Part shown: positions 1-55,284 of the stretch, one piece after another
Position numbering within the stretch: the stretch's first letter is position 1
How the letters are laid out: the number at the start of each line of letters is the position of its first letter
DNA from: a virus
Strand: one strand, 5' to 3'
Length of the DNA: 55,284 nucleotides
IMG/VR virus record: IMGVR_UViG_3300027749_003730
Coordinates: 1 to 55,284 of that record
The notes under the pieces: generated by a model
What the model saw: the letters and a program-made list of their open reading frames with translations, nothing else
Told to the model about the DNA's origin: nothing
Database searches by the model: none
Made by a program: the position numbers and the translations under genes

Positions 1-216
1 GGACTCGCAAGAGAGATCAGTCTATGCCGGAAGCGTGGACAGATCGGTTGTTTTAAACGGCTCGACAGCTTCAGAGACGATCAGGGTTTACAGCCCAGGA
101 GATTGTGATGAGCAAGACAGATCCCATGTTAGGCGAGACAAAAGAAGCAGAGCTGTAAACTCTGGGTCGCCTTGTAATTAACCAAAACTTCGTGGTCCTT
201 TTCTAATAAAATTTAT
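1..216 (+). other. Noncoding stretch with RNA-structure potential, truncated at window edge
   Basis: No convincing reading frame is seen in this stretch. Bases 84-94 can pair with 152-162 over 11 positions with one G-U. Alternatively, 131-136 (AGGCGA) pairs with TCGCCT near 167-172, enclosing a CAGAG/CTCTG hairpin at 148-165. Both folds suggest the 3' part of a structured RNA that begins left of the window, on the same strand as the tRNA-Cys that follows. No tmRNA or RNase P signature was recognised. The orientation is assumed. Confidence 0.3.
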
Positions 217-294
217 AGTGCGGTGGCAGAGAGGCCCAATGCAGTGGATTGCAAATCCGCAACACCGTCGGTTCGAATCCGACCCGCACTTCCA
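217..294 (+). tRNA. tRNA-Cys (GCA)
   Basis: The 7-bp acceptor stem AGTGCGG/CCGCACT is perfect. The anticodon loop TTGCAAA gives GCA for UGC. The T loop is TTCGAAT, the discriminator is T, and the CCA is encoded. As in other bacterial tRNA-Cys, the D stem is weak. It is the first of at least twelve tRNAs in the first 7.5 kb. Confidence 0.93.
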
Positions 295-315
295 TGTTAA
301 CAGATAAGTACTGTT

Positions 316-1080
316 ATGGACCATTTAAATCAACAAAAATCTATTATTGACAACATTCGACAGTGTCAACGTAATTGGGATTTATCAAAAGATATCCCAC
401 AAGAACACTTAGATCATTTAGTATATGTGGCAACACACTCTCCATCAAAACAAGATGAAGCATTTTATAACTTACATGTAATAACAAATAAAGAATTAAT
501 ACAGGAATTATTAAATTATACATTTGGGTTTTCAGTTATATTAGCAAAAAATGAATTTGCTATTAATTTAAGAAATACACAAATGGGTGCTAATGCATAT
601 TTCTTATGGGTTCGAAAAGATCCTCCAACACGCCGAGAATTTCGATATGACGGCATTCAGCATCCTACAGATAGTGATATGCGTGTAAAAAATGCCTATA
701 CAATGATCGGTATTTCAATGGGATTAGTTGCCTATGCCGCAGGTAGTTTAGGATATAAAACTGGGTTTAATACAAACCATATGATAGGAAGTTTAGGATA
801 TACAGGAGGAAAGTTTTCTATGTGGAAGTCTAAATTAGATATTCCCGAAAATGAACATATTGCTTATGGTTTAGGAATAGGATTTCCTCAAGAGGGTAGG
901 GCTAGGAATGAAACTGACGAAGTTGAATTTAGAATAGGTAAAGATCTTTCAGAATCAACCCTCCATAATTCTCAAACAGAAAGAATTATAGAGAGTGAAG
1001 GAAAAAAATATCTAGTACCTCGATTATCTTATCCGACCTTTAGTGAACAAGAAAAAGATATTAAGGTATTTTACCACTAA
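316..1080 (+). CDS. Nitroreductase family protein
   Basis: This 254-residue protein resembles FMN-dependent nitroreductases, which reduce nitro compounds, flavins or other electron-poor substrates with NAD(P)H. The family-like features are the early segment SPSKQDEAFYNLHVI (about residues 42-56), which matches the flavin-binding start, a central glycine-rich helix around residues 133-155 (MGLVAYAAGSLGYKTGF), and the late YGLGIGFPQEGR stretch near 190-201. A small inverted repeat (AACAG/CTGTT, 301-317) replaces an obvious ribosome binding site. Its stop overlaps the start of the next gene as TAATG, so it is co-translated with a DSBH oxygenase. The physiological substrate is unknown. It could supply reduced flavin to the halogenase-like enzymes in the window, but that is speculation. 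Confidence 0.75.
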   Translation: MDHLNQQKSIIDNIRQCQRNWDLSKDIPQEHLDHLVYVATHSPSKQDEAFYNLHVITNKELIQELLNYTFGFSVILAKNEFAINLRNTQMGANAYFLWVRKDPPTRREFRYDGIQHPTDSDMRVKNAYTMIGISMGLVAYAAGSLGYKTGFNTNHMIGSLGYTGGKFSMWKSKLDIPENEHIAYGLGIGFPQEGRARNETDEVEFRIGKDLSESTLHNSQTERIIESEGKKYLVPRLSYPTFSEQEKDIKVFYH

Positions 1081-1628
1081 TGTTAAATTATAAACCATTA
1101 CCAGAATTTATAAACCATTTTATAATTAGACCAGCGGATCCTTTTGAGCTAGTTAAAGATATCAAAGGCCATAATTGGTCTATGTATGATACTAGACAAT
1201 TTTTAACTGATGAAGGATATAGATGGTTTGAAGAAAATAAGATTATTTTAAAATCTAAATCTCAATATTTTATTTGTAATGCCCATACTACCGGTCCAGT
1301 ACATACTGACAACCCACATAAAATAGCATTTAATTTTGTATTTGAAGGATATGGCAATATGGAGTGGGTCACAGTATTAGATGGGGATTATGTATATCAT
1401 ACAAACACTGTTGCATCAGGTGAAAAATTTACATACAAAAAATTTACAGAAATTAGAAGTATTAAAATTAATGATACCTGGAATGGACAGTCGGCTCTTG
1501 TCAAAGTTAGTTTGCCGCATAGAATTGTGACTAAAGATAGTCACAGGATATGCATTAGTCTAAGGCTAGATACGACTAGATGCCGTTTTACTTTTGATGA
1601 AATAAGTCAAATAATAAACAAACAATAG
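1080..1628 (+). CDS. Putative 2OG-Fe(II)/aspartyl hydroxylase-like DSBH protein
   Basis: This 182-residue protein has the marks of a double-stranded beta-helix oxygenase: an H-x-D pair at H75/D77 (GPVHTDNPH) and a distal histidine at H147 in SLPHRI, with a following arginine in ICISLRL that could bind 2-oxoglutarate. Known relatives hydroxylate amino-acid side chains or small molecules using Fe(II), O2 and 2-oxoglutarate. The start codon overlaps the stop of the nitroreductase. It is one of about ten DSBH proteins in the window with little mutual identity. The exact family and substrate cannot be told from sequence alone. Confidence 0.6.
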   Translation: MLNYKPLPEFINHFIIRPADPFELVKDIKGHNWSMYDTRQFLTDEGYRWFEENKIILKSKSQYFICNAHTTGPVHTDNPHKIAFNFVFEGYGNMEWVTVLDGDYVYHTNTVASGEKFTYKKFTEIRSIKINDTWNGQSALVKVSLPHRIVTKDSHRICISLRLDTTRCRFTFDEISQIINKQ

Positions 1629-1638
1629 TTGGTATTGC

Positions 1639-2247
1639 ATGGACGCAGAAATATTTCCGTTATTCTCAGCACCCGTATACAAGAATAATGCGGGACCAAT
1701 ATCCACACCCGAACTTGATCAATTAGATTTTAAAAGATTACCCGGTGATGTTTGGTGCCTTGAAAGTAAGTATGTTTTAGATTTACCTGAATTTAAATCA
1801 GTTAGACAAGCAGTAGAAAAAGAAATTGAATCTTATACTAGAAATATTTTACGAGTTAGTGAGAAAATAGAATTTTATATAACCAATTCTTGGATTAATA
1901 AACATACAGAAGGCGACCATTTAAATCGGCACCTACATACTAATTCAATTATATCAGGTGTTATATATTTAGAAACAACGCCTAATAGTGGCGACATTGT
2001 ATTTTATCGTCCGTTCCACAGTATGTTTCCTTTCCCGAGAACAGTAGATTTAGATGTTGTTGATTACAACATTTACAATTGTCAGTCGTGGAGTATAACT
2101 CCAAAAAACAATGACGTCGTTTTATTTCCATCTATGTTAGAACATTCGGCAGAACCAAATAGAACAAATACGCCAAGATGCTGTATTGCATTTAATGTAT
2201 TTGTTAGAGGATCCTTCGGAATGTTGCATAAGTTAGAAATTAAATGA
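1639..2247 (+). CDS. Putative 2OG-Fe(II) oxygenase (2OG-FeII_Oxy_5-like)
   Basis: This 202-residue protein resembles the small 2OG-Fe(II) oxygenases common in marine phages. It begins with the family-like IFPLFSAPVY, carries the metal-binding region NRHLHTNSIISGVIYL (H98/H100 and N102, about residues 97-111), then GDIVFY, a distal histidine at about H169 (MLEHSAEPN) and an arginine near R180 that would hold 2-oxoglutarate. It follows the previous oxygenase by 10 bases. Such phage enzymes are suspected to modify host or virion proteins or small metabolites, but the substrate is unknown. The first metal ligand pattern is H-x-H-x-N rather than strict H-x-D, as expected for this branch. Confidence 0.75.
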   Translation: MDAEIFPLFSAPVYKNNAGPISTPELDQLDFKRLPGDVWCLESKYVLDLPEFKSVRQAVEKEIESYTRNILRVSEKIEFYITNSWINKHTEGDHLNRHLHTNSIISGVIYLETTPNSGDIVFYRPFHSMFPFPRTVDLDVVDYNIYNCQSWSITPKNNDVVLFPSMLEHSAEPNRTNTPRCCIAFNVFVRGSFGMLHKLEIK

Positions 2248-2260
2248 TAAGTAAAAATAC

Positions 2261-2337
2261 GCCCAGGTGATGGAATTGGTATACGTGTTGGTCTTAGAAG
2301 CCAAATTTTGCGAGTTCGAGTCTCGCCCTGGGCACCA
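2261..2337 (+). tRNA. tRNA-Leu (TAG) with short variable loop
   Basis: The acceptor GCCCAGG/CCTGGGC is perfect, the anticodon loop CTTAGAA reads TAG (CUA), and the T arm GCGAG/CTCGC and CCA are present. The D arm has the leucine-type AATTGGTA element. The variable region is only about five bases (ATTTT) where bacterial tRNA-Leu normally has a long arm. The decoding identity is therefore likely but not certain. Confidence 0.85.
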
Positions 2338-2355
2338 ATTAAAAGGAGTGTTATT

Positions 2356-2499
2356 GTGTCTAAAACTAATGATGTAATAGAACGAGCATACGGTAGCATT
2401 CCTCGAGAATGTTCGCCAAATATTAATTTTGATTTTATTCCCACGTGGCGAGGAATTAAATATTACTGGTTAGTATTAATTAGGAAATTTACAAGATAA
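2356..2499 (+). CDS. Small hypothetical protein (47 aa)
   Basis: A 47-residue reading frame sits between two tRNAs. It starts at GTG because a clear AAGGAG site (2342-2347) lies at proper distance. It ends with TAA at 2497-2499, directly before the first base of tRNA-Gly. The product starts MSKTNDVIERAYG and has a basic, aromatic C-terminus (GIKYYWLVLIRKF) that might touch a membrane. No family is recognised. The good ribosome binding site and tight fit argue that it is real. Confidence 0.55.
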   Translation: MSKTNDVIERAYGSIPRECSPNINFDFIPTWRGIKYYWLVLIRKFTR

Positions 2500-2573
2500 G
2501 CGGGATTAGTTTAATGGTCAAACGAAACCTTGCCAAGGTTTAGTCAGGAGTTCGATTCTCCTATCCCGCTCCA
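2500..2573 (+). tRNA. tRNA-Gly (GCC)
   Basis: The acceptor GCGGGAT/ATCCCGC is perfect. The anticodon loop TTGCCAA gives GCC. The T arm is AGGAG/CTCCT with TTCGATT. The discriminator is T and the CCA is encoded. It starts on the base after the preceding small ORF's stop codon. Confidence 0.95.
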
Positions 2574-2582
2574 CAATATATT

Positions 2583-4061
2583 ATGCACGGAATTATTTTT
2601 AACTTTGGAACGAGCATTGGTACAGCAAGGACAGTTGGTCCTTACTTAATAGCCACCCACCTTAGACAAGAAGGATGGGATATAGAAATTATAGATTTTG
2701 CCAATGAGTGGACCTTACAAGAATTAAAAGAATTGTTAAAGTCTAGATTATCAACAAATACAAAATTTGTTGGCTTTAGTCATCAGTTTTCTTTTTGGAC
2801 ACCTGATTTAGAAATGCTGTGTACTTGGATTAAATTACAAAATTCAAATATAGCATTAATCTCCGGGCACTCTTCTAATCCGCATTATTCAACTAATGCT
2901 GTTGATTATCATATTCAAGGATACGGCGAGTATGCTGTTTCAGCACTACTAAAATATTTGTTTAGTAATGGGCCTGCTATAAAAATGTCTACATTTAATA
3001 AGGGAGCAAAAAGAAATATTCCTGCAAATACATTCTATCCAGCTTATCCAAAGCACAGTTTGTTAGCTCTTTACCAAAAAAGAGATTTTATAATAGAAGA
3101 AGAATGGCTGACTACTGAATTAAGTAGGGGGTGTAAATTTGCATGTGATTTTTGTAATTTTCCTGTGCTCGGTGTTAAAGGTGACTATACTAGAACAGCT
3201 GAAGATTTTGAATTAGAGATGAAACATAACTTTGATAATTTTGGGGTTAAAAATTATATTATATCAGATGAAACAGTTAACGACAGTACAGAAAAAATAA
3301 GAAAATATGCAGACATTGTTGAAAAATTAAATTTTGTTCCGTTCTACACTGCATTTGTTCGGGGAGACTTATTAGTAAGTAGACCAAAAGATCGAGAAGA
3401 GATGCTAAGAATGAATTTACTTGGGCACTGGTATGGAATAGAAACATTTGATAAAACAGCCGGTAAAGCTATAGGTAAAGGAATGGACCCTGATAGATTA
3501 AAACAAGGGTTAATCGATGTAAAACAATATTTCCTTAACAATAACAGAAAACTATATAGAGCCACAGTTAGCCTTGTTGTAGGATTGCCAGGCGAGACAG
3601 CTAGTTCGATAAACCAAACTAGATCTTGGTTAGACAACCACTGGCAAGGGCAAGCCTTTTCTACTTATGCATTACAAATACCTACAAGCAACACAGATAA
3701 TTTTTCTAAGATTGCAAAGGATTATAAAAAATACGGATACGAATCAATGTCTGATGCCGAAATTGCAACGTATTTGGCAGATCCAGTCGGATATAATTAT
3801 CGAACAGTAGGGATTACTCCGGATTATCTTTTATGGAAAAATAAAGATATGAATATACATATTGCCGAAGAGTTGGCAGTACATATTGACTCGATTGCTA
3901 AAAGTGGTAATTTTAGATTAGACCCTTGGTCATTAGGCAGTTTAGGTTTTACAGGGTCAGTTGAAGACAGATTGAATATGATACATCATAGTGAAGAACT
4001 GCGTAAACACATATATACAAGTCGTGTAAAGATGTATAAAGAAAATAAATTTAATTGCTAG
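2583..4061 (+). CDS. Radical SAM protein with N-terminal B12-binding-like domain
   Basis: This 492-residue protein has an N-terminal Rossmann-like part (1-130) resembling the cobalamin-binding domain of B12-dependent radical SAM enzymes, including SGHSSNP and a YHIQGYGEYA segment. The radical SAM core carries the CxxxCxxC iron-sulfur motif at C184-C188-C191 (RGCKFACDFCNF). A later VVGLPGET segment, near residue 338, is typical of the barrel's C-terminal strands. No DxHxxG cobalamin motif is visible, so B12 use is uncertain. Family members methylate unactivated carbons or rearrange substrates. No ribosome binding site is obvious. It is one of ten radical SAM genes in the window and is separate from the main array. 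Confidence 0.82.
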   Translation: MHGIIFNFGTSIGTARTVGPYLIATHLRQEGWDIEIIDFANEWTLQELKELLKSRLSTNTKFVGFSHQFSFWTPDLEMLCTWIKLQNSNIALISGHSSNPHYSTNAVDYHIQGYGEYAVSALLKYLFSNGPAIKMSTFNKGAKRNIPANTFYPAYPKHSLLALYQKRDFIIEEEWLTTELSRGCKFACDFCNFPVLGVKGDYTRTAEDFELEMKHNFDNFGVKNYIISDETVNDSTEKIRKYADIVEKLNFVPFYTAFVRGDLLVSRPKDREEMLRMNLLGHWYGIETFDKTAGKAIGKGMDPDRLKQGLIDVKQYFLNNNRKLYRATVSLVVGLPGETASSINQTRSWLDNHWQGQAFSTYALQIPTSNTDNFSKIAKDYKKYGYESMSDAEIATYLADPVGYNYRTVGITPDYLLWKNKDMNIHIAEELAVHIDSIAKSGNFRLDPWSLGSLGFTGSVEDRLNMIHHSEELRKHIYTSRVKMYKENKFNC

Positions 4062-4062
4062 A

Positions 4063-5037
4063 ATGATCAACCTAACAACTCAATCTACAAAACCTAAAAT
4101 ATTTTTGTTTGGCGCTTGTGATTTATTCCAGGCAGTTAACATAGATACTATTCGTAATGAGTATGTAATCGATGCTATACCTATAAATTTAAGACAAGCA
4201 GATACATTGGATTTTAGTACATGTATTAAACCAAAATTTTCAACAAGTATGGTATCATTATACACCAAGCCTAATGAGTTAGCTGGTAGATTGTATGATT
4301 GTTTAATTAAAGAAAAAGATTTGAAGAGATATCATTATGATTTCTACAGAGAAATTTTAAAATTCTCATACTTAAATTATTTTAAAGAGACTGCAGGACC
4401 GAATGATATTCTAGTTATGAATTTTAGTACTGAACTGTATTCAAAAATGCAAGTTAAGTCTGAACGGTTTACAATTATACCTGCACCTGAGATTGATGTG
4501 AAAAATCCTAACGATAAGTTATATTGGTTGTATGCAGAATATCTTACAAAAGATGTATATCAAATTCCATTTGATGACAATTCTGCACTAAATGATACAT
4601 ATGATTTATTAGATGATTTTGCAAAAGACATTTACGAGATATTTAATGATCGTGTTATTTTAGTTAAAACTCACATGACTGATCTGGCACTAACTGATAA
4701 TGCTAAGATAGAAAGAATAATGGTTCCGTTAGAAGCACATATTCCTTTTTACAAACCTTCAAAGTTAATGCAAGATCCAGTAGATCACAAGTACGGTCTT
4801 CGAGTAGCTAATATATTTACTACAAAGTTTAGAAGAAAATATCAAGCCGATATTCCGTTAGTTTCAGTTGAGGATACCTTATTTGTAGATTTTAACCATC
4901 CGCAAGGATATGCACCGTTTCATCTACATCGTTATTCCAACTACAAAATAGGAATAAATATATATCAAGAACTTGTCAAAATGACCGACAGGATTAATAA
5001 AAAGGATATTACAAATGAGCGATTTATCATTCAATGA
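4063..5037 (+). CDS. Hypothetical protein, DUF6270/SGNH-like
   Basis: The function of this 324-residue protein is not recognised with certainty. It opens with KIFLFGACDLFQAVN, similar to the GSC/GACD start of DUF6270 and SGNH-fold proteins often found with polysaccharide or glycan genes. It ends with DFNHPQGYAPFHLHRYSNY, which matches the usual D-H-x-GxxPFH tail of that group. The middle is unremarkable. It begins one base after the radical SAM stop, so the two are translated together. If the assignment is right, it could act as an acyl or glycan esterase/transferase. Confidence 0.45.
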   Translation: MINLTTQSTKPKIFLFGACDLFQAVNIDTIRNEYVIDAIPINLRQADTLDFSTCIKPKFSTSMVSLYTKPNELAGRLYDCLIKEKDLKRYHYDFYREILKFSYLNYFKETAGPNDILVMNFSTELYSKMQVKSERFTIIPAPEIDVKNPNDKLYWLYAEYLTKDVYQIPFDDNSALNDTYDLLDDFAKDIYEIFNDRVILVKTHMTDLALTDNAKIERIMVPLEAHIPFYKPSKLMQDPVDHKYGLRVANIFTTKFRRKYQADIPLVSVEDTLFVDFNHPQGYAPFHLHRYSNYKIGINIYQELVKMTDRINKKDITNERFIIQ

Positions 5038-5197
5038 ACAATTAGTAGAACTATGTTGCAAACTTTCAAATCTAACTGATAGTTATGATTCAGTACCAGG
5101 ACTAGCTCAGCATGAGCTTGCGCAAACTGTTGAAGTATTACATTTAATACGAGCATTGCTAGTATCAAACAACATTGAATACATGACCAAAAAATAA
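5015..5197 (+). CDS. Small hypothetical protein (60 aa)
   Basis: A short acidic, helical protein overlaps the end of the preceding gene by 23 bases. An AAAAGGAT site precedes its ATG. The sequence is leucine-rich with heptad-like spacing (LVELCCKLSNL, VEVLHLIRALLV), so a small helical bundle or coiled coil is likely. No family is recognised. It ends two bases before the start of a virion-type protein and may be an accessory to it. Confidence 0.55.
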   Translation: MSDLSFNEQLVELCCKLSNLTDSYDSVPGLAQHELAQTVEVLHLIRALLVSNNIEYMTKK

Positions 5198-5199
5198 AA

Positions 5200-5853
5200 A
5201 TGGACAGTGTGAGTTTAGATCAGTCTACAGAAATTGTAGGACTGTTTGATATTTCTATATCAAAAGTTGACAATACTGTTTTTGTAGCTAATAAGAATAC
5301 TCCAGAACCAGGGGCAATTAACACATTTGCCCTTTATGCAGACGAAACTGGTAAAATAAAATCAGCCGGATCATCATTACTGTATGAAACAGAAACAGAA
5401 GTATTAACAGCTCCGAACATATTAAACAATAATATTATTTCAGATTATATCGTTGTTAAAAAACTAGTAGCTGATAGACTAATATTAACAGATACAGATG
5501 AAACAAAAGATTTTAACATTAATAATCTTAGCTTCTTGAAGAAAGAAGGCACTGGAAGATTTGCCAGTATACATACAGATTTTTTTGGCGATCATACACT
5601 AGCAATAGTGACTGAAAATAATGAAGGAGTGACCGGATGTGCATTAACTATTGACGGGACTCAACGAATTACAATTCAAGATGGCAAATTAAATTTAAAA
5701 CACACACGAACAATAACTTCATCTGTTGGCATCAAAACAGATCGAAAGGGAGATCTTGCAATAGATAATAATTACTTATATTATTGCACACGAGACTTTA
5801 ATAGAGTATCGAATATTTGGGTTCGTTGGCGAATCTCAGATAATTTATGGTAA
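5200..5853 (+). CDS. Putative virion/tail structural protein, paralogue of the 53-kb gene
   Basis: This 217-residue protein is rich in beta strands, Asn, Thr and Asp, in the style of phage tail or baseplate appendage proteins. It resembles the protein at 53058-54398: both carry a short IVVKKLVADRLI or RNLRVAGSAEFG-type strand repeat and both end in a tryptophan-rich segment where the beta domain closes (here NIWVRWRISDNLW). No enzymatic motif was seen. It is followed directly by tRNA-Arg. Its placement in a tRNA-rich accessory region suggests a spare or decoration protein rather than a core morphogenesis gene. Confidence 0.5.
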   Translation: MDSVSLDQSTEIVGLFDISISKVDNTVFVANKNTPEPGAINTFALYADETGKIKSAGSSLLYETETEVLTAPNILNNNIISDYIVVKKLVADRLILTDTDETKDFNINNLSFLKKEGTGRFASIHTDFFGDHTLAIVTENNEGVTGCALTIDGTQRITIQDGKLNLKHTRTITSSVGIKTDRKGDLAIDNNYLYYCTRDFNRVSNIWVRWRISDNLW

Positions 5854-5857
5854 TAAT

Positions 5858-5932
5858 CGGTCTTTGGTGAAATGGATATCATCTCGGTCTTCGAAACCGA
5901 GGGTGGGAGTTCGATCCTCTCAAGACCGGCCA
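5858..5932 (+). tRNA. tRNA-Arg (TCG)
   Basis: The acceptor CGGTCTT/AAGACCG is perfect. The anticodon loop CTTCGAA gives TCG within a TCGGT/ACCGA stem. The T loop is TTCGATC. The discriminator is G and the CCA is encoded. Only two bases separate it from the next tRNA. Confidence 0.93.
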
Positions 5933-5934
5933 GT

Positions 5935-6009
5935 CTCTCTGTAGTTCAATGGATAGAACGACTCTCTCCTAAAGAGTAGATGCAGGTTCAATTCCTACCA
6001 GAGAGACCA
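5935..6009 (+). tRNA. tRNA-Arg (CCT)
   Basis: The acceptor CTCTCTG/CAGAGAG is perfect. The anticodon stem ACTCT/AGAGT holds loop CTCCTAA, giving CCT for AGG. The T loop is TTCAATT. The discriminator is A and the CCA is encoded. One mismatch is present in the T stem. Confidence 0.9.
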
Positions 6010-6025
6010 AGATAATCAAAAGGTG

Positions 6026-6054
6026 TTGACTTATGATCGTTATAAGTATATAAT
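6026..6054 (+). promoter_or_regulatory. Sigma-70 promoter for the tRNA-like RNA
   Basis: TTGACT (6026-6031), 17 bases, then TATAAT (6049-6054). The predicted start, about seven bases after the -10 box, is at or next to G6061, the first base of the acceptor stem of the RNA that follows. The RNA may therefore need no 5' trimming. Confidence 0.8.
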
Positions 6055-6060
6055 ACATAT

Positions 6061-6158
6061 GAGATCGTAAGCAAATAGGCAAAGCTCTCACCTTTGGGTC
6101 GAGGACGGGGCACGGCAATATGCCGCCTTTGGAGGTTCGAAGCCTCCCGATCTCACCA
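6061..6158 (+). ncRNA. tRNA-like RNA without a clear anticodon arm
   Basis: The ends are a textbook tRNA: acceptor GAGATCG/CGATCTC, T arm GGAGG-TTCGAAG-CCTCC, discriminator A and encoded CCA. A D-like arm AGC/GCT with GG in the loop spans 6070-6086. The remainder (6087-6130) does not give a normal anticodon arm. It favours CTCACC/GGT-GAG with a UUUG tetraloop and one bulged C, then a CGGCA/TGCCG hairpin. An alternative fold (6080-6096) gives a 7-base loop CTCTCAC, which would read CTC (Glu), but it destroys the D arm. At 98 bases it is long. It may be a degenerate or unusual tRNA, or a tRNA mimic like bacterial YrlA Y RNAs. The latter is attractive because a Ro60 gene lies 3 kb downstream. 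Confidence 0.6.
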
Positions 6159-6245
6159 TATAAAAACATACTTGGACTAGCTATAAGTTAGTCGGGCAAG
6201 GACAGGACACCACTGTTATGAAAAGTCCCGAGTGTGTTTCTATAT
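6159..6245 (+). ncRNA. Long hairpin / three-way-junction RNA between tRNA-like RNA and tRNA-Ser
   Basis: Bases 6159-6177 pair with 6225-6245 in a stem of about 18 pairs, with one A-C mismatch (6163/6240) and one bulged C (6227). The stem can extend into the CCA of the upstream RNA and the first G bases of tRNA-Ser. It closes two small hairpins, TAGC/GTTA (6178-6190) and CAG/CTG (6203-6215 region). No reading frame is seen. It could be a processing element of the tRNA transcript or a separate small RNA. A long end-to-end stem with a single bulged C recalls Ro60-binding Y RNA, which is inference only. Confidence 0.5.
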
Positions 6246-6335
6246 GGAACGGTCCTATAATGGTATTAGAGCAGATTGCTAATCTGTCGCTCGGCGTAAT
6301 CCGGGTTCTGAGTTCGAGTCTCAGTCGTTCCGCCA
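6246..6335 (+). tRNA. tRNA-Ser (GCT)
   Basis: The acceptor GGAACGG pairs with TCGTTCC, with a terminal G-U. The anticodon loop TTGCTAA gives GCT. The long variable arm expected of tRNA-Ser is present. The T loop is TTCGAGT. The discriminator is G and the CCA is encoded. Confidence 0.93.
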
Positions 6336-6358
6336 TATTTTTATAAAGAGAGAATCAA

Positions 6359-6574
6359 ATGAAACCAGGCAAAACATTTAACCTTAGCAAACAAACAAAA
6401 CGTTTTATGGCAACCATTACGAACGCAGAAGATCGTAATGCATATAAACGTGCAATGATTCAAGCAGAGTTGGCGGCGGCAGTAGTGGTCAAACGTGAGC
6501 CACGTGACAACAAAGGTAGCCCACGTGGCACTGGCTATACCAATACTGCAACCAGTGCGACTCCTAGTGCATAA
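6359..6574 (+). CDS. Small basic hypothetical protein (71 aa)
   Basis: This 71-residue lysine- and arginine-rich protein lies between tRNA-Ser and tRNA-Asn. The first half is likely helical (residues 1-45, ending AELAAAVVVKRE). The C-terminus is a flexible Gly/Thr/Ser/Ala tail (RGTGYTNTATSATPSA). A weak GAGAG site precedes the ATG. No family is recognised. The composition would suit a small nucleic-acid-associated or virion protein. Confidence 0.6.
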   Translation: MKPGKTFNLSKQTKRFMATITNAEDRNAYKRAMIQAELAAAVVVKREPRDNKGSPRGTGYTNTATSATPSA

Positions 6575-6585
6575 GTAAAATATAT

Positions 6586-6661
6586 TCCGCAGTAGCTCAG
6601 TTGGTAGAGTAGTTGACTGTTAATCAATTGGTCCCTGGTTCGAGCCCAGGCTGTGGAGCCA
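6586..6661 (+). tRNA. tRNA-Asn (GTT)
   Basis: The acceptor TCCGCAG/CTGTGGA includes one G-U. The anticodon loop CTGTTAA gives GTT. The D arm is GCTC/GAGT, the T loop is TTCGAGC, the discriminator is G and the CCA is encoded. Confidence 0.95.
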
Positions 6662-6670
6662 AGTTAATGT

Positions 6671-6746
6671 GGGGGTGTAGCTCATTTGGGAGAGCGCCTG
6701 CTTTGCAAGCAGGATGTAGCAAGTTCGATCCTTGTCACCTCCACCA
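6671..6746 (+). tRNA. tRNA-Ala (TGC)
   Basis: The acceptor GGGGGTG/CACCTCC includes one G-U. The anticodon stem CCTGC/GCAGG has loop TTTGCAA, giving TGC. The T loop is TTCGATC, the discriminator is A and the CCA is encoded. Confidence 0.95.
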
Positions 6747-6763
6747 ATTTTAGGAAATGTAAT

Positions 6764-6952
6764 ATGAGTAAAGGTTCGAGACCTCGTCCGTATAGTGTTA
6801 GTCAAGAAGAATTTGCAAATAGTTTTGATAGAATATTTAGAAGACCAGACCCACGGGTGCGGGAAGATGCAGAAGCTGAAGACGAGGCATTCAAACTAGT
6901 TGACAAAGCTAGTAAGAACAAGTATAATACTAGCACAGAGACAGACAAATAA
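6764..6952 (+). CDS. Small conserved phage protein (62 aa)
   Basis: The protein begins MSKGSRPRPYSVSQEEF and has a strongly acidic C-terminal half (VREDAEAEDEAFKLVDKA). Short proteins with this basic RPRPYSVSQEEF opening occur in several phages, but no function is known to me. The ATG at 6764 was chosen because a TAGGAAA site lies just upstream and in-frame codons further upstream fall inside tRNA-Ala. It lies between tRNA-Ala and tRNA-Thr. Confidence 0.65.
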   Translation: MSKGSRPRPYSVSQEEFANSFDRIFRRPDPRVREDAEAEDEAFKLVDKASKNKYNTSTETDK

Positions 6953-6958
6953 GAACAT

Positions 6959-7033
6959 GCCGACTTAGCACAGTGGTAGTGCAATCGCCTTGTAAGCGAT
7001 AGGTCATCAGTTCGAATCCGATAGTCGGCACCA
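6959..7033 (+). tRNA. tRNA-Thr (TGT)
   Basis: The acceptor GCCGACT/AGTCGGC is perfect. The anticodon stem ATCGC/GCGAT has loop CTTGTAA, giving TGT. The T loop is TTCGAAT, the discriminator is A and the CCA is encoded. Confidence 0.95.
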
Positions 7034-7040
7034 ATTTTAT

Positions 7041-7114
7041 GCGGGGTTCGTATAGTGGTAATACCTTAGCCTTCCAAGCTAAAGCGAGGAGTTCGATTCT
7101 CCTACCCCGCTCCA
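7041..7114 (+). tRNA. tRNA-Gly (TCC)
   Basis: The acceptor GCGGGGT/ACCCCGC is perfect. The anticodon stem TTAGC/GCTAA has loop CTTCCAA, giving TCC. The T loop is TTCGATT, the discriminator is T and the CCA is encoded. It is the second glycine tRNA in the window and reads GGA/GGG rather than GGC. Confidence 0.95.
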
Positions 7115-7142
7115 TATTTTCGTTAACTATAAAAGGTATATT

Positions 7143-7370
7143 ATGGCATTAGGTTTAAGTCGTGGCCCGCAGATTGACACAGATAAATGTGTTGAGCTGT
7201 CAGGCGGTAATAGATTTGATTTGGTTATCATGGCAGCAGTTCGTTGCCGTGAATTGGCTAGAGAGCATCGTCAAGCCGAACGTGGATACCAACTAAATGC
7301 ACCAGTCACTGCTCTGCTTGAATTTCAAACAGGTAAGATTGGACGTGAGTATATTAGAAAAGTTAGATAA
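7143..7370 (+). CDS. RNA polymerase omega subunit (RpoZ)-like protein
   Basis: This 75-residue protein matches the conserved core of bacterial RpoZ. GGNRFDLVIMAAVRCREL (residues 21-38) aligns with the NRFELV-AA-RARQL signature that wraps the beta-prime C-terminus. The later NAPVTALLEFQTGKIGREY (about 52-70) aligns with the TVIALREIEEG segment. The length fits the family (70-100 aa). Omega helps assemble host RNA polymerase and takes part in ppGpp sensing, so a phage copy could replace or compete with the host subunit. An AAAGG site precedes the ATG. It lies between tRNA-Gly and tRNA-Val, away from any other transcription gene. Confidence 0.75.
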   Translation: MALGLSRGPQIDTDKCVELSGGNRFDLVIMAAVRCRELAREHRQAERGYQLNAPVTALLEFQTGKIGREYIRKVR

Positions 7371-7377
7371 GAATTTT

Positions 7378-7452
7378 GCCTGGATAGCTCAGGGGTAGAG
7401 CGTCTCCTTTACACGGAGAGGGTCCGCGGTTCGAAACCGTGTCCAGGTACCA
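7378..7452 (+). tRNA. tRNA-Val (TAC)
   Basis: The acceptor GCCTGGA/TCCAGGT has a terminal G-U. The anticodon loop TTTACAC gives TAC within a TCTCC/GGAGA stem. The T loop is TTCGAAA, the discriminator is A and the CCA is encoded. Confidence 0.93.
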
Positions 7453-7457
7453 AGTTT

Positions 7458-7534
7458 CGGAGTGTGGCGCAGTCTGGTAGCGCACCTGGTTTGGGACCAG
7501 GGGGTCCAAGGTTCGAATCCTTGTACTCCGACCA
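7458..7534 (+). tRNA. tRNA-Pro (TGG)
   Basis: The acceptor CGGAGTG/TACTCCG includes one G-U and has the C1-G72 pair typical of bacterial tRNA-Pro. The anticodon stem CCTGG/CCAGG has loop TTTGGGA, giving TGG. The discriminator is A and the CCA is encoded. Confidence 0.95.
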
Positions 7535-7547
7535 ATTATGAGATAAA

Positions 7548-8708
7548 ATGAAAAGACTAACAGTAGTAGGACGCGGAACAGTTGGATGCATGGCAATTGC
7601 CCATTTTTTAAGATGGACTGATTGGGAAATCATTTGGGCATATGATCCTACTATTGCTCCGGTTGCTGTTGGCGAAGGCACTACCCTTGCTGTACCTCGA
7701 TCTCTAAAAGACAGTATGAAATTTAGGTATACTGATATGGAAGCAATTGACTCTACTGTAAAATTAGGTGTACGCAAACACAATTGGGGAAGCAACGGTA
7801 CACTATTTGATCATTCATTTGGAATAGGTGATGTTGGATTGCATTTTAATGCAGTTAATTTCCAAAATTATATTTTTGAAAAATTAAAGATTCATCCTAG
7901 AATAACATTATTAGAAAAATCAGTTAGTCCAGACGAAGTTGATTCAGATTACGTTATGATGTGTACTGGAACCCCAACAGATTTTACAGACTACAATACT
8001 ATAAAACATATACCAATTAATGCATGTTATGTCTCACAGTGCCCGTGGGAATTAGCTAGATTTAATTATACACTTGCAATAGCTAGACCTTATGGTTGGA
8101 TATTTGGTATACCACTGAATAATAGATGTAGTATTGGATATATGTATAATTCTGATATTAATACGTTAGATGAAGTTAAAGCAGACAGTGAGATTGTATT
8201 AAAAGAATACGGGTTAACTCCATCACTGCAACGAGAGATAAAATTTTCTAATTACTTTAGAAAAAATAATTTTTCAGACCGAGTAGTATACAATGGAAAT
8301 TCATCTTTCTTTTTGGAACCATTAGAGGCAACATCAACTGCATTATCTGATCAGATTACACGATTTTGTATCGACATATGGAAAGATAAAACTCTTAATG
8401 CTATAGATGCAAATCGCAAATATAATATTATGATAGACGAAATTGAATCTATGATTAGTATGCATTATATGTCTGGTTCAATTTATCAAACAAAATTTTG
8501 GGATCATGCGATGAATTTAGGCGAAGAAAAAATTAGAGAACAATTTAAGAATAATACTCCGTTCTCGCAAATTATTAGAGCGGCGCTTAGTTCTACATCA
8601 ATGTTTGATTTATATCCAATTGAAATTGGTACTTGGGGACTGTTATCTTATAAGACAAACATTGACGGTTTGGGTATTAGAGATCGGCTTAAAAATTTAG
8701 AAAATTAA
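7548..8708 (+). CDS. Tryptophan-halogenase-like flavoprotein (copy 1)
   Basis: This 386-residue protein carries the marks of flavin-dependent halogenases: a GRGTVG dinucleotide-binding loop (about 8-13), VAVGEGTTLAVP (about 40-51) matching the GES/GEGT element, GWIFGIP near residue 183 in place of the classical GWxWxIP, and FFLEPLEATST near 261-271. Such enzymes use FADH2, O2 and halide to halogenate aromatic substrates such as tryptophan. A viral member (VirX1 from a cyanophage) has been characterised. The protein is shorter than most bacterial halogenases. A related gene lies at 36724-37887. A flavin reductase partner is not obvious, unless the nitroreductase at 316-1080 serves. Confidence 0.78.
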   Translation: MKRLTVVGRGTVGCMAIAHFLRWTDWEIIWAYDPTIAPVAVGEGTTLAVPRSLKDSMKFRYTDMEAIDSTVKLGVRKHNWGSNGTLFDHSFGIGDVGLHFNAVNFQNYIFEKLKIHPRITLLEKSVSPDEVDSDYVMMCTGTPTDFTDYNTIKHIPINACYVSQCPWELARFNYTLAIARPYGWIFGIPLNNRCSIGYMYNSDINTLDEVKADSEIVLKEYGLTPSLQREIKFSNYFRKNNFSDRVVYNGNSSFFLEPLEATSTALSDQITRFCIDIWKDKTLNAIDANRKYNIMIDEIESMISMHYMSGSIYQTKFWDHAMNLGEEKIREQFKNNTPFSQIIRAALSSTSMFDLYPIEIGTWGLLSYKTNIDGLGIRDRLKNLEN

Positions 8709-8722
8709 TTTAGCCAAAAGAG

Positions 8723-8751
8723 TAGACAAGGCAGTGCAATACTGTTATAAT
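8723..8751 (+). promoter_or_regulatory. Sigma-70 promoter of the noncoding region ahead of the TROVE gene
   Basis: TAGACA (8723-8728), 17 bases, then TATAAT (8746-8751). Transcription would begin near 8758, just before a GCAAG-GAAA-CTTGC hairpin. No terminator is visible before the TROVE start, so the transcript could be a leader of about 520 bases continuous with the TROVE message. Confidence 0.75.
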
Positions 8752-8775
8752 AGATACATAGCAAGGAAACTTGCA

Positions 8776-8805
8776 AAAAGTTTTAGGATCGGTACAGCAA
8801 TTCAT
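8776..8805 (+). repeat. CAGCAA motif copy 1
   Basis: First of three related segments. The shared frame is AGTYWTAGRAT, six variable bases, then CAGCAA followed by T or CT. In this copy the sequence before CAGCAA is TTTTAGGATCGGTA. It does not form its own strong hairpin, unlike copies 2 and 3. Confidence 0.6.
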
Positions 8806-8949
8806 ACATACTATGGAATGTTAGACACTGTGGTAGAAACTGGAGCAGAGTGCGTAAAAACACCGAGCGTTGAAGGGGTCTATTGAAACAAGACTAACGA
8901 GCACAGAGTGATGGCCTGTGTAAAATAAAAGCAGTCAAAAACGATCCTG

Positions 8950-8979
8950 TTTAGTCATAGGATGACTACAGCAATTTAA
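8950..8979 (+). repeat. CAGCAA motif copy 2
   Basis: Second copy. It contains the perfect inverted repeat TAGTCAT-AGG-ATGACTA (8952-8968) flanked by CTG and CAG, and is preceded by CGATCCTGTT. The CGATC(AT)CCTGTT lead-in is shared with copy 3. The start lies 174 bases after copy 1. Confidence 0.65.
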
Positions 8980-9200
8980 AATAAAACGCACTTAATGCAG
9001 TAGACAGTGACCCGCAAGGTTGCAGTAGATAAGACAGAAATGTCTAAGCCTACACACTAATGGAACTGATGACACAAGGGAAAGCACCTTGTATGATGTT
9101 TGTACAGAAAAATACAAACTAGTCAACATGAATGTTGATAGGGTCTGGGTGCTATAATTGGCCAGACCAGAAAATAAACAAATTGGCACGATCATCCTGT

Positions 9201-9230
9201 TAAAGTTTTAGAATGTTAACAGCAACTTTA
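9201..9230 (+). repeat. CAGCAA motif copy 3
   Basis: Third copy, 251 bases after copy 2. It is preceded by CGATCATCCTG and forms a CTGTTAA/TTAACAG stem (9198-9222) that ends in the shared CAGCAA. It lies about 50 bases ahead of the TROVE start codon, so it could also influence translation of that gene. Confidence 0.65.
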
Positions 9231-9277
9231 AATTTCAACTATAATCGAAAATAAAATACATTCTGTGAGGTAATAAA

Positions 9278-10690
9278 ATGAACGCATTTGTAAACGCAAT
9301 AGCAAATCAAGAAGCCCGTACTGCCAATGGCATGAAGGCTCGTAAGTCAACAGCCAACGCCAACGTTGATCTGTTCTACAAGATCGGTGCAAGCCGTGGT
9401 AAGAACATCACTGGTGAGTTCACTGCGGCTTACGTAGAAAATTCCGACGTAGCACTACGCATCGTACAATGGGCACGTGATGTCCGTGGTGGTGCAGGCG
9501 AACGTCAACTGTTCCGTGACCTTTTGGTCCACCTAGAAAAGACTGACCCAGATGCCGCTTTGGCTTTGCTGAAGAAGGTACCTGAAGTTGGTCGCTGGGA
9601 TGACATCTTTGTCTTCTCAACCCCTGCTCTGAAGACAGCTGCCTACACAATGTTAGGCGATGCTCTTCGAGCGCAAAATGGTCTTGCTGCCAAGTGGACA
9701 CCACGTAAGGGCAAGATCGCGGCTGAAGTACGAGCATTCTTTGGAATGACTCCTAAGCAGTATCGCAAGTCATTGGTAGCAATGACTACAGTTGTTGAAA
9801 CACAAATGTGTGCTAACGACTGGGATAACATCAACTTCTCACATGTCCCATCTGTGGCTGCTCGCAACTACAAGAAGGCATTTGGTCGTCACACACCTCT
9901 ATTCGCAGAGTATGTGGCTAAGTTAGTATCAGGTGATAAGACTGTTAAGGTTAACGCCAACGCAATCTTTCCACATGATGTACTCAAGGGTGTTATCAAC
10001 CACTACGGTATGAACTTGAGCAAGGTTGACACTGACCACGTTGTGGCACAGTGGGACGCACTGCCAAACTACGTAGGTGAAGCAAGTATTCTACCATTGG
10101 TAGACGTATCTGGTTCTATGAGCTGCCCAGCTGGTAAGAACACAGGTGTGACTTGCATGGATGTTTCAGTCAGCCTTGGCTTGTACTTGGCTGACAAGAA
10201 CAAGGGTGTGTTCAAGGACACATTCTTAACATTCAGTGACAAGCCTGCACTGATGACCCTAAAGGGTAATGTAGTCCAAAAGGCTGCACAAATGGTTAAG
10301 AGTGATTGGGGAATGAGTACTAACCTACACGCCGCTTTCACTAAGATCCTTGACGTGGCTGTCAAGGGTTCTGCACCACAAAGTGACATGCCAGCAATGG
10401 TATTGATCTTGAGTGACATGCAGTTTAATCAATGTGTCAAGAATGACGACAGTGCAATGGCAATGATCGAACGCAAGTTTGAAGCAGCCGGATACACATG
10501 TCCAAAGGTTGTCTTCTGGAACCTAAACGCAAGTGATAACGTTCCAGTTAAGGCAGACAAGAGTGGTGCCGCTCTTGTTAGTGGATTCAGTCCAGCTATC
10601 ATGGCTAGCTTGCTAGGCGCTGATGTGGATCAATTCACTCCAGAAGGTATCATGCTTAAGACTGTAATGGTTCCACGCTACGATATCTAA
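9278..10690 (+). CDS. TROVE domain (Ro60-like) RNA-binding protein
   Basis: This 470-residue protein has the N-terminal alpha-helical TROVE repeats (about 1-260, with RIVQWARDVRGGAGERQLFR near 62-81 as a signature) followed by a von Willebrand A-like domain. The metal-ion site of that domain is visible as VDVSGSMS near residue 275. Ro60 proteins form rings that bind Y RNAs and ends of misfolded RNAs, and bacterial homologues act with PNPase in RNA degradation. The start has a GAGG site. Codon use is richer in C and G at third positions (AAG, AAC, GAC) than in neighbours, which suggests different ancestry or high expression. A strong terminator follows. The upstream 0.5-kb noncoding region probably supplies its RNA partner. 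Confidence 0.9.
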   Translation: MNAFVNAIANQEARTANGMKARKSTANANVDLFYKIGASRGKNITGEFTAAYVENSDVALRIVQWARDVRGGAGERQLFRDLLVHLEKTDPDAALALLKKVPEVGRWDDIFVFSTPALKTAAYTMLGDALRAQNGLAAKWTPRKGKIAAEVRAFFGMTPKQYRKSLVAMTTVVETQMCANDWDNINFSHVPSVAARNYKKAFGRHTPLFAEYVAKLVSGDKTVKVNANAIFPHDVLKGVINHYGMNLSKVDTDHVVAQWDALPNYVGEASILPLVDVSGSMSCPAGKNTGVTCMDVSVSLGLYLADKNKGVFKDTFLTFSDKPALMTLKGNVVQKAAQMVKSDWGMSTNLHAAFTKILDVAVKGSAPQSDMPAMVLILSDMQFNQCVKNDDSAMAMIERKFEAAGYTCPKVVFWNLNASDNVPVKADKSGAALVSGFSPAIMASLLGADVDQFTPEGIMLKTVMVPRYDI

Positions 10691-10712
10691 CTGTTGTAAA
10701 AACGCAACACTG

Positions 10713-10747
10713 AACCCAGTCAGCTCAGGTTGACTGGGTTTCTTTTT
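10713..10747 (+). terminator. Rho-independent terminator after the TROVE gene
   Basis: A 10-bp perfect stem AACCCAGTCA/TGACTGGGTT with an 8-base loop is followed by TTTCTTTTT. The descending arm contains TTGACT, which also serves as the -35 box of the next promoter. Confidence 0.9.
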
Positions 10748-10758
10748 GAGTATATAAT
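10730..10758 (+). promoter_or_regulatory. Sigma-70 promoter embedded in the terminator
   Basis: TTGACT (10730-10735), 17 bases, then TATAAT (10753-10758). The -35 box lies inside the 3' arm of the TROVE terminator hairpin. It would drive the methyltransferase and kinase genes that follow. Confidence 0.75.
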
Positions 10759-10782
10759 ATACATATAAGGAAATTTAAATTA

Positions 10783-11430
10783 ATGGCTATTATCGATACC
10801 CCAAGAATTAGTATGCATCCGCAGTTCTTATTTCAAAGCACAGAATTAATTAAACGTAAAGTTGTTTTGCGCGAATCTATAAATTTCATCAAGTTAGACG
10901 GATTATATTTAGAATTTGGTGTGTCGTGGGGTCATACTATTAATTACATATCAAAGTGCTTACCTACAAAGACTATCTACGGATTTGATTCCTGGCAGGG
11001 CATTCCAGAAGATTGGCTATGTAAGGGAAAAGTATTTCCAGCCGGGAGCTATAGCACCAAAGGAGAGCTTCCAAAGGTAAATGAAAATGTGCAGTTAATT
11101 TCAGGAATGTTTGAAGATACATTGCCAATATTTGTAAAAGAGAATTCTAACATACCAATAGCATATATGCACATTGATTGTGATTTATATTCATCAACTA
11201 AGACAGTTTTTAAATATATAGGATCTATGATTGTTCCAGGAACGGTAATAGTGTTTGACGAATATATACAAGATGCAGGCGAGAAACAAGCATTCAACGA
11301 ATGGTTAGAAGAGTCTGGATTATATGCATCTGTAATTAGATCATCTCCACAACAGGCAAGTTTTATAATAACATCTAATTTAAATCCCCCCGATTTAAGT
11401 AATATTCTTTGGTCGTTAGACCCGTTATAA
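10783..11430 (+). CDS. Class I SAM-dependent methyltransferase (TylF/MycF-like)
   Basis: This 215-residue protein resembles small O-methyltransferases of the TylF/MycF or class I type. It has a YLEFGVSWGHT SAM-binding loop (about 43-53), FDSWQGIPE (about 68-76), an acidic MHIDCDLYSST strand (about 127-137) that would hold metal or substrate, and VFDEYIQD (about 153-160) further on. It would transfer a methyl group to a sugar, phenol or peptide hydroxyl. An AAGGAA site precedes the ATG and a promoter lies just upstream. No partner pathway is evident, though glycan-type genes are nearby. Confidence 0.72.
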   Translation: MAIIDTPRISMHPQFLFQSTELIKRKVVLRESINFIKLDGLYLEFGVSWGHTINYISKCLPTKTIYGFDSWQGIPEDWLCKGKVFPAGSYSTKGELPKVNENVQLISGMFEDTLPIFVKENSNIPIAYMHIDCDLYSSTKTVFKYIGSMIVPGTVIVFDEYIQDAGEKQAFNEWLEESGLYASVIRSSPQQASFIITSNLNPPDLSNILWSLDPL

Positions 11431-11448
11431 TTTTAGGAGTATTAATTA

Positions 11449-11916
11449 ATGACAAAGTGTTATCAATTAGTAGGAGTTCCAGGTTCTGGGAAAAGCACCT
11501 GGATCAAGAACCAAATATGGGCGTTAGGTTTAACCGTAGTCTCTACAGATGCGTTTGTGGAAGACTATGCTAGATCACAAGGCAAGACCTACTCGGAAGT
11601 GTTTGTAGACTACATGCCCACAGCAGTCAATCTAATGGCCGAACAGGTGGTTAGAGCCCGTACGCTGGATCATACTATAATTTGGGACCAAACTAGCACG
11701 ACTCTTGCTAGTCGAGCTCGTAAGTTTAACATGTTGCCCGACTATGAACATATTGCTGTAGTGTTTCGAACACCTGAGCATAAAGAACTTATGCGTCGAC
11801 TGGAAAGTCGGTGGGTAGATGGAAAGATTATTCCCGAACATGTTATTGCTAGTATGATTGCTAGTTGGGAAGAACCTACAGAGGAAGAAGGTTTTAAGGA
11901 AATTTGGTATGTATAA
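11449..11916 (+). CDS. P-loop kinase, polynucleotide-kinase-like
   Basis: This 155-residue protein of the AAA_33 / T4 Pnkp 5'-kinase type has a Walker A GVPGSGKSTW at about residues 9-18, an STDAFVEDYA segment near 31-40 where the catalytic Asp sits, and a C-terminal RRLESRWVDGKIIP lid with arginines. Only the kinase half is present, and no phosphatase domain follows. It may phosphorylate RNA or DNA 5' ends or a nucleoside. Its position close to the TROVE gene is suggestive of RNA repair, but no RNA ligase is seen. A TAGGAG site precedes the ATG. Confidence 0.72.
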   Translation: MTKCYQLVGVPGSGKSTWIKNQIWALGLTVVSTDAFVEDYARSQGKTYSEVFVDYMPTAVNLMAEQVVRARTLDHTIIWDQTSTTLASRARKFNMLPDYEHIAVVFRTPEHKELMRRLESRWVDGKIIPEHVIASMIASWEEPTEEEGFKEIWYV

Positions 11917-12775
11917 TCAAAAAATTATTCAAAAAAAAGTAGGGAATCAAATTATAAATTCATTCCCTTACGAAGAGTTTGGTATTAAGGGAGTCGGACA
12001 AGTCCGTAAACCTATTATATCAATGGATGATTATATCAATCATGATAGTGATTTAGATCTACATATTGAGTCCTGTAAAGGACTTGCTCTTTGTAATGAT
12101 TTTAAAATGGGAATGGTTTACGGAGGATTGCCTCCTGAAGAAGTACTTAGATTTGGAAGTCACGACTGTTGGTCAGAGATGCTACATAATTTAGATGTTT
12201 ATGACCCGTCCGGAGTTCATAGTAAGGCTCTGAAAGAAGTTGCCGACCAATCAGACAACCCTCAGCAGGCCATGTACAAGTATGCATACTTTGCTATGGG
12301 TTCTGTCATACCTTGGTTTTTTGCTTGCTACTTAAAGAAAAATGATTTTAATAAAAAAACACAGGACCTTGGTGGCTGGACTGATAATGCTAAATATTTT
12401 CCAAAAATTATAGAATATCTCGATACATTACCGTTTAAAGAAATTGGTAGAGTATTATTTTTTACAACTTATCCAAATGCTGGTGTAGCTATTCATAGAG
12501 ATAGTGTAGTATCAGAACATAAAGATCACAATATTAATCTATTTTTTGAAAGTGGTTGGCGGCCAAGTTTCATTTGGGACGAAAAGAAAAAAGAAAAAGT
12601 ATATCTTGAAAAAGGTGCTCGCAGTTATTTCTTTAACAACAGAGATTACCACGGTGTAGATCCAGAGCCAATTTTTAGATATACCCTCCGCGTTGATGGC
12701 ACGTTTACAGATGAGCTTTGTGATAAGTTAAAATTAGAAAACGGATATACTTGGAAATGGAAATACCAGACTTGA
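11909..12775 (+). CDS. Putative 2OG-Fe(II) oxygenase-like protein (288 aa)
   Basis: The start at 11909 was preferred over an upstream in-frame ATG (11858) because AAGGAA lies eight bases ahead and it overlaps the kinase stop by only eight bases. The protein has a plausible DSBH core: HRDS with H-x-D near residues 191-195, a distal histidine in YHGVDPEP near 247-254, and an RYTLRVDG arginine strand just after. The N-terminal 150 residues are not recognised. The function is probably hydroxylation of an unknown substrate. Its end coincides with the TTGACT of the next promoter. Confidence 0.5.
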   Translation: MYNQKIIQKKVGNQIINSFPYEEFGIKGVGQVRKPIISMDDYINHDSDLDLHIESCKGLALCNDFKMGMVYGGLPPEEVLRFGSHDCWSEMLHNLDVYDPSGVHSKALKEVADQSDNPQQAMYKYAYFAMGSVIPWFFACYLKKNDFNKKTQDLGGWTDNAKYFPKIIEYLDTLPFKEIGRVLFFTTYPNAGVAIHRDSVVSEHKDHNINLFFESGWRPSFIWDEKKKEKVYLEKGARSYFFNNRDYHGVDPEPIFRYTLRVDGTFTDELCDKLKLENGYTWKWKYQT

Positions 12776-12800
12776 CTAATTGTTAAATAGGTGTTATAAT
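12772..12800 (+). promoter_or_regulatory. Sigma-70 promoter, first copy of a duplicated cassette
   Basis: TTGACT (12772-12777), 17 bases, then TATAAT (12795-12800), followed by AAAGGTACTCAATGGCT. The same arrangement recurs at 13362-13422. Confidence 0.82.
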
Positions 12801-12826
12801 AACTTTTTAAACAACAAAGGTACTCA

Positions 12827-12892
12827 ATGGCTGTTAAAGGTTGCAAAATGTGTATTGATTGTCAAATTGCAAGTGAACGAATGAAAAGATAA
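12827..12892 (+). CDS. Micro-protein with CxxC motif (21 aa)
   Basis: A 21-residue frame, beginning MAVKGCKMCIDC and ending RMKR, has its own promoter, an AAAGG site seven bases before ATG and a stop overlapping the ribosome binding site of the next gene. The three cysteines (6, 9 and 12) in a CxxCxxC spacing could hold a metal. It may be a true micro-protein or just the leader peptide that couples translation of the phosphatase gene. No family is recognised. Confidence 0.4.
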   Translation: MAVKGCKMCIDCQIASERMKR

Positions 12893-12901
12893 GGAGGCAC
12901 T

Positions 12902-13369
12902 ATGCCTTGGATTGAAAATATAGCGGCAAGTGATATCCCAATTGGGTTCCATCATGCGGCTGGCCCAAACAGTATGTTGATCAGCATTGTTGATCCAGCA
13001 AGCTGGCGCCCTGTTCCAAAACATCAGTTCAAAGAAGTTCATAACTTTGAATTTTTGGATGTAGAGGAAAAGGATGAAGTTTTGGAAGAAGCTATGAAGT
13101 GCAGTCACGAGCAGGCCGCAGAGCTTGTCCGTTTGCTACAACATGCTTTGGACAATCGTATGAACGTGGTTGTTCATTGCTATGCTGGCGTTTGTCGTTC
13201 GGGTGCGGTCTGTGAAGTTGGAGTCATGATGGGCTTCGATGATACAGAGCGTTTCCGTAGTCCAAACTTGCTGGTCAAGCATCGCATGATGAAGCATTTA
13301 GGTTGGACTTACGATCCAGAAGAAAAGCCAAACATCGATGATTGGCGTACTTTTAGGTCGGTTGACTAA
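12902..13369 (+). CDS. Protein tyrosine / dual-specificity phosphatase-like protein
   Basis: This 155-residue protein has the cysteine-phosphatase P-loop HCYAGVCRSG (H92, C93, R99, i.e. HCx5R followed by S) preceded by VVV, as in DSP-type phosphatases. The upstream Asp-containing loop may be DVEEKDE near residues 53-59. It is also similar in size to the small phosphatase-like proteins of large phages. It could remove phosphate from host proteins or RNA 5' ends, and both activities are known in the fold. It has a strong AAGGAGG site and is transcribed with the 21-aa frame. Its stop region carries the next promoter. Confidence 0.8.
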   Translation: MPWIENIAASDIPIGFHHAAGPNSMLISIVDPASWRPVPKHQFKEVHNFEFLDVEEKDEVLEEAMKCSHEQAAELVRLLQHALDNRMNVVVHCYAGVCRSGAVCEVGVMMGFDDTERFRSPNLLVKHRMMKHLGWTYDPEEKPNIDDWRTFRSVD

Positions 13370-13390
13370 CTGTTATACAAGTGTTATAAT
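13362..13390 (+). promoter_or_regulatory. Sigma-70 promoter, second copy of the duplicated cassette
   Basis: TTGACT (13362-13367), 17 bases, then TATAAT (13385-13390), again followed by AAAGGTACTCAATGGCT at 13406-13422. Promoter, spacer and start region resemble 12772-12831 over roughly 60 bases. Confidence 0.82.
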
Positions 13391-13417
13391 ATTACATTAA
13401 ACAGTGAAAGGTACTCA

Positions 13418-13591
13418 ATGGCTGGAAAAGCAAAATCGGTTTATCTAACGATAACCAAAAAAGGTGCATTTAAAACAGAGTTTCAAAAAATGTTTTTTGA
13501 TGCTAAATCATTCAATGACTATGTGAAGACCGATGAGTTCAAGGCTAAATGGCCTGCTGAAGAGTATAATATTGTAAAAGAAACTTATTAA
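13418..13591 (+). CDS. Small hypothetical protein (57 aa)
   Basis: This lysine-rich 57-residue protein begins MAGKAKSVYLTITKKGAFK. It has its own promoter and an AAAGG site. The core VYLTITKKGAFKTEF followed by KSFNDYVKTDEFKAKWP looks like a compact alpha/beta fold. No family is recognised. It ends 15 bases before a metallophosphoesterase. A small takeover protein is plausible. Confidence 0.6.
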   Translation: MAGKAKSVYLTITKKGAFKTEFQKMFFDAKSFNDYVKTDEFKAKWPAEEYNIVKETY

Positions 13592-13606
13592 AGAAAGGAG
13601 GCGAAT

Positions 13607-14209
13607 ATGCCAAGTGTATTTTTAGTAAGCGACACGCACTTTGGACACATGGGCGTTTGCCGCTTTACACGCAATGATGGAGTGACCAAATTACGACCAT
13701 ATGATAGTCCTGAAGAAATGGACGAAGATATGATCGCACGTTGGAACGCCAAAGTTAAGCCAACTGATAAGGTCTATCACTTAGGTGACGTTGTTATCAA
13801 CCGTAGAGCATTGCCCACGTTGGCCCGTTTAAACGGCGACAAGGTCTTGATCCGCGGCAACCACGACATCTTCCGTGATGATGAGTACAGGTCTTACTTC
13901 CGCGAATTACGTGCATACCACGTTATGAACGGAATGATTTTAAGTCACATTCCATTACATAGTGAAAGTATGGGTCGTTTTGGTGTTAACATTCACGGAC
14001 ACTTACACGCAAATCGTGTTAAGAAGGCTAGAGGTGTTGACGCACGTACAGGAGAAATCTTATACAGTGAAGAAAACGATGTGCGTTATCATTGTGTCTG
14101 CGTTGAGCAAACAGACTTTGAACCTATCTTATTCGAAGAAGTGATTGCACGAATTGAAGCAGAAGGTGGTACTGTTGGATTTAAGAACGGTAACGGGCCG
14201 ACCATGTAA
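13607..14209 (+). CDS. Metallophosphoesterase
   Basis: This 200-residue protein shows all calcineurin-like motifs: SDTHFGH (D9, H11), YHLGDVV near 59-65, RGNHD near 86-90, a SHIPLH loop and the late HGHLHAN near 127-133. Such small phage enzymes hydrolyse phosphodiesters or phosphomonoesters with two metal ions. AAGGAGG lies before the start. The GC content is higher than in flanking oxygenase genes. A second, larger metallophosphoesterase lies at 29618-30472. Confidence 0.88.
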   Translation: MPSVFLVSDTHFGHMGVCRFTRNDGVTKLRPYDSPEEMDEDMIARWNAKVKPTDKVYHLGDVVINRRALPTLARLNGDKVLIRGNHDIFRDDEYRSYFRELRAYHVMNGMILSHIPLHSESMGRFGVNIHGHLHANRVKKARGVDARTGEILYSEENDVRYHCVCVEQTDFEPILFEEVIARIEAEGGTVGFKNGNGPTM

Positions 14210-14211
14210 GT

Positions 14212-14712
14212 ATGTTTATATGGCAATACATTGACTTAGATCCGACAGTAGTGTCGAGCATACAGCAGAGATACCTCAATGCCCTAGTGCAAGATAAAAA
14301 GCAATTCTTTCAACATCTAGATATTGGCGTTTCTGAATTTTTAGATTTGCCGATATCTAGACCCGTATTAATTCGTGTTCCGCCCAATACACGTTCAGCA
14401 ATACATACAGATGAACGACCAAATGATGCTGTTCTTGCAATTAATATACCTTTAATAAACTGCGATCAATCGTTAACTGAATTTTGGAAAACTGATAATG
14501 ATAGTGCATTTATTAGAAAATTAACACCTAATTTTGTTCCATTTTATGAAATTGATCCTAACAAATGTCAAAAAATATCCGAATTTGTTTTAACTAAACC
14601 GATTATATTTAATACAAGTATTCCGCATTCTGTACACAATTACTCTAATCAAATTAGATTTGGTATCAGTATAAGATTTAAAAAAGATCCGTGGCACCTA
14701 ATAAATATTTAA
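14212..14712 (+). CDS. Putative DSBH (2OG-Fe(II)-like) oxygenase
   Basis: In this 166-residue protein, AIHTDERP contributes an H-x-D near residues 64-66. IPHSVHNYS near 142-150 gives the distal histidine, and IRFGISIRF supplies a possible 2-oxoglutarate arginine. This resembles the aspartyl/asparaginyl hydroxylase-like group with a short core. There is no clear ribosome binding site, and the ATG is two bases after the preceding stop. The next gene encodes another DSBH-like protein, so the two may act together. Confidence 0.6.
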   Translation: MFIWQYIDLDPTVVSSIQQRYLNALVQDKKQFFQHLDIGVSEFLDLPISRPVLIRVPPNTRSAIHTDERPNDAVLAINIPLINCDQSLTEFWKTDNDSAFIRKLTPNFVPFYEIDPNKCQKISEFVLTKPIIFNTSIPHSVHNYSNQIRFGISIRFKKDPWHLINI

Positions 14713-14713
14713 A

Positions 14714-15262
14714 ATGACATTATTATTTTTACCGATTGATATACAGGTTGATAAAATCAATTTTAAAAGAACTGATAACTTAAAAAAGGTTCCGTCACAA
14801 ATATTTCAACCTTCTTGGTGGGATTCTGCAATATTAGATAAGCCGTCACTTGCACAGTTTGATCATATTATCGAACAACTTCCTTACAATAAAATTTCTA
14901 TTGTTATGCATAAGTTCCAAAACGGTCCTGTGGGTAGTCATCTTGATGTATACCCTAGCATGAAAATTGAAGCTGAAGAATTAGAAAATATTAAAGAGAA
15001 CGAACCTTGCGGGTATCGATTAGTTCTTAATGGAAGAAACGATGTATTAGAAATTTTTGATGGTGTTAATTGGTTAACACCTACCTTACCAACAGTCCCA
15101 TGTTGTTATCTTATTAATTCCACTAAACTAAGACATCGAGTTATGAATGATCCAGGTAGAGAAGTTTTGTACTTTAGAGGTATAATAAACAAAGAGAGAA
15201 ATCAAGAATTAATTGAAAAAAGTTTGAAAGTATATAAAGACCATGCTGTATATTCAAAATAA
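14714..15262 (+). CDS. Putative DSBH oxygenase-like protein
   Basis: In this 182-residue protein, GPVGSHLDVYPS (H-x-D at about H76/D78) precedes a core that includes GYRLVLNGRNDVLEIF. LRHRVMND (distal His near 139) and REVLYFRGII complete the likely fold. The pattern resembles small 2OG-Fe(II) proteins seen in marine phage genomes. It begins one base after the previous stop. An AATAAATA box (14700-14707) sits just upstream and may be a late promoter. Confidence 0.5.
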   Translation: MTLLFLPIDIQVDKINFKRTDNLKKVPSQIFQPSWWDSAILDKPSLAQFDHIIEQLPYNKISIVMHKFQNGPVGSHLDVYPSMKIEAEELENIKENEPCGYRLVLNGRNDVLEIFDGVNWLTPTLPTVPCCYLINSTKLRHRVMNDPGREVLYFRGIINKERNQELIEKSLKVYKDHAVYSK

Positions 15263-16016
15263 ATTAATAGTATTATTACTTTGCTTGTTCCCCACTTTTC
15301 TACATGCAGAATATATACAAAGTGTAGAAATACATAATAAAGAAAAAATCAAACTAGGAATAGAGGTATTTAAAGTTAATTCACAACATGCTTCTACAGT
15401 TATAGTTCTTCACGGGTGCGGCGGTGTTGACTCGCATCACAGAGATTGGGCAAAACAACTAAATTCTTGGGGATTTAATGCAGTAGTGTTAGATTCGTTT
15501 TCTGCAAGATATGAACGCCTTGTTTGTCAAAAACCATTTGCTGTGACTCCGAACCAACGTGCCGTTGATCTTCAATATACAGCAAAATGGGTTTCGGAAC
15601 AGCCCTGGGGTAAGGAAAAAATCGGAGTTATAGGATTTAGTCACGGTGCCTGGACTACTCTATATGCTGTATCTAAAAATGAAATTACTAGAGAATTTGG
15701 AACCACTCTTATCTCAAGTGCTGTAGCATTTTATCCGTATTGCGATAATGGCCGATTTTTTGATTCACCTGCAATACCAATTCAAATCCATAGCGGTAAT
15801 TTAGATAATTGGGCCCCTTTAACTTTATGTACTGATCTTTCTCGCAATTGGAATGTGTCCGACAACTTTTTTGTTTATACTGATTCACATCATGGATTTG
15901 ATAGATCAAATACAAATATCTCAGTTGCTGGTCATATCCTTAGATCAAATCCAGATGCAAACATGCTAGCAAGATCTCGAGTCAAGGATTTCTTAAATAA
16001 GACACTAAGTGAATAA
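15243..16016 (+). CDS. Exported alpha/beta hydrolase (dienelactone hydrolase-like)
   Basis: This 257-residue protein has an N-terminal signal peptide (KLIVLLLCLFPTFLHAEY, cleavage after about residue 22). The mature part shows the alpha/beta-hydrolase signs: VIVLHGCGG near residue 50, nucleophile elbow GFSHGAW near residue 127-133, and the late SHHGFDRS histidine near 220. Dienelactone-hydrolase relatives cleave esters or lactones. A phage-encoded exported hydrolase may alter host surface or periplasmic esters. It overlaps the end of the preceding gene by 20 bases and ends at a convergent gene junction. Confidence 0.72.
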   Translation: MLYIQNKLIVLLLCLFPTFLHAEYIQSVEIHNKEKIKLGIEVFKVNSQHASTVIVLHGCGGVDSHHRDWAKQLNSWGFNAVVLDSFSARYERLVCQKPFAVTPNQRAVDLQYTAKWVSEQPWGKEKIGVIGFSHGAWTTLYAVSKNEITREFGTTLISSAVAFYPYCDNGRFFDSPAIPIQIHSGNLDNWAPLTLCTDLSRNWNVSDNFFVYTDSHHGFDRSNTNISVAGHILRSNPDANMLARSRVKDFLNKTLSE

Positions 16017-16023
16017 ATTATTC
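16011..16023. terminator. Palindrome at convergent junction (possible bidirectional terminator)
   Basis: GAATAA-A-TTATTC pairs over six bases across the stops of two converging genes. There is no T run, so the termination role is inferred from repetition of the same arrangement at three other convergent junctions. Confidence 0.35.
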
Positions 16024-16821
16024 GTCTTTATATAACTTAATAATGTCACCGGCAGGATCAAGTTCCCACCATTTACCACTAGCACCAGAGCCAAAATGGC
16101 TACTTCTTGGTTTACCATGATGATTATTGTGCCAACATTCGCCAAATACTAATGGAAACAAAAATGGTATATTTTGACTTGCATCCTTTGTTGCAAAGTT
16201 TGTATAGCCTAATTTTTTTATATGATTTAAACAGTTTGTTAAATTATAGCTGAACAATGTTATTAAACACGACAACATACTAAAATATAAAAATATAGAA
16301 GGACTAATTAAAAATAAAATAAGATTAAAACTTAAAAAAAGTTTTACATAATGATCATGTACAAATACAATTTCTTTATCTCTAATAAGGTCCACAGCAT
16401 ATTTAGGTTTAAGTTGACTACCGTCTAATCTAAACATCCATAAAATAAAACTATGCAACATTCCATGAATAGGACTGTGAGGATCAGTTTCAGTATCAGG
16501 TGCTCTATGATGGTATCCGCGATGAACAATAGTCCAAAAAATAGGACTGCCTTGACCAGCCATTGATCCAGCAAATAACAGGAATCGTCTTTTCCATTTG
16601 TTAGTTAATACAAAACTATTGTGACAAAAGTACCTGTGATAACCTACTGTTATGCCCATGATCATGAATACGAAATATCCAAGTGCTGTTAAAAAGAAAT
16701 TGCTCCATTGAAAATCGGTCACTAAGGTATATCCGGCATAACTTCCCATTACTATCATAGGTACTACCACCCCTAATAAAATTGGAACTTCAATCAAGTT
16801 TTTATATATTGGTCTAAACAT
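16018..16821 (-). CDS. Fatty acid desaturase (copy 1)
   Basis: This protein of about 267 residues shows the three histidine boxes of membrane di-iron desaturases: HRYFCH, HRGYHH and HNNHH. Hydrophobic segments surround them. Delta-9-type enzymes introduce a double bond into acyl chains. The start at 16821 is preferred over one 12 codons upstream because it overlaps the preceding stop by only eight bases. The neighbouring gene is a GNAT-like protein, and the same gene pair recurs at 23198-24593. It may remodel membrane lipids or an acyl group on the ACP at 24653. Confidence 0.85.
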   Translation of the reverse strand: MFRPIYKNLIEVPILLGVVVPMIVMGSYAGYTLVTDFQWSNFFLTALGYFVFMIMGITVGYHRYFCHNSFVLTNKWKRRFLLFAGSMAGQGSPIFWTIVHRGYHHRAPDTETDPHSPIHGMLHSFILWMFRLDGSQLKPKYAVDLIRDKEIVFVHDHYVKLFLSFNLILFLISPSIFLYFSMLSCLITLFSYNLTNCLNHIKKLGYTNFATKDASQNIPFLFPLVFGECWHNNHHGKPRSSHFGSGASGKWWELDPAGDIIKLYKDE

Positions 16822-17422
16822 TTTTAATTTTTTTTCCTGTTCTAACAATATAATCATCCTGTAGTGGGCGCCTACCCATCATCCCCCAAACCCAATCTAT
16901 ATTTGGTTGAGATCCAGCTGGAATTTCAACAGTCGTTTCATATGTATAACTGTTATTTATTTCGGGTATCATACGCTGATAAAACGCATCAAATTTACTC
17001 CATCTGCCGGGTTTGATCAAACTATGCCAAGCTGTTAGGCCCTTTTTCTCGCATTCTATGAACATAAATTCCCATAGTGGTTTCATATATCTCCTAAGGG
17101 CATTTTTTTCAGGGTCTGATTTAAGATAGACTATTACCCAATCTTTATCATAAGGATCGGGTAAATCACATCGCCATCCCACCATAGCCATTAAAGTACC
17201 TTCTTCAAATAAACCATAGAGATAATGATGGTTGTCATCATTAAGGTAATATCGTTTCATACCAGAAATCCATAGATTCCAAAAATTATCTAATTGCTCT
17301 AAGGATTTATCAATAGGTATATTTGGTTTTTTCTGGGCCCTATCCACTTCGGCCAGATGACATTTCCAAAATAGTTTTTCAATTTCGGCAATATCTGTAA
17401 GATTTAATCTTTTAATTTCCAT
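16814..17422 (-). CDS. GNAT-like N-acyltransferase (copy 1)
   Basis: This 202-residue protein resembles the GNAT fold: an acidic N-terminal helix, a strand LYGLFEEGTLMAMVGWR (about 70-86), and a late AFYQRMIPEI stretch near 150. The C-terminal WGMMGRRPLQDDY is not typical. The best support is its partner copy at 23961-24593, which has the same length, a matching position before a desaturase and shared ETTVE/ERTVEEVVPAGQ features. If correct, it could transfer an acyl group, perhaps from the ACP. The acyl donor and acceptor are unknown. Confidence 0.45.
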   Translation of the reverse strand: MEIKRLNLTDIAEIEKLFWKCHLAEVDRAQKKPNIPIDKSLEQLDNFWNLWISGMKRYYLNDDNHHYLYGLFEEGTLMAMVGWRCDLPDPYDKDWVIVYLKSDPEKNALRRYMKPLWEFMFIECEKKGLTAWHSLIKPGRWSKFDAFYQRMIPEINNSYTYETTVEIPAGSQPNIDWVWGMMGRRPLQDDYIVRTGKKIKNV

Positions 17423-17943
17423 TGTTTTAATATATTAACATCTCCAGTATATAATATATCCTGGAAACAATTTTCTTGTGGGCCGTTGCACATCCAAACT
17501 CTGTTTTCATACAGATAAAATTCATTACCATGTGTATTTAACGAATCTGCAAGATTGGTTAATGTATTTCTGGAATTATGTTCTCTTGAGATAAACGCAA
17601 TTTTAAAATCTGTTTTATTTTCTTTTAACCAATTATGTTGATGATCAATCATATCTAAAAATATTTGATCAATACTTTTGCTTACATGAAATTGACGATC
17701 AGCTTTCCATGTACGATTAAGGATGCGATAAGCACCGTCGGGCCATGACGTTCTTCTAAATATTGTGCTAAACAAAAATGGTATATCGTTTTTATAACCA
17801 ATACTAAATGCTTCTTGCTCTGAAAAATTAAAATTTAAAACTGAGTAATTATAAGACAACTTATCATTTCTAAGTTCTTGTTCTTTACGAAACATATTAA
17901 ACGTAGAAATTAACGGATTGTCAAATTTAAATGTACATATCAT
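17404..17943 (-). CDS. Hypothetical protein (179 aa)
   Basis: No family is recognised for certain. The sequence has an alpha/beta feel (EAFSIGYKNDIPFLFSTIFRR, then IAFISREHN) and a late NRVWMCNGP segment. A distant GNAT-like acyltransferase is possible but unsupported by a clear acetyl-CoA loop. It overlaps its neighbours by 19 bases downstream and four upstream, so it belongs to the minus-strand operon that runs from the aldolase to the desaturase. Confidence 0.5.
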   Translation of the reverse strand: MICTFKFDNPLISTFNMFRKEQELRNDKLSYNYSVLNFNFSEQEAFSIGYKNDIPFLFSTIFRRTSWPDGAYRILNRTWKADRQFHVSKSIDQIFLDMIDHQHNWLKENKTDFKIAFISREHNSRNTLTNLADSLNTHGNEFYLYENRVWMCNGPQENCFQDILYTGDVNILKQWKLKD

Positions 17944-18809
17944 GCAGATTCTACAACTGTTAAGTCTTTAAATATTTCACCATCTAAAATCATTTGGAAT
18001 GGATGTTTGCCCCAGTAATCATTCTGTATCCAGCATCTATTTTCCTCATCATAATCAAACCAAGGACTATAACCTAAAACAAAATGCACACGATCAACAG
18101 ATGACTTATTCAATAAAACTGCCCTATGTGGGATATTTGTATCCCATGTATATGCATGATCAACATTAAGGTGATATGGATTTTCATTTTCCATTTGAAA
18201 TGCAAATTCTGGAGCTGTCGTTATAGGAATATTGATGCGTAGGTTAACACATATTATTTCGTCACGGTGCCAATTTAAATCTGATTGAAATTTATTAGGT
18301 TTATGATTCTTAAGTACTGCTAATCTACTTCTAGTTAAAGACCTAATTGATTTAGAATCTAAAAATTCTTTAATATATCCGTAATTATATAGTCGAGTCT
18401 TGTCAACAAATCCGTAAGTATCAAAATAACTATCTTTTAATTTGGCATGTGTTTCTGTTTGAGCGTAGAAAAATTCAGAACTACTATTCTTAGGAGTTCC
18501 TAAAGTACTACCTTCTGGATCCATATCATCTTGATGATACTTATTATATACAAAACTAAGTCCTCCGTAGACTGACGAGTTTGCAAATTTAGTTTTCCAT
18601 CCCCTAAATTTATATTCGTTAAGGGCATCAAGAGTATCTTTTGTTAATGCTTCTTTGTTATAATTTTCTAATTTAAATTCTATCTTTTTTAACGGAAGTT
18701 GATCTTTAATCTCAACCCACTTATCATAAGATTTAGTTTTATTAAAAATATAATTTTCAGTGGTTATATTATTGGGTACTTCGTCTCTATAAATTCTAAC
18801 TACCATTTT
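17940..18809 (-). CDS. Putative DSBH oxygenase, large type (copy 1)
   Basis: This 289-residue protein is a clear paralogue of the one at 21347-22234. Shared elements are the LNWHRDE (H-x-D) or YGWHHDE motif, YTWDTNIPHRAVL or YSWDTGLMHRVF distal histidine region, HFVLGYSPWFDYDE and HPF-ILxGG/DGE endings. This set fits 2OG-Fe(II)-like hydroxylases acting on larger substrates. The start at 18809 is preferred because GGAG lies seven bases upstream and the length then matches the paralogue (295). It overlaps the upstream stop by 14 bases. Confidence 0.6.
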   Translation of the reverse strand, partial: KMVVRIYRDEVPNNITTENYIFNKTKSYDKWVEIKDQLPLKKIEFKLENYNKEALTKDTLDALNEYKFRGWKTKFANSSVYGGLSFVYNKYHQDDMDPEGSTLGTPKNSSSEFFYAQTETHAKLKDSYFDTYGFVDKTRLYNYGYIKEFLDSKSIRSLTRSRLAVLKNHKPNKFQSDLNWHRDEIICVNLRINIPITTAPEFAFQMENENPYHLNVDHAYTWDTNIPHRAVLLNKSSVDRVHFVLGYSPWFDYDEENRCWIQNDYWGKHPFQMILDGEIFKDLTVVESA

Positions 18810-19362
18810 TGTACTCCGCAATCTCTTTATTAAATACCAACATCGCTGTTTCCCATCTTGTAAATATTTGAGGCCTAATACTAATTGACCATCTATCATT
18901 TGATGAAAAGTTTTCAACTCGATGCGGAGATCCTATATTACAGATAGTAGGAGTATCAATAGTAGTTGAGGCAATTTTGATTACTTCATTTTCCTCCCAT
19001 GACTTATAAGTAGTTCCTGCTTTTGTATCTCCGCTATTACTATTAGGACCTTTGCTAGCACTATACCAATTCATTATATGATTGTCGCTCCCCCATGCCC
19101 AGTTTAATGCCCAACAATCGTGTAGTGTATTGCCATCTATATGAATTAAACTTTTTTTAAAGGGCGGCGTTAAAAATATATAGGCTTTTATAAGTATGTT
19201 TCTATCTGCAAACCAGTTAATTAGCGCAGGATTAAGTGCGGCAAGGTCAAGAGAAAATATCTTATGTATAGGAAATATCCTATAACTTCTTTGCAACCCG
19301 TCTATATCATAATTTGGATTTATCCAAGGGATGTCTAATTTAATTTTTTTAAAGTATTCCAT
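18796..19362 (-). CDS. Putative DSBH oxygenase, small type (copy 1)
   Basis: In this 188-residue protein, SLIHIDGN (H-x-D near 73-75) and SPHRVENFSSNDRWSISIRP (distal histidine and arginine near 147-165) are those of aspartyl/asparaginyl hydroxylase-like proteins. The N-terminus has the WINPNYDIDG motif of small viral DSBH proteins. The partner large-type oxygenase lies directly downstream, and the same small/large pairing recurs at 20822-22234. The gene abuts the aldolase: its ATG overlaps the aldolase stop. Confidence 0.6.
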   Translation of the reverse strand: MEYFKKIKLDIPWINPNYDIDGLQRSYRIFPIHKIFSLDLAALNPALINWFADRNILIKAYIFLTPPFKKSLIHIDGNTLHDCWALNWAWGSDNHIMNWYSASKGPNSNSGDTKAGTTYKSWEENEVIKIASTTIDTPTICNIGSPHRVENFSSNDRWSISIRPQIFTRWETAMLVFNKEIAEYKNGS

Positions 19363-20180
19363 TATGAATTAATATCCGGATTCTCTGCTAGAGTTTTTTC
19401 TACTATTGGATAAAATTGAACCCATGCAGAATACGGAGACCCCATAATCTTAGCTGTAAAATCCAATGCAGCTTGACTCATTGCCTTCGGTTGTACTCCA
19501 TTTGCCTTCATTCCCTCTAATAAGAATTGTGTCTTACAAGCATTCTCTAAAGAAATAAACAGCCATGCTGCTTCTTCTAAAGTTTCTCCAACTGTATAAA
19601 TTCCGTGATTTTGTAATATAACTGCTTTATTCTTACCTAAGCACTTGGCCATATTGTAGCCTTCAGACTGAGTGACTATAGCCCCATTAAATTGTGTATA
19701 TACTGACAGATTATTATGAAAGATGCAAGTGTCTTCAGTTGAATAATCAATAGGAAGACCAAAGGTTGACCAAGCTGATCCGTAGTGACTATGCACATGT
19801 GCAGCAGCAACAATCTCTGGTCTCATTTTTCTAATAACGGTAAATGTAGCCCATGCTGGTCTGCTTGCTGGATAGTTCCCTTCAATAACATCACCATTAG
19901 CATTAACCCTGACCAATGACGATACAGTGACTCTAGAAAAATCTAAACCCATCGGGTTTACCCAATACGTATCAGTAAACTCTGGGTCACGAACAACGAT
20001 GTATCCACCAATTCCATCAGTATACCCGTTGTTAGCAAACACTCTACAGGCCACTACTAGGATACGTTTAATGTATTTTCTTTCGTCTTCAAAACTAGTA
20101 AACTTTGGAATTGCAGGTAATGCTCCTCCTTTTCGAGTTGAAGATGTTGGATCGTTATTGTAAATATCAGTAGTTGTCAT
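19362..20180 (-). CDS. Class II aldolase/adducin-family protein
   Basis: This 272-residue protein resembles L-fuculose-phosphate-type aldolases. The metal-binding HVHSHYG (H-x-H near residue 127-133) is followed by a third histidine in ILQNHGIYTVG near 196-206. RGGAL-like and NNGYTDGIGG segments precede. These enzymes cleave or join sugar phosphates, and the epimerase and sugar-alcohol branches share the same motifs. It is the first gene of the minus-strand operon 20180 to 16018. The role next to oxygenases, GNAT and desaturase is unclear. It may supply a sugar or a small aldehyde building block. Confidence 0.8.
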   Translation of the reverse strand: MTTTDIYNNDPTSSTRKGGALPAIPKFTSFEDERKYIKRILVVACRVFANNGYTDGIGGYIVVRDPEFTDTYWVNPMGLDFSRVTVSSLVRVNANGDVIEGNYPASRPAWATFTVIRKMRPEIVAAAHVHSHYGSAWSTFGLPIDYSTEDTCIFHNNLSVYTQFNGAIVTQSEGYNMAKCLGKNKAVILQNHGIYTVGETLEEAAWLFISLENACKTQFLLEGMKANGVQPKAMSQAALDFTAKIMGSPYSAWVQFYPIVEKTLAENPDINS

Positions 20181-20202
20181 GATTATAGTTAAATAGTATG
20201 GA

Positions 20203-20210
20203 TATTTAGT
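20203..20210 (-). promoter_or_regulatory. Possible T4-type late promoter (ACTAAATA)
   Basis: On the minus strand, ACTAAATA lies 22 bases ahead of the aldolase start. It matches the TATAAATA late box at six of eight positions. It would serve the minus-strand operon. Confidence 0.35.
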
Positions 20211-20247
20211 AGACGTACCACGGTGTATATACGAGTCGTGGACTAAG

Positions 20248-20255
20248 GATAAATA
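20248..20255 (+). promoter_or_regulatory. Possible T4-type late promoter (GATAAATA)
   Basis: GATAAATA lies 19 bases ahead of the next start, with an AAAAGG site in between. The divergent box at 20203-20210 points the other way. Confidence 0.5.
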
Positions 20256-20274
20256 GTTAAAAGGTAATAATGCT

Positions 20275-20829
20275 ATGCTTTATTTAAGAATACATACAAC
20301 TCAAAAGAAAACTGGTCACGAAGAATTTATAAATCAAATATTTTCAACAGATCCTGATCCAAAAACTCGATCAATAGTACGTCCCGATGATTGGGCAATT
20401 GGCATAACTCCAGAATCTACTCCAGGTTTTAGATTAGTTAAAGAACATGATTTAACACATTTGCCTGGAGGTCCAGGAAGATACACATATACTGATCAGA
20501 AAGCGGCTGATCATTCTTTGTTCCAATATGCATTAGTACTTTATCAATTAGTAATTTTGAAAGATATATTACTGAGATACAATAAGGTAGATGCTGATGG
20601 AAAACTATTAACTTATATTGTAGCTTCAAGTAAAGAATTATGGGATACTGCTATTGATAAAGAATATAATTCATTAACAACACAGATATCAGAACTATTT
20701 GATATTACAAATAGCGATAAAGAAATAACAGAGAGTGAATATACTACGTTAGTGACTGATATCTATAATGATATTAACAACATGAAAAATAACAATATTG
20801 GAAAATGTCGACTAGATTGTATTAAATAA
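20275..20829 (+). CDS. Hypothetical phage protein (184 aa)
   Basis: The sequence opens MLYLRIHTTQKKTGHEEFINQIF. It has a middle rich in helices (SLFQYALVLYQLVILKDIL) and an acidic C-terminal half. No catalytic motif is apparent. It is transcribed opposite to its neighbours behind a late-type box, so it could be a virion or assembly protein. The stop overlaps that of the next, convergent gene. Confidence 0.55.
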   Translation: MLYLRIHTTQKKTGHEEFINQIFSTDPDPKTRSIVRPDDWAIGITPESTPGFRLVKEHDLTHLPGGPGRYTYTDQKAADHSLFQYALVLYQLVILKDILLRYNKVDADGKLLTYIVASSKELWDTAIDKEYNSLTTQISELFDITNSDKEITESEYTTLVTDIYNDINNMKNNNIGKCRLDCIK

Positions 20830-20833
20830 TACA
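20818..20833. terminator. Palindrome at convergent junction
   Basis: TGTATT-AAAT-AATACA pairs over six bases across overlapping stop codons of two convergent genes. It is the same arrangement as at 16011 and 23203. Confidence 0.35.
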
Positions 20834-21346
20834 TCCAACAAGAGCATATCGATCAAAATTTGAATGATTAAACACTTTATGAGAATATGAAGTGTTTAAT
20901 CTATAAACAGTTCCTACTTGTTTGTCTAACACAATTTCTTTGTTTTTAACTTTAAAAATAAAATCGCTTGAGAAATTTAAATCACAGTGTAGTCTAACTT
21001 GATCGTCAAAATCTACATGCCAGTCTAAACCAAATCCGGGTTTCATTACAGCAACTCTTAGTTCTTTAGTTTTAATAGATAACTCTTTTTCTACGTGATC
21101 AACAAGCTGTTGATTTAGATAAGTTTGAATATAATTAGAAACAATATATTCATGATGTGCTTTAACATAGTCCGAACTTATTGAGTTTGAATATCGAGCA
21201 TTCAACGATTCAACTACATTATTGTCATTAGTATCAGCAAAATCAATAAGACTCATTGTTAGCTCATTTGAAATATTTCCAATAATGCTATGTAGTTCTT
21301 GTTTACGAAGAGCTGATAATTTTTTTAGAACTTCAAGTTTTTCCAT
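20822..21346 (-). CDS. Putative DSBH oxygenase, small type (copy 2)
   Basis: In this 174-residue protein, LDWHVDFDDQVRLHCDL gives an H-x-D and a second histidine. TSYSHKVFNHSNFDRYALVG supplies a distal histidine and arginine, as in aspartyl/asparaginyl hydroxylase-like proteins. It stands beside the large-type oxygenase at 21347-22234, mirroring the pair at 17940-19362. It ends on the convergent gene 20275-20829. Confidence 0.6.
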   Translation of the reverse strand: MEKLEVLKKLSALRKQELHSIIGNISNELTMSLIDFADTNDNNVVESLNARYSNSISSDYVKAHHEYIVSNYIQTYLNQQLVDHVEKELSIKTKELRVAVMKPGFGLDWHVDFDDQVRLHCDLNFSSDFIFKVKNKEIVLDKQVGTVYRLNTSYSHKVFNHSNFDRYALVGCII

Positions 21347-22234
21347 TTAGGTAGCTTCTTTAAATTTTAATCCGGGTATAGTATGTCCGCCCACTAAAAT
21401 ATCAAACGGATGCATATTTCCGTAGTATTCATTTATATTCCAACTATCGTCAGTTTCATCGTAATAGAACCAAGGACTAATTCCAATAACAAGATGTGCT
21501 CTAATCTTATCTGCTATCTGATCTGAAAAAACTCTATGCATTAACCCTGTATCCCAAGAATAGCTTTTCCCTGTTTCTAAATGATAAGGTTTCCCGTCTT
21601 TCATTTGAAATTTAAAAATAGGATCAGTAATCATAGGAACATTCAATCTTAAATTTTCAAATATAGATTCGTCGTGATGCCAGCCGTAGGTTTTTAATTC
21701 TGATGGATCATTAAATTTATCTGCATGTATTATTGACATTCTCCCTCTAGTCAAACTTAATTTAAATGAATCAAGAAACTCTCCAAGATAGCCAGTCGTT
21801 GATGCTGGGGTTCTACATCTAAACCCTAATGTATCAAGATAAGTATTTTTCTTATAAACTATATCATTTTGATACATTTTAAAATCTACCATTTTATTTG
21901 TACCTAGTGAGCTTTGGTGCAGATTCATAACATCAGAATGATCGGGATTATACATTAAACTAAATCCGGTATAAATCTCACTTGTTAATGATGTTCCGTC
22001 GGAGTCCGACTTAATCCAACCGTGATCACCATGTGTAGCTAATGCCGTATTAGTTGATTCCCATAGCTTTGTATGATCAATATCTATGTTTTCGAATACA
22101 ATAGTTTTTGTGTCAACTGGCACCAACTTTGGTAGTATAGATTTTATAAGAGATTTGTAGTCAGTCTGAGATGCAATATAACTAGATATTGTCATATCGC
22201 CTGGAACTTCGGATATTAGAAATTTTGTTTTCAT
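21347..22234 (-). CDS. Putative DSBH oxygenase, large type (copy 2)
   Basis: This 295-residue protein is a paralogue of 17940-18809. It shares YGWHHDE (H-x-D), YSWDTGLMHRV, VIGISPWFYYDE and HPFDILVGG with that copy. It may use 2-oxoglutarate and iron to hydroxylate a substrate produced by neighbouring enzymes. A perfect TATAAATA box on the minus strand lies 28 bases ahead of its start (22263-22270). It begins the small operon 22234 to 20822. Confidence 0.6.
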   Translation of the reverse strand: MKTKFLISEVPGDMTISSYIASQTDYKSLIKSILPKLVPVDTKTIVFENIDIDHTKLWESTNTALATHGDHGWIKSDSDGTSLTSEIYTGFSLMYNPDHSDVMNLHQSSLGTNKMVDFKMYQNDIVYKKNTYLDTLGFRCRTPASTTGYLGEFLDSFKLSLTRGRMSIIHADKFNDPSELKTYGWHHDESIFENLRLNVPMITDPIFKFQMKDGKPYHLETGKSYSWDTGLMHRVFSDQIADKIRAHLVIGISPWFYYDETDDSWNINEYYGNMHPFDILVGGHTIPGLKFKEAT

Positions 22235-22262
22235 ATTTTTTAATTAGTAAATACTAACGAAC

Positions 22263-22270
22263 TATTTATA
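22263..22270 (-). promoter_or_regulatory. T4-type late promoter (TATAAATA)
   Basis: A perfect TATAAATA on the minus strand drives the pair of DSBH genes to its left. The 28-base spacer to the start codon also holds the inverted repeat TTAGT/ACTAA. Confidence 0.6.
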
Positions 22271-22280
22271 GACTGGGCAT

Positions 22281-23201
22281 ATGGAACAAAAAATAATTGT
22301 ATATCAAAAACTACCGTCATTGATAGACACATGGGAGGCTGAACAAAATCCTTTCAAAGTTGTCATTGCCGATATCACTCATAAGTGTAATATGGAGTGT
22401 AATAATTGTTATATTCCTAACAGAGATTTTCCAGACATGGATACTGATACATTGGTTAATTTCGTAAAAAGATTACCCAATCGAGTTGAGCTGAGATTGA
22501 TAGGTGCAGAACCTACAATGAACGACGACTTGCCAAATTTAATTCAGAGATTAACTTCTGAGACAGCACATAGGATAATATTGTTAACTAATGGATTAAA
22601 GCTGGCCAGCAGACGATATGCAGAAACTTTAAAAAATGCAGGATTAAAATATCTTTATATCAGTATGAACGGGTTAGACAATGACAATTGGTACGAAAAA
22701 ATAGACGGTCTTGCCTGTGCTAAAAATAAAATCAAAGCATTGGAAAATGCAGTTGATCTTGGATTTGCTATTGATATAGGATGTATTTTAGTTAAAGGTG
22801 TAAATGAATCTGCTGTTGATAAAATACTGCCTATATTAAAAAAAGTAGGAATGACCAACGGTGTGATTAGATTTAAAAATGTAGGGCAAGTTGGCAGATA
22901 TCAACTTGAGTCAGATCAAAATTTAAGCATAGAAAATATTTCTAAAATGTGTTCGACTGCATGGAATATAGATTTAAACAAAATAGAAAATAGTAAAAAC
23001 TTAGGGGCTGGGAGAGAATTTGAAACTCGATACTTTTCGATAGATAATAGTACTCATCGAGGTTTAGGTTTTTGGTGTAAGATAACTGATTGGGAATATA
23101 TCAGTGCAGGTGGTGTTTCTTATCGTCGAGGAAGGATAACTGAAGATTGGAAGCTAGCTGGTTTTAGCGAGCATGTTAAGGCCAACGAAGGCGGATATTA
23201 A
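22281..23201 (+). CDS. Radical SAM protein
   Basis: This 306-residue protein has the 4Fe-4S motif at C36-C40-C43 (HKCNMECNNC) near its start. LRLIGAEPTMN near residue 73 replaces the usual GGEP. It may have an auxiliary ligand in FWCKITDWEY near residue 261. Members without a full SPASM tail often act in cofactor or RiPP biosynthesis. The gene lies between the two minus-strand operons of the lipid/2OG module, and its product could be the carbon-chemistry step there. There is no recognised ribosome binding site. Confidence 0.8.
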   Translation: MEQKIIVYQKLPSLIDTWEAEQNPFKVVIADITHKCNMECNNCYIPNRDFPDMDTDTLVNFVKRLPNRVELRLIGAEPTMNDDLPNLIQRLTSETAHRIILLTNGLKLASRRYAETLKNAGLKYLYISMNGLDNDNWYEKIDGLACAKNKIKALENAVDLGFAIDIGCILVKGVNESAVDKILPILKKVGMTNGVIRFKNVGQVGRYQLESDQNLSIENISKMCSTAWNIDLNKIENSKNLGAGREFETRYFSIDNSTHRGLGFWCKITDWEYISAGGVSYRRGRITEDWKLAGFSEHVKANEGGY

Positions 23202-23971
23202 TCTTTAATTGATATTAAAGGAACGATGTATTTTGCTAGATCAAATTCTCCAGGATTCCTAGCATACGTATAGTTCTTCGAGTCTAGATGATGATTATGA
23301 TGTAAAGTATTTCCTAAACTTAAAATCATCATTATCTTAGATTTTAAATTTACAGAATTATCCGTAGTAGTTCCAGTAGTATACCCGTAGTCTAAATCGT
23401 GTGCAAAGCTATTAACAAATCCCTCAATGTGAAAATGATATACTGCACCACCTACCATAAAGAATACAGCCGCTTGACAACTTATTATTGATAGTAGTAT
23501 AAGTGATAACCACCATATCTTAAAATAATTTCTATGCATGAATTTTAAGATAGGATCCCTTAACAATTGTCTATTAAGTTTTGGCCAAACAATATCCATA
23601 TTATGCCATAGTAGCCAACTCCATAGTTTACCCTTCAATGGAGTATGTGGATCTAATTCCTTATCAGAATTAGCATGATGTAGTCTTATATGTATTGCTT
23701 CTACTTCTATTGGAGTTCCGTTGCCGCACAGTAGTGCAATATATGCACCAAAATAAGCCAATGCTGGATATGTTTTAAATGACTTATGGCACCAATATCT
23801 GTGCATGAATATAGTAAAACCTAAATATCCAAATACAAGATATCCTAAAGGAATCAATAATAAATTCCAAACTGAGGTATATCCTGCAAGAATAGAAATG
23901 ATTCCTACAAGTAAAATAATGTGTTGGGGGACTATTATTTTCCAAATATGTGGTTTTAGTTTATTTTTCAT
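23198..23971 (-). CDS. Fatty acid desaturase (copy 2)
   Basis: In this 257-residue protein, the histidine boxes are HRYWCH, HIRLHH and HHNHH in the right order, with hydrophobic segments between them. It differs well from copy 1 at 16018-16821, so the two are old paralogues rather than a recent duplication. It lies downstream of a GNAT-like gene, as copy 1 does. It ends at a convergent junction with the radical SAM gene. It would add a double bond to an acyl chain or act on lipid head groups. Confidence 0.85.
   Translation of the reverse strand: MKNKLKPHIWKIIVPQHIILLVGIISILAGYTSVWNLLLIPLGYLVFGYLGFTIFMHRYWCHKSFKTYPALAYFGAYIALLCGNGTPIEVEAIHIRLHHANSDKELDPHTPLKGKLWSWLLWHNMDIVWPKLNRQLLRDPILKFMHRNYFKIWWLSLILLSIISCQAAVFFMVGGAVYHFHIEGFVNSFAHDLDYGYTTGTTTDNSVNLKSKIMMILSLGNTLHHNHHLDSKNYTYARNPGEFDLAKYIVPLISIKD
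23203..23220. terminator. Hairpin at convergent junction
   Basis: CTTTAAT-TGAT-ATTAAAG makes a seven-base stem at the meeting point of two convergent genes. It is the strongest of the junction palindromes and could act on both strands. Confidence 0.4.
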
Positions 23972-24593
23972 TAAATTCCAAAGTCAATGCTTTTTGTAAA
24001 TCTGGGTTAACATTGTTTCTAAATTTTTGTTTGCAAGTAAACTTTAATACCATAGTTTCATAGTCTAAAGGTTTTCCGTGATATAAGATTGTATTGAAAA
24101 ATGTCCAATTAGTAAACTGACCTGCAGGTACAACTTCTTCTACAGTTCTTTCGTAATTTAAAAACTTAGGAACATGTTTCATGTAAATGTTGTGATATTT
24201 TTTATACTGCAATCTAGAAATCTCTGTTGTTCGCAACATATAAAAATCATATAAATTTTTAGACTCTTGGTCTTCAATTAATCGAGTCCATAATTCTGCC
24301 CATCCATTTCTAACTGGATCATATATATTGTTTGGCTTTAGATTCCTCCAATTATAAACAACATAGGCCGGTAAATGCTTAAAATCAACAATTGAAATCA
24401 TACTTGTTAATTCGTTAGCATCATTATAGTAGCCATAGACTGTGCTATTTGGAGTTCGAAAAATAGCATAGGTATATTTTAAAAATTCTTCTTCAGATAC
24501 GTTTTGTCTAGTTTGAGCAACTCGATGATATGGCAGTGCTTTGATGGCGGTTGCTAAACTATCCCAGTCGTCTGGTGTTAATACTTTAATCAT
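23961..24593 (-). CDS. GNAT-like N-acyltransferase (copy 2)
   Basis: In this 210-residue protein, an early acidic helix, TVYGYYNDANELTSMISIVDF (a strand pair near 57-77) and the late ERTVEEVVPAGQFTNW segment (about 159-175) resemble the copy at 16814-17422. The GNAT family uses acyl-CoA or acyl-ACP, and an ACP gene lies immediately to the right. Overlap with the desaturase is 11 bases. The CTAAATA box just upstream leaves only four bases before the ATG, so the message may be nearly leaderless. Confidence 0.5.
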   Translation of the reverse strand: MIKVLTPDDWDSLATAIKALPYHRVAQTRQNVSEEEFLKYTYAIFRTPNSTVYGYYNDANELTSMISIVDFKHLPAYVVYNWRNLKPNNIYDPVRNGWAELWTRLIEDQESKNLYDFYMLRTTEISRLQYKKYHNIYMKHVPKFLNYERTVEEVVPAGQFTNWTFFNTILYHGKPLDYETMVLKFTCKQKFRNNVNPDLQKALTLEFNEK

Positions 24594-24597
24594 AAAA

Positions 24598-24605
24598 TAT
24601 TTAGT
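24598..24605 (-). promoter_or_regulatory. Possible T4-type late promoter (ACTAAATA)
   Basis: ACTAAATA on the minus strand ends four bases before the GNAT-like start. If active, transcripts begin at or inside the start codon. Confidence 0.35.
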
Positions 24606-24621
24606 GTATGCTAACTAGGCA

Positions 24622-24629
24622 CATAAATA
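24622..24629 (+). promoter_or_regulatory. Possible T4-type late promoter (CATAAATA)
   Basis: CATAAATA lies 23 bases before the acyl carrier protein start, with AAGGAA in between. It would drive the ACP, hypothetical and PLP-type genes. Confidence 0.45.
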
Positions 24630-24652
24630 ATTGCCAGCCTAAGGAAGTTTAA

Positions 24653-24880
24653 ATGAATTATGAAATAATAGTCACTGAAGCTATTTCTAAGTTAATTAAA
24701 AGACCAGTATCGGAAATACTAACAACGTCTAATTTACAAGACGACTTACAACTAGACAGCTTAGATATTGTAGAATTACTAATGGATATTGAGGACGAGT
24801 CATTACAAGATTTAGATCCCAATATTTTTGAAAACTGTAATACAGTAGGGGATCTTATCAGCATCCTCGAAAGGAAATAA
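24653..24880 (+). CDS. Acyl carrier protein
   Basis: This 75-residue acidic protein has the ACP fold signature. The phosphopantetheine serine is S36 in LQLDSLDIVELLMDIED, the classical DSL site, with LxxDL-like helix I before it. The length matches bacterial ACPs (75-80). It carries acyl groups as thioesters for synthesis or transfer. The host must supply the phosphopantetheinyl transferase. It begins the plus-strand set with an unknown protein and a PLP-type enzyme, and lies opposite the GNAT-like gene and desaturase. This suggests a phage acyl-modification pathway. An AAGGAA site precedes it. Confidence 0.88.
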   Translation: MNYEIIVTEAISKLIKRPVSEILTTSNLQDDLQLDSLDIVELLMDIEDESLQDLDPNIFENCNTVGDLISILERK

Positions 24881-24883
24881 TTT

Positions 24884-25237
24884 ATGAAAGTACTTGTCAC
24901 ATTTAACGGTGGCCCCGAATGGAATCCTGATGATTATAGCGTTCCCCATCATCACATAGCTCACGGTGTTTCAGAAGAGTTTATGAAAAAAAGTTTAGAA
25001 TGGATATACAAAATTCCGGGATTACTCGGAGCATCTACTGATAAGCCAAAAGATCCAACCACTGGAATTAATTGGATTACTACTTTAGAGTTTACTAATG
25101 CACCTAATCAAATAATAGACAGTGTCCCAGCAACTGAAGATATTATTTCTAATTACATAATAACAGAATTCAAATCTAATATTATTCCTGAGTTATCTAA
25201 AGTTGGATATAAAATAGATATTACAACAGCACAATGA
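24884..25237 (+). CDS. Hypothetical protein (117 aa)
   Basis: This protein of 117 residues starts MKVLVTFNGGPEWNPDDY and has a HHHIAHG cluster near residues 22-28 that might bind metal. No family is recognised. It follows the ACP by three bases and overlaps the PLP-type gene by four. A partner or tailoring protein in the ACP pathway is plausible from the coupling, but nothing in the sequence shows a reaction. Confidence 0.5.
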   Translation: MKVLVTFNGGPEWNPDDYSVPHHHIAHGVSEEFMKKSLEWIYKIPGLLGASTDKPKDPTTGINWITTLEFTNAPNQIIDSVPATEDIISNYIITEFKSNIIPELSKVGYKIDITTAQ

Positions 25238-26085
25238 TTAATCAATACTATAATAAATTAACAAAGCCTATTAGAGATTCTAAAATAACAGAAATTTTAA
25301 AAAGTATTGACACAACTAAAATTTTTCCTGCCGATGTTGAATTTAATTTTAAAGAAAGGCTAGCAGTTAAAAATGAACTGATTTCTCAATTTATTCCCTG
25401 GGTTGGAAACTTTTTAAATGGACTATCAGCGTTTACTCACAAGTATATAGCTAACGGTAATTCTGATGCGCTTAACATGGTGTTTATGAAAAAAGGTTTC
25501 AATCGAGTATGCTTTTTAAAAAATGAATATAGTTATTACTCTTATCTATGTAAAACATTAAACATTGAGTATCTTGAGTTAGAAACTTTTGAAATTAATC
25601 TGTTATCTAGTACAGATTTATTTTTAATCAGTTTACCTTCTAGTTATGACGGATCATCAACCGAACGTATTGAAATGATTAATCAATTACAACAAGCAGG
25701 AATGAATATATTCATTGACATTGCATACTGCGGACTAACTGATCCATTTTATCTAAATTTAACATCTACAAAGAATACAGTTGTATCTTTTACCTTTAGT
25801 AAATCTTCATCGTTATCCTACAATAGGATAGCACTTATGTTTTCAGACTCGGAAATACCAAGTTTGGAAATTATGAATAAAATAGGATATGTTAATTTAG
25901 CAGGAGCAAATGCTGCCATTGCTATCATGAAGTCTATTCCAGTAGATTACTTTTATATTAATTATAAAGATCAATATGAAGATATTTGTAAATCCCAAAA
26001 TATAACACCAACTAAGTGTATATTATTTGGGCATGATCAAAATAATGATAAATTTTGTACAACTCCTTACTATAAAACTACTTGA
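25234..26085 (+). CDS. Putative PLP-dependent (aminotransferase class I/II-like) protein
   Basis: This 283-residue protein has the elements of fold-type I PLP enzymes: NGNSDALNMVF near 74-84, an FIDIAYCGL strand with D162 and Y165 in place of the D-x-x-Y cofactor-contact site, and a likely Schiff-base lysine K190 in FTFSKSSSLSYNRIALM with R198 after it. It is shorter than usual (350-400 residues), so a domain may be lost or compact. If active, it might condense an acyl-ACP with an amino acid, as alpha-oxoamine synthases do, but this is a guess from its neighbour. The stop overlaps the next promoter. Confidence 0.5.
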   Translation: MINQYYNKLTKPIRDSKITEILKSIDTTKIFPADVEFNFKERLAVKNELISQFIPWVGNFLNGLSAFTHKYIANGNSDALNMVFMKKGFNRVCFLKNEYSYYSYLCKTLNIEYLELETFEINLLSSTDLFLISLPSSYDGSSTERIEMINQLQQAGMNIFIDIAYCGLTDPFYLNLTSTKNTVVSFTFSKSSSLSYNRIALMFSDSEIPSLEIMNKIGYVNLAGANAAIAIMKSIPVDYFYINYKDQYEDICKSQNITPTKCILFGHDQNNDKFCTTPYYKTT

Positions 26086-26110
26086 CTTTACTTTGTCTAG
26101 CATGTATAAT
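26082..26110 (+). promoter_or_regulatory. Sigma-70 promoter, probable leaderless transcript
   Basis: TTGACT (26082-26087), 17 bases, then TATAAT (26105-26110). The ATG of the next gene is only six bases after the -10 box, so the transcript would start at or within the start codon. Confidence 0.75.
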
Positions 26111-26115
26111 ACAGT

Positions 26116-26652
26116 ATGACTATTTCCAAAAGCCCTGAACGACATACCTTCCAAGCGGAAAACTATGTCAAACACTGTGAGGAAAAGGGTGAAGAGCCCA
26201 ATCCCGACTATGTTAATATGTACAAGACTTGGCGAGAACAGGATGAAGAAAATCTAAAAGATCCTGCTTGGCAGAAGAACAACATGCAATATGATCTCCG
26301 ATCAACTGATTGGATACTAGCCAAAGTTCGAGAATCCGATAGCTATGCTCAAAATTTGTATGCAGCCATTTGCAACAACGATTTCTGCAAGCGTGAGATG
26401 TGGCCTATTCTCAAAGAAGAATATTGGAGTGCTAGTTGGAGATCAGCTGGAGGCATTGTTGCTGACATGCGTGAAGAGGGTGACTACATTGATTGGTACT
26501 GTAGCGGTATTGGTAATCCGGACTCGGGTTATGGGCTAGATGGCCGTCGAGCAAATGGTTATGTACCAGAAAGTGTAGTGACTGATGAAATTAAAGACGA
26601 CCTATATAAATTAGGTTGGTTAGTAGTAGAACAAAAGGATGACATGTTATGA
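26116..26652 (+). CDS. Conserved hypothetical phage protein (178 aa)
   Basis: This tryptophan- and acid-rich protein (MTISKSPERHTFQAENYVKH onward; later YDLRSTDWILAKVR, WSASWRSAGGIVADMREEGDY) has no catalytic motif I recognise. The start is judged leaderless because the promoter -10 box ends at 26110. A later in-frame Met at residue 35 is the alternative. It overlaps the cupin gene by four bases. Confidence 0.6.
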   Translation: MTISKSPERHTFQAENYVKHCEEKGEEPNPDYVNMYKTWREQDEENLKDPAWQKNNMQYDLRSTDWILAKVRESDSYAQNLYAAICNNDFCKREMWPILKEEYWSASWRSAGGIVADMREEGDYIDWYCSGIGNPDSGYGLDGRRANGYVPESVVTDEIKDDLYKLGWLVVEQKDDML

Positions 26653-27053
26653 GTAGGTTAGAAGGTAAAGTAGACAAAGGCTGGGGCTACGAAATCATTT
26701 GGGCAACTAATGATAAGTACTGTGGCAAACTGTTATGTTTTTCTAAACCTGGTGCAAAATTTAGTATGCACTTTCATAAAGAAAAAGAAAAAACTTGGTT
26801 TATTAATTCTGGACAGTTTGTGTTAAGATATATTGATACTAAAACAACAGAGCTTAAACTGGTAAATTTAAAAGAAGGTGACGTATGGAAAGTAGAACCA
26901 CTAGTTCCTCATCAATTAGTCGCCATGCACCCAGACTCTGTTATATTTGAAGTTAGCACCGCTGACTCTGAAACAGACATGTATAGGGTAGCCCCAGGAG
27001 ATAGTCAAGTTAAAAAGGAAGAACCAAATGCAAACATTGACATTCAAAGCTGA
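26649..27053 (+). CDS. Cupin domain protein (mannose-6-phosphate isomerase-like)
   Basis: This 134-residue protein has the single cupin core. The metal-binding MHFHKEKEKTWFINSG region (about 40-55) is followed by VPHQLVAMHPDSVIFEVST (about 94-112). The opening KGWGYEIIWATNDKYCGKLL matches type II phosphomannose isomerase/GDP-mannose pyrophosphorylase C-terminal cupins. A role in sugar metabolism or sensing is possible. The acidic tail PGDSQVKKEEPNANIDIQS is variable. It overlaps the next small gene by 26 bases. Confidence 0.75.
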   Translation: MSRLEGKVDKGWGYEIIWATNDKYCGKLLCFSKPGAKFSMHFHKEKEKTWFINSGQFVLRYIDTKTTELKLVNLKEGDVWKVEPLVPHQLVAMHPDSVIFEVSTADSETDMYRVAPGDSQVKKEEPNANIDIQS

Positions 27054-27201
27054 AGAAATTTTTGAAGACATTCCTGGTGATCCAGATAATGTTATAATGA
27101 ATCTTCCTCCAGAAATTTGTGAACAACAAGGTTGGAAAGAAGGTGACACACTAACAGTCACAGTCGAGGATGGTGCTATCATAATTAAAAAACATGACTA
27201 A
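27028..27201 (+). CDS. AbrB/MazE-like small DNA-binding protein (57 aa)
   Basis: The pattern NLPPEICEQQGWKEGDTLTV and the ending DGAIIIKK match the swapped-hairpin SpoVT/AbrB domain found in MazE-like antitoxins and regulators. AAAAAGGAAG lies just ahead of the ATG. Only one domain is present and no toxin gene follows. The stop overlaps the start of the IF-1-like gene by eight bases. It may regulate its own operon or host genes. Confidence 0.65.
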   Translation: MQTLTFKAEEIFEDIPGDPDNVIMNLPPEICEQQGWKEGDTLTVTVEDGAIIIKKHD

Positions 27202-27412
27202 AAATTCGGAACTAATTGAACTCACAGGTGCAGTGACTGACGTACTGCCAAATTCTACTTTTAAAGTTAAAGTAAATAATGGACATGAAGTAATATGCTA
27301 CATGGGTGGAAGATTAAAACAACATAAGATCAAAGTTATCCTCGGTGATAATGTAAAATTTGAAGTTAGCCCTTATGATCTTACCAAGGGTCGCATAACA
27401 TATAGAATGTAA
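27194..27412 (+). CDS. infA: Translation initiation factor IF-1-like protein
   Basis: This 72-residue protein fits bacterial IF-1 in length and in motif order. IELTGAVTDVLPNSTFKVKV (about 8-27) aligns with the S1-type OB-fold start, NGHEVICYMGGRLKQHKIKV (about 29-48) with the central strands, and LGDNVKFEVSPYDLTKGRITYR (about 50-71) with the highly conserved C-terminal strand of IF-1. IF-1 binds the ribosomal A site in initiation. A phage copy might shift translation to viral messages. It is preceded by an AbrB-like gene with which it overlaps. Confidence 0.85.
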   Translation: MTKNSELIELTGAVTDVLPNSTFKVKVNNGHEVICYMGGRLKQHKIKVILGDNVKFEVSPYDLTKGRITYRM

Positions 27413-27413
27413 A

Positions 27414-28076
27414 GTGAATGAAGACCTGTCCTTAGTTAGAAAAATATGTACGGGTATTATGACCCGTAGTGAGGATGGCGGGAAATTTAAAACAATTCTA
27501 GCAAGGGTTAAAAAAGGATTCAGCATTTTAGACTTAAAAATTTGTACTAGGCGAATGAGAGACTTAGATGAAAATGAGTTCTATGTCAATGCATACTATG
27601 ATGCAGAAGATGACGGTGCAGGTCTATGCCCAATTGAAGTCTATATATTACACAACTTAGATCAAGATGCAACCTTTGCACATGCCCAAGCCGGACAATT
27701 TGTTGTACAAATATATGATGCAGTAGTACACGAGTTGCGTCATCAGTATCAAGGGCGCCGTAGAAATTATATGCATGTTGAGCACGGTTCAGATGATGAT
27801 ATACAGTCATACTTAGGCGATCCAGATGAGATTGATGCGTATGCACTTAGTATATCAATCGAACTGATACGAAATCTCGGCCGCACCCGTTCAATACAAT
27901 ACCTACATCGGGCAAGCCAATTGGCCAAAATACGTCCAAAAGGCCTGTATGCTAGTCCAAACTTATTTGCATATTTTAATGCGTTTGGAGACATCAGTCA
28001 TCCAGTCCTCCAAAAGTTAATCAAAAAAGTGTTTTTGAATTTAGAAGTGGTTGACAAGAACGCAGTTTTCTATTAA
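27414..28076 (+). CDS. HExxH zincin-like metallopeptidase domain protein (copy 1)
   Basis: This 220-residue protein, starting at GTG (27414), has the zinc-protease motif HELRH (H106-E107-H110) in DAVVHELRHQYQG, and PDEIDAYA some 30 residues later could give the third ligand. The copy at 33731-34456 has HEIIH with a similar DEMGAFA downstream. Such phage proteins of the SprT/Mpr-like class are seen in large phages. Whether it cleaves protein in vivo is unknown. No good ribosome binding site is seen, so it probably relies on coupling to IF-1. Confidence 0.65.
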   Translation: MNEDLSLVRKICTGIMTRSEDGGKFKTILARVKKGFSILDLKICTRRMRDLDENEFYVNAYYDAEDDGAGLCPIEVYILHNLDQDATFAHAQAGQFVVQIYDAVVHELRHQYQGRRRNYMHVEHGSDDDIQSYLGDPDEIDAYALSISIELIRNLGRTRSIQYLHRASQLAKIRPKGLYASPNLFAYFNAFGDISHPVLQKLIKKVFLNLEVVDKNAVFY

Positions 28077-28108
28077 AATACTTGTATATTAACAGCCTGG
28101 AGCGTATC

Positions 28109-28798
28109 GTGGCAAAAGAGTTCCCTACCCAACAAGTACTAGAATTGGCCTGTTCCGCACAAAGGATCAATGGTGCGTATCTTAAAGAACCGCAGGCCGT
28201 CTACTCCGACGATAGCATTTACATGTACACAAAGCAGACTAACAAGATGTTGATGTTGGTCACTGCACACCCAGCGATCTGGACAGCTGACCCAAAAGAT
28301 AAACCAGTAGAACTCGATGTCTTACCCGAAGATGTTGCACTAGCAGAAGAAATCCAAAAGTATTTTAAACGGTTGATGTTTGCTGCCATTGCTGGCGACA
28401 ATGAGTTTCAAACTAACATTAACAGTTTCTTAAATGCAGAAGGTATTGAAACAAAAAACTTTGGCTACATTGCCTGCCTGCCAAGCGTCTATGCTAGAGA
28501 CCGGGCACAAAACAAAATTAAAAAAGTAGCACGAAGTGTTGAAGGCGGATACTTGGGGGATATTGGTAGTCAGCTTAAAGATCTAGATTGCGAAATACTA
28601 GAGTCAGTTAAGTCAAAAAACTTTGAAGGCTGGAATATTTCTGCTATAATAAACAGTAAGATGGCATCGTGGCTTAATAAGACAGATCTTAAGATTGGTC
28701 CTTGTGTAGTAGTCAAAGCCAAAGTTAAAGATCACAGCAAACACTGGAAGCATCAAAATGATGTGACTAGATTAAATTACGTTAAGGCAGTACAATAA
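28109..28798 (+). CDS. Hypothetical protein (229 aa)
   Basis: This protein starts at GTG (28109) behind TGGAG, giving VAKEFPTQQVLELACSAQRI. The C-terminal part KIGPCVVVKAKVKDHSKHWKHQNDVTRLNYV is rich in basic and histidine residues. No family is recognised. It could bind nucleic acid, but no catalytic motif is visible. An upstream TTG at 28082 is possible but lacks a binding site. It overlaps the next gene by one base (TAATG). Confidence 0.5.
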   Translation: MAKEFPTQQVLELACSAQRINGAYLKEPQAVYSDDSIYMYTKQTNKMLMLVTAHPAIWTADPKDKPVELDVLPEDVALAEEIQKYFKRLMFAAIAGDNEFQTNINSFLNAEGIETKNFGYIACLPSVYARDRAQNKIKKVARSVEGGYLGDIGSQLKDLDCEILESVKSKNFEGWNISAIINSKMASWLNKTDLKIGPCVVVKAKVKDHSKHWKHQNDVTRLNYVKAVQ

Positions 28799-29019
28799 TG
28801 TATAAGACAATTTACACAGAAGTTGAAGTAGACGTTGACTTGTCCGATTTTGACACAGAAGACCTAATTGAAGAACTAGAGTCACGTGGGTCAGGGGTTA
28901 GTGATTTTGGCGACGGCAAAGAAATACTAGAAGCTATTCATGAAAAACGTAGACTGGGCAAAGATTACCAAACAGAACTGGATCAGTTGATTTGGGCAGG
29001 ACTAGGGAAGTTTATATGA
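28798..29019 (+). CDS. Small acidic hypothetical protein (73 aa)
   Basis: This very acidic protein (MYKTIYTEVEVDVDLSDFDT, then LIEELESRG) ends in a short hydrophobic segment (LIWAGLGKFI). Acidic early phage proteins of this size often mimic DNA, although there is no specific match here. It overlaps both neighbours, by ATGA and TAATG. Confidence 0.55.
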   Translation: MYKTIYTEVEVDVDLSDFDTEDLIEELESRGSGVSDFGDGKEILEAIHEKRRLGKDYQTELDQLIWAGLGKFI

Positions 29020-29213
29020 GCAATTGGGTATTCAGAACCTTAATGACCATACTGGGTATTGTGATCATCAGTCAGTTAGTAGTGTTGGTCCTCGCTCCTA
29101 TTCCACAACGTATGTGTCTCAATGGTATTATTATGGTGCCAGATAAAGGTGGAGACATGTGGGTACAAAAAGGTCTGTGGGCCACTTACTGTATACCAGT
29201 AGATAAGGATTGA
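29016..29213 (+). CDS. Small membrane protein (65 aa)
   Basis: One transmembrane segment is clear (LMTILGIVIISQLVVLVLA, about residues 9-27). It is followed by a small exported or cytosolic domain with two cysteines. The start at ATG 29016 overlaps the previous stop as ATGA and has AGGGAAG ahead. No family is recognised. It may act at the host membrane. Confidence 0.6.
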   Translation: MSNWVFRTLMTILGIVIISQLVVLVLAPIPQRMCLNGIIMVPDKGGDMWVQKGLWATYCIPVDKD

Positions 29214-29214
29214 T

Positions 29215-29640
29215 ATGGATAATGAATTTGAAAAGTATGATGCATTTGCTAAACATATGGAAGAACGTTTTCCAAAGATGTTTAGCGGCAAGTATGGTGG
29301 ATTTGCATGTGGCGAAGGCTGGTGGCCAATTCTTGAAGAACTGTGTGGTCAGATTCAGCATCACCTTGATTGGAAGAATAAACAGTCAGAAGTTGTAGCA
29401 CAGGTAGTGGTAGCACAGATTAAAGAAAAATTTGGTGGGCTACGTTTTTATTACGACGGTGGCGATGAGCGAATCCGTGGCATGGTACAAATGGCTGAAG
29501 TATGGGCAGATGCTAGTTGTGAAGAATGTGGTGCTCCTGGTAAACGCCGAGATGGCGGATGGATTAAGACTCTGTGTGATCATCACGAAGCAGAGCGTCA
29601 ACAACGAAAGAAAGAATATGAAAATCAAACTAGTCAGTGA
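29215..29640 (+). CDS. Conserved phage protein with zinc-ribbon-like Cys cluster (141 aa)
   Basis: The segment VAQIKEKFGGLRFYYDGGDE is a recognisable phage-protein signature. The C-terminal CEECGAPGKRRDGGWIKTLCDHH likely binds zinc through C-x2-C and C-x2-H. Proteins with this layout are found in many phages and are of unknown role. It begins one base after the previous stop and overlaps the metallophosphoesterase start by 23 bases. Confidence 0.65.
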   Translation: MDNEFEKYDAFAKHMEERFPKMFSGKYGGFACGEGWWPILEELCGQIQHHLDWKNKQSEVVAQVVVAQIKEKFGGLRFYYDGGDERIRGMVQMAEVWADASCEECGAPGKRRDGGWIKTLCDHHEAERQQRKKEYENQTSQ

Positions 29641-30472
29641 TCTCCATTTAGAGTTCTCTGACATTAACATTGTTAACGATCAGGACTACGATGTCCTTAT
29701 CCTCGGCGGTGATATTATGATTGCCCAGGATCTCCACGACCATCATGCCGCAGACTTTAATCCCTACAGTAATGGTGCATTAGCAGACCTTAGTCGTAAG
29801 ATGCAGAGAGTTGCTCGTTTCCGCGATTTCTTTAAGCGGTGTAGTTTTCAGTTCCCACACGTTATTTATATTATGGGCAATCACGAATTCTACAATGGCA
29901 AGTTCTATGCGGCTATTGATTACATGCGTGAAGAATGTGCCAAGTATCCTAATGTATACATGTTAGAGCAAGACATGAAGATCATTAACGATGTTGTATT
30001 TGTTGGTGGTACCTTGTGGACTGATATGAACAAGCGTGATCCGTTGACTATGCATGCCATTAAAGATATGATGAACGATTTTAAAATTGTTCGTAATGAC
30101 CAGCGTGAGTATGCGGCTATGAGTCCGTTGGATGTTGCTATTCGTCATGATCGAACACTTGGCTATATTAAGCACATTGTTAAAGAACACAAGGACAAAA
30201 AGTGTGTAGTAGTTGGACATCATACTCCTAGTTTTCAAAGTATGCATCCAATGTATGCACACGATACTTTGATGAACGGTGGCTACCACAGCGAATTGAG
30301 TGAATTTATTCTGGATCATCCACAGATTGTTCTGTGGACACATGGACACACTCATCATCCATTTGATTATAAAATTGGTGAGACTCGAGTTGTATGTAAT
30401 CCACGCGGTTATGAAAACGACGGGTATAGTGAGCAAACTGGCTGGAACCCTAATATTTTATTGGAAGTATAA
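29618..30472 (+). CDS. Metallophosphoesterase (284 aa)
   Basis: The motifs are SDLHLEF (D8, H10), LILGGDI near 29-35, MGNHEFY near 88-94, a VVVGHHTPS strand and WTHGHTHHPFDY near 240-251. This is the full set of calcineurin-like metal ligands. It could act on nucleotides or protein phosphates. The start at ATG 29618 is preferred, as it is the first Met before KIKLVSDLHLE. It is only distantly similar to the 200-residue one at 13607-14209. Confidence 0.9.
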   Translation: MKIKLVSDLHLEFSDINIVNDQDYDVLILGGDIMIAQDLHDHHAADFNPYSNGALADLSRKMQRVARFRDFFKRCSFQFPHVIYIMGNHEFYNGKFYAAIDYMREECAKYPNVYMLEQDMKIINDVVFVGGTLWTDMNKRDPLTMHAIKDMMNDFKIVRNDQREYAAMSPLDVAIRHDRTLGYIKHIVKEHKDKKCVVVGHHTPSFQSMHPMYAHDTLMNGGYHSELSEFILDHPQIVLWTHGHTHHPFDYKIGETRVVCNPRGYENDGYSEQTGWNPNILLEV

Positions 30473-30987
30473 TGTCTAAATTATCTGTAATATTGAATCA
30501 CGTTAGTCATTTTAAAGATTTCAAACGTGTTTGCAGAATTAATGATTATCACGGAGAATGGATCTATGATAAAATTGATTCTAGTATAATGTATGCAGAT
30601 CATACCAGCTGGGTATATTTCATTACTGTAAACGGCATTATCTATAAAATTGGAGCGTCCGGTGTTCCATTAGGAATACGGATGTCCGACGGACAACCGA
30701 AGAAGGGTACTAAATGTAGATTTGGGAGATATCGTACAATGAAAGGTACATACACATATGATACCGATGAGTATTGTAGGATCGAACTTAGAGAGTTAAT
30801 ATATGATAAAAACAATCTTGTCGAATTTTGGGCATACAAATGTCCTATAATTAAACAAACATTAATTATGGCAGGTGAATCTATTACAGTTGAATCGTCG
30901 ATCCAGTGGGATTTAGAAAAAGCATTAATTAATCAATTTGAAAAGTTTACAGGGTCGATCCCAAAATTAAATAAAGGAAAAGCATAA
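30472..30987 (+). CDS. GIY-YIG-like (T5orf172-type) domain protein
   Basis: In this 171-residue protein, the segment SWVYFITVNGIIYKIGASGV (about 46-65) resembles the beginning of T5orf172/GIY-YIG nucleases, where YxYxI...IYKIG is common. A later RIELRELIYD stretch and an ALINQFE helix may give the catalytic Glu. If so, it is a small endonuclease or a DNA-binding derivative. It overlaps one base on each side in TAATG fashion. Confidence 0.45.
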   Translation: MSKLSVILNHVSHFKDFKRVCRINDYHGEWIYDKIDSSIMYADHTSWVYFITVNGIIYKIGASGVPLGIRMSDGQPKKGTKCRFGRYRTMKGTYTYDTDEYCRIELRELIYDKNNLVEFWAYKCPIIKQTLIMAGESITVESSIQWDLEKALINQFEKFTGSIPKLNKGKA

Positions 30988-31127
30988 TGAAAACAGATAT
31001 TGTAGAATTGACAAAAACAACAGCACAAAATATGTACGAGCTTATGATGCAATTAGCCGTACGAATCGAATCTCTTGAAAAAGAAAATGCAGATTTAAAA
31101 GAGAAATTGAAAAATGAATCTAAGTGA
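30987..31127 (+). CDS. Small coiled-coil protein (46 aa)
   Basis: The frame starts at ATG 30987 overlapping the previous stop (TAATG), with AAAGGAAA ahead. The product is a single amphipathic helix with Leu/Ile repeats (YELMMQLAVRIESLEKENADL), so it would form a coiled coil. No family is recognised. Confidence 0.55.
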   Translation: MKTDIVELTKTTAQNMYELMMQLAVRIESLEKENADLKEKLKNESK

Positions 31128-31398
31128 AAAAAATACTAGGCTGTTTAAAAAATGGCTTAAGAGTCATTTGCGAATGGGATCAGTCACTGTAGTCTTTACT
31201 AAAAAGGATGGTACAGAGCGGGTTATGAAATGCACCACTGATCCTACTATTATCATGTTCAAAGATCCTTCGAGTGTAGAAGTCAATGAGACTACCCGCA
31301 AGATTAATGAAGGCATTATGCCAGTATATGATTTGGAAGCTAATGCTTGGAAAAGTTTTCGCTGGGACAGTATTAAACAAGTGAGATTTGAACTATGA
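31114..31398 (+). CDS. SH3-like beta-barrel protein (DUF2693-like)
   Basis: In this 94-residue protein, VTVVFTKKDGTERVMKCTTDPT (about 23-44) and the late VYDLEANAWKSFRWDSIKQV (about 71-90) match the SH3-beta-barrel phage family that includes DUF2693. It is often found as a single-domain protein near replication or host-takeover genes, function unknown. It overlaps the coiled-coil gene by 14 bases. Confidence 0.65.
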   Translation: MNLSEKNTRLFKKWLKSHLRMGSVTVVFTKKDGTERVMKCTTDPTIIMFKDPSSVEVNETTRKINEGIMPVYDLEANAWKSFRWDSIKQVRFEL

Positions 31399-31625
31399 GA
31401 CAACTAGTAGAAGATACCTGCGAAGTATTATGTGAAGACAACGGCCGCAAAATGGTTGCAGATCTTTTGAGTTTTCGAGAACACGATCATCTTGCAGTTA
31501 GTATTGAAAAACAGTTAAAATTAGAGATGCGGTGGAACGGTCAAATATACGAAGGTAGAATAGGATCAAAGACTTTTACCTCAGACGGACCATTGGTTCG
31601 AAACTACAAACAAGGCAGAAAATGA
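31395..31625 (+). CDS. Small hypothetical protein (76 aa)
   Basis: This 76-residue protein has a cysteine-containing N-terminus (MRQLVEDTCEVLCEDNGRKM) and a basic tail. It overlaps the SH3-like gene by four bases and the next gene by four. No family is recognised. It is kept as real because it fills the operon exactly. Confidence 0.55.
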   Translation: MRQLVEDTCEVLCEDNGRKMVADLLSFREHDHLAVSIEKQLKLEMRWNGQIYEGRIGSKTFTSDGPLVRNYKQGRK

Positions 31626-32047
31626 AAATTGGACTAAGTTATAGTCGTTGCATTTTAGACATTGTTGAAGGTCGCGTAGATATTAACGATGTACTAGTAT
31701 TGATTACTCGTACAGATTTTGATCCACGAGATGATGAACAATGGTCGGGTATTTGGTCAGGATACTGTTTGGGTGGCTTGAGTAATCCAGAATGGGGCCA
31801 TTATGACTTTAACAGTAAAGACGACGAGGACAAATTCCGTAGTGTGAGCATTATGCTTTACGCCGATGGCAAGATGCATCAGCCGCGGCAGTTCGGTGCA
31901 CATCCTAGACGCAGACCAGAATTTTGGTTAGAGACAGTTCTTCCAACTGAAGAACTAGAAAACAATCCTGCGGCTAAACTTGCTTGGGAAAAGTTTCAAA
32001 CAGTTGCTAGTCTAACAAACGTAAATTTAGACAAGGACTATCAATGA
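31622..32047 (+). CDS. Hypothetical phage protein (141 aa)
   Basis: This protein has an acidic middle (YDFNSKDDEDKFRSVSIML) followed by a basic His-rich stretch (KMHQPRQFGAHPRRRPEFW). The start MKIGLSYSRCILDIVEGRVD is reminiscent of other phage proteins of unknown role. Overlaps of four bases at each end tie it to the same transcript. Confidence 0.55.
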   Translation: MKIGLSYSRCILDIVEGRVDINDVLVLITRTDFDPRDDEQWSGIWSGYCLGGLSNPEWGHYDFNSKDDEDKFRSVSIMLYADGKMHQPRQFGAHPRRRPEFWLETVLPTEELENNPAAKLAWEKFQTVASLTNVNLDKDYQ

Positions 32048-32487
32048 TTAAAGAATTTATTAATATTGTAGAATCAATGGACGGCATTACAGATGCTTGG
32101 TTCAAGCATGGGGGATTTGAAACATATAAGAAGCCTGCTAAAGAGCATTATGAAATTGCAGATGCGCCCGGTACTATTGAAACATTAGAAGGACCTGTTA
32201 AGTATCCTGCGGGCTATGTTATTATGACTGGGCCAAAGGGTGAACAATATCCTATTAGTCCAGAAAAGTTTAACGACCTTAAAGATGATCACGGTGATGG
32301 CATTTGCACCCCAAAGAAGATTATCAAAATGGCTAAGTTAGCAGATCATTCCGGATCAGTTGACACCAGCTGGGGCGAGAAGCTACACTATAATACAGGT
32401 GAAGATGTTATTGTACGCCACGGTCATAATGACTACGGTGTTGTGAAAAAAGATATCTTTGCCCAAACTTACTCACAAGGAAAATAA
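32044..32487 (+). CDS. PGDYG-domain-like protein (147 aa)
   Basis: The C-terminal half resembles the PGDYG domain: [25 protein letters not shown] (about 118-142) has the GD/DYG and F-x-x-TY signature. The N-terminal half is unknown ([18 protein letters not shown]). These proteins are linked to phosphoester and modified-nucleotide pathways in other organisms, but the function is uncertain. The stop and the ClpP start overlap by one base. Confidence 0.5.
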
Positions 32488-33077
32488 TGCCAAATTTAAT
32501 ACCAATGGTAATCGAGCAAGAAGCTCGCGGAGAACGCAGTTATGACATCTACAGTCGACTACTCAAAGATCGTATTGTTATGTTAGACACAGATGTTAAC
32601 GAGCATACTGCCAGTTTACTTGTAGCTCAGTTATTATTTTTAGAAAGTCAAGGCAACGAAGACATTACATTCTTTATCAACAGTCCTGGTGGTGTTGTCA
32701 CCGCCGGCATGGCCATTTACGATACTATGCAATTTATCAAACCTGACGTATCTACAATCGTCATGGGTCAAGCCTGTAGTATGGGAAGTCTGCTTGCTAC
32801 TGCTGGTGCTCCTGGCAAGCGTAAAATGCTACCAAGCGCAAGGCACATGATACATCAGCCCTCGGGCGGTGCGGGCGGACAAGCTACTGACATGGAAATC
32901 CAAGTAAAAGAGATCCTAAAAATGAAGCAAAGCCTAACTCAAATCTACGTTAATCATAATAGTAAGGGTAAGACTTTTGAAGAGTTTCATAACGCCATGG
33001 AACGAGATAATTTCATGAGTGCTCAAGAAGCATTAGATTTTGGGTTAATCGACGAAATTATAACAAAACGCCCATGA
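32487..33077 (+). CDS. clpP: ClpP-like ATP-dependent protease proteolytic subunit
   Basis: This 196-residue protein is a typical ClpP with its catalytic triad: S98 in [11 protein letters not shown]123 in [10 protein letters not shown] and D174 in MERDNFMSA. The N-terminal [20 protein letters not shown] is the usual pore-loop start. A phage-encoded ClpP may pair with the host Clp ATPase to degrade host factors or process virion proteins. No ClpX or ClpA gene is in view. It sits in a long run of overlapping takeover genes, four bases before a 2OG-type gene. Confidence 0.93.
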
Positions 33078-33667
33078 TAAATGATATTATTGTAGTTGAC
33101 GATGCTGTATCAAAATCGTATCAAGACTTAATCGAAAATACTATTGTTCACAATAGAGAGTTTCCTTGGTTTTTTACTCCGGCAGTCACTGGAAGCAAAA
33201 TGTTTAACGATGACGAGTTAAACAAAAAAGATACTCCAGGATGGGCGCATAAGTTTTTTGATCACGAATTAAAAGGTCCAACAAGCTCAATTGCTGATAT
33301 GTTAATACCAATAGTACATGAGGCATGTGGAAAAATTGGATTCTACCCTAAAGAACTATTGCATGGTCGGGTATTTTCATTAATGCCAAAGCTCAATAAG
33401 GGTCGAAATGTATGGCATGTGGATATAATGCATCCTCATTTAGTTTGTATTTACTATGTGTGTGATGCTACCGGACCTACAGTAATTTCCTCAGAATCTG
33501 CTGAAACACATCAGCGACAGTTTATAGATAGAGATGTTGATCTTGCAGTGGCAAAAACCGTAGAGCCTAAAAAAGGACGAGCAGTATTGTTTGATGGTAG
33601 ATTTTATCATATGTCAACTAATCCAGATGACGATAGACGTGTTATTATAAACTTTGATGTTATATAG
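33074..33667 (+). CDS. 2OG-Fe(II) oxygenase, prolyl-4-hydroxylase-like
   Basis: In this 197-residue protein, [16 protein letters not shown] gives the H-x-D ligand pair (about H115/D117). [17 protein letters not shown] gives the distal histidine (about 179), and RRVIINFDV ends with the 2-oxoglutarate arginine. The pattern is that of P4H-type enzymes that hydroxylate proteins or small molecules. It overlaps the ClpP gene by four bases, the only DSBH gene embedded in the takeover run. Confidence 0.72.
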
Positions 33668-33730
33668 CAATAAAGTGCGCAGTTAATGGACATGGATACG
33701 ACACTTAAATATGTATAATAGGAGAGTGCT

Positions 33731-34456
33731 GTGTCAAAGAAACCATTTAACTGGTCGTTGTTAGACAGAGAAAACCTGTACACTATGATGTACGAGTTAA
33801 AGCCTTTTGTAGTGGGTAAACGCCTTGCCATTAAAACCTTACAAAAACTACTGAGTACTCACCTTAAATGGCATCTTCCTATTAGAGTTAGATTACAGCG
33901 CGATTCAAAACACGACAAGGGAGTTGTTTACATAGGCGGTGTATACTATGCAGACTACGATCAAGAAGGATATAGACAGATTGAAGTAAATTTTAGCTAT
34001 AAGTCTACCAGTGCTGAAATTAAACTTTCAGACAGCCGTTGGGATAGAATGTGTAGATTGTTTGCAGATACTATCCTACACGAAATCATACACATGAGAC
34101 AATATCGTACTAGAGAATTTAAACAGATTCTGGGATATGAAAGTACAGCATATTACGCTAGGGATCGCAGAGAGCAAGAGTATTACGGCCATAAAGATGA
34201 AATGGGCGCATTTGCATTTAATATTGCCTGTGAGCTAAATGATAAATTTGGCAACAATTTTGATGCAGCCAAACAATATCTGGATAGTAATCTAGCCAAA
34301 CGTTCCAAAAAATCCTGCTGGTATAAGTATATGAAGGCATTTGATTGGAACCATAAACATCCAGTCATACGCTCAATGAAAAAGAAAATTGTCCGAAATC
34401 TGCCATATGCCCAACTTGGAAAGCCATTTAAAACACCAGACTACTTGACATACTGA
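33731..34456 (+). CDS. HExxH zincin-like metallopeptidase domain protein (copy 2)
   Basis: This 241-residue protein starts at GTG (33731) with TAGGAG before it. DTILHEIIHMRQYR gives the zinc motif HEIIH (H117-E118-H121), and DEMGAFAFNIACEL may give the third ligand. It shares this order with 27414-28076. A TATAAT box at 33714-33719 without a good -35 box may drive it. The substrate is unknown. Confidence 0.65.
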   Translation: MSKKPFNWSLLDRENLYTMMYELKPFVVGKRLAIKTLQKLLSTHLKWHLPIRVRLQRDSKHDKGVVYIGGVYYADYDQEGYRQIEVNFSYKSTSAEIKLSDSRWDRMCRLFADTILHEIIHMRQYRTREFKQILGYESTAYYARDRREQEYYGHKDEMGAFAFNIACELNDKFGNNFDAAKQYLDSNLAKRSKKSCWYKYMKAFDWNHKHPVIRSMKKKIVRNLPYAQLGKPFKTPDYLTY

Positions 34457-34473
34457 TAATTACGTTGTATAAT
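34445..34473 (+). promoter_or_regulatory. Sigma-70 promoter for the DNA ligase gene
   Basis: TTGACA (34445-34450), 17 bases, then TATAAT (34468-34473). An ATAGGAG ribosome binding site and ATG follow within 32 bases. The -35 box lies within the end of the previous gene. Confidence 0.85.
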
Positions 34474-34504
34474 ACAAACTATACAATTAATCATAGGAGT
34501 CAAA

Positions 34505-35833
34505 ATGAGCGATCCCTGCTACAGCGTTATTTCCTCGTTAGAGGATCATCCTAGTCGTTTGAACAAAGAAGCTATTGTTTTGGCTCAGGCCGAAGCTGGC
34601 AATAGTGAATTCTTTCACGGCGCACGTCTTGCTCTAGACCCCATGATAACATTTGGATTGAAACAAATTCCGGAGAAAAAAGATGAAGATGGTCCTGGCT
34701 TGGATTGGGATAGTTTTAGCCTCATTATCACTGGCTTTGTTAATCGCTCACTCACAGGCAATCTTGCCCGTGACACAGTTGCTAAGATGATGGAGAGTGC
34801 CACTAAGGCACAGTGGAATGGTTGGTATCGACGAATACTGATCAAAGATCTGCGTTGCGGCACCAGTGATAAAACAATTAATAAAGTAGTAGAGAAGAAA
34901 TATGTCGACTATGCTATTCCTGTATTTGGTTGTCAGCTTGCTCACGATAGTGCTAATCATGAGTCTAAGGTCACAGGAAAGAAACTCATCGAAGTCAAAC
35001 TCGATGGCGTTCGCGTTATCACTATTGTACGTAGCGATGGTCGGGTGGATATGTTCAGTCGTAATGGTAAAGAACTTGCTAACTTCCCTCACATAGCAGA
35101 ACAGATTAGTCGTGTAGTTAAAGCAAAGGCTACAAGCAAAGATATGGACTTGATTTTGGATGGCGAGATTATGTCGTCTAGTTTCCAAGACTTGATGAAA
35201 CAAGTACACCGCAAGGACAATGTAGAAGCAGGCGATGCTGTACTTAACTTGTTTGATGTACTGCCGTTGGAAGATTTCGAAAAAGGTATCTATAATAAAA
35301 CTCAGAGCGTTCGTAGTAGCATGGTCAAGTTTTGGGTGGAACAGAATCAAGACATGTTGCCTAATGTGACTTGTCTAGCTAATGAATTAGTCGACTTGGA
35401 TACAACCGAAGGTCAGTTGCGTTTCAAAGAAATTAACGCACAGGCTATTGTTGGTGGATACGAAGGGATTATGATCAAAGATCCAGAAGCTCCTTACGAA
35501 TGTAAACGTAGTGTAGCATGGCTTAAATTAAAACCGTTTATTGAAGTATCGTTGGAGGTACAAAATGTTGAAGAAGGCACTGGAAGAAATTTGGATAGAC
35601 TTGGAGCTCTTGTTTGCTCCGGCAACGATGACGGGAAGTCAATCGATGTCAATGTTGGTAGTGGCTTTAGCGATAATGATAGAATTGAGTTTTGGAATAA
35701 CCGTGATAATCTTATTGGCCAGATTGTTGAAGTCCGTGCTGATGCCGTGACCCAAAATCAAGACGGTACATACAGTTTGCGATTTCCTCGGTTTAAAGGA
35801 TTCCGCGGATTTATCAAAGGAGAAAAAATATGA
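34505..35833 (+). CDS. ATP-dependent DNA ligase
   Basis: This 442-residue protein has the nucleotidyl-transferase motif I KLDGVRV with the adenylated lysine K165, motif III FDVLPLE, motif IV EGIMIKDP and motif V AWLKLKP, in the right order. An N-terminal DNA-binding domain (about 1-140) is present as in larger ATP ligases. The oligonucleotide-binding domain follows in the last 110 residues. It seals nicks in replication and repair. Its own promoter suggests early or middle expression. The size and motif layout resemble T4-type ligases more than the small T7-type. Confidence 0.93.
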   Translation: MSDPCYSVISSLEDHPSRLNKEAIVLAQAEAGNSEFFHGARLALDPMITFGLKQIPEKKDEDGPGLDWDSFSLIITGFVNRSLTGNLARDTVAKMMESATKAQWNGWYRRILIKDLRCGTSDKTINKVVEKKYVDYAIPVFGCQLAHDSANHESKVTGKKLIEVKLDGVRVITIVRSDGRVDMFSRNGKELANFPHIAEQISRVVKAKATSKDMDLILDGEIMSSSFQDLMKQVHRKDNVEAGDAVLNLFDVLPLEDFEKGIYNKTQSVRSSMVKFWVEQNQDMLPNVTCLANELVDLDTTEGQLRFKEINAQAIVGGYEGIMIKDPEAPYECKRSVAWLKLKPFIEVSLEVQNVEEGTGRNLDRLGALVCSGNDDGKSIDVNVGSGFSDNDRIEFWNNRDNLIGQIVEVRADAVTQNQDGTYSLRFPRFKGFRGFIKGEKI

Positions 35834-36033
35834 TTGTAAATGTAGTAGAAGGTCAAGTGTGGTCTGCAGTCGACGGTACAAGATTTAGAGTTATTAAACA
35901 AATAAACATGTACGGAAAAGACTGGGCATACTATGTTAATGAAGAAACCGGTAAGGAATATTCTTGTTGGGTAGAGAGCTTTGTTAGTCGTTTTAGACCG
36001 CACTTAAATAATCAATATAATAAAGGAGAATAA
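35830..36033 (+). CDS. Small hypothetical protein (67 aa)
   Basis: This 67-residue protein overlaps the ligase stop by four bases. VEGQVWSAVDGTRFRVIKQI suggests a small beta-barrel, with several aromatic residues in the middle (YGKDWAYYVNEETGKEYSCW). No family is recognised. It ends one base before the membrane protein, with AAAGGAG serving the latter. Confidence 0.6.
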   Translation: MIVNVVEGQVWSAVDGTRFRVIKQINMYGKDWAYYVNEETGKEYSCWVESFVSRFRPHLNNQYNKGE

Positions 36034-36034
36034 T

Positions 36035-36724
36035 ATGTTTGGAACAAGTTATACAGGCGGAATGTCATATCGTTCTGCTAGTGAGATTAATTCAGCAATG
36101 GGTCGTGTCTACGGACACATGAGTTTGGCTGTTATTGTATCAATGATTGTCAGCTACTTCGTAGGCACTAGCCCAGAGTTGTTAGCTTTCTTTTTTACAG
36201 GTGTAATGAAGTGGATTGTGATTTTCTCTCCACTTGCGGCAATCTTTGGTGTTATGATGGTACTAGCCAATAATCCTAGCAAGAGTATAGCACAACTATG
36301 CTTACACGGTTTTGCGGCACTAATGGGCCTGAGCTTTGCTACTATCTTTGCGGTGTTCACTATGGGCAGTATTGTGTCAGCATTTATGGGTGCGGCTATT
36401 CTGTTTGGTGTGATGAGTGGATATGGGTATTTTACTAAACAGAGTCTAGACAGTCTAGGCAAGTTTATGTTTGTGGGATTGATTGCGATCATCATTGCCA
36501 GTATTGTTAACATCTTTATTGGTAGTACAGTTATGCAAATGGTTATCTCAGCATTAGCAATTATTATCTTTCTTGGATTGACTGCCTATGACACCCAAAA
36601 GATACGTGAAGAACTCAGCATAGAAACTAGTGATAGTGCAGAAGTTCGTGGTGCTCTAACGCTTTATATGGACTTTATTAACTTGTTTATTAACTTACTA
36701 CAATTATTTGGCGATAGAAAATAA
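36035..36724 (+). CDS. Bax inhibitor-1/YccA-family membrane protein
   Basis: This 229-residue protein has seven hydrophobic segments and family-like motifs: GYFTKQSLDSLGKFMF (about 128-143) and LGLTAYDTQKIREE (about 180-193). The YDTQ segment near the last helices is diagnostic. Bacterial YccA binds and inhibits the FtsH protease, so the phage protein may protect phage proteins from proteolysis or prevent early lysis. Its ATG lies one base after the preceding stop, and it overlaps the halogenase start by one base. Confidence 0.88.
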   Translation: MFGTSYTGGMSYRSASEINSAMGRVYGHMSLAVIVSMIVSYFVGTSPELLAFFFTGVMKWIVIFSPLAAIFGVMMVLANNPSKSIAQLCLHGFAALMGLSFATIFAVFTMGSIVSAFMGAAILFGVMSGYGYFTKQSLDSLGKFMFVGLIAIIIASIVNIFIGSTVMQMVISALAIIIFLGLTAYDTQKIREELSIETSDSAEVRGALTLYMDFINLFINLLQLFGDRK

Positions 36725-37887
36725 TGATTAAGATAGCTGTTATAGGAACCGGTACAGTCGGGTTAATGTCATTATCTCATCTGCTGGCTTGGCTTCCTGA
36801 AGACAGTCAAGTAGTATCAATATATGACCCTAATATACCTATGTTAGGTATTGGTGAAACTGGACAACCTGGGCTAGTTGAAAACTTGTTTTTCGGTACT
36901 GGATTTACAGTACTAAATGACGGACATGAATTAGATGCAACTATGAAGTTAGGTGCTACCTGGATTGATTGGAGAGAACATGAGTTTAGTCCTGCGATCC
37001 GACCTCCTGGCTATTCCATGCATTTTAATAATTTTAAATTAAAAGATTTTTGCTTTAATCGTTTCTTTGAAAAATGGAAAGATAAATTTAACATTATTGA
37101 AGGTAATGTACTAGATGTTAAGAATGTAGAAGCAGGCGCTGCTGTTAAGGTTGATAATAACGAATATCTTTTTGATTTTATTATTGACTGCCGTGGTTAT
37201 CCAGAAGAGTATACTGACGAATATGAAATGGTCAATATGCATGTTAATCATTGCTTAGGATATTTTGATCCAACGCCTGGCAACTGGAATACTACTATCA
37301 GCCAGGCTCATGAAAATGGATGGATGTTTAGATTGCCATTACAGACCAGACAAAACTGGGGATACCTGTATAATGATACTATAACTAGTAAAGATGAAGC
37401 ATTGGATAATTTTTCTCAGTTGATGAATAGAAATGCACGTGATTTAAAATTAGGTGAATTTACATTTAAACATTATAGAGCTAAACGTGTACTTGATGGT
37501 AGGATTCTTAAAAATGGTAATAGGGCAATGTTCTATGAGCCATTAGAGGCATCGGCTGGTTTTTATTATGATTTGATATTGAGATATTTTATGGATCTGT
37601 TGCATGGAAAATATAATGAGGATCAGTTTAATGCCACATTATATCTTGCAGCCGTTGATACAGAAAACTTTTTAAACTTTGTATATCACGGCGGAAGTAC
37701 CTTTAATAGTAAATTTTGGACGACGGCAAAAGAAAATGCAACCAAAGCATTAGACAATCAAAGATGGCATGAGACAATAAAATTAGTTAACAACTCAGAA
37801 ACTGATAATGATTCAGTAGCAAGATGGGCTGTTGATCATTGGAAGATGTGGGATAAGAATTTAAATTTTAAGTATTTTAAGGATTAG
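36724..37887 (+). CDS. Tryptophan-halogenase-like flavoprotein (copy 2)
   Basis: In this 387-residue protein, GTGTVG (about 8-13), GIGETGQPG (about 39-47), a GWMFRLPLQ motif near residue 200 and MFYEPLEASAG near residue 263 follow the same order as in 7548-8708. The two copies share length and plan but differ in most residues, so they probably have different substrates. The flavin is likely reduced by a host or phage reductase. The gene follows the Bax-inhibitor gene by TAATG overlap. Confidence 0.76.
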   Translation: MIKIAVIGTGTVGLMSLSHLLAWLPEDSQVVSIYDPNIPMLGIGETGQPGLVENLFFGTGFTVLNDGHELDATMKLGATWIDWREHEFSPAIRPPGYSMHFNNFKLKDFCFNRFFEKWKDKFNIIEGNVLDVKNVEAGAAVKVDNNEYLFDFIIDCRGYPEEYTDEYEMVNMHVNHCLGYFDPTPGNWNTTISQAHENGWMFRLPLQTRQNWGYLYNDTITSKDEALDNFSQLMNRNARDLKLGEFTFKHYRAKRVLDGRILKNGNRAMFYEPLEASAGFYYDLILRYFMDLLHGKYNEDQFNATLYLAAVDTENFLNFVYHGGSTFNSKFWTTAKENATKALDNQRWHETIKLVNNSETDNDSVARWAVDHWKMWDKNLNFKYFKD

Positions 37888-37888
37888 A

Positions 37889-38731
37889 ATGGCACAACAC
37901 ACACATTACTGGAGTTGTACTCCTTTTGCAGACTGGCTCCGTGGCACTAAAAAATTGAGTGCAGGCACAGCCGAAGAATGGGACGACTGGACAACTACAG
38001 CTCAAATGAAGCACAACTTCCGCTATTGGTTAGCCGAAGAAGGTCTTGGCCATCTACAAGACTTTGTTACCTGGCCAGTGAGAAAACTTTATGATATTAA
38101 GTACTATATTAACAATCGTTGGGTATCTCGTACTCATAGCCTTACTGCCCATACTCGCGATATCAAGCCTGGTAGTTGGTGTGATGTGGGTAATAGATTT
38201 CTTCCTTGCTTGTTTAATGAGCTTGTGGACTTTGTTGAAGTAGAGTCAGCTTGGATGCACATTGCTTGGGGTAGTGAAGAAGACCGTGCAAAATATTCGG
38301 CACCATTCTGGGCCACAGGTTGGTTCCGTTGGCGTACTTGGCGTTGCCCACAGGCAGGTATTGACCATTTAGATTGGGCCATGTCCTTAACTAATAACGA
38401 TTGGTGTGAACCAGATCATCCCGACTACGGCAAACCTACTAATCAAGCCGTTCGTGCAAAAGAAATCAAAGAGCTGTACACATGGTGGACCGTGACATAT
38501 CGCAATCGTCCTGATCCTTACGAAGCAAGTGGTTGGACAGAATACTGCGAAGCCAGTCGTCTAGCCAACGGTGGCAAGTTAAGTTGGTTGGGCAGTGACA
38601 AGAGTCCTGAACTTAAAGCTATGAGCGATAGGTCTCATGCCCTACTACAAGAAATTGAAGCAGCATATGAAGCAGAAGACGAAGCCATGATGATTCGTCT
38701 TATCAAGGCTAGAGATAGTCTATGGACCTAA
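37889..38731 (+). CDS. Conserved phage protein, Trp-rich (280 aa)
   Basis: This tryptophan-rich protein (about 20 Trp in 280 residues) opens HTHYWSCTPFADWLRGT. Its middle, WMHIAWGSEEDRAKYSAPFWATGW, and late QEIEAAYEAEDEAMMIRLIKAR are characteristic. Similar proteins occur in large phages without a known role. TAAGGAT precedes the start. It overlaps the 53-aa Cys-rich frame by ten bases. Confidence 0.65.
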   Translation: MAQHTHYWSCTPFADWLRGTKKLSAGTAEEWDDWTTTAQMKHNFRYWLAEEGLGHLQDFVTWPVRKLYDIKYYINNRWVSRTHSLTAHTRDIKPGSWCDVGNRFLPCLFNELVDFVEVESAWMHIAWGSEEDRAKYSAPFWATGWFRWRTWRCPQAGIDHLDWAMSLTNNDWCEPDHPDYGKPTNQAVRAKEIKELYTWWTVTYRNRPDPYEASGWTEYCEASRLANGGKLSWLGSDKSPELKAMSDRSHALLQEIEAAYEAEDEAMMIRLIKARDSLWT

Positions 38732-38883
38732 ATACACTCTGCTGTCAAGCACCAAAAAATTACTCGGAAGAGTATGATTGCTACTATTGCCAACCTTGTA
38801 ATATTTGGTTAGAGGATAAGTGTGGCGATATAGAATGTGAATTTTGTAATATTAGACCAATTACGCCAAACGATGTCAACTAA
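38722..38883 (+). CDS. Small Cys-rich (zinc-ribbon-like) protein (53 aa)
   Basis: The frame overlaps the end of the previous gene by ten bases. It contains eight cysteines, with pairs C20-x2-C23 and C39-x2-C42 spaced like a zinc ribbon. It starts MDLNTLCCQAPKNYSEEY. There is no clear ribosome binding site of its own. Translation is probably coupled to the previous gene. It may be a small metal-binding regulator. Confidence 0.5.
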   Translation: MDLNTLCCQAPKNYSEEYDCYYCQPCNIWLEDKCGDIECEFCNIRPITPNDVN

Positions 38884-38916
38884 ATCTTAGGCTACCGCGT
38901 TATATATATGTAGGGA

Positions 38917-38928
38917 TAGAAATTTCTA
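38917..38928. repeat. Perfect 12-base palindrome (operator candidate)
   Basis: TAGAAATTTCTA reads the same on both strands. It lies 25 bases before the start of the secreted Ala/Pro-rich protein. It could be a regulator-binding site or the core of a GTAG/CTAC hairpin in the transcript. Confidence 0.35.
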
Positions 38929-38953
38929 CATTAACCAAAAAGGAAACTTTATC

Positions 38954-39190
38954 ATGAAATCAACCGCAACTTTAATCGCAACCTTATTTGCCGCAACTGC
39001 TTTTGCCGCTGAGCCAGCTAAGGCACCTGCAACTCCTGCCCCAGCTACTACAGCAAGTGCTCCAGCTGTGACAGCAAGTCCTGCCCCACACAAGACTGCA
39101 AAGAAAGAGGTCGCAAAAGCTGATGCCACTAAAAGTGCGGCTCCAGCACCTGCCGCTAAGGATACCAAAACAGAAGCTGTTAAGAAGTAA
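38954..39190 (+). CDS. Secreted Ala/Pro-rich small protein (78 aa)
   Basis: A signal peptide (TLIATLFAATAFAAEP, cleavage likely after AFA, near residue 19) precedes a low-complexity tail of Ala, Pro, Thr and Lys (KAPATPAPATTASAP). AAAAAGGAAA precedes the start. No domain is present. The mature part may be periplasmic and could serve as a linker or scaffold. It resembles the protein at 39439-39696 in being small, exported and Lys-rich at the end. A palindrome lies upstream. Confidence 0.6.
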   Translation: MKSTATLIATLFAATAFAAEPAKAPATPAPATTASAPAVTASPAPHKTAKKEVAKADATKSAAPAPAAKDTKTEAVKK

Positions 39191-39206
39191 TCCACTTAGA
39201 AAATCT

Positions 39207-39395
39207 TTGATACTTGGAGGGAGCGATCCTTCCAGTACCATCGACGATGAAGATCTAATAACAAGTTATCGTCGTAGAGATTTAGACAAGTCGAAAACAA
39301 TCCAACCAGACGATGATCTTAGTGATTATGTGCTGGTTAGATTAGCAGTAGCCAGAGCACGAGCAATGGAAGCATATAGAAAAGCCCAGGCATAA
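39207..39395 (+). CDS. Small hypothetical protein (62 aa), uncertain start
   Basis: An acidic frame ends AVARARAMEAYRKAQA. The last codons and stop lie inside the terminator hairpin 39381-39408. No ATG fits: TTG at 39207 is used, although GGAGGG at 39216-39221 points to a start just beyond it. The reading frame continues upstream into the previous gene in another frame. The function is not recognised. Confidence 0.4.
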   Translation: MILGGSDPSSTIDDEDLITSYRRRDLDKSKTIQPDDDLSDYVLVRLAVARARAMEAYRKAQA

Positions 39396-39408
39396 ACTGG
39401 GCTTTTTT
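39381..39408 (+). terminator. Rho-independent terminator overlapping a stop codon
   Basis: AAAGCCCAG pairs with CTGGGCTTT over nine bases, followed by a T run. The stop codon of the small frame lies in the loop (39393-39395), so a ribosome finishing translation would cover the stem. Confidence 0.85.
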
Positions 39409-39438
39409 GTAAATACAATATCGGTAAGGAGACCAAAA

Positions 39439-39696
39439 ATGAAAAAATTATTAGTATTACAATTAGCTGTCATCTATGCAGTATGCCTTGCGGCTACTAT
39501 GAGTATGGCGTATGCAGAAGAAAAAGATGTCAAAGTTAATGGCAAGACTATGGAAGTTCGTGTTCCAAAATCTGCACACACTGACTGCAAAGATAAAGCC
39601 AATGCAGAAAAGACTGAGTGCAAAAAGCAACCTAAAGAAATGCCAAAGATTGAAAAACCAGTAGTAGAAAAGAAAGCTGAACCAGCTAAGAAGTAA
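39439..39696 (+). CDS. Secreted small Lys/Cys-rich protein (85 aa)
   Basis: The signal peptide KKLLVLQLAVIYAVCLAATMSMAYA (split near residue 26) is clear. The mature part contains DVKVNGKTMEVRVPKSAH and then Cys pairs at KDKANAEKTECKK, ending in a Pro/Lys/Glu tail (PVVEKKAEPAKK). TAAGGAGA precedes the ATG. A strong terminator follows. It may be a small periplasmic protein, and a link to the radical SAM array downstream is only positional. Confidence 0.62.
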   Translation: MKKLLVLQLAVIYAVCLAATMSMAYAEEKDVKVNGKTMEVRVPKSAHTDCKDKANAEKTECKKQPKEMPKIEKPVVEKKAEPAKK

Positions 39697-39704
39697 TAAC
39701 ACGG

Positions 39705-39746
39705 CCCGCCCCTCTAATGTCATAGACTTACGGGCGGGTTTTCTTT
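39705..39746 (+). terminator. Rho-independent terminator
   Basis: CCCGCCC (39705-39711) pairs perfectly with GGGCGGG (39732-39738), followed by TTTTCTTTT. It closes the secreted-protein gene and separates it from the sulfotransferase and radical SAM array. Confidence 0.88.
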
Positions 39747-39765
39747 TGACTAAATTATCTACGCA

Positions 39766-39773
39766 TATAAATA
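39766..39773 (+). promoter_or_regulatory. T4-type late promoter (TATAAATA)
   Basis: A perfect TATAAATA ends four bases before the ATG of the sulfotransferase-like gene at 39778. A transcript starting at the usual distance would be leaderless or nearly so. It could drive the whole array that follows. Confidence 0.6.
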
Positions 39774-39777
39774 GCAT

Positions 39778-40473
39778 ATGAGAATTTGTTTATTAGGACT
39801 ACCAAGATGTGGCAGTCAATTTATTTCAGGATTAATTAAGGGGACATTACAGTTCTGCTCAAACTTAGCAGAGCCATATACTCCTGGACACGAATATACT
39901 ATAATCAAAGAAGACGGACATCTAAAGATTGTAAAAAATACTATGAACTTTTCTTCGTTCAAAGATCAAATTGAATATGTAAGTACTACGTTAAAACTTG
40001 GAAGGACAGACCATCCAATAATAATGAAGGTGTTTCTAACACAACCAACTGTGCCGTTTATAGAAAAAATAATTAATGATTTGCAAGAGTTAAATTTTAA
40101 TTTCTTAATTGTAAAAAGAGAAAATATTGAACATCAACTGTTAAGTTGGTTAATTGCCGAGGAAAGTAATAAATGGTGCTCTCTCGATGGCGAACATATT
40201 TCACCTATAACTATTACTAATATAACCAATGCAGATTGGTTATATAGCGATATGTTAAAATTTGATGAATTAATTACGCAATTTAAAATAAATGTTCCAA
40301 CTATAAGATATGAACATGCCATTGAAGATTTATCTAAATATCTAAAGACTCCAATTCGAACACATACTTTATTAAAAAAACAAGTAATCGATGATCCGTA
40401 CGATATGATTGTAAATGCCGATGAAGTAAAAGAACATATAAAAAGATTATTAAATGACAGAACAATATATTAA
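39778..40473 (+). CDS. Sulfotransferase-like protein (copy 1)
   Basis: In this 231-residue protein, the N-terminal ICLLGLPRCGSQFISGL (2-18) resembles the 5'-phosphosulfate-binding loop of sulfotransferases, and NFLIVKRENIEHQLLSW (about 104-120) resembles the 3'-phosphate-binding region. It is small compared with the usual 250-300 residues. Enzymes of this type transfer sulfate from PAPS to sugars, tyrosine or small molecules. It overlaps the radical SAM start by 20 bases, and a related gene lies at 41401-42177. Strong coupling to the radical SAM array suggests a shared pathway. Confidence 0.6.
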   Translation: MRICLLGLPRCGSQFISGLIKGTLQFCSNLAEPYTPGHEYTIIKEDGHLKIVKNTMNFSSFKDQIEYVSTTLKLGRTDHPIIMKVFLTQPTVPFIEKIINDLQELNFNFLIVKRENIEHQLLSWLIAEESNKWCSLDGEHISPITITNITNADWLYSDMLKFDELITQFKINVPTIRYEHAIEDLSKYLKTPIRTHTLLKKQVIDDPYDMIVNADEVKEHIKRLLNDRTIY

Positions 40474-41401
40474 ACTAGAACATTCTAATCCTGGTCATGA
40501 AGATTGGTTTGTAGTAAACTGGTGTCTTGGTAATACTTGTAATTTCGAATGTAGTTATTGCCCAGCGTCCCTGCATGACGGATCTAAACGTTGGCCAGAT
40601 CCGCAGGTAATTAAAAACTTTATTGCAAAAGTAAAAGATCACTATTTTCATAAAAATATCTATTTTGAATTTACCGGCGGTGAAGTCACTATGTATAAAG
40701 ACTTTATTGAGATTTGTCAGTTTTGTACAGAGATGGGTATTAAAGTAGGTTTGATCAGCAATGGGTCACGTACATTAAGATACTGGGAAGAAAACATGCA
40801 GTTCTTTGACCATGTGTGTTTAAGCTATCATCCAGAGTTTGCAGATGATGAACATTTTGTTAATGTAGTTAAATTATTACATAACGATGTTCGTACACAC
40901 GTTAATATTATGATGAGTCCTGAAAAGTTTGATCACTGCTATGCAGTAGCAAATAAAGTAAAGAATTTAGGTAATATCTCAATGGCCTTACAACCATTGA
41001 TTCACGATTTTGGTGATACATTATTTGATTACACTGAATTCCAAAAGAAAATATTTGATAAACAACATGAGTTGATTACTAAACATATCAAGTTTGACAA
41101 GAAGTTTGATTACTATCGAGGTGCAATGCGAGCAGTAAATGATGAAGGCAAAAGTTTAGTATCTAGTGCCCACAGATTTATCAGCGAAAAAACCAACAAT
41201 TGGTTAGGGTGGAAATGCTACGCGGGCATTGAACAATTGATTGTCGATATGGACGGCACCATTCATCGAGGATGGTGTAAGGTAGGAGGAGTTATTGGGC
41301 ATATTGAAGATACAAAATTGCAACTACCAATGGATCCAGTTATTTGTAATAAGACCATGTGCCATTGTAATTTTGATATCATGTGTACTAAGGAAAAATA
41401 A
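40454..41401 (+). CDS. Radical SAM protein with C-terminal twitch/SPASM-like module
   Basis: In this 315-residue protein, the radical SAM motif is C29-C33-C36 (TCNFECSYC). The C-terminal module GWKCYAGIEQLIVDMDGTIHRG, followed by WCKVGG and CNKTMCHCNFDIMC (about 255-311), probably binds an auxiliary cluster. The related minus-strand gene 49414-50469 has the same module at its N-terminus. The GGEVTMY segment near 75-81 is typical. It is part of the array 40454-51757. It overlaps both sulfotransferase-like genes. Confidence 0.85.
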   Translation: MTEQYIKLEHSNPGHEDWFVVNWCLGNTCNFECSYCPASLHDGSKRWPDPQVIKNFIAKVKDHYFHKNIYFEFTGGEVTMYKDFIEICQFCTEMGIKVGLISNGSRTLRYWEENMQFFDHVCLSYHPEFADDEHFVNVVKLLHNDVRTHVNIMMSPEKFDHCYAVANKVKNLGNISMALQPLIHDFGDTLFDYTEFQKKIFDKQHELITKHIKFDKKFDYYRGAMRAVNDEGKSLVSSAHRFISEKTNNWLGWKCYAGIEQLIVDMDGTIHRGWCKVGGVIGHIEDTKLQLPMDPVICNKTMCHCNFDIMCTKEK

Positions 41402-42177
41402 TGTTTCGATATTGCGTGTTATCAATTCCTCGAACAGGGAGTACATGGCTAACTAACGGCATTGGTCATACTTATCATCGATTTAAAAATTATATTAATT
41501 TACATGAATTTTGTACTCCATTTACTCGAATCAATAGTAGATATAAACTAGACGACAATAATATTATTAAAGAGTTTTTTGAGACAGAACCTTACGAAGT
41601 TTTAAATCCTACTAATTTTGTAAATTCTAGAGTAGATATATTATTAAAAGGTGATATTAATCAGCCATTAGTTTTAAAATATATGTATATGACACGACCA
41701 TTAAAAGAAACTAACGACTTAGATAATCTTCAAAGAATCCAAGATCATAAGATTATTATAGTTAATCTTATTAGAGATACATTTGACAGTACAATAAGTT
41801 CAGCAGTAGCCGGGTTAACCGGCATAAATCACAAGTGGGAAACTACTAAGGGCGAGTTCTGGTCAACTAGTAATGGTGAAAAAACTAAAATTAATATTCC
41901 CAATATTATTGTACCTGCACTAGATTTTAAAGCAGCATATTTTCAAATGAAGCAGGCAAATATAGAAAAACAAAAGATAGCAGATTTATTAGGATGTACA
42001 ACAGTTAACTATAACAACTTAAGATTTGATTGTATCAATAATAAAATACCATTCCAAAATTATACACATTCTAGAAAAGTCTATGATGTTGATTACAGTG
42101 AAATTATACAAAATTATGATCAGTTATTAAAAATAAAAGAACAAGTAGATAATATGTTTTCTACTAACAACCTATGA
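41401..42177 (+). CDS. Sulfotransferase-like protein (copy 2)
   Basis: In this 258-residue protein, CVLSIPRTGSTWLTNGI (5-21) matches the PAPS 5'-phosphosulfate loop. IIIVNLIRDTFDSTISSAV (about 118-136) resembles the 3'-phosphate-binding segment with conserved R and S. It starts overlapping the preceding stop by one base. Copy 1 at 39778-40473 shares the position next to the radical SAM gene but little else. A short relic of a third copy follows at 42174. Confidence 0.65.
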   Translation: MFRYCVLSIPRTGSTWLTNGIGHTYHRFKNYINLHEFCTPFTRINSRYKLDDNNIIKEFFETEPYEVLNPTNFVNSRVDILLKGDINQPLVLKYMYMTRPLKETNDLDNLQRIQDHKIIIVNLIRDTFDSTISSAVAGLTGINHKWETTKGEFWSTSNGEKTKINIPNIIVPALDFKAAYFQMKQANIEKQKIADLLGCTTVNYNNLRFDCINNKIPFQNYTHSRKVYDVDYSEIIQNYDQLLKIKEQVDNMFSTNNL

Positions 42178-42227
42178 GAATTTGTTTGTTAGGATTTCAA
42201 ATATTAATGAGGTTCTTACTGCTTTAA
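42174..42227 (+). pseudogene. Relic of a sulfotransferase gene start (18 codons)
   Basis: The first seven codons (MRICLLG) are identical in protein to those of 39778-40473, and the first 22 bases match apart from one change. The frame then breaks off after FQILMRFLLL. The small overlap (ATGA) with the previous stop also looks like that of the intact genes. It seems to be the left end of a deleted third copy. Confidence 0.45.
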
Positions 42228-42234
42228 ATATATC

Positions 42235-42456
42235 ATGAATAATAAAATAATACCAATATTACCCGAATCGCCCGTAGCAGGTAATCCTATGGATACCATG
42301 TGTGAGTTTAAATGGAATTATCCAATATTTCAAATGGACCGTGGCGAGTTTAGAAGTTGCTGTCGTACTCCATCAAAGCAGGTGCCTGAATCTTTACTAC
42401 AGGAAAAAGGCATAGATGCCTTTTTAAACAATGATGAAATTATTAAAGTCGTCTAG
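42235..42456 (+). CDS. N-terminal fragment of an interrupted radical SAM gene
   Basis: This 73-residue frame matches the N-terminal SPASM-like module of neighbouring radical SAM proteins: FKWNYPIFQMDRGEFRSCCRTP (about 22-43) corresponds to the CVLPFARLQIDPDGRAKPCC-type segment. It stops at TAG (42454-42456), and the continuation RHADCQSCWNLEDRGMKS lies in the same reading frame from 42475 on. The disrupted stretch between is 18-20 bases long and can be explained by one deletion and one insertion. It is an ancient or sequencing-related break of one gene of about 467 residues (42235-43638). Confidence 0.55.
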   Translation: MNNKIIPILPESPVAGNPMDTMCEFKWNYPIFQMDRGEFRSCCRTPSKQVPESLLQEKGIDAFLNNDEIIKVV

Positions 42457-42519
42457 ATTTGATCAAACGGTGTTAGGCACGCTGACTGTCAGAGCTGCTG
42501 GAACTTAGAAGACCGAGGC

Positions 42520-43638
42520 ATGAAGAGTCCTAGAGAACCAGAAAATTTTTGGAACTTCTTAAAACGTGAGCGTGTTATTCCTCGAGACATAGAGTACAAT
42601 GAAGAGAATGTACGTGTAGAACTAGGAAAAATTAATTCCGTAAATCATCCATTTTTAAAGGCTAGAAAACCTTACATGATGGAAATCAGTCTAGGCAATA
42701 CATGTGATTTAAAATGTATGTACTGTAATCATCATTACTCAACACAGTGGGCAACAGAACTAATAAAGATAGGTGAAATCACGCAAGAACAATATGATCG
42801 AGAGTTTCCAAAAACAGCACCCAGTTATGAAGCTAAATTCTGGGAGTGGTTTAATTCAGTCGGAAGCTGGAGCATACACCGAATTAATATGATTGGTGGC
42901 GAACCTCTTATTATTCCTGAATTCTATGAGTATGTAGAAAAAATGACTGCTCGATTTGATAAAATAATGCCTATTAAAAGATTAAAGCCGACACTGTGTA
43001 TTGTGACAAACATGCATACACCTGCTAATTATTTTAATAAATTTATCAACAGTCTTCCTAAAATTACAAAAGTATTTGATTTAGAAATTTTAATTAGTAT
43101 GGAGAGTTTAGAAAATCGTGCTGAGTACATTCGCAATGGCATCTCGTGGGATCGATTTAACTCAAATGTAAATAAAATTCTAGCTGTTAAAGATTCTGAA
43201 TTCCAAATAGGATTTCTAATGTCTGTTAATGTATTAAGTATTGCTACTACTAAAAACTTTGTAGAGTATGCAACTAACTTGTCAGACCAATATCAACGAC
43301 CTATTGGACTAAAACAAAATATTGTTAACTTTCCTAAGTGGCAAAACCCCATGATATTACCATCAGAATTTTCAAAATATCTATACGAAACAATTGAATA
43401 CATGGAACAGCATGTTAGCAGAATACCTAATCCAACTGACTTTCACGGTCGATATGATCAATATATGATATTTTTAAAGAGCCTGGCGGACAGTATGGCA
43501 ACTAACGATGGAGACTATACTGAAGATCGTAAGAAGTTTTATGAATGGTACAATACCTTTGATCAACGTCGTGGTCTTAATTTAGTAGAAACATTTCCTG
43601 AATATACAGAATTTTACAACTATTGCAAAACATTATGA
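42520..43638 (+). CDS. Radical SAM protein (main part of interrupted gene)
   Basis: This 372-residue frame contains the radical SAM motif in GNTCDLKCMYCNHHYSTQW (about residues 60-78), with MIGGEPLI at about 124-131. The N-terminal cluster module lies upstream in the same frame (42235-42456 and 42475-42519), separated by two stops from short indels. If the break is a sequencing error, the whole protein is about 467 residues and equals its neighbours in size. It overlaps the next gene by four bases. Confidence 0.75.
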   Translation: MKSPREPENFWNFLKRERVIPRDIEYNEENVRVELGKINSVNHPFLKARKPYMMEISLGNTCDLKCMYCNHHYSTQWATELIKIGEITQEQYDREFPKTAPSYEAKFWEWFNSVGSWSIHRINMIGGEPLIIPEFYEYVEKMTARFDKIMPIKRLKPTLCIVTNMHTPANYFNKFINSLPKITKVFDLEILISMESLENRAEYIRNGISWDRFNSNVNKILAVKDSEFQIGFLMSVNVLSIATTKNFVEYATNLSDQYQRPIGLKQNIVNFPKWQNPMILPSEFSKYLYETIEYMEQHVSRIPNPTDFHGRYDQYMIFLKSLADSMATNDGDYTEDRKKFYEWYNTFDQRRGLNLVETFPEYTEFYNYCKTL

Positions 43639-45023
43639 TTAAAAAAGAATGGAATTTTTATAGCACCCCATACCAGCATTGGGAGTGGGACACAATGGTA
43701 GGGTTGTGTAAAAAAATTGACGAGATATATAACTGGGATATATCTAAAAAATTAGAAGGTAAAAGAAGTGCGGGTGAGCTTTCTGACAACGATATCGTTG
43801 ACAATATTCCAGATAATTTTTGTGTGCTACCGTTTGCAAGATTACAAATAGATCCTGATGGTAGGGCCAAACCTTGTTGTAAATACAAAAACGGTGTGGC
43901 ACCGGATCTAAATGATCATACAAAATTACCTAATAAAAACTTAGACGAATTATGGAATCAAGATGAGTTTGTTATGATCCGTGATCAGTTTATGCGAAAT
44001 CAACGACCTGAAGGTTGTAAGGTATGTTGGGATGAAGAAGCGGCTGGTATGAAAAGCCTTAGACAAGTAGTGCAAAATGGTGGTAAAGAGAATCCTCGAT
44101 ATAATTTGTTTGTAAAAGTTCCTAGCCAAAGTCCAGACCACTTAGATCTAAAGCTCAGTAATTTATGTAATTTAAAATGTAGAATATGTACCCCATTTTT
44201 ATCTAGCCAATGGATTAAAGAACATAAAGATTTAAAACTGGCAGATGACAATGTTATTAAAATTTACACTGAGAACTCTCGTGAAAAATTATTTGAAGAT
44301 ACGTACAACGAAGAAATATTGAAACAATGGGCGCCTAATATAACTGACATCGAATTCTACGGTGGAGAACCACTAATACAACAAGAACATAGTAAGGTGT
44401 TGGAAATTATAACAACCTATGGTACTACTGAAAGATTAAGATTTTTTTATAACAGTAATTCGACACAATTTAATCCTAAGTTTTTTGAGTACTGGAAAAA
44501 ATGTTCGTTTATCACTATTAATTTTAGTGTTGATGATATAGGCGAAAGATTTGAATATCAAAGAAAAAATGCAGTATATGACGATGTGTTTAAGAATCTT
44601 GCATTATTTGTTGAACATGCAGACAAGCATCAACTAAAGTACGAGTTTAACATATACTGTACTGTTGGAATAATGAATGTTTTGTATCTACCTGAATTTT
44701 TAAAAGAAGCTGAAAAGTTTAATTTGCAAATATGGCTGAACCTAGTACATTACCCTGATCACTTTAACATTAAAAATTTACCTAAAGACGTTAAAGAAAT
44801 AGTAAAAACAAAATTAGAAACTATAGATTATAGTAATATAAAATTTAATAGAGATTCAATTAGCATAAAAGACATTATTAACTTTATGATGTTAAATGAT
44901 AATGACCCTGCAATGATTGAAAAATTTTATGACGTAGTTAATTTACATGACGGGTATCGAGAAGAATCATTTGAACAAACTTTTCCAGAATTACATGATT
45001 TATTAAAGAAGAGTAAGACATGA
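43635..45023 (+). CDS. Radical SAM protein with N-terminal SPASM-like cluster module
   Basis: In this 462-residue protein, the N-terminal module reads FCVLPFARLQIDPDGRAKPC, then CCK and CKVCWDEEAAGMKSLRQ (about 60-140). The radical SAM motif CNLKCRIC follows near residue 175, and FYGGEPLIQQEH near residue 240. The layout (cluster module first, core second) recurs in the next genes and is typical of twitch-type phage radical SAM proteins. The start at ATGA overlap (43635) is preferred over ATG 43623. The substrate is unknown. Confidence 0.87.
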   Translation: MIKKEWNFYSTPYQHWEWDTMVGLCKKIDEIYNWDISKKLEGKRSAGELSDNDIVDNIPDNFCVLPFARLQIDPDGRAKPCCKYKNGVAPDLNDHTKLPNKNLDELWNQDEFVMIRDQFMRNQRPEGCKVCWDEEAAGMKSLRQVVQNGGKENPRYNLFVKVPSQSPDHLDLKLSNLCNLKCRICTPFLSSQWIKEHKDLKLADDNVIKIYTENSREKLFEDTYNEEILKQWAPNITDIEFYGGEPLIQQEHSKVLEIITTYGTTERLRFFYNSNSTQFNPKFFEYWKKCSFITINFSVDDIGERFEYQRKNAVYDDVFKNLALFVEHADKHQLKYEFNIYCTVGIMNVLYLPEFLKEAEKFNLQIWLNLVHYPDHFNIKNLPKDVKEIVKTKLETIDYSNIKFNRDSISIKDIINFMMLNDNDPAMIEKFYDVVNLHDGYREESFEQTFPELHDLLKKSKT

Positions 45024-46225
45024 ATCTAGGTAGTTATGGCGATAGTTTTTGCGTAATGCCGTGGACTAATCTGTCGACTGATGTCAATGGATCTCTAAGA
45101 CCGTGTTGTAAATTTGCACAACCGAATATTAATAATGAATTACAATTGCCTAATATGAAGGATGGCAGGATTGATGTGCTGTGGAATTCACAAGGTTTTC
45201 AAAACTTAAGAAAAGCATTTTTAGACGGTAAAAAACCTAAAGAGTGTCATCAATGTTGGGATGAAGAATCAGCTGGAATTAGGAGTATGCGTCAGGACTT
45301 TCCACAAAACATTGATATTTCTAAGATAGAATTTTTGCCAGTTAATAAATCTGGACCAAAAGCATTAGATTTAAAACTGAGTAATGTGTGTAATCTTAAA
45401 TGTAGAATCTGCGGACCAATGGCATCAAGCTCTTTGTTTAAAGAACATAAGCAACGGTATGGTATTAAAATTATTGAAAATAAACACGATCCGGAATACC
45501 GGAGCGAATACTGGCTTGAAAATAAATTTTTTGATACTAACAATGAAGAAGTATTTGTTAACTGGTTGAAGGATCTACAGCATTTAGAAATTACAGGTGG
45601 CGAACCTATGACAAGTCCGGAAAACTTAAAGTTATTAAAAACTTTAGATGACCTAGACTTATCTAAGAACATTACATTTCTAATGAATACTAATGCTACA
45701 ATAGTAAATGATAAAGTATTACAGTACATTAAAAAATTTAAATATGCTCAAATATTCTTAAGCATAGATGATATTGATAATCGATATGAATATCAAAGAT
45801 TTCCAGGTAATTTCAAAACAATTGAAGACAACTTAAAGCAATACAAAAAACTACAAAACGAAAATTCCAATGTATCTATTACAATTTTCCCAACTATAAG
45901 TAATTTTAATATTTTTTATCTAGACGAAATATACAACTGGTTAAATGAACACGGAGTATCATACTTCTTTAATATACTACATCACTCAAGTTATAACTGT
46001 ATTAAAAATTTACCACAACAGATTAAAAATATATTAATAGAAAAATACAAGAATAGCAAAATAGAAAAAATACATGAATTATTAAGTTTTTTAAATCAAC
46101 CTGGCCAGGATGAATTAGATTTATTTTTTAATGAAGTTAATGAAGTTGATAAAATAAGAGATCAAAAATTTGAAATAGAATTTAACGAATGGTATAAAGT
46201 ATTAACAAATGCAAAAATTAACTGA
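45020..46225 (+). CDS. Radical SAM protein with N-terminal SPASM-like cluster module
   Basis: In this 401-residue protein, the N-terminal cysteines C11, C29, C30, C76 and C79 (in FCVMPWTNLSTDVNGSLRPCC and CHQCWDEESAG) form the cluster module. The radical SAM core is at C124-C128-C131 (VCNLKCRICGP), with ITGGEPMTSPE near 192-202. It overlaps the previous stop by four bases and the next start by 17. It is very close in plan to 43635-45023, which suggests an old tandem duplication. Confidence 0.88.
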   Translation: MNLGSYGDSFCVMPWTNLSTDVNGSLRPCCKFAQPNINNELQLPNMKDGRIDVLWNSQGFQNLRKAFLDGKKPKECHQCWDEESAGIRSMRQDFPQNIDISKIEFLPVNKSGPKALDLKLSNVCNLKCRICGPMASSSLFKEHKQRYGIKIIENKHDPEYRSEYWLENKFFDTNNEEVFVNWLKDLQHLEITGGEPMTSPENLKLLKTLDDLDLSKNITFLMNTNATIVNDKVLQYIKKFKYAQIFLSIDDIDNRYEYQRFPGNFKTIEDNLKQYKKLQNENSNVSITIFPTISNFNIFYLDEIYNWLNEHGVSYFFNILHHSSYNCIKNLPQQIKNILIEKYKNSKIEKIHELLSFLNQPGQDELDLFFNEVNEVDKIRDQKFEIEFNEWYKVLTNAKIN

Positions 46226-47318
46226 ACAAGAAGTATTGGAATATCACGAAAAACGAAAAAATATGGATTTGCTAAAATCTGTAGATACTCGCAGTCCGTG
46301 TTCTGCACCATTTAATAACATGTACTTTACTAGTGACGGAAAAGTTAGTCCATGCTGGCTTCTAGTAGGTGCATTAGAAGATTGGGATGGCACTAAAACT
46401 ATTTTAGATATTTGGAAGGGCGATGCATTTAACAAATATCGTAATAATTTAAAAAATAATATTTTTGAAGAACAATGTAAAGTTTGTAAAAATAACATAC
46501 AAGTTGGCAATTGGCCATTAGCAATGGCATATGATCACTTTAGTATTAAGGAATATCCTACCATGCTAGAGTTAGAATTAAGCAATCAATGCAATTTAGA
46601 ATGTGTCATGTGTGAGGGGCGCCTTAGTTCGGGCATTAGAAAAAATCGCGACAAACTGCCGCCGATGCCAATGCTGTACGATGATACTTTTGTTGAACAG
46701 TTAAGAGAATTTATACCGCATTTAGAAGAATTACGTTTTAATGGTGGCGAACCGTTTGCACAAAAAATTGTATACGATATATGTATGCTAGCTGCTGAGA
46801 TTAATCCTAGTCTAAAAATCAACATAGCCACCAATGGAACAGTTTACAATAAACAAGTTCAAAAAATTATGGATGGATGTAATTTACATTTAAACATTAG
46901 TATTGATAGTCTTAATAAAAACAACTACGAAGAAATACGAGTTAACGGAGAGTTTGGCGAGTTAATGAAAAACTTTGATATTTTTAAAAAGTACTGCCAT
47001 GATAATGATAGAATGTTAAGTGTTATGATTAATCCAATGCGTAATAACTGGTGGGAAATGCCGGACTTTGTAGAGTTCTGCAATACTAATAAAGTTTACT
47101 TATGGTACAATACTATTCATCATCCTGCTCATTTAGCTATCTGGAACTTATCTAAAGAAGAATTAAAAATTATATATAACACATTATCAGAAAAATTAGA
47201 AACATTAGGCACTGATGATCCGTTTGGTAATTTAAAAAAATGTCATCATTTCATCCATAATCAAATAAAAAATTGGTACGACACAAGTAAAAATCATATT
47301 AAAATAAATACCATATGA
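46209..47318 (+). CDS. Radical SAM protein with N-terminal SPASM-like cluster module
   Basis: In this 369-residue protein, C31 (SPCSAPFNNMYFTSDGKVSP), C49, C90 and C93 form the N-terminal module. The radical SAM motif is C128-C132-C135 (QCNLECVMCEG), and FNGGEPFAQK is near 178-187. It overlaps both neighbours. The later FCNTNKVYLWYNTIHHPAHL segment repeats in the two preceding genes as LVHYP or LHHSS, so the array members share a C-terminal signature. Confidence 0.88.
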   Translation: MQKLTEQEVLEYHEKRKNMDLLKSVDTRSPCSAPFNNMYFTSDGKVSPCWLLVGALEDWDGTKTILDIWKGDAFNKYRNNLKNNIFEEQCKVCKNNIQVGNWPLAMAYDHFSIKEYPTMLELELSNQCNLECVMCEGRLSSGIRKNRDKLPPMPMLYDDTFVEQLREFIPHLEELRFNGGEPFAQKIVYDICMLAAEINPSLKINIATNGTVYNKQVQKIMDGCNLHLNISIDSLNKNNYEEIRVNGEFGELMKNFDIFKKYCHDNDRMLSVMINPMRNNWWEMPDFVEFCNTNKVYLWYNTIHHPAHLAIWNLSKEELKIIYNTLSEKLETLGTDDPFGNLKKCHHFIHNQIKNWYDTSKNHIKINTI

Positions 47319-48199
47319 AAAAAACTCTATTGATTAACGGATGTAGTTATACCGCAGGCGATGATATTGCATGGGATCATGCAACCCACGGCAACTGGCG
47401 AGAATTCCATAGATCAACAAAATTAGATAAAAACCAAATACATGATAACTATACAAAATTAATAAGACCCCAGTATAACTTTGCTGGAGTTCTTAGTAGA
47501 TTGTTGAATACAACATCAGTTGATTTATCAAGAGACGGTAATAATAATTCCGAAATTGCCTTAACAACTATTGGGTATATTAGCCAATTAACCCCAGAAG
47601 AAAGAAAAAATCTTCATGTATGTATTGGGTGGACTGAGCCTGCTAGACTGTGTAGATGGAGCAATAGTACTGAAAAGTTTACAACCATTAATGTCACAAT
47701 GCTAGATTGGTATAAATCTAACAACGACGATTGGAATAAAAATCTATATAACGAATTTTATGAAAACAGTATAGCATGGCTTGCTAGTGCTAAAGATATC
47801 GATCTGTTAGTTGATGGTATGTTTCGAATATTAGCAGTAGAAAATTATTTAAAATCAGAAGGAATTACATACACATTTTGGAAATCATTAGGCCAGGCAA
47901 CTAAAAAATCTGACTTAGTAATATTAAAAAAACATACTAGATTAAATTTTAATAATTTAGATAATAGCAACTGGATTAAATTTACAGTCAGTGACAATAC
48001 GCTTAACAAACATAGTAAAGAATTCAACGAACTGGATATAAGTACACATCCATATATTGGTATACCTTGGCGCTGGGTATTAGATGAATCTTACGATCTC
48101 TATATTACTCCTGGATACCATCCTACTAAAATTGCAGTTGAAGAATTATCTAAAAAAATTATGCATCATATTCAAATGACCGAATTTAAGGATTTTTGA
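47315..48199 (+). CDS. SGNH/GDSL-hydrolase-like protein (DUF6071-like)
   Basis: In this 294-residue protein, LLINGCSYTAGDD (about 5-17) has the G-x-S motif, SRDGNNNSEIA (about 72-82) the conserved Gly/Asn, and the late TPGYHPTKIA (about 267-276) the D/G-x-x-H-like end. This order fits SGNH-fold proteins of the DUF6071 type known in marine phages. Such proteins may hydrolyse or transfer acyl esters on carbohydrate or peptide. It is inserted in the radical SAM array and overlaps the preceding gene by four bases. Confidence 0.7.
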   Translation: MKKTLLINGCSYTAGDDIAWDHATHGNWREFHRSTKLDKNQIHDNYTKLIRPQYNFAGVLSRLLNTTSVDLSRDGNNNSEIALTTIGYISQLTPEERKNLHVCIGWTEPARLCRWSNSTEKFTTINVTMLDWYKSNNDDWNKNLYNEFYENSIAWLASAKDIDLLVDGMFRILAVENYLKSEGITYTFWKSLGQATKKSDLVILKKHTRLNFNNLDNSNWIKFTVSDNTLNKHSKEFNELDISTHPYIGIPWRWVLDESYDLYITPGYHPTKIAVEELSKKIMHHIQMTEFKDF

Positions 48200-49405
48200 A
48201 TGATCAATAATAATGTTGTCCCTTTGTGTTCGGCTCCGTTTAATGGTGTTTGTATACATCCAAATAAACGAGTAACTCCCTGTTGTGCGTTTATAGGAGG
48301 GTTAGGGAATTTAAACGATACCCCACTTGACAAAATTTTAAAAGGCCCGAGGTTGCAAAAATTAAGAGAGGACATGCTTAATCATGTATGGAATCCAGGA
48401 TGTGTATCCTGCAAAACATCAGAAGAAAATGCAGGAAGAAGTGCTCGATTAGACATTTTAAAATACAATGAATATGATACAACTGGGTCTTTAACATTTT
48501 TAGAAAATAATAGTTCAAACACCTGTAATCTTGTTTGCTATATGTGTAGTCCATCTTTCAGCAGTTTATGGACAGAGTTTGATAAAGAATGGAATTGGTT
48601 AGATAAAATTAAAGAACCTAGCAGTAATACTGAAGCAATTTCTTGGAAGATTCATCCTGCTGACATAGATTTTTCTAAAGAAATTTTTTCTAACATTGAT
48701 TTTTCAAAACTAAAAAACGTCATGTTAAAAGGCGGTGAGCCCTTTTTAAACAAAGAAAACATTATATTATTAACTCATCTAGAGAATATAGGAGTACTTG
48801 GAGAAATAACAATTATGTTAAATACCAACGCTACCTATATAAATTATCAAATGTTAGATCTTCTTAAAAAAGCAAAAGAGGTAGGTTTTTTGGTTAGCAT
48901 AGACGGGCCCGATGAACTTAATAGATGGTTAAGATGGGGATATAAGAATCCTGAAATTAGTTCTGTTAGTAATTTACTCAATAATATAAAAGTGTTTTTA
49001 GAGATGCCTAATACTATAGGTGTTAGTAATACATTTGCTATTGGAGCGTATAGTGTGTATAGGCTTGAAGAATTTAGAACATGGTGGGACAACGTTGTTT
49101 GGCCACTAAACAAGATACTCATTGCAAAAACAAAATTTAATTTTTTTGTTAATTATGCAGATGGAATTGTGTCTGCATTATCACCTCCTACTAGAGAAAA
49201 ATTAGCTCAAAAATACGAATTAATTGATTCAGAATTTTATGAGGTAGTTATAAATTATCTAAGAACTCAGCCGTATGTGGGCAACGACCTACATGATAAA
49301 TTTGTAAATTCGACTATTCGATTAGATAAGACTAGAGATGTCAGTATTATAGACATAATACCTGAAATAAAAGAAGAATTAGTGTATCTAAAACAGCATC
49401 TTTAA
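48200..49405 (+). CDS. Radical SAM protein with N-terminal SPASM-like cluster module
   Basis: In this 401-residue protein, C10 (VPLCSAPFNGVCIHPNKRVTP), C28/C29 and C68/C71 form the module. The radical SAM motif is C109-C113-C116 (TCNLVCYMCSP), with LKGGEPFLNKE near 174-184. It ends at a convergent junction with the inverted radical SAM gene, where an AT-only palindrome overlaps both stops. The start has no ribosome binding site, so coupling to the SGNH gene is likely. Confidence 0.87.
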   Translation: MINNNVVPLCSAPFNGVCIHPNKRVTPCCAFIGGLGNLNDTPLDKILKGPRLQKLREDMLNHVWNPGCVSCKTSEENAGRSARLDILKYNEYDTTGSLTFLENNSSNTCNLVCYMCSPSFSSLWTEFDKEWNWLDKIKEPSSNTEAISWKIHPADIDFSKEIFSNIDFSKLKNVMLKGGEPFLNKENIILLTHLENIGVLGEITIMLNTNATYINYQMLDLLKKAKEVGFLVSIDGPDELNRWLRWGYKNPEISSVSNLLNNIKVFLEMPNTIGVSNTFAIGAYSVYRLEEFRTWWDNVVWPLNKILIAKTKFNFFVNYADGIVSALSPPTREKLAQKYELIDSEFYEVVINYLRTQPYVGNDLHDKFVNSTIRLDKTRDVSIIDIIPEIKEELVYLKQHL

Positions 49406-49420
49406 AAATAATATTATTTT
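49405..49420. terminator. AT-only palindrome at convergent junction
   Basis: AAAATAATATTATTTT is a perfect 16-base palindrome covering both stop codons of the converging radical SAM genes. Its role as bidirectional terminator is inferred from the other three convergent junctions. Confidence 0.35.
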
Positions 49421-50469
49421 CTATCCCCGAATAAAATATAATCTTCTTTAGTATAACCATCCATAACCTCACTTCCACTTCCACTATTAGGACTACTTGT
49501 TTTGTTTTCAAGACTGCCACGAATAGGAACAATAGCCCATGTACAGTATTCAACAAAGTGCGGTAGTGCTTTTAGTTCAGCTTCCAGACTTAAGGTTTCT
49601 TCTCGATCTTTTGGAGTCATCATAAACTTAATTTCTAAATGGCCGCTACCCCCATTGTTGGCTTTTTCATCCGCTAGTGCTTCAATCACCTTGACTAACT
49701 TTGCACGATCATAAAACTCAAAGTGTACGCTAATGTTTAAGTCTCCATAGTGTATGACTTCTCTATAGTAGTCAGGTAAGCGACTTCCGTTGCTGTGTAG
49801 GCTAACATGATGACCCATTGCATTTAGATAGCGTAGCCAATCTAAAAAGTCTTTATTAACTGTTGGCTCGCCGCCACTAATAATAAAGTTAACAGTCTCA
49901 CCTTTGGTAAATCTTTCTTCAATGAGAGCAGTGGCCTTCATTAAATCTTCTAAAGGTTTGTGGGGATCTGTATTATTATGAATCCAAGGCCAGCAATAGC
50001 TACAGTCATAATTACAACGACGGCCTATTTCCCAATATACTTGTTTTTGTGTACTAGCATGAGTACGCTCCATGGCAACAAATTCTGTTTGATTATCATC
50101 ACGTAATTCATTTTGCGGTTCCAATCCCTGCCCTTTAAGTAGCAAAGATTTAAATTCAATAGTTTGTGTTTTAGGAATAAACAAATCTGCGCCACACGAG
50201 CATACATTACGTTTACAATCAATCCAATCTTCCGGAACTCTAAAATCATCCCATACACTGCCCAACTTGCCGCCTACTCGACAACTGGCAGTCCATACTC
50301 CGCCATCCATATCGATGAATAAACTATCTACGCCCGCGCCACATTTCCAGCCAGGAAGATAATTTAATTTTGCACCAACTAGTTCGTCAGTACTCCAATC
50401 TCTCCATGCGCCATTTTTAGCATAGGTCCTAATGGGCTTTCCTGGAGTAAAATCTGCATTATTTGTCAT
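49414..50469 (-). CDS. Radical SAM protein, cluster module placed N-terminally (inverted gene)
   Basis: This protein of 351 residues starts at 50469. An N-terminal module, WKCGAGVDSLFIDMDGG (C43), C63 and the C85/C90/C92 set (IDCKRNVCSCGADL), precedes the radical SAM motif C152-C156-C159 (RRCNYDCSYCWPW), with IISGGEPTVNKDF about 40 residues later. The same module lies at the C-terminus in 40454-41401, so the two proteins look permuted relative to each other. It is the only array member on the minus strand and has a TATAAATA box just upstream. Confidence 0.83.
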   Translation of the reverse strand: MTNNADFTPGKPIRTYAKNGAWRDWSTDELVGAKLNYLPGWKCGAGVDSLFIDMDGGVWTASCRVGGKLGSVWDDFRVPEDWIDCKRNVCSCGADLFIPKTQTIEFKSLLLKGQGLEPQNELRDDNQTEFVAMERTHASTQKQVYWEIGRRCNYDCSYCWPWIHNNTDPHKPLEDLMKATALIEERFTKGETVNFIISGGEPTVNKDFLDWLRYLNAMGHHVSLHSNGSRLPDYYREVIHYGDLNISVHFEFYDRAKLVKVIEALADEKANNGGSGHLEIKFMMTPKDREETLSLEAELKALPHFVEYCTWAIVPIRGSLENKTSSPNSGSGSEVMDGYTKEDYILFGDRK

Positions 50470-50476
50470 AGTGAAG

Positions 50477-50484
50477 TATTTATA
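50477..50484 (-). promoter_or_regulatory. T4-type late promoter (TATAAATA), minus strand
   Basis: A perfect TATAAATA on the minus strand lies seven bases before the start of the inverted radical SAM gene. A transcript starting at the usual distance would have a leader of at most a few bases. Confidence 0.6.
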
Positions 50485-50497
50485 GCTATATATTATC

Positions 50498-51757
50498 ATG
50501 ACGAATAAAATATGTCCTTTGCCTTGGAACCATTTAAGTGTGCAACAAAACGGAGACTTCCGAATGTGCTGCCAGTGTGTACATCCTCCATTTGGCAAGA
50601 CTGGTATGCGTGTACAAGACCACTCTATAGATCAAACAAGAAATAGTGAGTTGCATCAGCGGGTGCGGTCTCAGATGCTTGCAGGAGAAGAACCTGAAGA
50701 ATGCCGTTTATGTTGGGATGAAGAACGTGCAGGATTATCCAGTAAGCGCCTACACATGCTCAAGCATTATCCAATAGAACAAATTAAAAACAGTCAGGCA
50801 GGATATATTAACACTGACGAATTTCCATTAGAGTATATTGACTTACGTTTTGGAAATTTATGCAATATGAAATGCCGTAGCTGTGGTCCATGGGACAGCA
50901 GTCTATGGTATGACGATTTTGTTGACCTAACCGGAAGTGATAATTTTGATTTTTATTCAACTAACAATTATCAATTAAAACAAACTAACAATACTTGGAC
51001 ATTAAAGAATGACGATTTTACATGGTATCAAGATGAAAAGTTCTGGGATATGATGCGACAGGTTGTCCCTAACGTAAATCGATTATACTTGACAGGCGGC
51101 GAACCGTTAATCAACAAGGCACAATGGAGATTATTAGATCTGTGTATAGAGCTAGGAGTTAGCGGTCAAATTATTTTAGAATATAATACCAACATGACTC
51201 TTATTCCAGATAACGCATTTACCGTCTGGTCGCAATTTAAAGAAATACATATTGGTTGCAGTATTGATGCTATAGGTGATTTAGCATACTATATGAGATA
51301 TCCTGTGCAGTGGAATGACATAAAAGAAAATATTTTAAAATTAGGTAATGCATCGTGCGCAAACTTGTTGGCAAAGTTTGCCCCTACTATTAGTGTTTTT
51401 AATATTCTAGAATTATTAACTATGACCGATTGGTTAAGAGAAAATCGTATGCCTAATATTAGACCAAACCCCTCGTTTCATATACTCGAAGGACCGCATT
51501 ACCAGAACATACAAGTACTACCAACGGAAATTAAAGTATGGATATCTGATGAGTACAAAAAATGGTATGCTAGCGCACCGTGGCGTAGAAAGTTTCAACC
51601 GCAGTTTGATAGTATCCTAAATTATATGCTTGCACAAGATAGAAGCTATGCGCTCAAAGATTTGAAAGAACACACTGCAAAATTGGATAAGATTCGTAGC
51701 CAAAATATAGAAGATTATGTGCCTTGGCTAGCCGAAATTCTAACCAAAATTGATTGA
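50498..51757 (+). CDS. Radical SAM protein with N-terminal SPASM-like cluster module
   Basis: In this 419-residue protein, ICPLPWNHLSVQQNGDFRMC and the Cys set C24/C25/C27 with C69/C72 (CRLCWDEERAGL) form the module. The radical SAM motif is C122-C126-C129 (LCNMKCRSCGPW), with LTGGEPLINKAQ near 199-210. The gene starts divergently from the inverted one and ends with TGA inside the next promoter region. It is the last of the array. Confidence 0.88.
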   Translation: MTNKICPLPWNHLSVQQNGDFRMCCQCVHPPFGKTGMRVQDHSIDQTRNSELHQRVRSQMLAGEEPEECRLCWDEERAGLSSKRLHMLKHYPIEQIKNSQAGYINTDEFPLEYIDLRFGNLCNMKCRSCGPWDSSLWYDDFVDLTGSDNFDFYSTNNYQLKQTNNTWTLKNDDFTWYQDEKFWDMMRQVVPNVNRLYLTGGEPLINKAQWRLLDLCIELGVSGQIILEYNTNMTLIPDNAFTVWSQFKEIHIGCSIDAIGDLAYYMRYPVQWNDIKENILKLGNASCANLLAKFAPTISVFNILELLTMTDWLRENRMPNIRPNPSFHILEGPHYQNIQVLPTEIKVWISDEYKKWYASAPWRRKFQPQFDSILNYMLAQDRSYALKDLKEHTAKLDKIRSQNIEDYVPWLAEILTKID

Positions 51758-51782
51758 CAGTTAAAGAGAAAGACAGTATAAT
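51754..51782 (+). promoter_or_regulatory. Sigma-70 promoter
   Basis: TTGACA (51754-51759), 17 bases, then TATAAT (51777-51782). The next start codon at 51814 has a CGGAG site. The -35 box lies at the stop of the radical SAM gene. Confidence 0.85.
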
Positions 51783-51813
51783 ATACATATTGTTTAACAA
51801 AACGGAGCAGAAA

Positions 51814-53013
51814 ATGGCTACAGTAGCAGGCGTAAAAATTAAACCTAAAGCAAAAAAGATCACCAGTGTGACCATTCGAGAGAATGCCAAGAAGGACTAC
51901 AGTCCAAAATGGGATAATGCAGAAGACATGAACGCTAGCCAATTCTTACGCCACTGGCATGGTGCTATGAGCTACTACCGTTTGGAATTTAGCGGCAAGG
52001 ATTTAAAGCCACAAATTTTAAAATGGATGGCTACAATTGGTTGCACTAAAGAAGACATTATTGCATTTAAGAAAACTAAAGATAATCGGTGTAATGTCAC
52101 AATGGGTGCCATTGCTAGTTGTTTGCTTCGCGGTATGCCGGCAGTCCGTGCGGATTTTAACGACGGTAAGGACACCGCCGCTTGGTTGCGTAAACAAATT
52201 ACTGATGTTATTGCAGACGGTAAAGACGACATTGACGAAGAAGCAGTTGCAGAAGTCAAAAGTACTGCACTTGTTATTTCAATACAAGAGCGTGTTCGTG
52301 ATACTGCCTATGCAATGACTACCGAAATTGAAGATGCAATTGAAAGCTTTCAATTGAATCCTACAGACTTTGATCCCAAAGCATTTAAGGTGCTTAACTT
52401 GCTCAAAGCTAAGGGTGCCAAGGCAGCTCATGCACGTTTCATTCGTGATTTGTATGCACATGACCTTGCAGAACTTGAAGAACTGTTAGGTGATGCTCCT
52501 GACGAACAGTTGCGTGAAGGTCATAAACATCTTACCCGTCGTCAGGTTAAGTCTATTCATGCATTTTATCAAGAAATTGCTAGTGCATGTGAAATGCTTG
52601 CACAAGAAGCTAAGGTTAACCGTGCTCCACGTAAGACTAAAGCAGTTCCAAAAGAAAAACTGATTGCTAAACTCAAGTTTATGAAGACTAACGAGCCTCT
52701 TAAACTAGTGTCAGTTAATCCTGTGGATATTATTGGAGCTCAGGAATTATGGGTTTACAATACTAAGACACGTAAAATTGGCAAGTATGTTGCCAGCGAA
52801 TTTAACGTGTTAGGCGTTAAAGGAACTACAATTGTTAATTTTGACGAGTTTAAGAGTGTGCAAAAGACACTGCGCAAGCCTGAAGAAAAGCTCAAAGAGT
52901 TTAAGGCCGCTGGTAAAATTGCATTACGTAAGTTCTTAGATGAAATTAATGCTACTGATACTAAAATGAACGGTCGAATTAACGAAGACACTATTCTTCT
53001 TAAGGTAGCATAA
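51814..53013 (+). CDS. Conserved phage protein (399 aa)
   Basis: This protein of 399 residues starts at ATG 51814, chosen for the CGGAG site and because the longer frame begins within the promoter. The C-terminal half (IGAQELWVYNTKTRKIGKYV, then LGVKGTTIVNFDEFKSVQKTLRKPEEKLKEF) matches a conserved protein of T4-like phages of unknown role. The N-terminal region is rich in charged residues. It does not resemble an enzyme. Its own strong promoter suggests an early role. Confidence 0.65.
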   Translation: MATVAGVKIKPKAKKITSVTIRENAKKDYSPKWDNAEDMNASQFLRHWHGAMSYYRLEFSGKDLKPQILKWMATIGCTKEDIIAFKKTKDNRCNVTMGAIASCLLRGMPAVRADFNDGKDTAAWLRKQITDVIADGKDDIDEEAVAEVKSTALVISIQERVRDTAYAMTTEIEDAIESFQLNPTDFDPKAFKVLNLLKAKGAKAAHARFIRDLYAHDLAELEELLGDAPDEQLREGHKHLTRRQVKSIHAFYQEIASACEMLAQEAKVNRAPRKTKAVPKEKLIAKLKFMKTNEPLKLVSVNPVDIIGAQELWVYNTKTRKIGKYVASEFNVLGVKGTTIVNFDEFKSVQKTLRKPEEKLKEFKAAGKIALRKFLDEINATDTKMNGRINEDTILLKVA

Positions 53014-53029
53014 ACTACCCAGGGCTATG

Positions 53030-53037
53030 GATAAATA
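53030..53037 (+). promoter_or_regulatory. Possible T4-type late promoter (GATAAATA)
   Basis: GATAAATA, with 20 bases to the start at 53058 and a GAAAGAGAG site in between. This suits a virion gene. Confidence 0.5.
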
Positions 53038-53057
53038 CTTGAAAGAGAGTATTGTCC

Positions 53058-54398
53058 ATGGCCATAAACATTTTTGAACCACTAAAATTCAGCACCCAAG
53101 GTATTAACGACCTTGCTACTCAAACATCTTTGATTGTTAGCAACGGTAAGATTACTGTAGATACTGTTGAACCCACTCGAGCAGTTAACTTCTCCGGAGG
53201 TAGCTTTGCCGATTTAGATGGCAAAGGTATTAAATGGTCCGGGGGCAACAAGAACAAAACACTAGCACTTAAACAGTCTAAACTATGGACTGACCTAAGT
53301 GTTAATCTTGCAGAAGATCAAGAATATCAAATTAATGATACTGCTGTATTAAGTTTTGCAGAGTTAGGCCCTACCGTCACTAAGAGTAATTTAAAAACTC
53401 TTGGAACATTACGTAATTTGCGTGTTGCAGGGAGTGCGGAATTTGGAGACTTTGCCTATATAAACAGTGATTTAAACAGAATAGGTATCAATACTGAGAG
53501 TCCAAATGCTGCCCTTGGCATTAGAGAAAATGGAGTAGAGTTAGTATTTGGTAGTTTAAAAAATAATGTAGGTGTTATTGGAACTACTAACAATGACGGT
53601 TTAGAAATTATAACTGATAACACCGCCAGGATTAGTGTTAGCAATAACGGTGATGTTCAAGTTTTCGGAAAACTAATTGTAGACGAAATTATAACGCAAC
53701 GTTCAAGCCCACTATCTTTTAAAGAGACTGCATCTAGTAGTAATTACGGAAAAGGAATTATTTGGAATAGCTTAAGAAATATGGCTAGCCAATTTGTTTT
53801 CCAGTCAGGACCAGATAGGATTTGGTCCACTGATATTATTGATCTAGCCGAAGGAAAGTATTTTTCTGTTGGTCGGGTTTCTGTACTAAGTTCGTCAACA
53901 CTCGGCGATACAATAACCGAAAGTAATTTACAAAAAGTAGGCATATTAAGAGATTTACAAGTAGCAGGAGATGCTGCGGTCACTAGGACATTACATACTA
54001 ATAGAATTGAAATTGGTAGTTTTGCACTAGACAATCATCGTTTAGAAACTACTGAAGATCTTACTGTTGTATTAAACGGTACTACAGAATTTACACTTGG
54101 CAACAATATAACTATTGGTAATGCTAATAATCAACAGAGAGCAGTATCTGTATACGGTCAGCTAACTGTAGGTGTTGCAAATCCAGATCCTGGATTTGGA
54201 TTAACGGTTGCAGGTCATGTTAGCTTTGACAATAAAAAATTCTTAACTGGCGAGAGTTCTCCTCAAACTGGAAGATTTAATAAAGGTGACATTGTTTGGA
54301 ACACTGATCCAAAAGCAACTGACTATATTGGTTGGGTCTGTGTGACACCGGGCGAGCCAGGCCACTGGTTGCCGTTTGGTGCAATTGCTAGTCAATAA
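53058..54398 (+). CDS. Putative virion/tail structural protein with internal repeats
   Basis: In this 446-residue protein, two similar segments recur: GPTVTKSNLKTLGTLRNLRV (about 105-124) and GDTITESNLQKVGILRDLQV (about 282-301). Each is followed by AGxAxF-type strands. The start at ATG 53058 is preferred over TTG 53052. The end TDYIGWVCVTPGEPGHW is typical of beta-rich phage fibres. It resembles 5200-5853 in style and strand repeats. It is likely a tail or baseplate appendage, with a late-type promoter upstream. Confidence 0.6.
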   Translation: MAINIFEPLKFSTQGINDLATQTSLIVSNGKITVDTVEPTRAVNFSGGSFADLDGKGIKWSGGNKNKTLALKQSKLWTDLSVNLAEDQEYQINDTAVLSFAELGPTVTKSNLKTLGTLRNLRVAGSAEFGDFAYINSDLNRIGINTESPNAALGIRENGVELVFGSLKNNVGVIGTTNNDGLEIITDNTARISVSNNGDVQVFGKLIVDEIITQRSSPLSFKETASSSNYGKGIIWNSLRNMASQFVFQSGPDRIWSTDIIDLAEGKYFSVGRVSVLSSSTLGDTITESNLQKVGILRDLQVAGDAAVTRTLHTNRIEIGSFALDNHRLETTEDLTVVLNGTTEFTLGNNITIGNANNQQRAVSVYGQLTVGVANPDPGFGLTVAGHVSFDNKKFLTGESSPQTGRFNKGDIVWNTDPKATDYIGWVCVTPGEPGHWLPFGAIASQ

Positions 54399-54400
54399 AC

Positions 54401-54428
54401 TTGACATACAGTAGCAATACTGTATAAT
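54401..54428 (+). promoter_or_regulatory. Sigma-70 promoter for queD
   Basis: TTGACA (54401-54406), 16 bases, then TATAAT (54423-54428). The leader of about 80 bases holds a TAGCGG/CCGCTA hairpin (54435-54465) and ends in an AAAGGAG site. Confidence 0.8.
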
Positions 54429-54516
54429 TACTATTAGCGGACTTTTAACGTCATTCATCCCGCTATATAAACTCTGCATGTCGTCAAACTTGCTACCTTA
54501 ATAAAGGAGACTAGAG

Positions 54517-54966
54517 ATGGCAAAATTTTTCTCAACAAAACATTACGGACACAACATTGGTCTGTCAGCGGTATTCCGTCAACCTAATGCAGATCACAGT
54601 CATTGTCATTTGCTACACGGATACAGTCTAGCGTTCACATTTACATTTGGTTGTGATACATTAGACAACAAGAACTGGGCAGTGGACTTTGGCGGACTCA
54701 AACCGCTCAAGACATGGTTGGAAGATCACTTTGATCACAAGATGGCTTTAGACAAAGCAGATCCGCACTTAGCCAAGTTCCAAGAACTAGAAGCACTGGA
54801 TCTAGCTGAGATTAGAATCTTTGATGGAGTCGGTGTAGAAAAATTTGCCGAACATGCTTTTAACTTTGCCGATCAATTGATCCGTGAAAAGAGTGGCAAT
54901 CGTTGCTATTGCGTTAGGGTAGAATGTGCAGAACACGGTGCAAACTCGGCTATCTACGAAGGTTAA
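54517..54966 (+). CDS. queD: 6-carboxytetrahydropterin synthase (QueD)-like protein
   Basis: In this 149-residue protein, zinc-binding HCHLLHGYS (H28-H30-H34 region) and DHFDHKMALD (about 71-80) match QueD/6-pyruvoyl-tetrahydropterin synthases. GLSAVFRQPNADHSH near the N-terminus and CAEHGANSAIYEG at the end complete the family pattern. QueD makes 6-carboxytetrahydropterin, an early step towards 7-deazaguanine, which some phages put in their DNA to resist host nucleases. No QueE or QueC gene is visible, although one of the radical SAM proteins might substitute for QueE. The start has AAAGGAG. Confidence 0.85.
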   Translation: MAKFFSTKHYGHNIGLSAVFRQPNADHSHCHLLHGYSLAFTFTFGCDTLDNKNWAVDFGGLKPLKTWLEDHFDHKMALDKADPHLAKFQELEALDLAEIRIFDGVGVEKFAEHAFNFADQLIREKSGNRCYCVRVECAEHGANSAIYEG

Positions 54967-54982
54967 CTAATTTTTATAGTGC

Positions 54983-55284
54983 ATGATTGATCAATTATAT
55001 CAACAGTGGAACATATCATCGTCAAACATACACGACGAGTGTTTCACTGGATACGAGCCTATTTACGATCAGTTAGATAAATTTACCAACGAAGTATATA
55101 CTCAAGATCCAGCAGGTACTATTAGTCAAGTTAAAGCTCTATATAGGTCTATTAATTTAGTTCCTATTAATTATTATACCGAAGCAGGACTGATTAACGA
55201 GCTAAAACAATTTCAAAGTAAAGATGTTAATCCAGTAGTTAATAATATAATCGGGTTAGGTAATAATCAAGGACAGAGTATAAA
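54983..55284 (+). CDS. Truncated reading frame at window end
   Basis: A frame from ATG 54983 is open to the last base of the window. The product begins MIDQLYQQWNISSSNIHDE, with IVxPINYYTEAGLINELKQF-like stretches near residues 59-78. No family is recognised from the portion seen. The gene continues to the right. Confidence 0.5.
   Translation, partial: MIDQLYQQWNISSSNIHDECFTGYEPIYDQLDKFTNEVYTQDPAGTISQVKALYRSINLVPINYYTEAGLINELKQFQSKDVNPVVNNIIGLGNNQGQSI

What the first reader, a model, noticed from the sequence alone, without database searches (positions are those of the whole stretch)
16018..26085. Phage-borne acyl/lipid module: ACP, two desaturases, GNAT-like, PLP-type, aldolase and 2OG genes
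Within 10 kb lie an acyl carrier protein with a DSL phosphopantetheine site, two membrane desaturases with all histidine boxes, two GNAT-like proteins next to them, a PLP-type enzyme coupled to the ACP, a class II aldolase, a radical SAM protein and two pairs of DSBH oxygenases. Single ones of these genes are known in phages, but such a complete set suggests a dedicated pathway that builds or remodels an acyl group, perhaps an N-acylated lipid or small molecule.
Basis: inference. Interest (0 to 1): 0.72.

Follow-up and report, generated by a model that had tools for sequence, protein, structure and literature searches.

The report
Phage-borne acyl-ACP pathway gene cassette
A family of mostly uncultured aquatic phages carries a conserved set of genes (desaturase, acyltransferase-like, acyl carrier, aminotransferase-like and oxygenase genes) that looks like a dedicated pathway for building a small acyl (fatty, probably amide-linked) molecule during infection; the product is unknown.

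Summary
Window 16018-26085 encodes an ACP (DSL serine), two stearoyl-CoA-desaturase-like membrane proteins with all metal ligands (9 His + 1 Asn), a fold-type-I PLP enzyme, a radical SAM protein and several Asp-hydroxylase-type oxygenases. The 'class II aldolase' groups with NovR/TqaM, not with sugar aldolases. It is a unit, not an accident: an independent phage contig (L004) keeps 14 of the genes in order at 38-76% identity. In 26 of 30 loci fetched by p179 alone, a desaturase lies within 1.5 kb (18 overlap it), and most p179-coupled desaturases form one clade (100/99). p179-GNAT1 and PLP-oxygenase fusions occur. Relatives add holo-ACP synthase (5 records), ketoacyl synthase and a FabA/FabZ-like dehydratase, so an acyl-ACP pathway is the best reading. 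A related cluster (desaturase, PLP enzyme, oxygenases and GNAT beside tail-fibre genes) sits in the cultured Pelagibacter phage Mosig. The product, and whether it is an N-acyl compound, a membrane lipid or a surface/tail decoration, is not shown.

The parts
16018..16857 (-). DES1, SCD/DesA-like membrane di-iron desaturase
   Evidence: Pfam FA_desaturase 5e-14; 9 His + 1 Asn ligand set invariant in A1; in the p179-coupled desaturase clade, support 100/99
16814..17422 (-). GNAT1, GNAT-fold acyltransferase-like, overlaps DES1
   Evidence: second domain of the AF2 model of the L027 fusion is GNAT; GNAT1 family profile
17404..17943 (-). p179, third GNAT-fold protein, anchor of the module (YRILNRxW motif)
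   Evidence: first domain of the same model; 19-row alignment A13; desaturase within 1.5 kb in 26 of 30 loci
17940..18806 (-). DSBH288/325, Fe/2OG Asp-hydroxylase-like oxygenase (likely start ATG at 18806 rather than the listed TTG at 18917)
   Evidence: HxD...H and Arg conserved in A10; 76% identical in L004
18796..19362 (-). DSBH188, oxygenase-like, accessory (absent from L004)
   Evidence: related to 14212-14712; the same family is fused to the PLP enzyme in L046
19362..20180 (-). class II aldolase/adducin-fold protein, probably an iron oxygenase/decarboxylase
   Evidence: NF004855 over cut-off; NovR/TqaM best characterised matches, HxH + H kept
20275..20829 (+). p184, unknown, conserved in L004 (38%)
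20822..21346 (-). DSBH174, Asp_Arg_Hydrox
   Evidence: Pfam 4e-5, over cut-off
21347..22234 (-). DSBH295, paralogue of DSBH288/325 (35%), not in L004
22281..23201 (+). radical SAM protein (MoaA/Tes-like core)
   Evidence: Pfam 2e-18; PDB 7tol 2e-15; next to desaturase and p179 in marine contigs L009-L013
23198..23971 (-). DES2, second desaturase, different clade from DES1
   Evidence: Pfam 5e-11; tree
23961..24593 (-). GNAT2, GNAT1-related, overlaps DES2
   Evidence: iterated profile E 1e-84 and match to the GNAT1 profile 1e-35
24653..24880 (+). acyl carrier protein, Ser36 in LDSLD
   Evidence: PP-binding 3e-9, AcpP-type NCBIfam matches below cut-off
24884..25237 (+). p117, small protein between ACP and PLP, unknown
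   Evidence: 43% in L004
25234..26085 (+). fold-type-I PLP enzyme, shortened HisC-like
14714..15262 (+). p182, conserved cassette member (HxD...H pattern, DSBH-like by inspection only)
   Evidence: 57% in L004 beside DES1
14212..14712 (+). DSBH166, flanking oxygenase-like; beside the PLP gene in L004
   Evidence: 47% in L004

Best explanation
A phage biosynthetic cassette that makes an unsaturated, oxidised acyl compound on its own acyl carrier protein. Proposed steps: (1) holo-ACP synthase (the host's here, phage-encoded in relatives) puts phosphopantetheine on Ser36 of the ACP [inferred from family]; (2) the ACP receives an acyl chain from host fatty-acid synthesis, helped in some relatives by phage ketoacyl synthase and FabA/Z-like dehydratase [inferred]; (3) DES1 and DES2 introduce double bonds in the acyl chain [family-based]; (4) the ACP-coupled PLP enzyme supplies or alters an amino group [inferred]; (5) the p179/GNAT1 pair and GNAT2 move the acyl group from ACP to an amine, giving an amide [inferred]; (6) Fe/2OG oxygenases, the NovR/TqaM-like protein and the radical SAM enzyme tailor the product [inferred]. 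Shown: gene content, folds, conserved linkage, fusions and co-inheritance. Not shown: substrates, order of steps, product.
For: Whole-cassette synteny in an independent phage contig; desaturase within 1.5 kb of p179 in 26/30 loci, distance-matrix correlation r=0.81 over 19 pairs, one clade holding most p179-coupled desaturases; fusions p179-GNAT1 (L027, L046) and PLP-DSBH (L046), ACP abutting or overlapping PLP in L027/L046; AcpS in 5 and ketoacyl synthase in 3 of 28 records, FabA/FabZ-like + ketoacyl synthase + second ACP in L052; GNAT and PLP folds; complete desaturase ligand sets.
Against: ACP was found in only 10 of 28 related records (records are fragments). No AcpS or ketoacyl synthase in the window and no acyl-ACP ligase or thioesterase recognised in the interval. 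The GNATs lack a clean R/QxxGxG/A loop, so CoA/ACP use is unproven. Sequence alone cannot tell acyl-ACP, acyl-CoA and acyl-lipid desaturases apart. No transcript, protein or metabolite data.
Confidence: 0.45

Rival explanations
1. Membrane remodelling: the desaturases unsaturate host phospholipid acyl chains, as proposed for cyanophage and cold-brine phage desaturases; the other genes are auxiliary.
For: Best PDB match is acyl-CoA desaturase SCD1; phage desaturases have been proposed to change membrane fluidity (PMC7300359).
Against: Does not explain the fixed link to p179/GNAT1/PLP/DSBH, the phage ACP and AcpS, or the fusions.
Confidence: 0.2
2. Decoration of the virion tail fibre or of a surface glycan: acyl, amino, carbamoyl and hydroxyl groups are added to a sugar or protein that governs adsorption or superinfection exclusion.
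For: Related cassettes sit near tail-fibre-like genes in L004, L010, L043, L047, L048, L057 and Mosig (judged by N-terminal sequence pattern except in Mosig, where annotated); L004 and Mosig carry a NodU-type carbamoyltransferase and L004 a CMP-sugar-type cytidylyltransferase.
Against: No glycosyltransferase was identified in the window cassette; flanks of tail-fibre genes are variable insertion sites in many phages (general knowledge), so position may be incidental.
Confidence: 0.2
3. The GNAT/radical SAM/oxygenase genes modify macromolecules (tRNA, nucleobases or ribosomal proteins), and the desaturases and ACP are coincidental neighbours.
For: The window has 13 tRNAs; a QueC-like gene occurs in a related locus; MoaA-like radical SAM.
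Against: Desaturase-p179 linkage is near-universal and co-inherited; ACP and AcpS have no evident place in such a system.
Confidence: 0.07
4. Chance gathering of unrelated auxiliary genes in a hypervariable island.
For: The window holds other radical SAM and halogenase genes outside the cassette.
Against: Order and content conserved at 38-76% identity in L004 and in part in more than 20 contigs; one clade of coupled desaturases.
Confidence: 0.05

Closest known systems
Phage fatty acid desaturases (cyanophages: Roitman 2018, seen only as a cited reference; cold-brine phages: PMC7300359)
   Same: SCD/DesA-type desaturase carried by phages
   Different: discussed as genes for membrane lipids; here two desaturases are fixed to GNAT-like, ACP, PLP and oxygenase genes
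ACP + ACPS of Prochlorococcus phages P-HM1/P-HM2 (PMC3037559)
   Same: phage ACP with phage phosphopantetheinyl transferase, Asp hydroxylases and a TauD-type dioxygenase in one genome
   Different: in P-HM2 ACP and ACPS lie about 22 kb apart and no desaturase is annotated in the first 50 kb, the part read
fabG-acpP-fabF set of Rhodobacteraceae prophages (PMC8224337)
   Same: phage-borne ACP pathway genes
   Different: host-like fab operon order; no desaturase/GNAT/PLP/oxygenase cassette described in the passages read
Pelagibacter phage Mosig EXVC030M genes Mosig_00072-00090
   Same: desaturase directly followed by the same PLP family (2.7e-25), with oxygenases, GNAT, carbamoyltransferase and radical SAM beside tail fibres
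   Different: no p179 or ACP match in the 16.6 kb region read; shorter desaturase (216 aa)
Acyl-ACP-using GNAT-fold synthases (N-acyl amino acid synthases, LuxI; from general knowledge)
   Same: GNAT fold, proposed acyl-ACP donor
   Different: no sequence membership shown; paired p179-GNAT1 architecture
NovR / TqaM / pyruvic oxime dioxygenase (PMC5216522)
   Same: class II aldolase fold with three His; pyruvic oxime dioxygenase is shown to use Fe(II)
   Different: substrate and metal of the phage protein unknown

Membership tests
SCD/DesA membrane desaturase | His boxes giving 9 His + 1 Asn metal ligands | tested here: met
   H57,H62,H94,H98,H99,N187,H191,H224,H227,H228 (DES2 numbering) invariant in A1
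SCD/DesA membrane desaturase | family profile over cut-off | tested here: met
   PF00487 53 and 43 bits against 29.7
SCD/DesA membrane desaturase | acyl desaturation activity | not testable with these tools
   needs an assay
Type II acyl carrier protein | DSL serine in a PP-binding domain | tested here: met
   PF00550 37.6 bits against 20.8; LDSLD
Type II acyl carrier protein | NCBIfam cut-off for housekeeping AcpP | tested here: not met
   best 43.6 against 66 bits: ACP-like, not housekeeping AcpP
GNAT acyltransferase superfamily | GNAT fold | tested here: met
   model of the L027 relative of p179 and GNAT1; GNAT2 by profile only
GNAT acyltransferase superfamily | R/QxxGxG/A pyrophosphate loop | tested here: inconclusive
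   by inspection of A8/A11: partial in several GNAT1/GNAT2 members, absent in p179 and window GNAT1
Fold-type I PLP aminotransferase (HisC-like) | PLP Lys, ring-binding Asp, phosphate-binding Arg | tested here: met
   K190, D162, R198 invariant
Fold-type I PLP aminotransferase (HisC-like) | full length and hisC equivalog score | tested here: not met
   29 against 277 bits; about 30-60 residues shorter than the matched HisC chains
L-fuculose-phosphate (class II) aldolase | fucA equivalog score; catalytic Glu73 | tested here: not met
   51 against 400 bits; by inspection no matching Glu in the SRPAW region; NovR/TqaM score far better
NovR/TqaM-type iron oxygenase | fold with HxH + H metal site | tested here: met
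   H128, H130, H192 aligned
NovR/TqaM-type iron oxygenase | iron-dependent oxygenase activity | not testable with these tools
   needs an assay
Type II fatty acid synthase gene set | ketoacyl synthase, reductase, dehydratase with ACP | tested here: not met
   no ketoacyl synthase or AcpS in the window record; present in part in L052

The most novel reading that the evidence does not exclude
A virus-specific natural-product pathway, built on a paired-GNAT + desaturase core with no sampled cellular counterpart, that makes a new class of unsaturated acyl-amide (lipid-like) compound during infection of aquatic bacteria.
Probability: 0.3. Interest if true: 0.88.

Novelty: new variant of a known kind. 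Interest (0 to 1): 0.68.

Why it matters
Phage acyl-ACP genes have been reported as single genes or as a host-like fab set. A conserved multi-gene cassette with its own carrier protein, and in relatives its own activating and condensing enzymes, would mean that phages encode dedicated lipid-like biosynthesis. A related cluster in the cultured Pelagibacter phage Mosig makes this testable by mass spectrometry of infected cells.

Tried and rejected
Chance clustering: rejected by synteny and co-inheritance. True sugar aldolase: rejected. Housekeeping HisC or AcpP: rejected by score. Relatives in cultured phages by direct tblastn of PLP, GNAT2, ACP and the p179-GNAT1 fusion: none; the Mosig cluster came through the desaturase. 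The Acinetobacter phage MD-2021a desaturase hit lies among bacterial housekeeping genes and looks like host sequence, so it was not counted. Cellular relatives of p179 by pattern scan: none, a weak test because only one peptide pattern was used. One Pfam call failed on wrong coordinates. The phrog_2 hallmark search found nothing in the window record. AcpS-like tblastn hits in unannotated Listeria/Staphylococcus 'phage' records were not followed. Rfam was not run.
Full report
Setting. The window is a 55,284-base IMG/VR virus record (G000). It has 13 tRNA genes and phage families such as a head maturation protease, DNA ligase and tail-fibre/virion matches. Megablast of the first 25 kb against sequenced phages found only tRNA genes. 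A second contig (3300009151_005776; L003) matches the cassette and flanks at nearly 100% over about 20 kb and is not counted as independent.

Gene content. Between 16018 and 26085 lie DES1, GNAT1, p179, four DSBH-type oxygenase genes, a class II aldolase-fold gene, p184, a radical SAM gene, DES2, GNAT2, ACP, p117 and a PLP enzyme. Pfam supports the desaturases, aldolase fold, radical SAM, ACP and one oxygenase over cut-offs; PLP and a second oxygenase fall below cut-off; GNAT1, GNAT2 and p179 have no GNAT match there. GNAT1 overlaps DES1 and GNAT2 overlaps DES2 by coordinates, which suggests two translationally coupled GNAT-desaturase pairs.

Folds. A natural p179-GNAT1 fusion (L027:12256-13431) was folded with 30 aligned rows: pLDDT 89, two GNAT-like domains. 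Foldseek returns single GNATs (target-normalised TM mostly 0.6-0.76) and, at poor overall superposition, tandem GNATs (VipF, MAB_4324) and N-myristoyltransferase. So p179 is a third GNAT-like protein. The PLP protein models as a fold-type-I aminotransferase with Asp, Lys and Arg conserved, but is shorter than HisC.

The 'aldolase'. Best PDB sequence matches are 4xxf (deposited as a fuculose-1-phosphate aldolase), then NovR, TqaM and 9n43 (E 2e-54 to 5e-46); the classical FucA entries follow at about 1e-11. The three metal His are kept. A published class II aldolase homologue is an Fe(II) dioxygenase (PMC5216522). An oxygenase or decarboxylase role is inferred.

Conservation. L004 (3300027969_003477), an independent contig, carries PLP, p117, ACP, GNAT2, DES2, radical SAM, DSBH174, p184, aldolase, DSBH288, p179, GNAT1, DES1 and p182 in the same order at 38-76% identity. 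It lacks DSBH188, DSBH295 and the hydrolase at 15243. L019/L020, L027, L030, L033, L034, L046 and L051 carry partial sets; marine contigs L009-L011 and L013 carry radical SAM, desaturase, p179 and DSBH.

Test of linkage. The 30 loci were fetched by p179 alone. A desaturase lies within 1.5 kb in 26: 14 overlap directly on the same strand, 4 overlap tail to tail, 7 have one gene (GNAT1) between, and 1 lies 1.5 kb away. One more is 2.5 kb away; three have none, one of these cut by the contig end. Some loci are near-copies of one another, so these are not independent events. Of 22 p179-coupled desaturases in the tree, 19 fall in one clade of 20 rows (support 100/99; DES1 inside, DES2 outside). p179 and desaturase distances correlate (r 0.81, 0 of 5000 permutations); shared phage ancestry contributes to that.

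ACP dependence. ACP is found in 10 of 28 records (9 over the cut-off), AcpS in 5, ketoacyl synthase in 3 (fragments, so lower bounds). L052 combines AcpS, p179, desaturase, ACP, a second ACP, ketoacyl synthase and a FabA/FabZ-like dehydratase. In L027 and L046 the ACP abuts or overlaps the PLP gene, and in L046 the PLP gene is fused to an oxygenase domain. These tie ACP, PLP, oxygenase, GNAT and desaturase to one process.

Cultured relative. Pelagibacter phage Mosig encodes a desaturase overlapping a PLP protein that matches the PLP profile at 2.7e-25 although it was not used to build it, with oxygenases, a GNAT, carbamoyltransferase, nitroreductase and radical SAM genes beside tail-fibre genes.

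Mechanism. The favoured model is stated in Best explanation. Gene content, folds and linkage are shown; every catalytic step is inferred from families. Main rivals are membrane desaturation and tail/surface decoration.

Novelty. Phage desaturases, phage ACP/ACPS (P-HM1/2, PMC3037559) and a phage fabG-acpP-fabF set (PMC8224337) are known. I found no report of this combined cassette in the library searched, whose coverage is partial. I therefore call it a new variant of phage-borne biosynthesis.

Noticed in passing
window 42520-53013: A run of radical SAM-type genes (three matched phrog_14086); similar runs lie near desaturases in L022 and L025.
   Followed up: partly
window 7548-8708 and 36724-37887: Two tryptophan-halogenase-like proteins (phrog_2928).
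   Followed up: no
window 2583-4061: Large protein whose family lies beside PLP/ACP in L019 and L046 and occurs in 11 related loci; looks like a B12-type radical SAM by eye, not tested.
   Followed up: partly
window 26649-27053: Cupin matching phrog_7851 (cysteine dioxygenase) just downstream of the cassette.
   Followed up: partly
L061:7153-8369: Polaromonas MAG contig with a PLP fragment 74% identical to L051, set among bacterial genes; phage remnant or assembly chimera, possible host hint.
   Followed up: partly
L004:1241-6041: Cytidylyltransferase and NodU-type carbamoyltransferase upstream of the cassette.
   Followed up: partly
L019:12200-12884: Two tandem small p117-like proteins with a GGPxWNP-type N-terminus near the PLP/GNAT genes; function unknown.
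   Followed up: no
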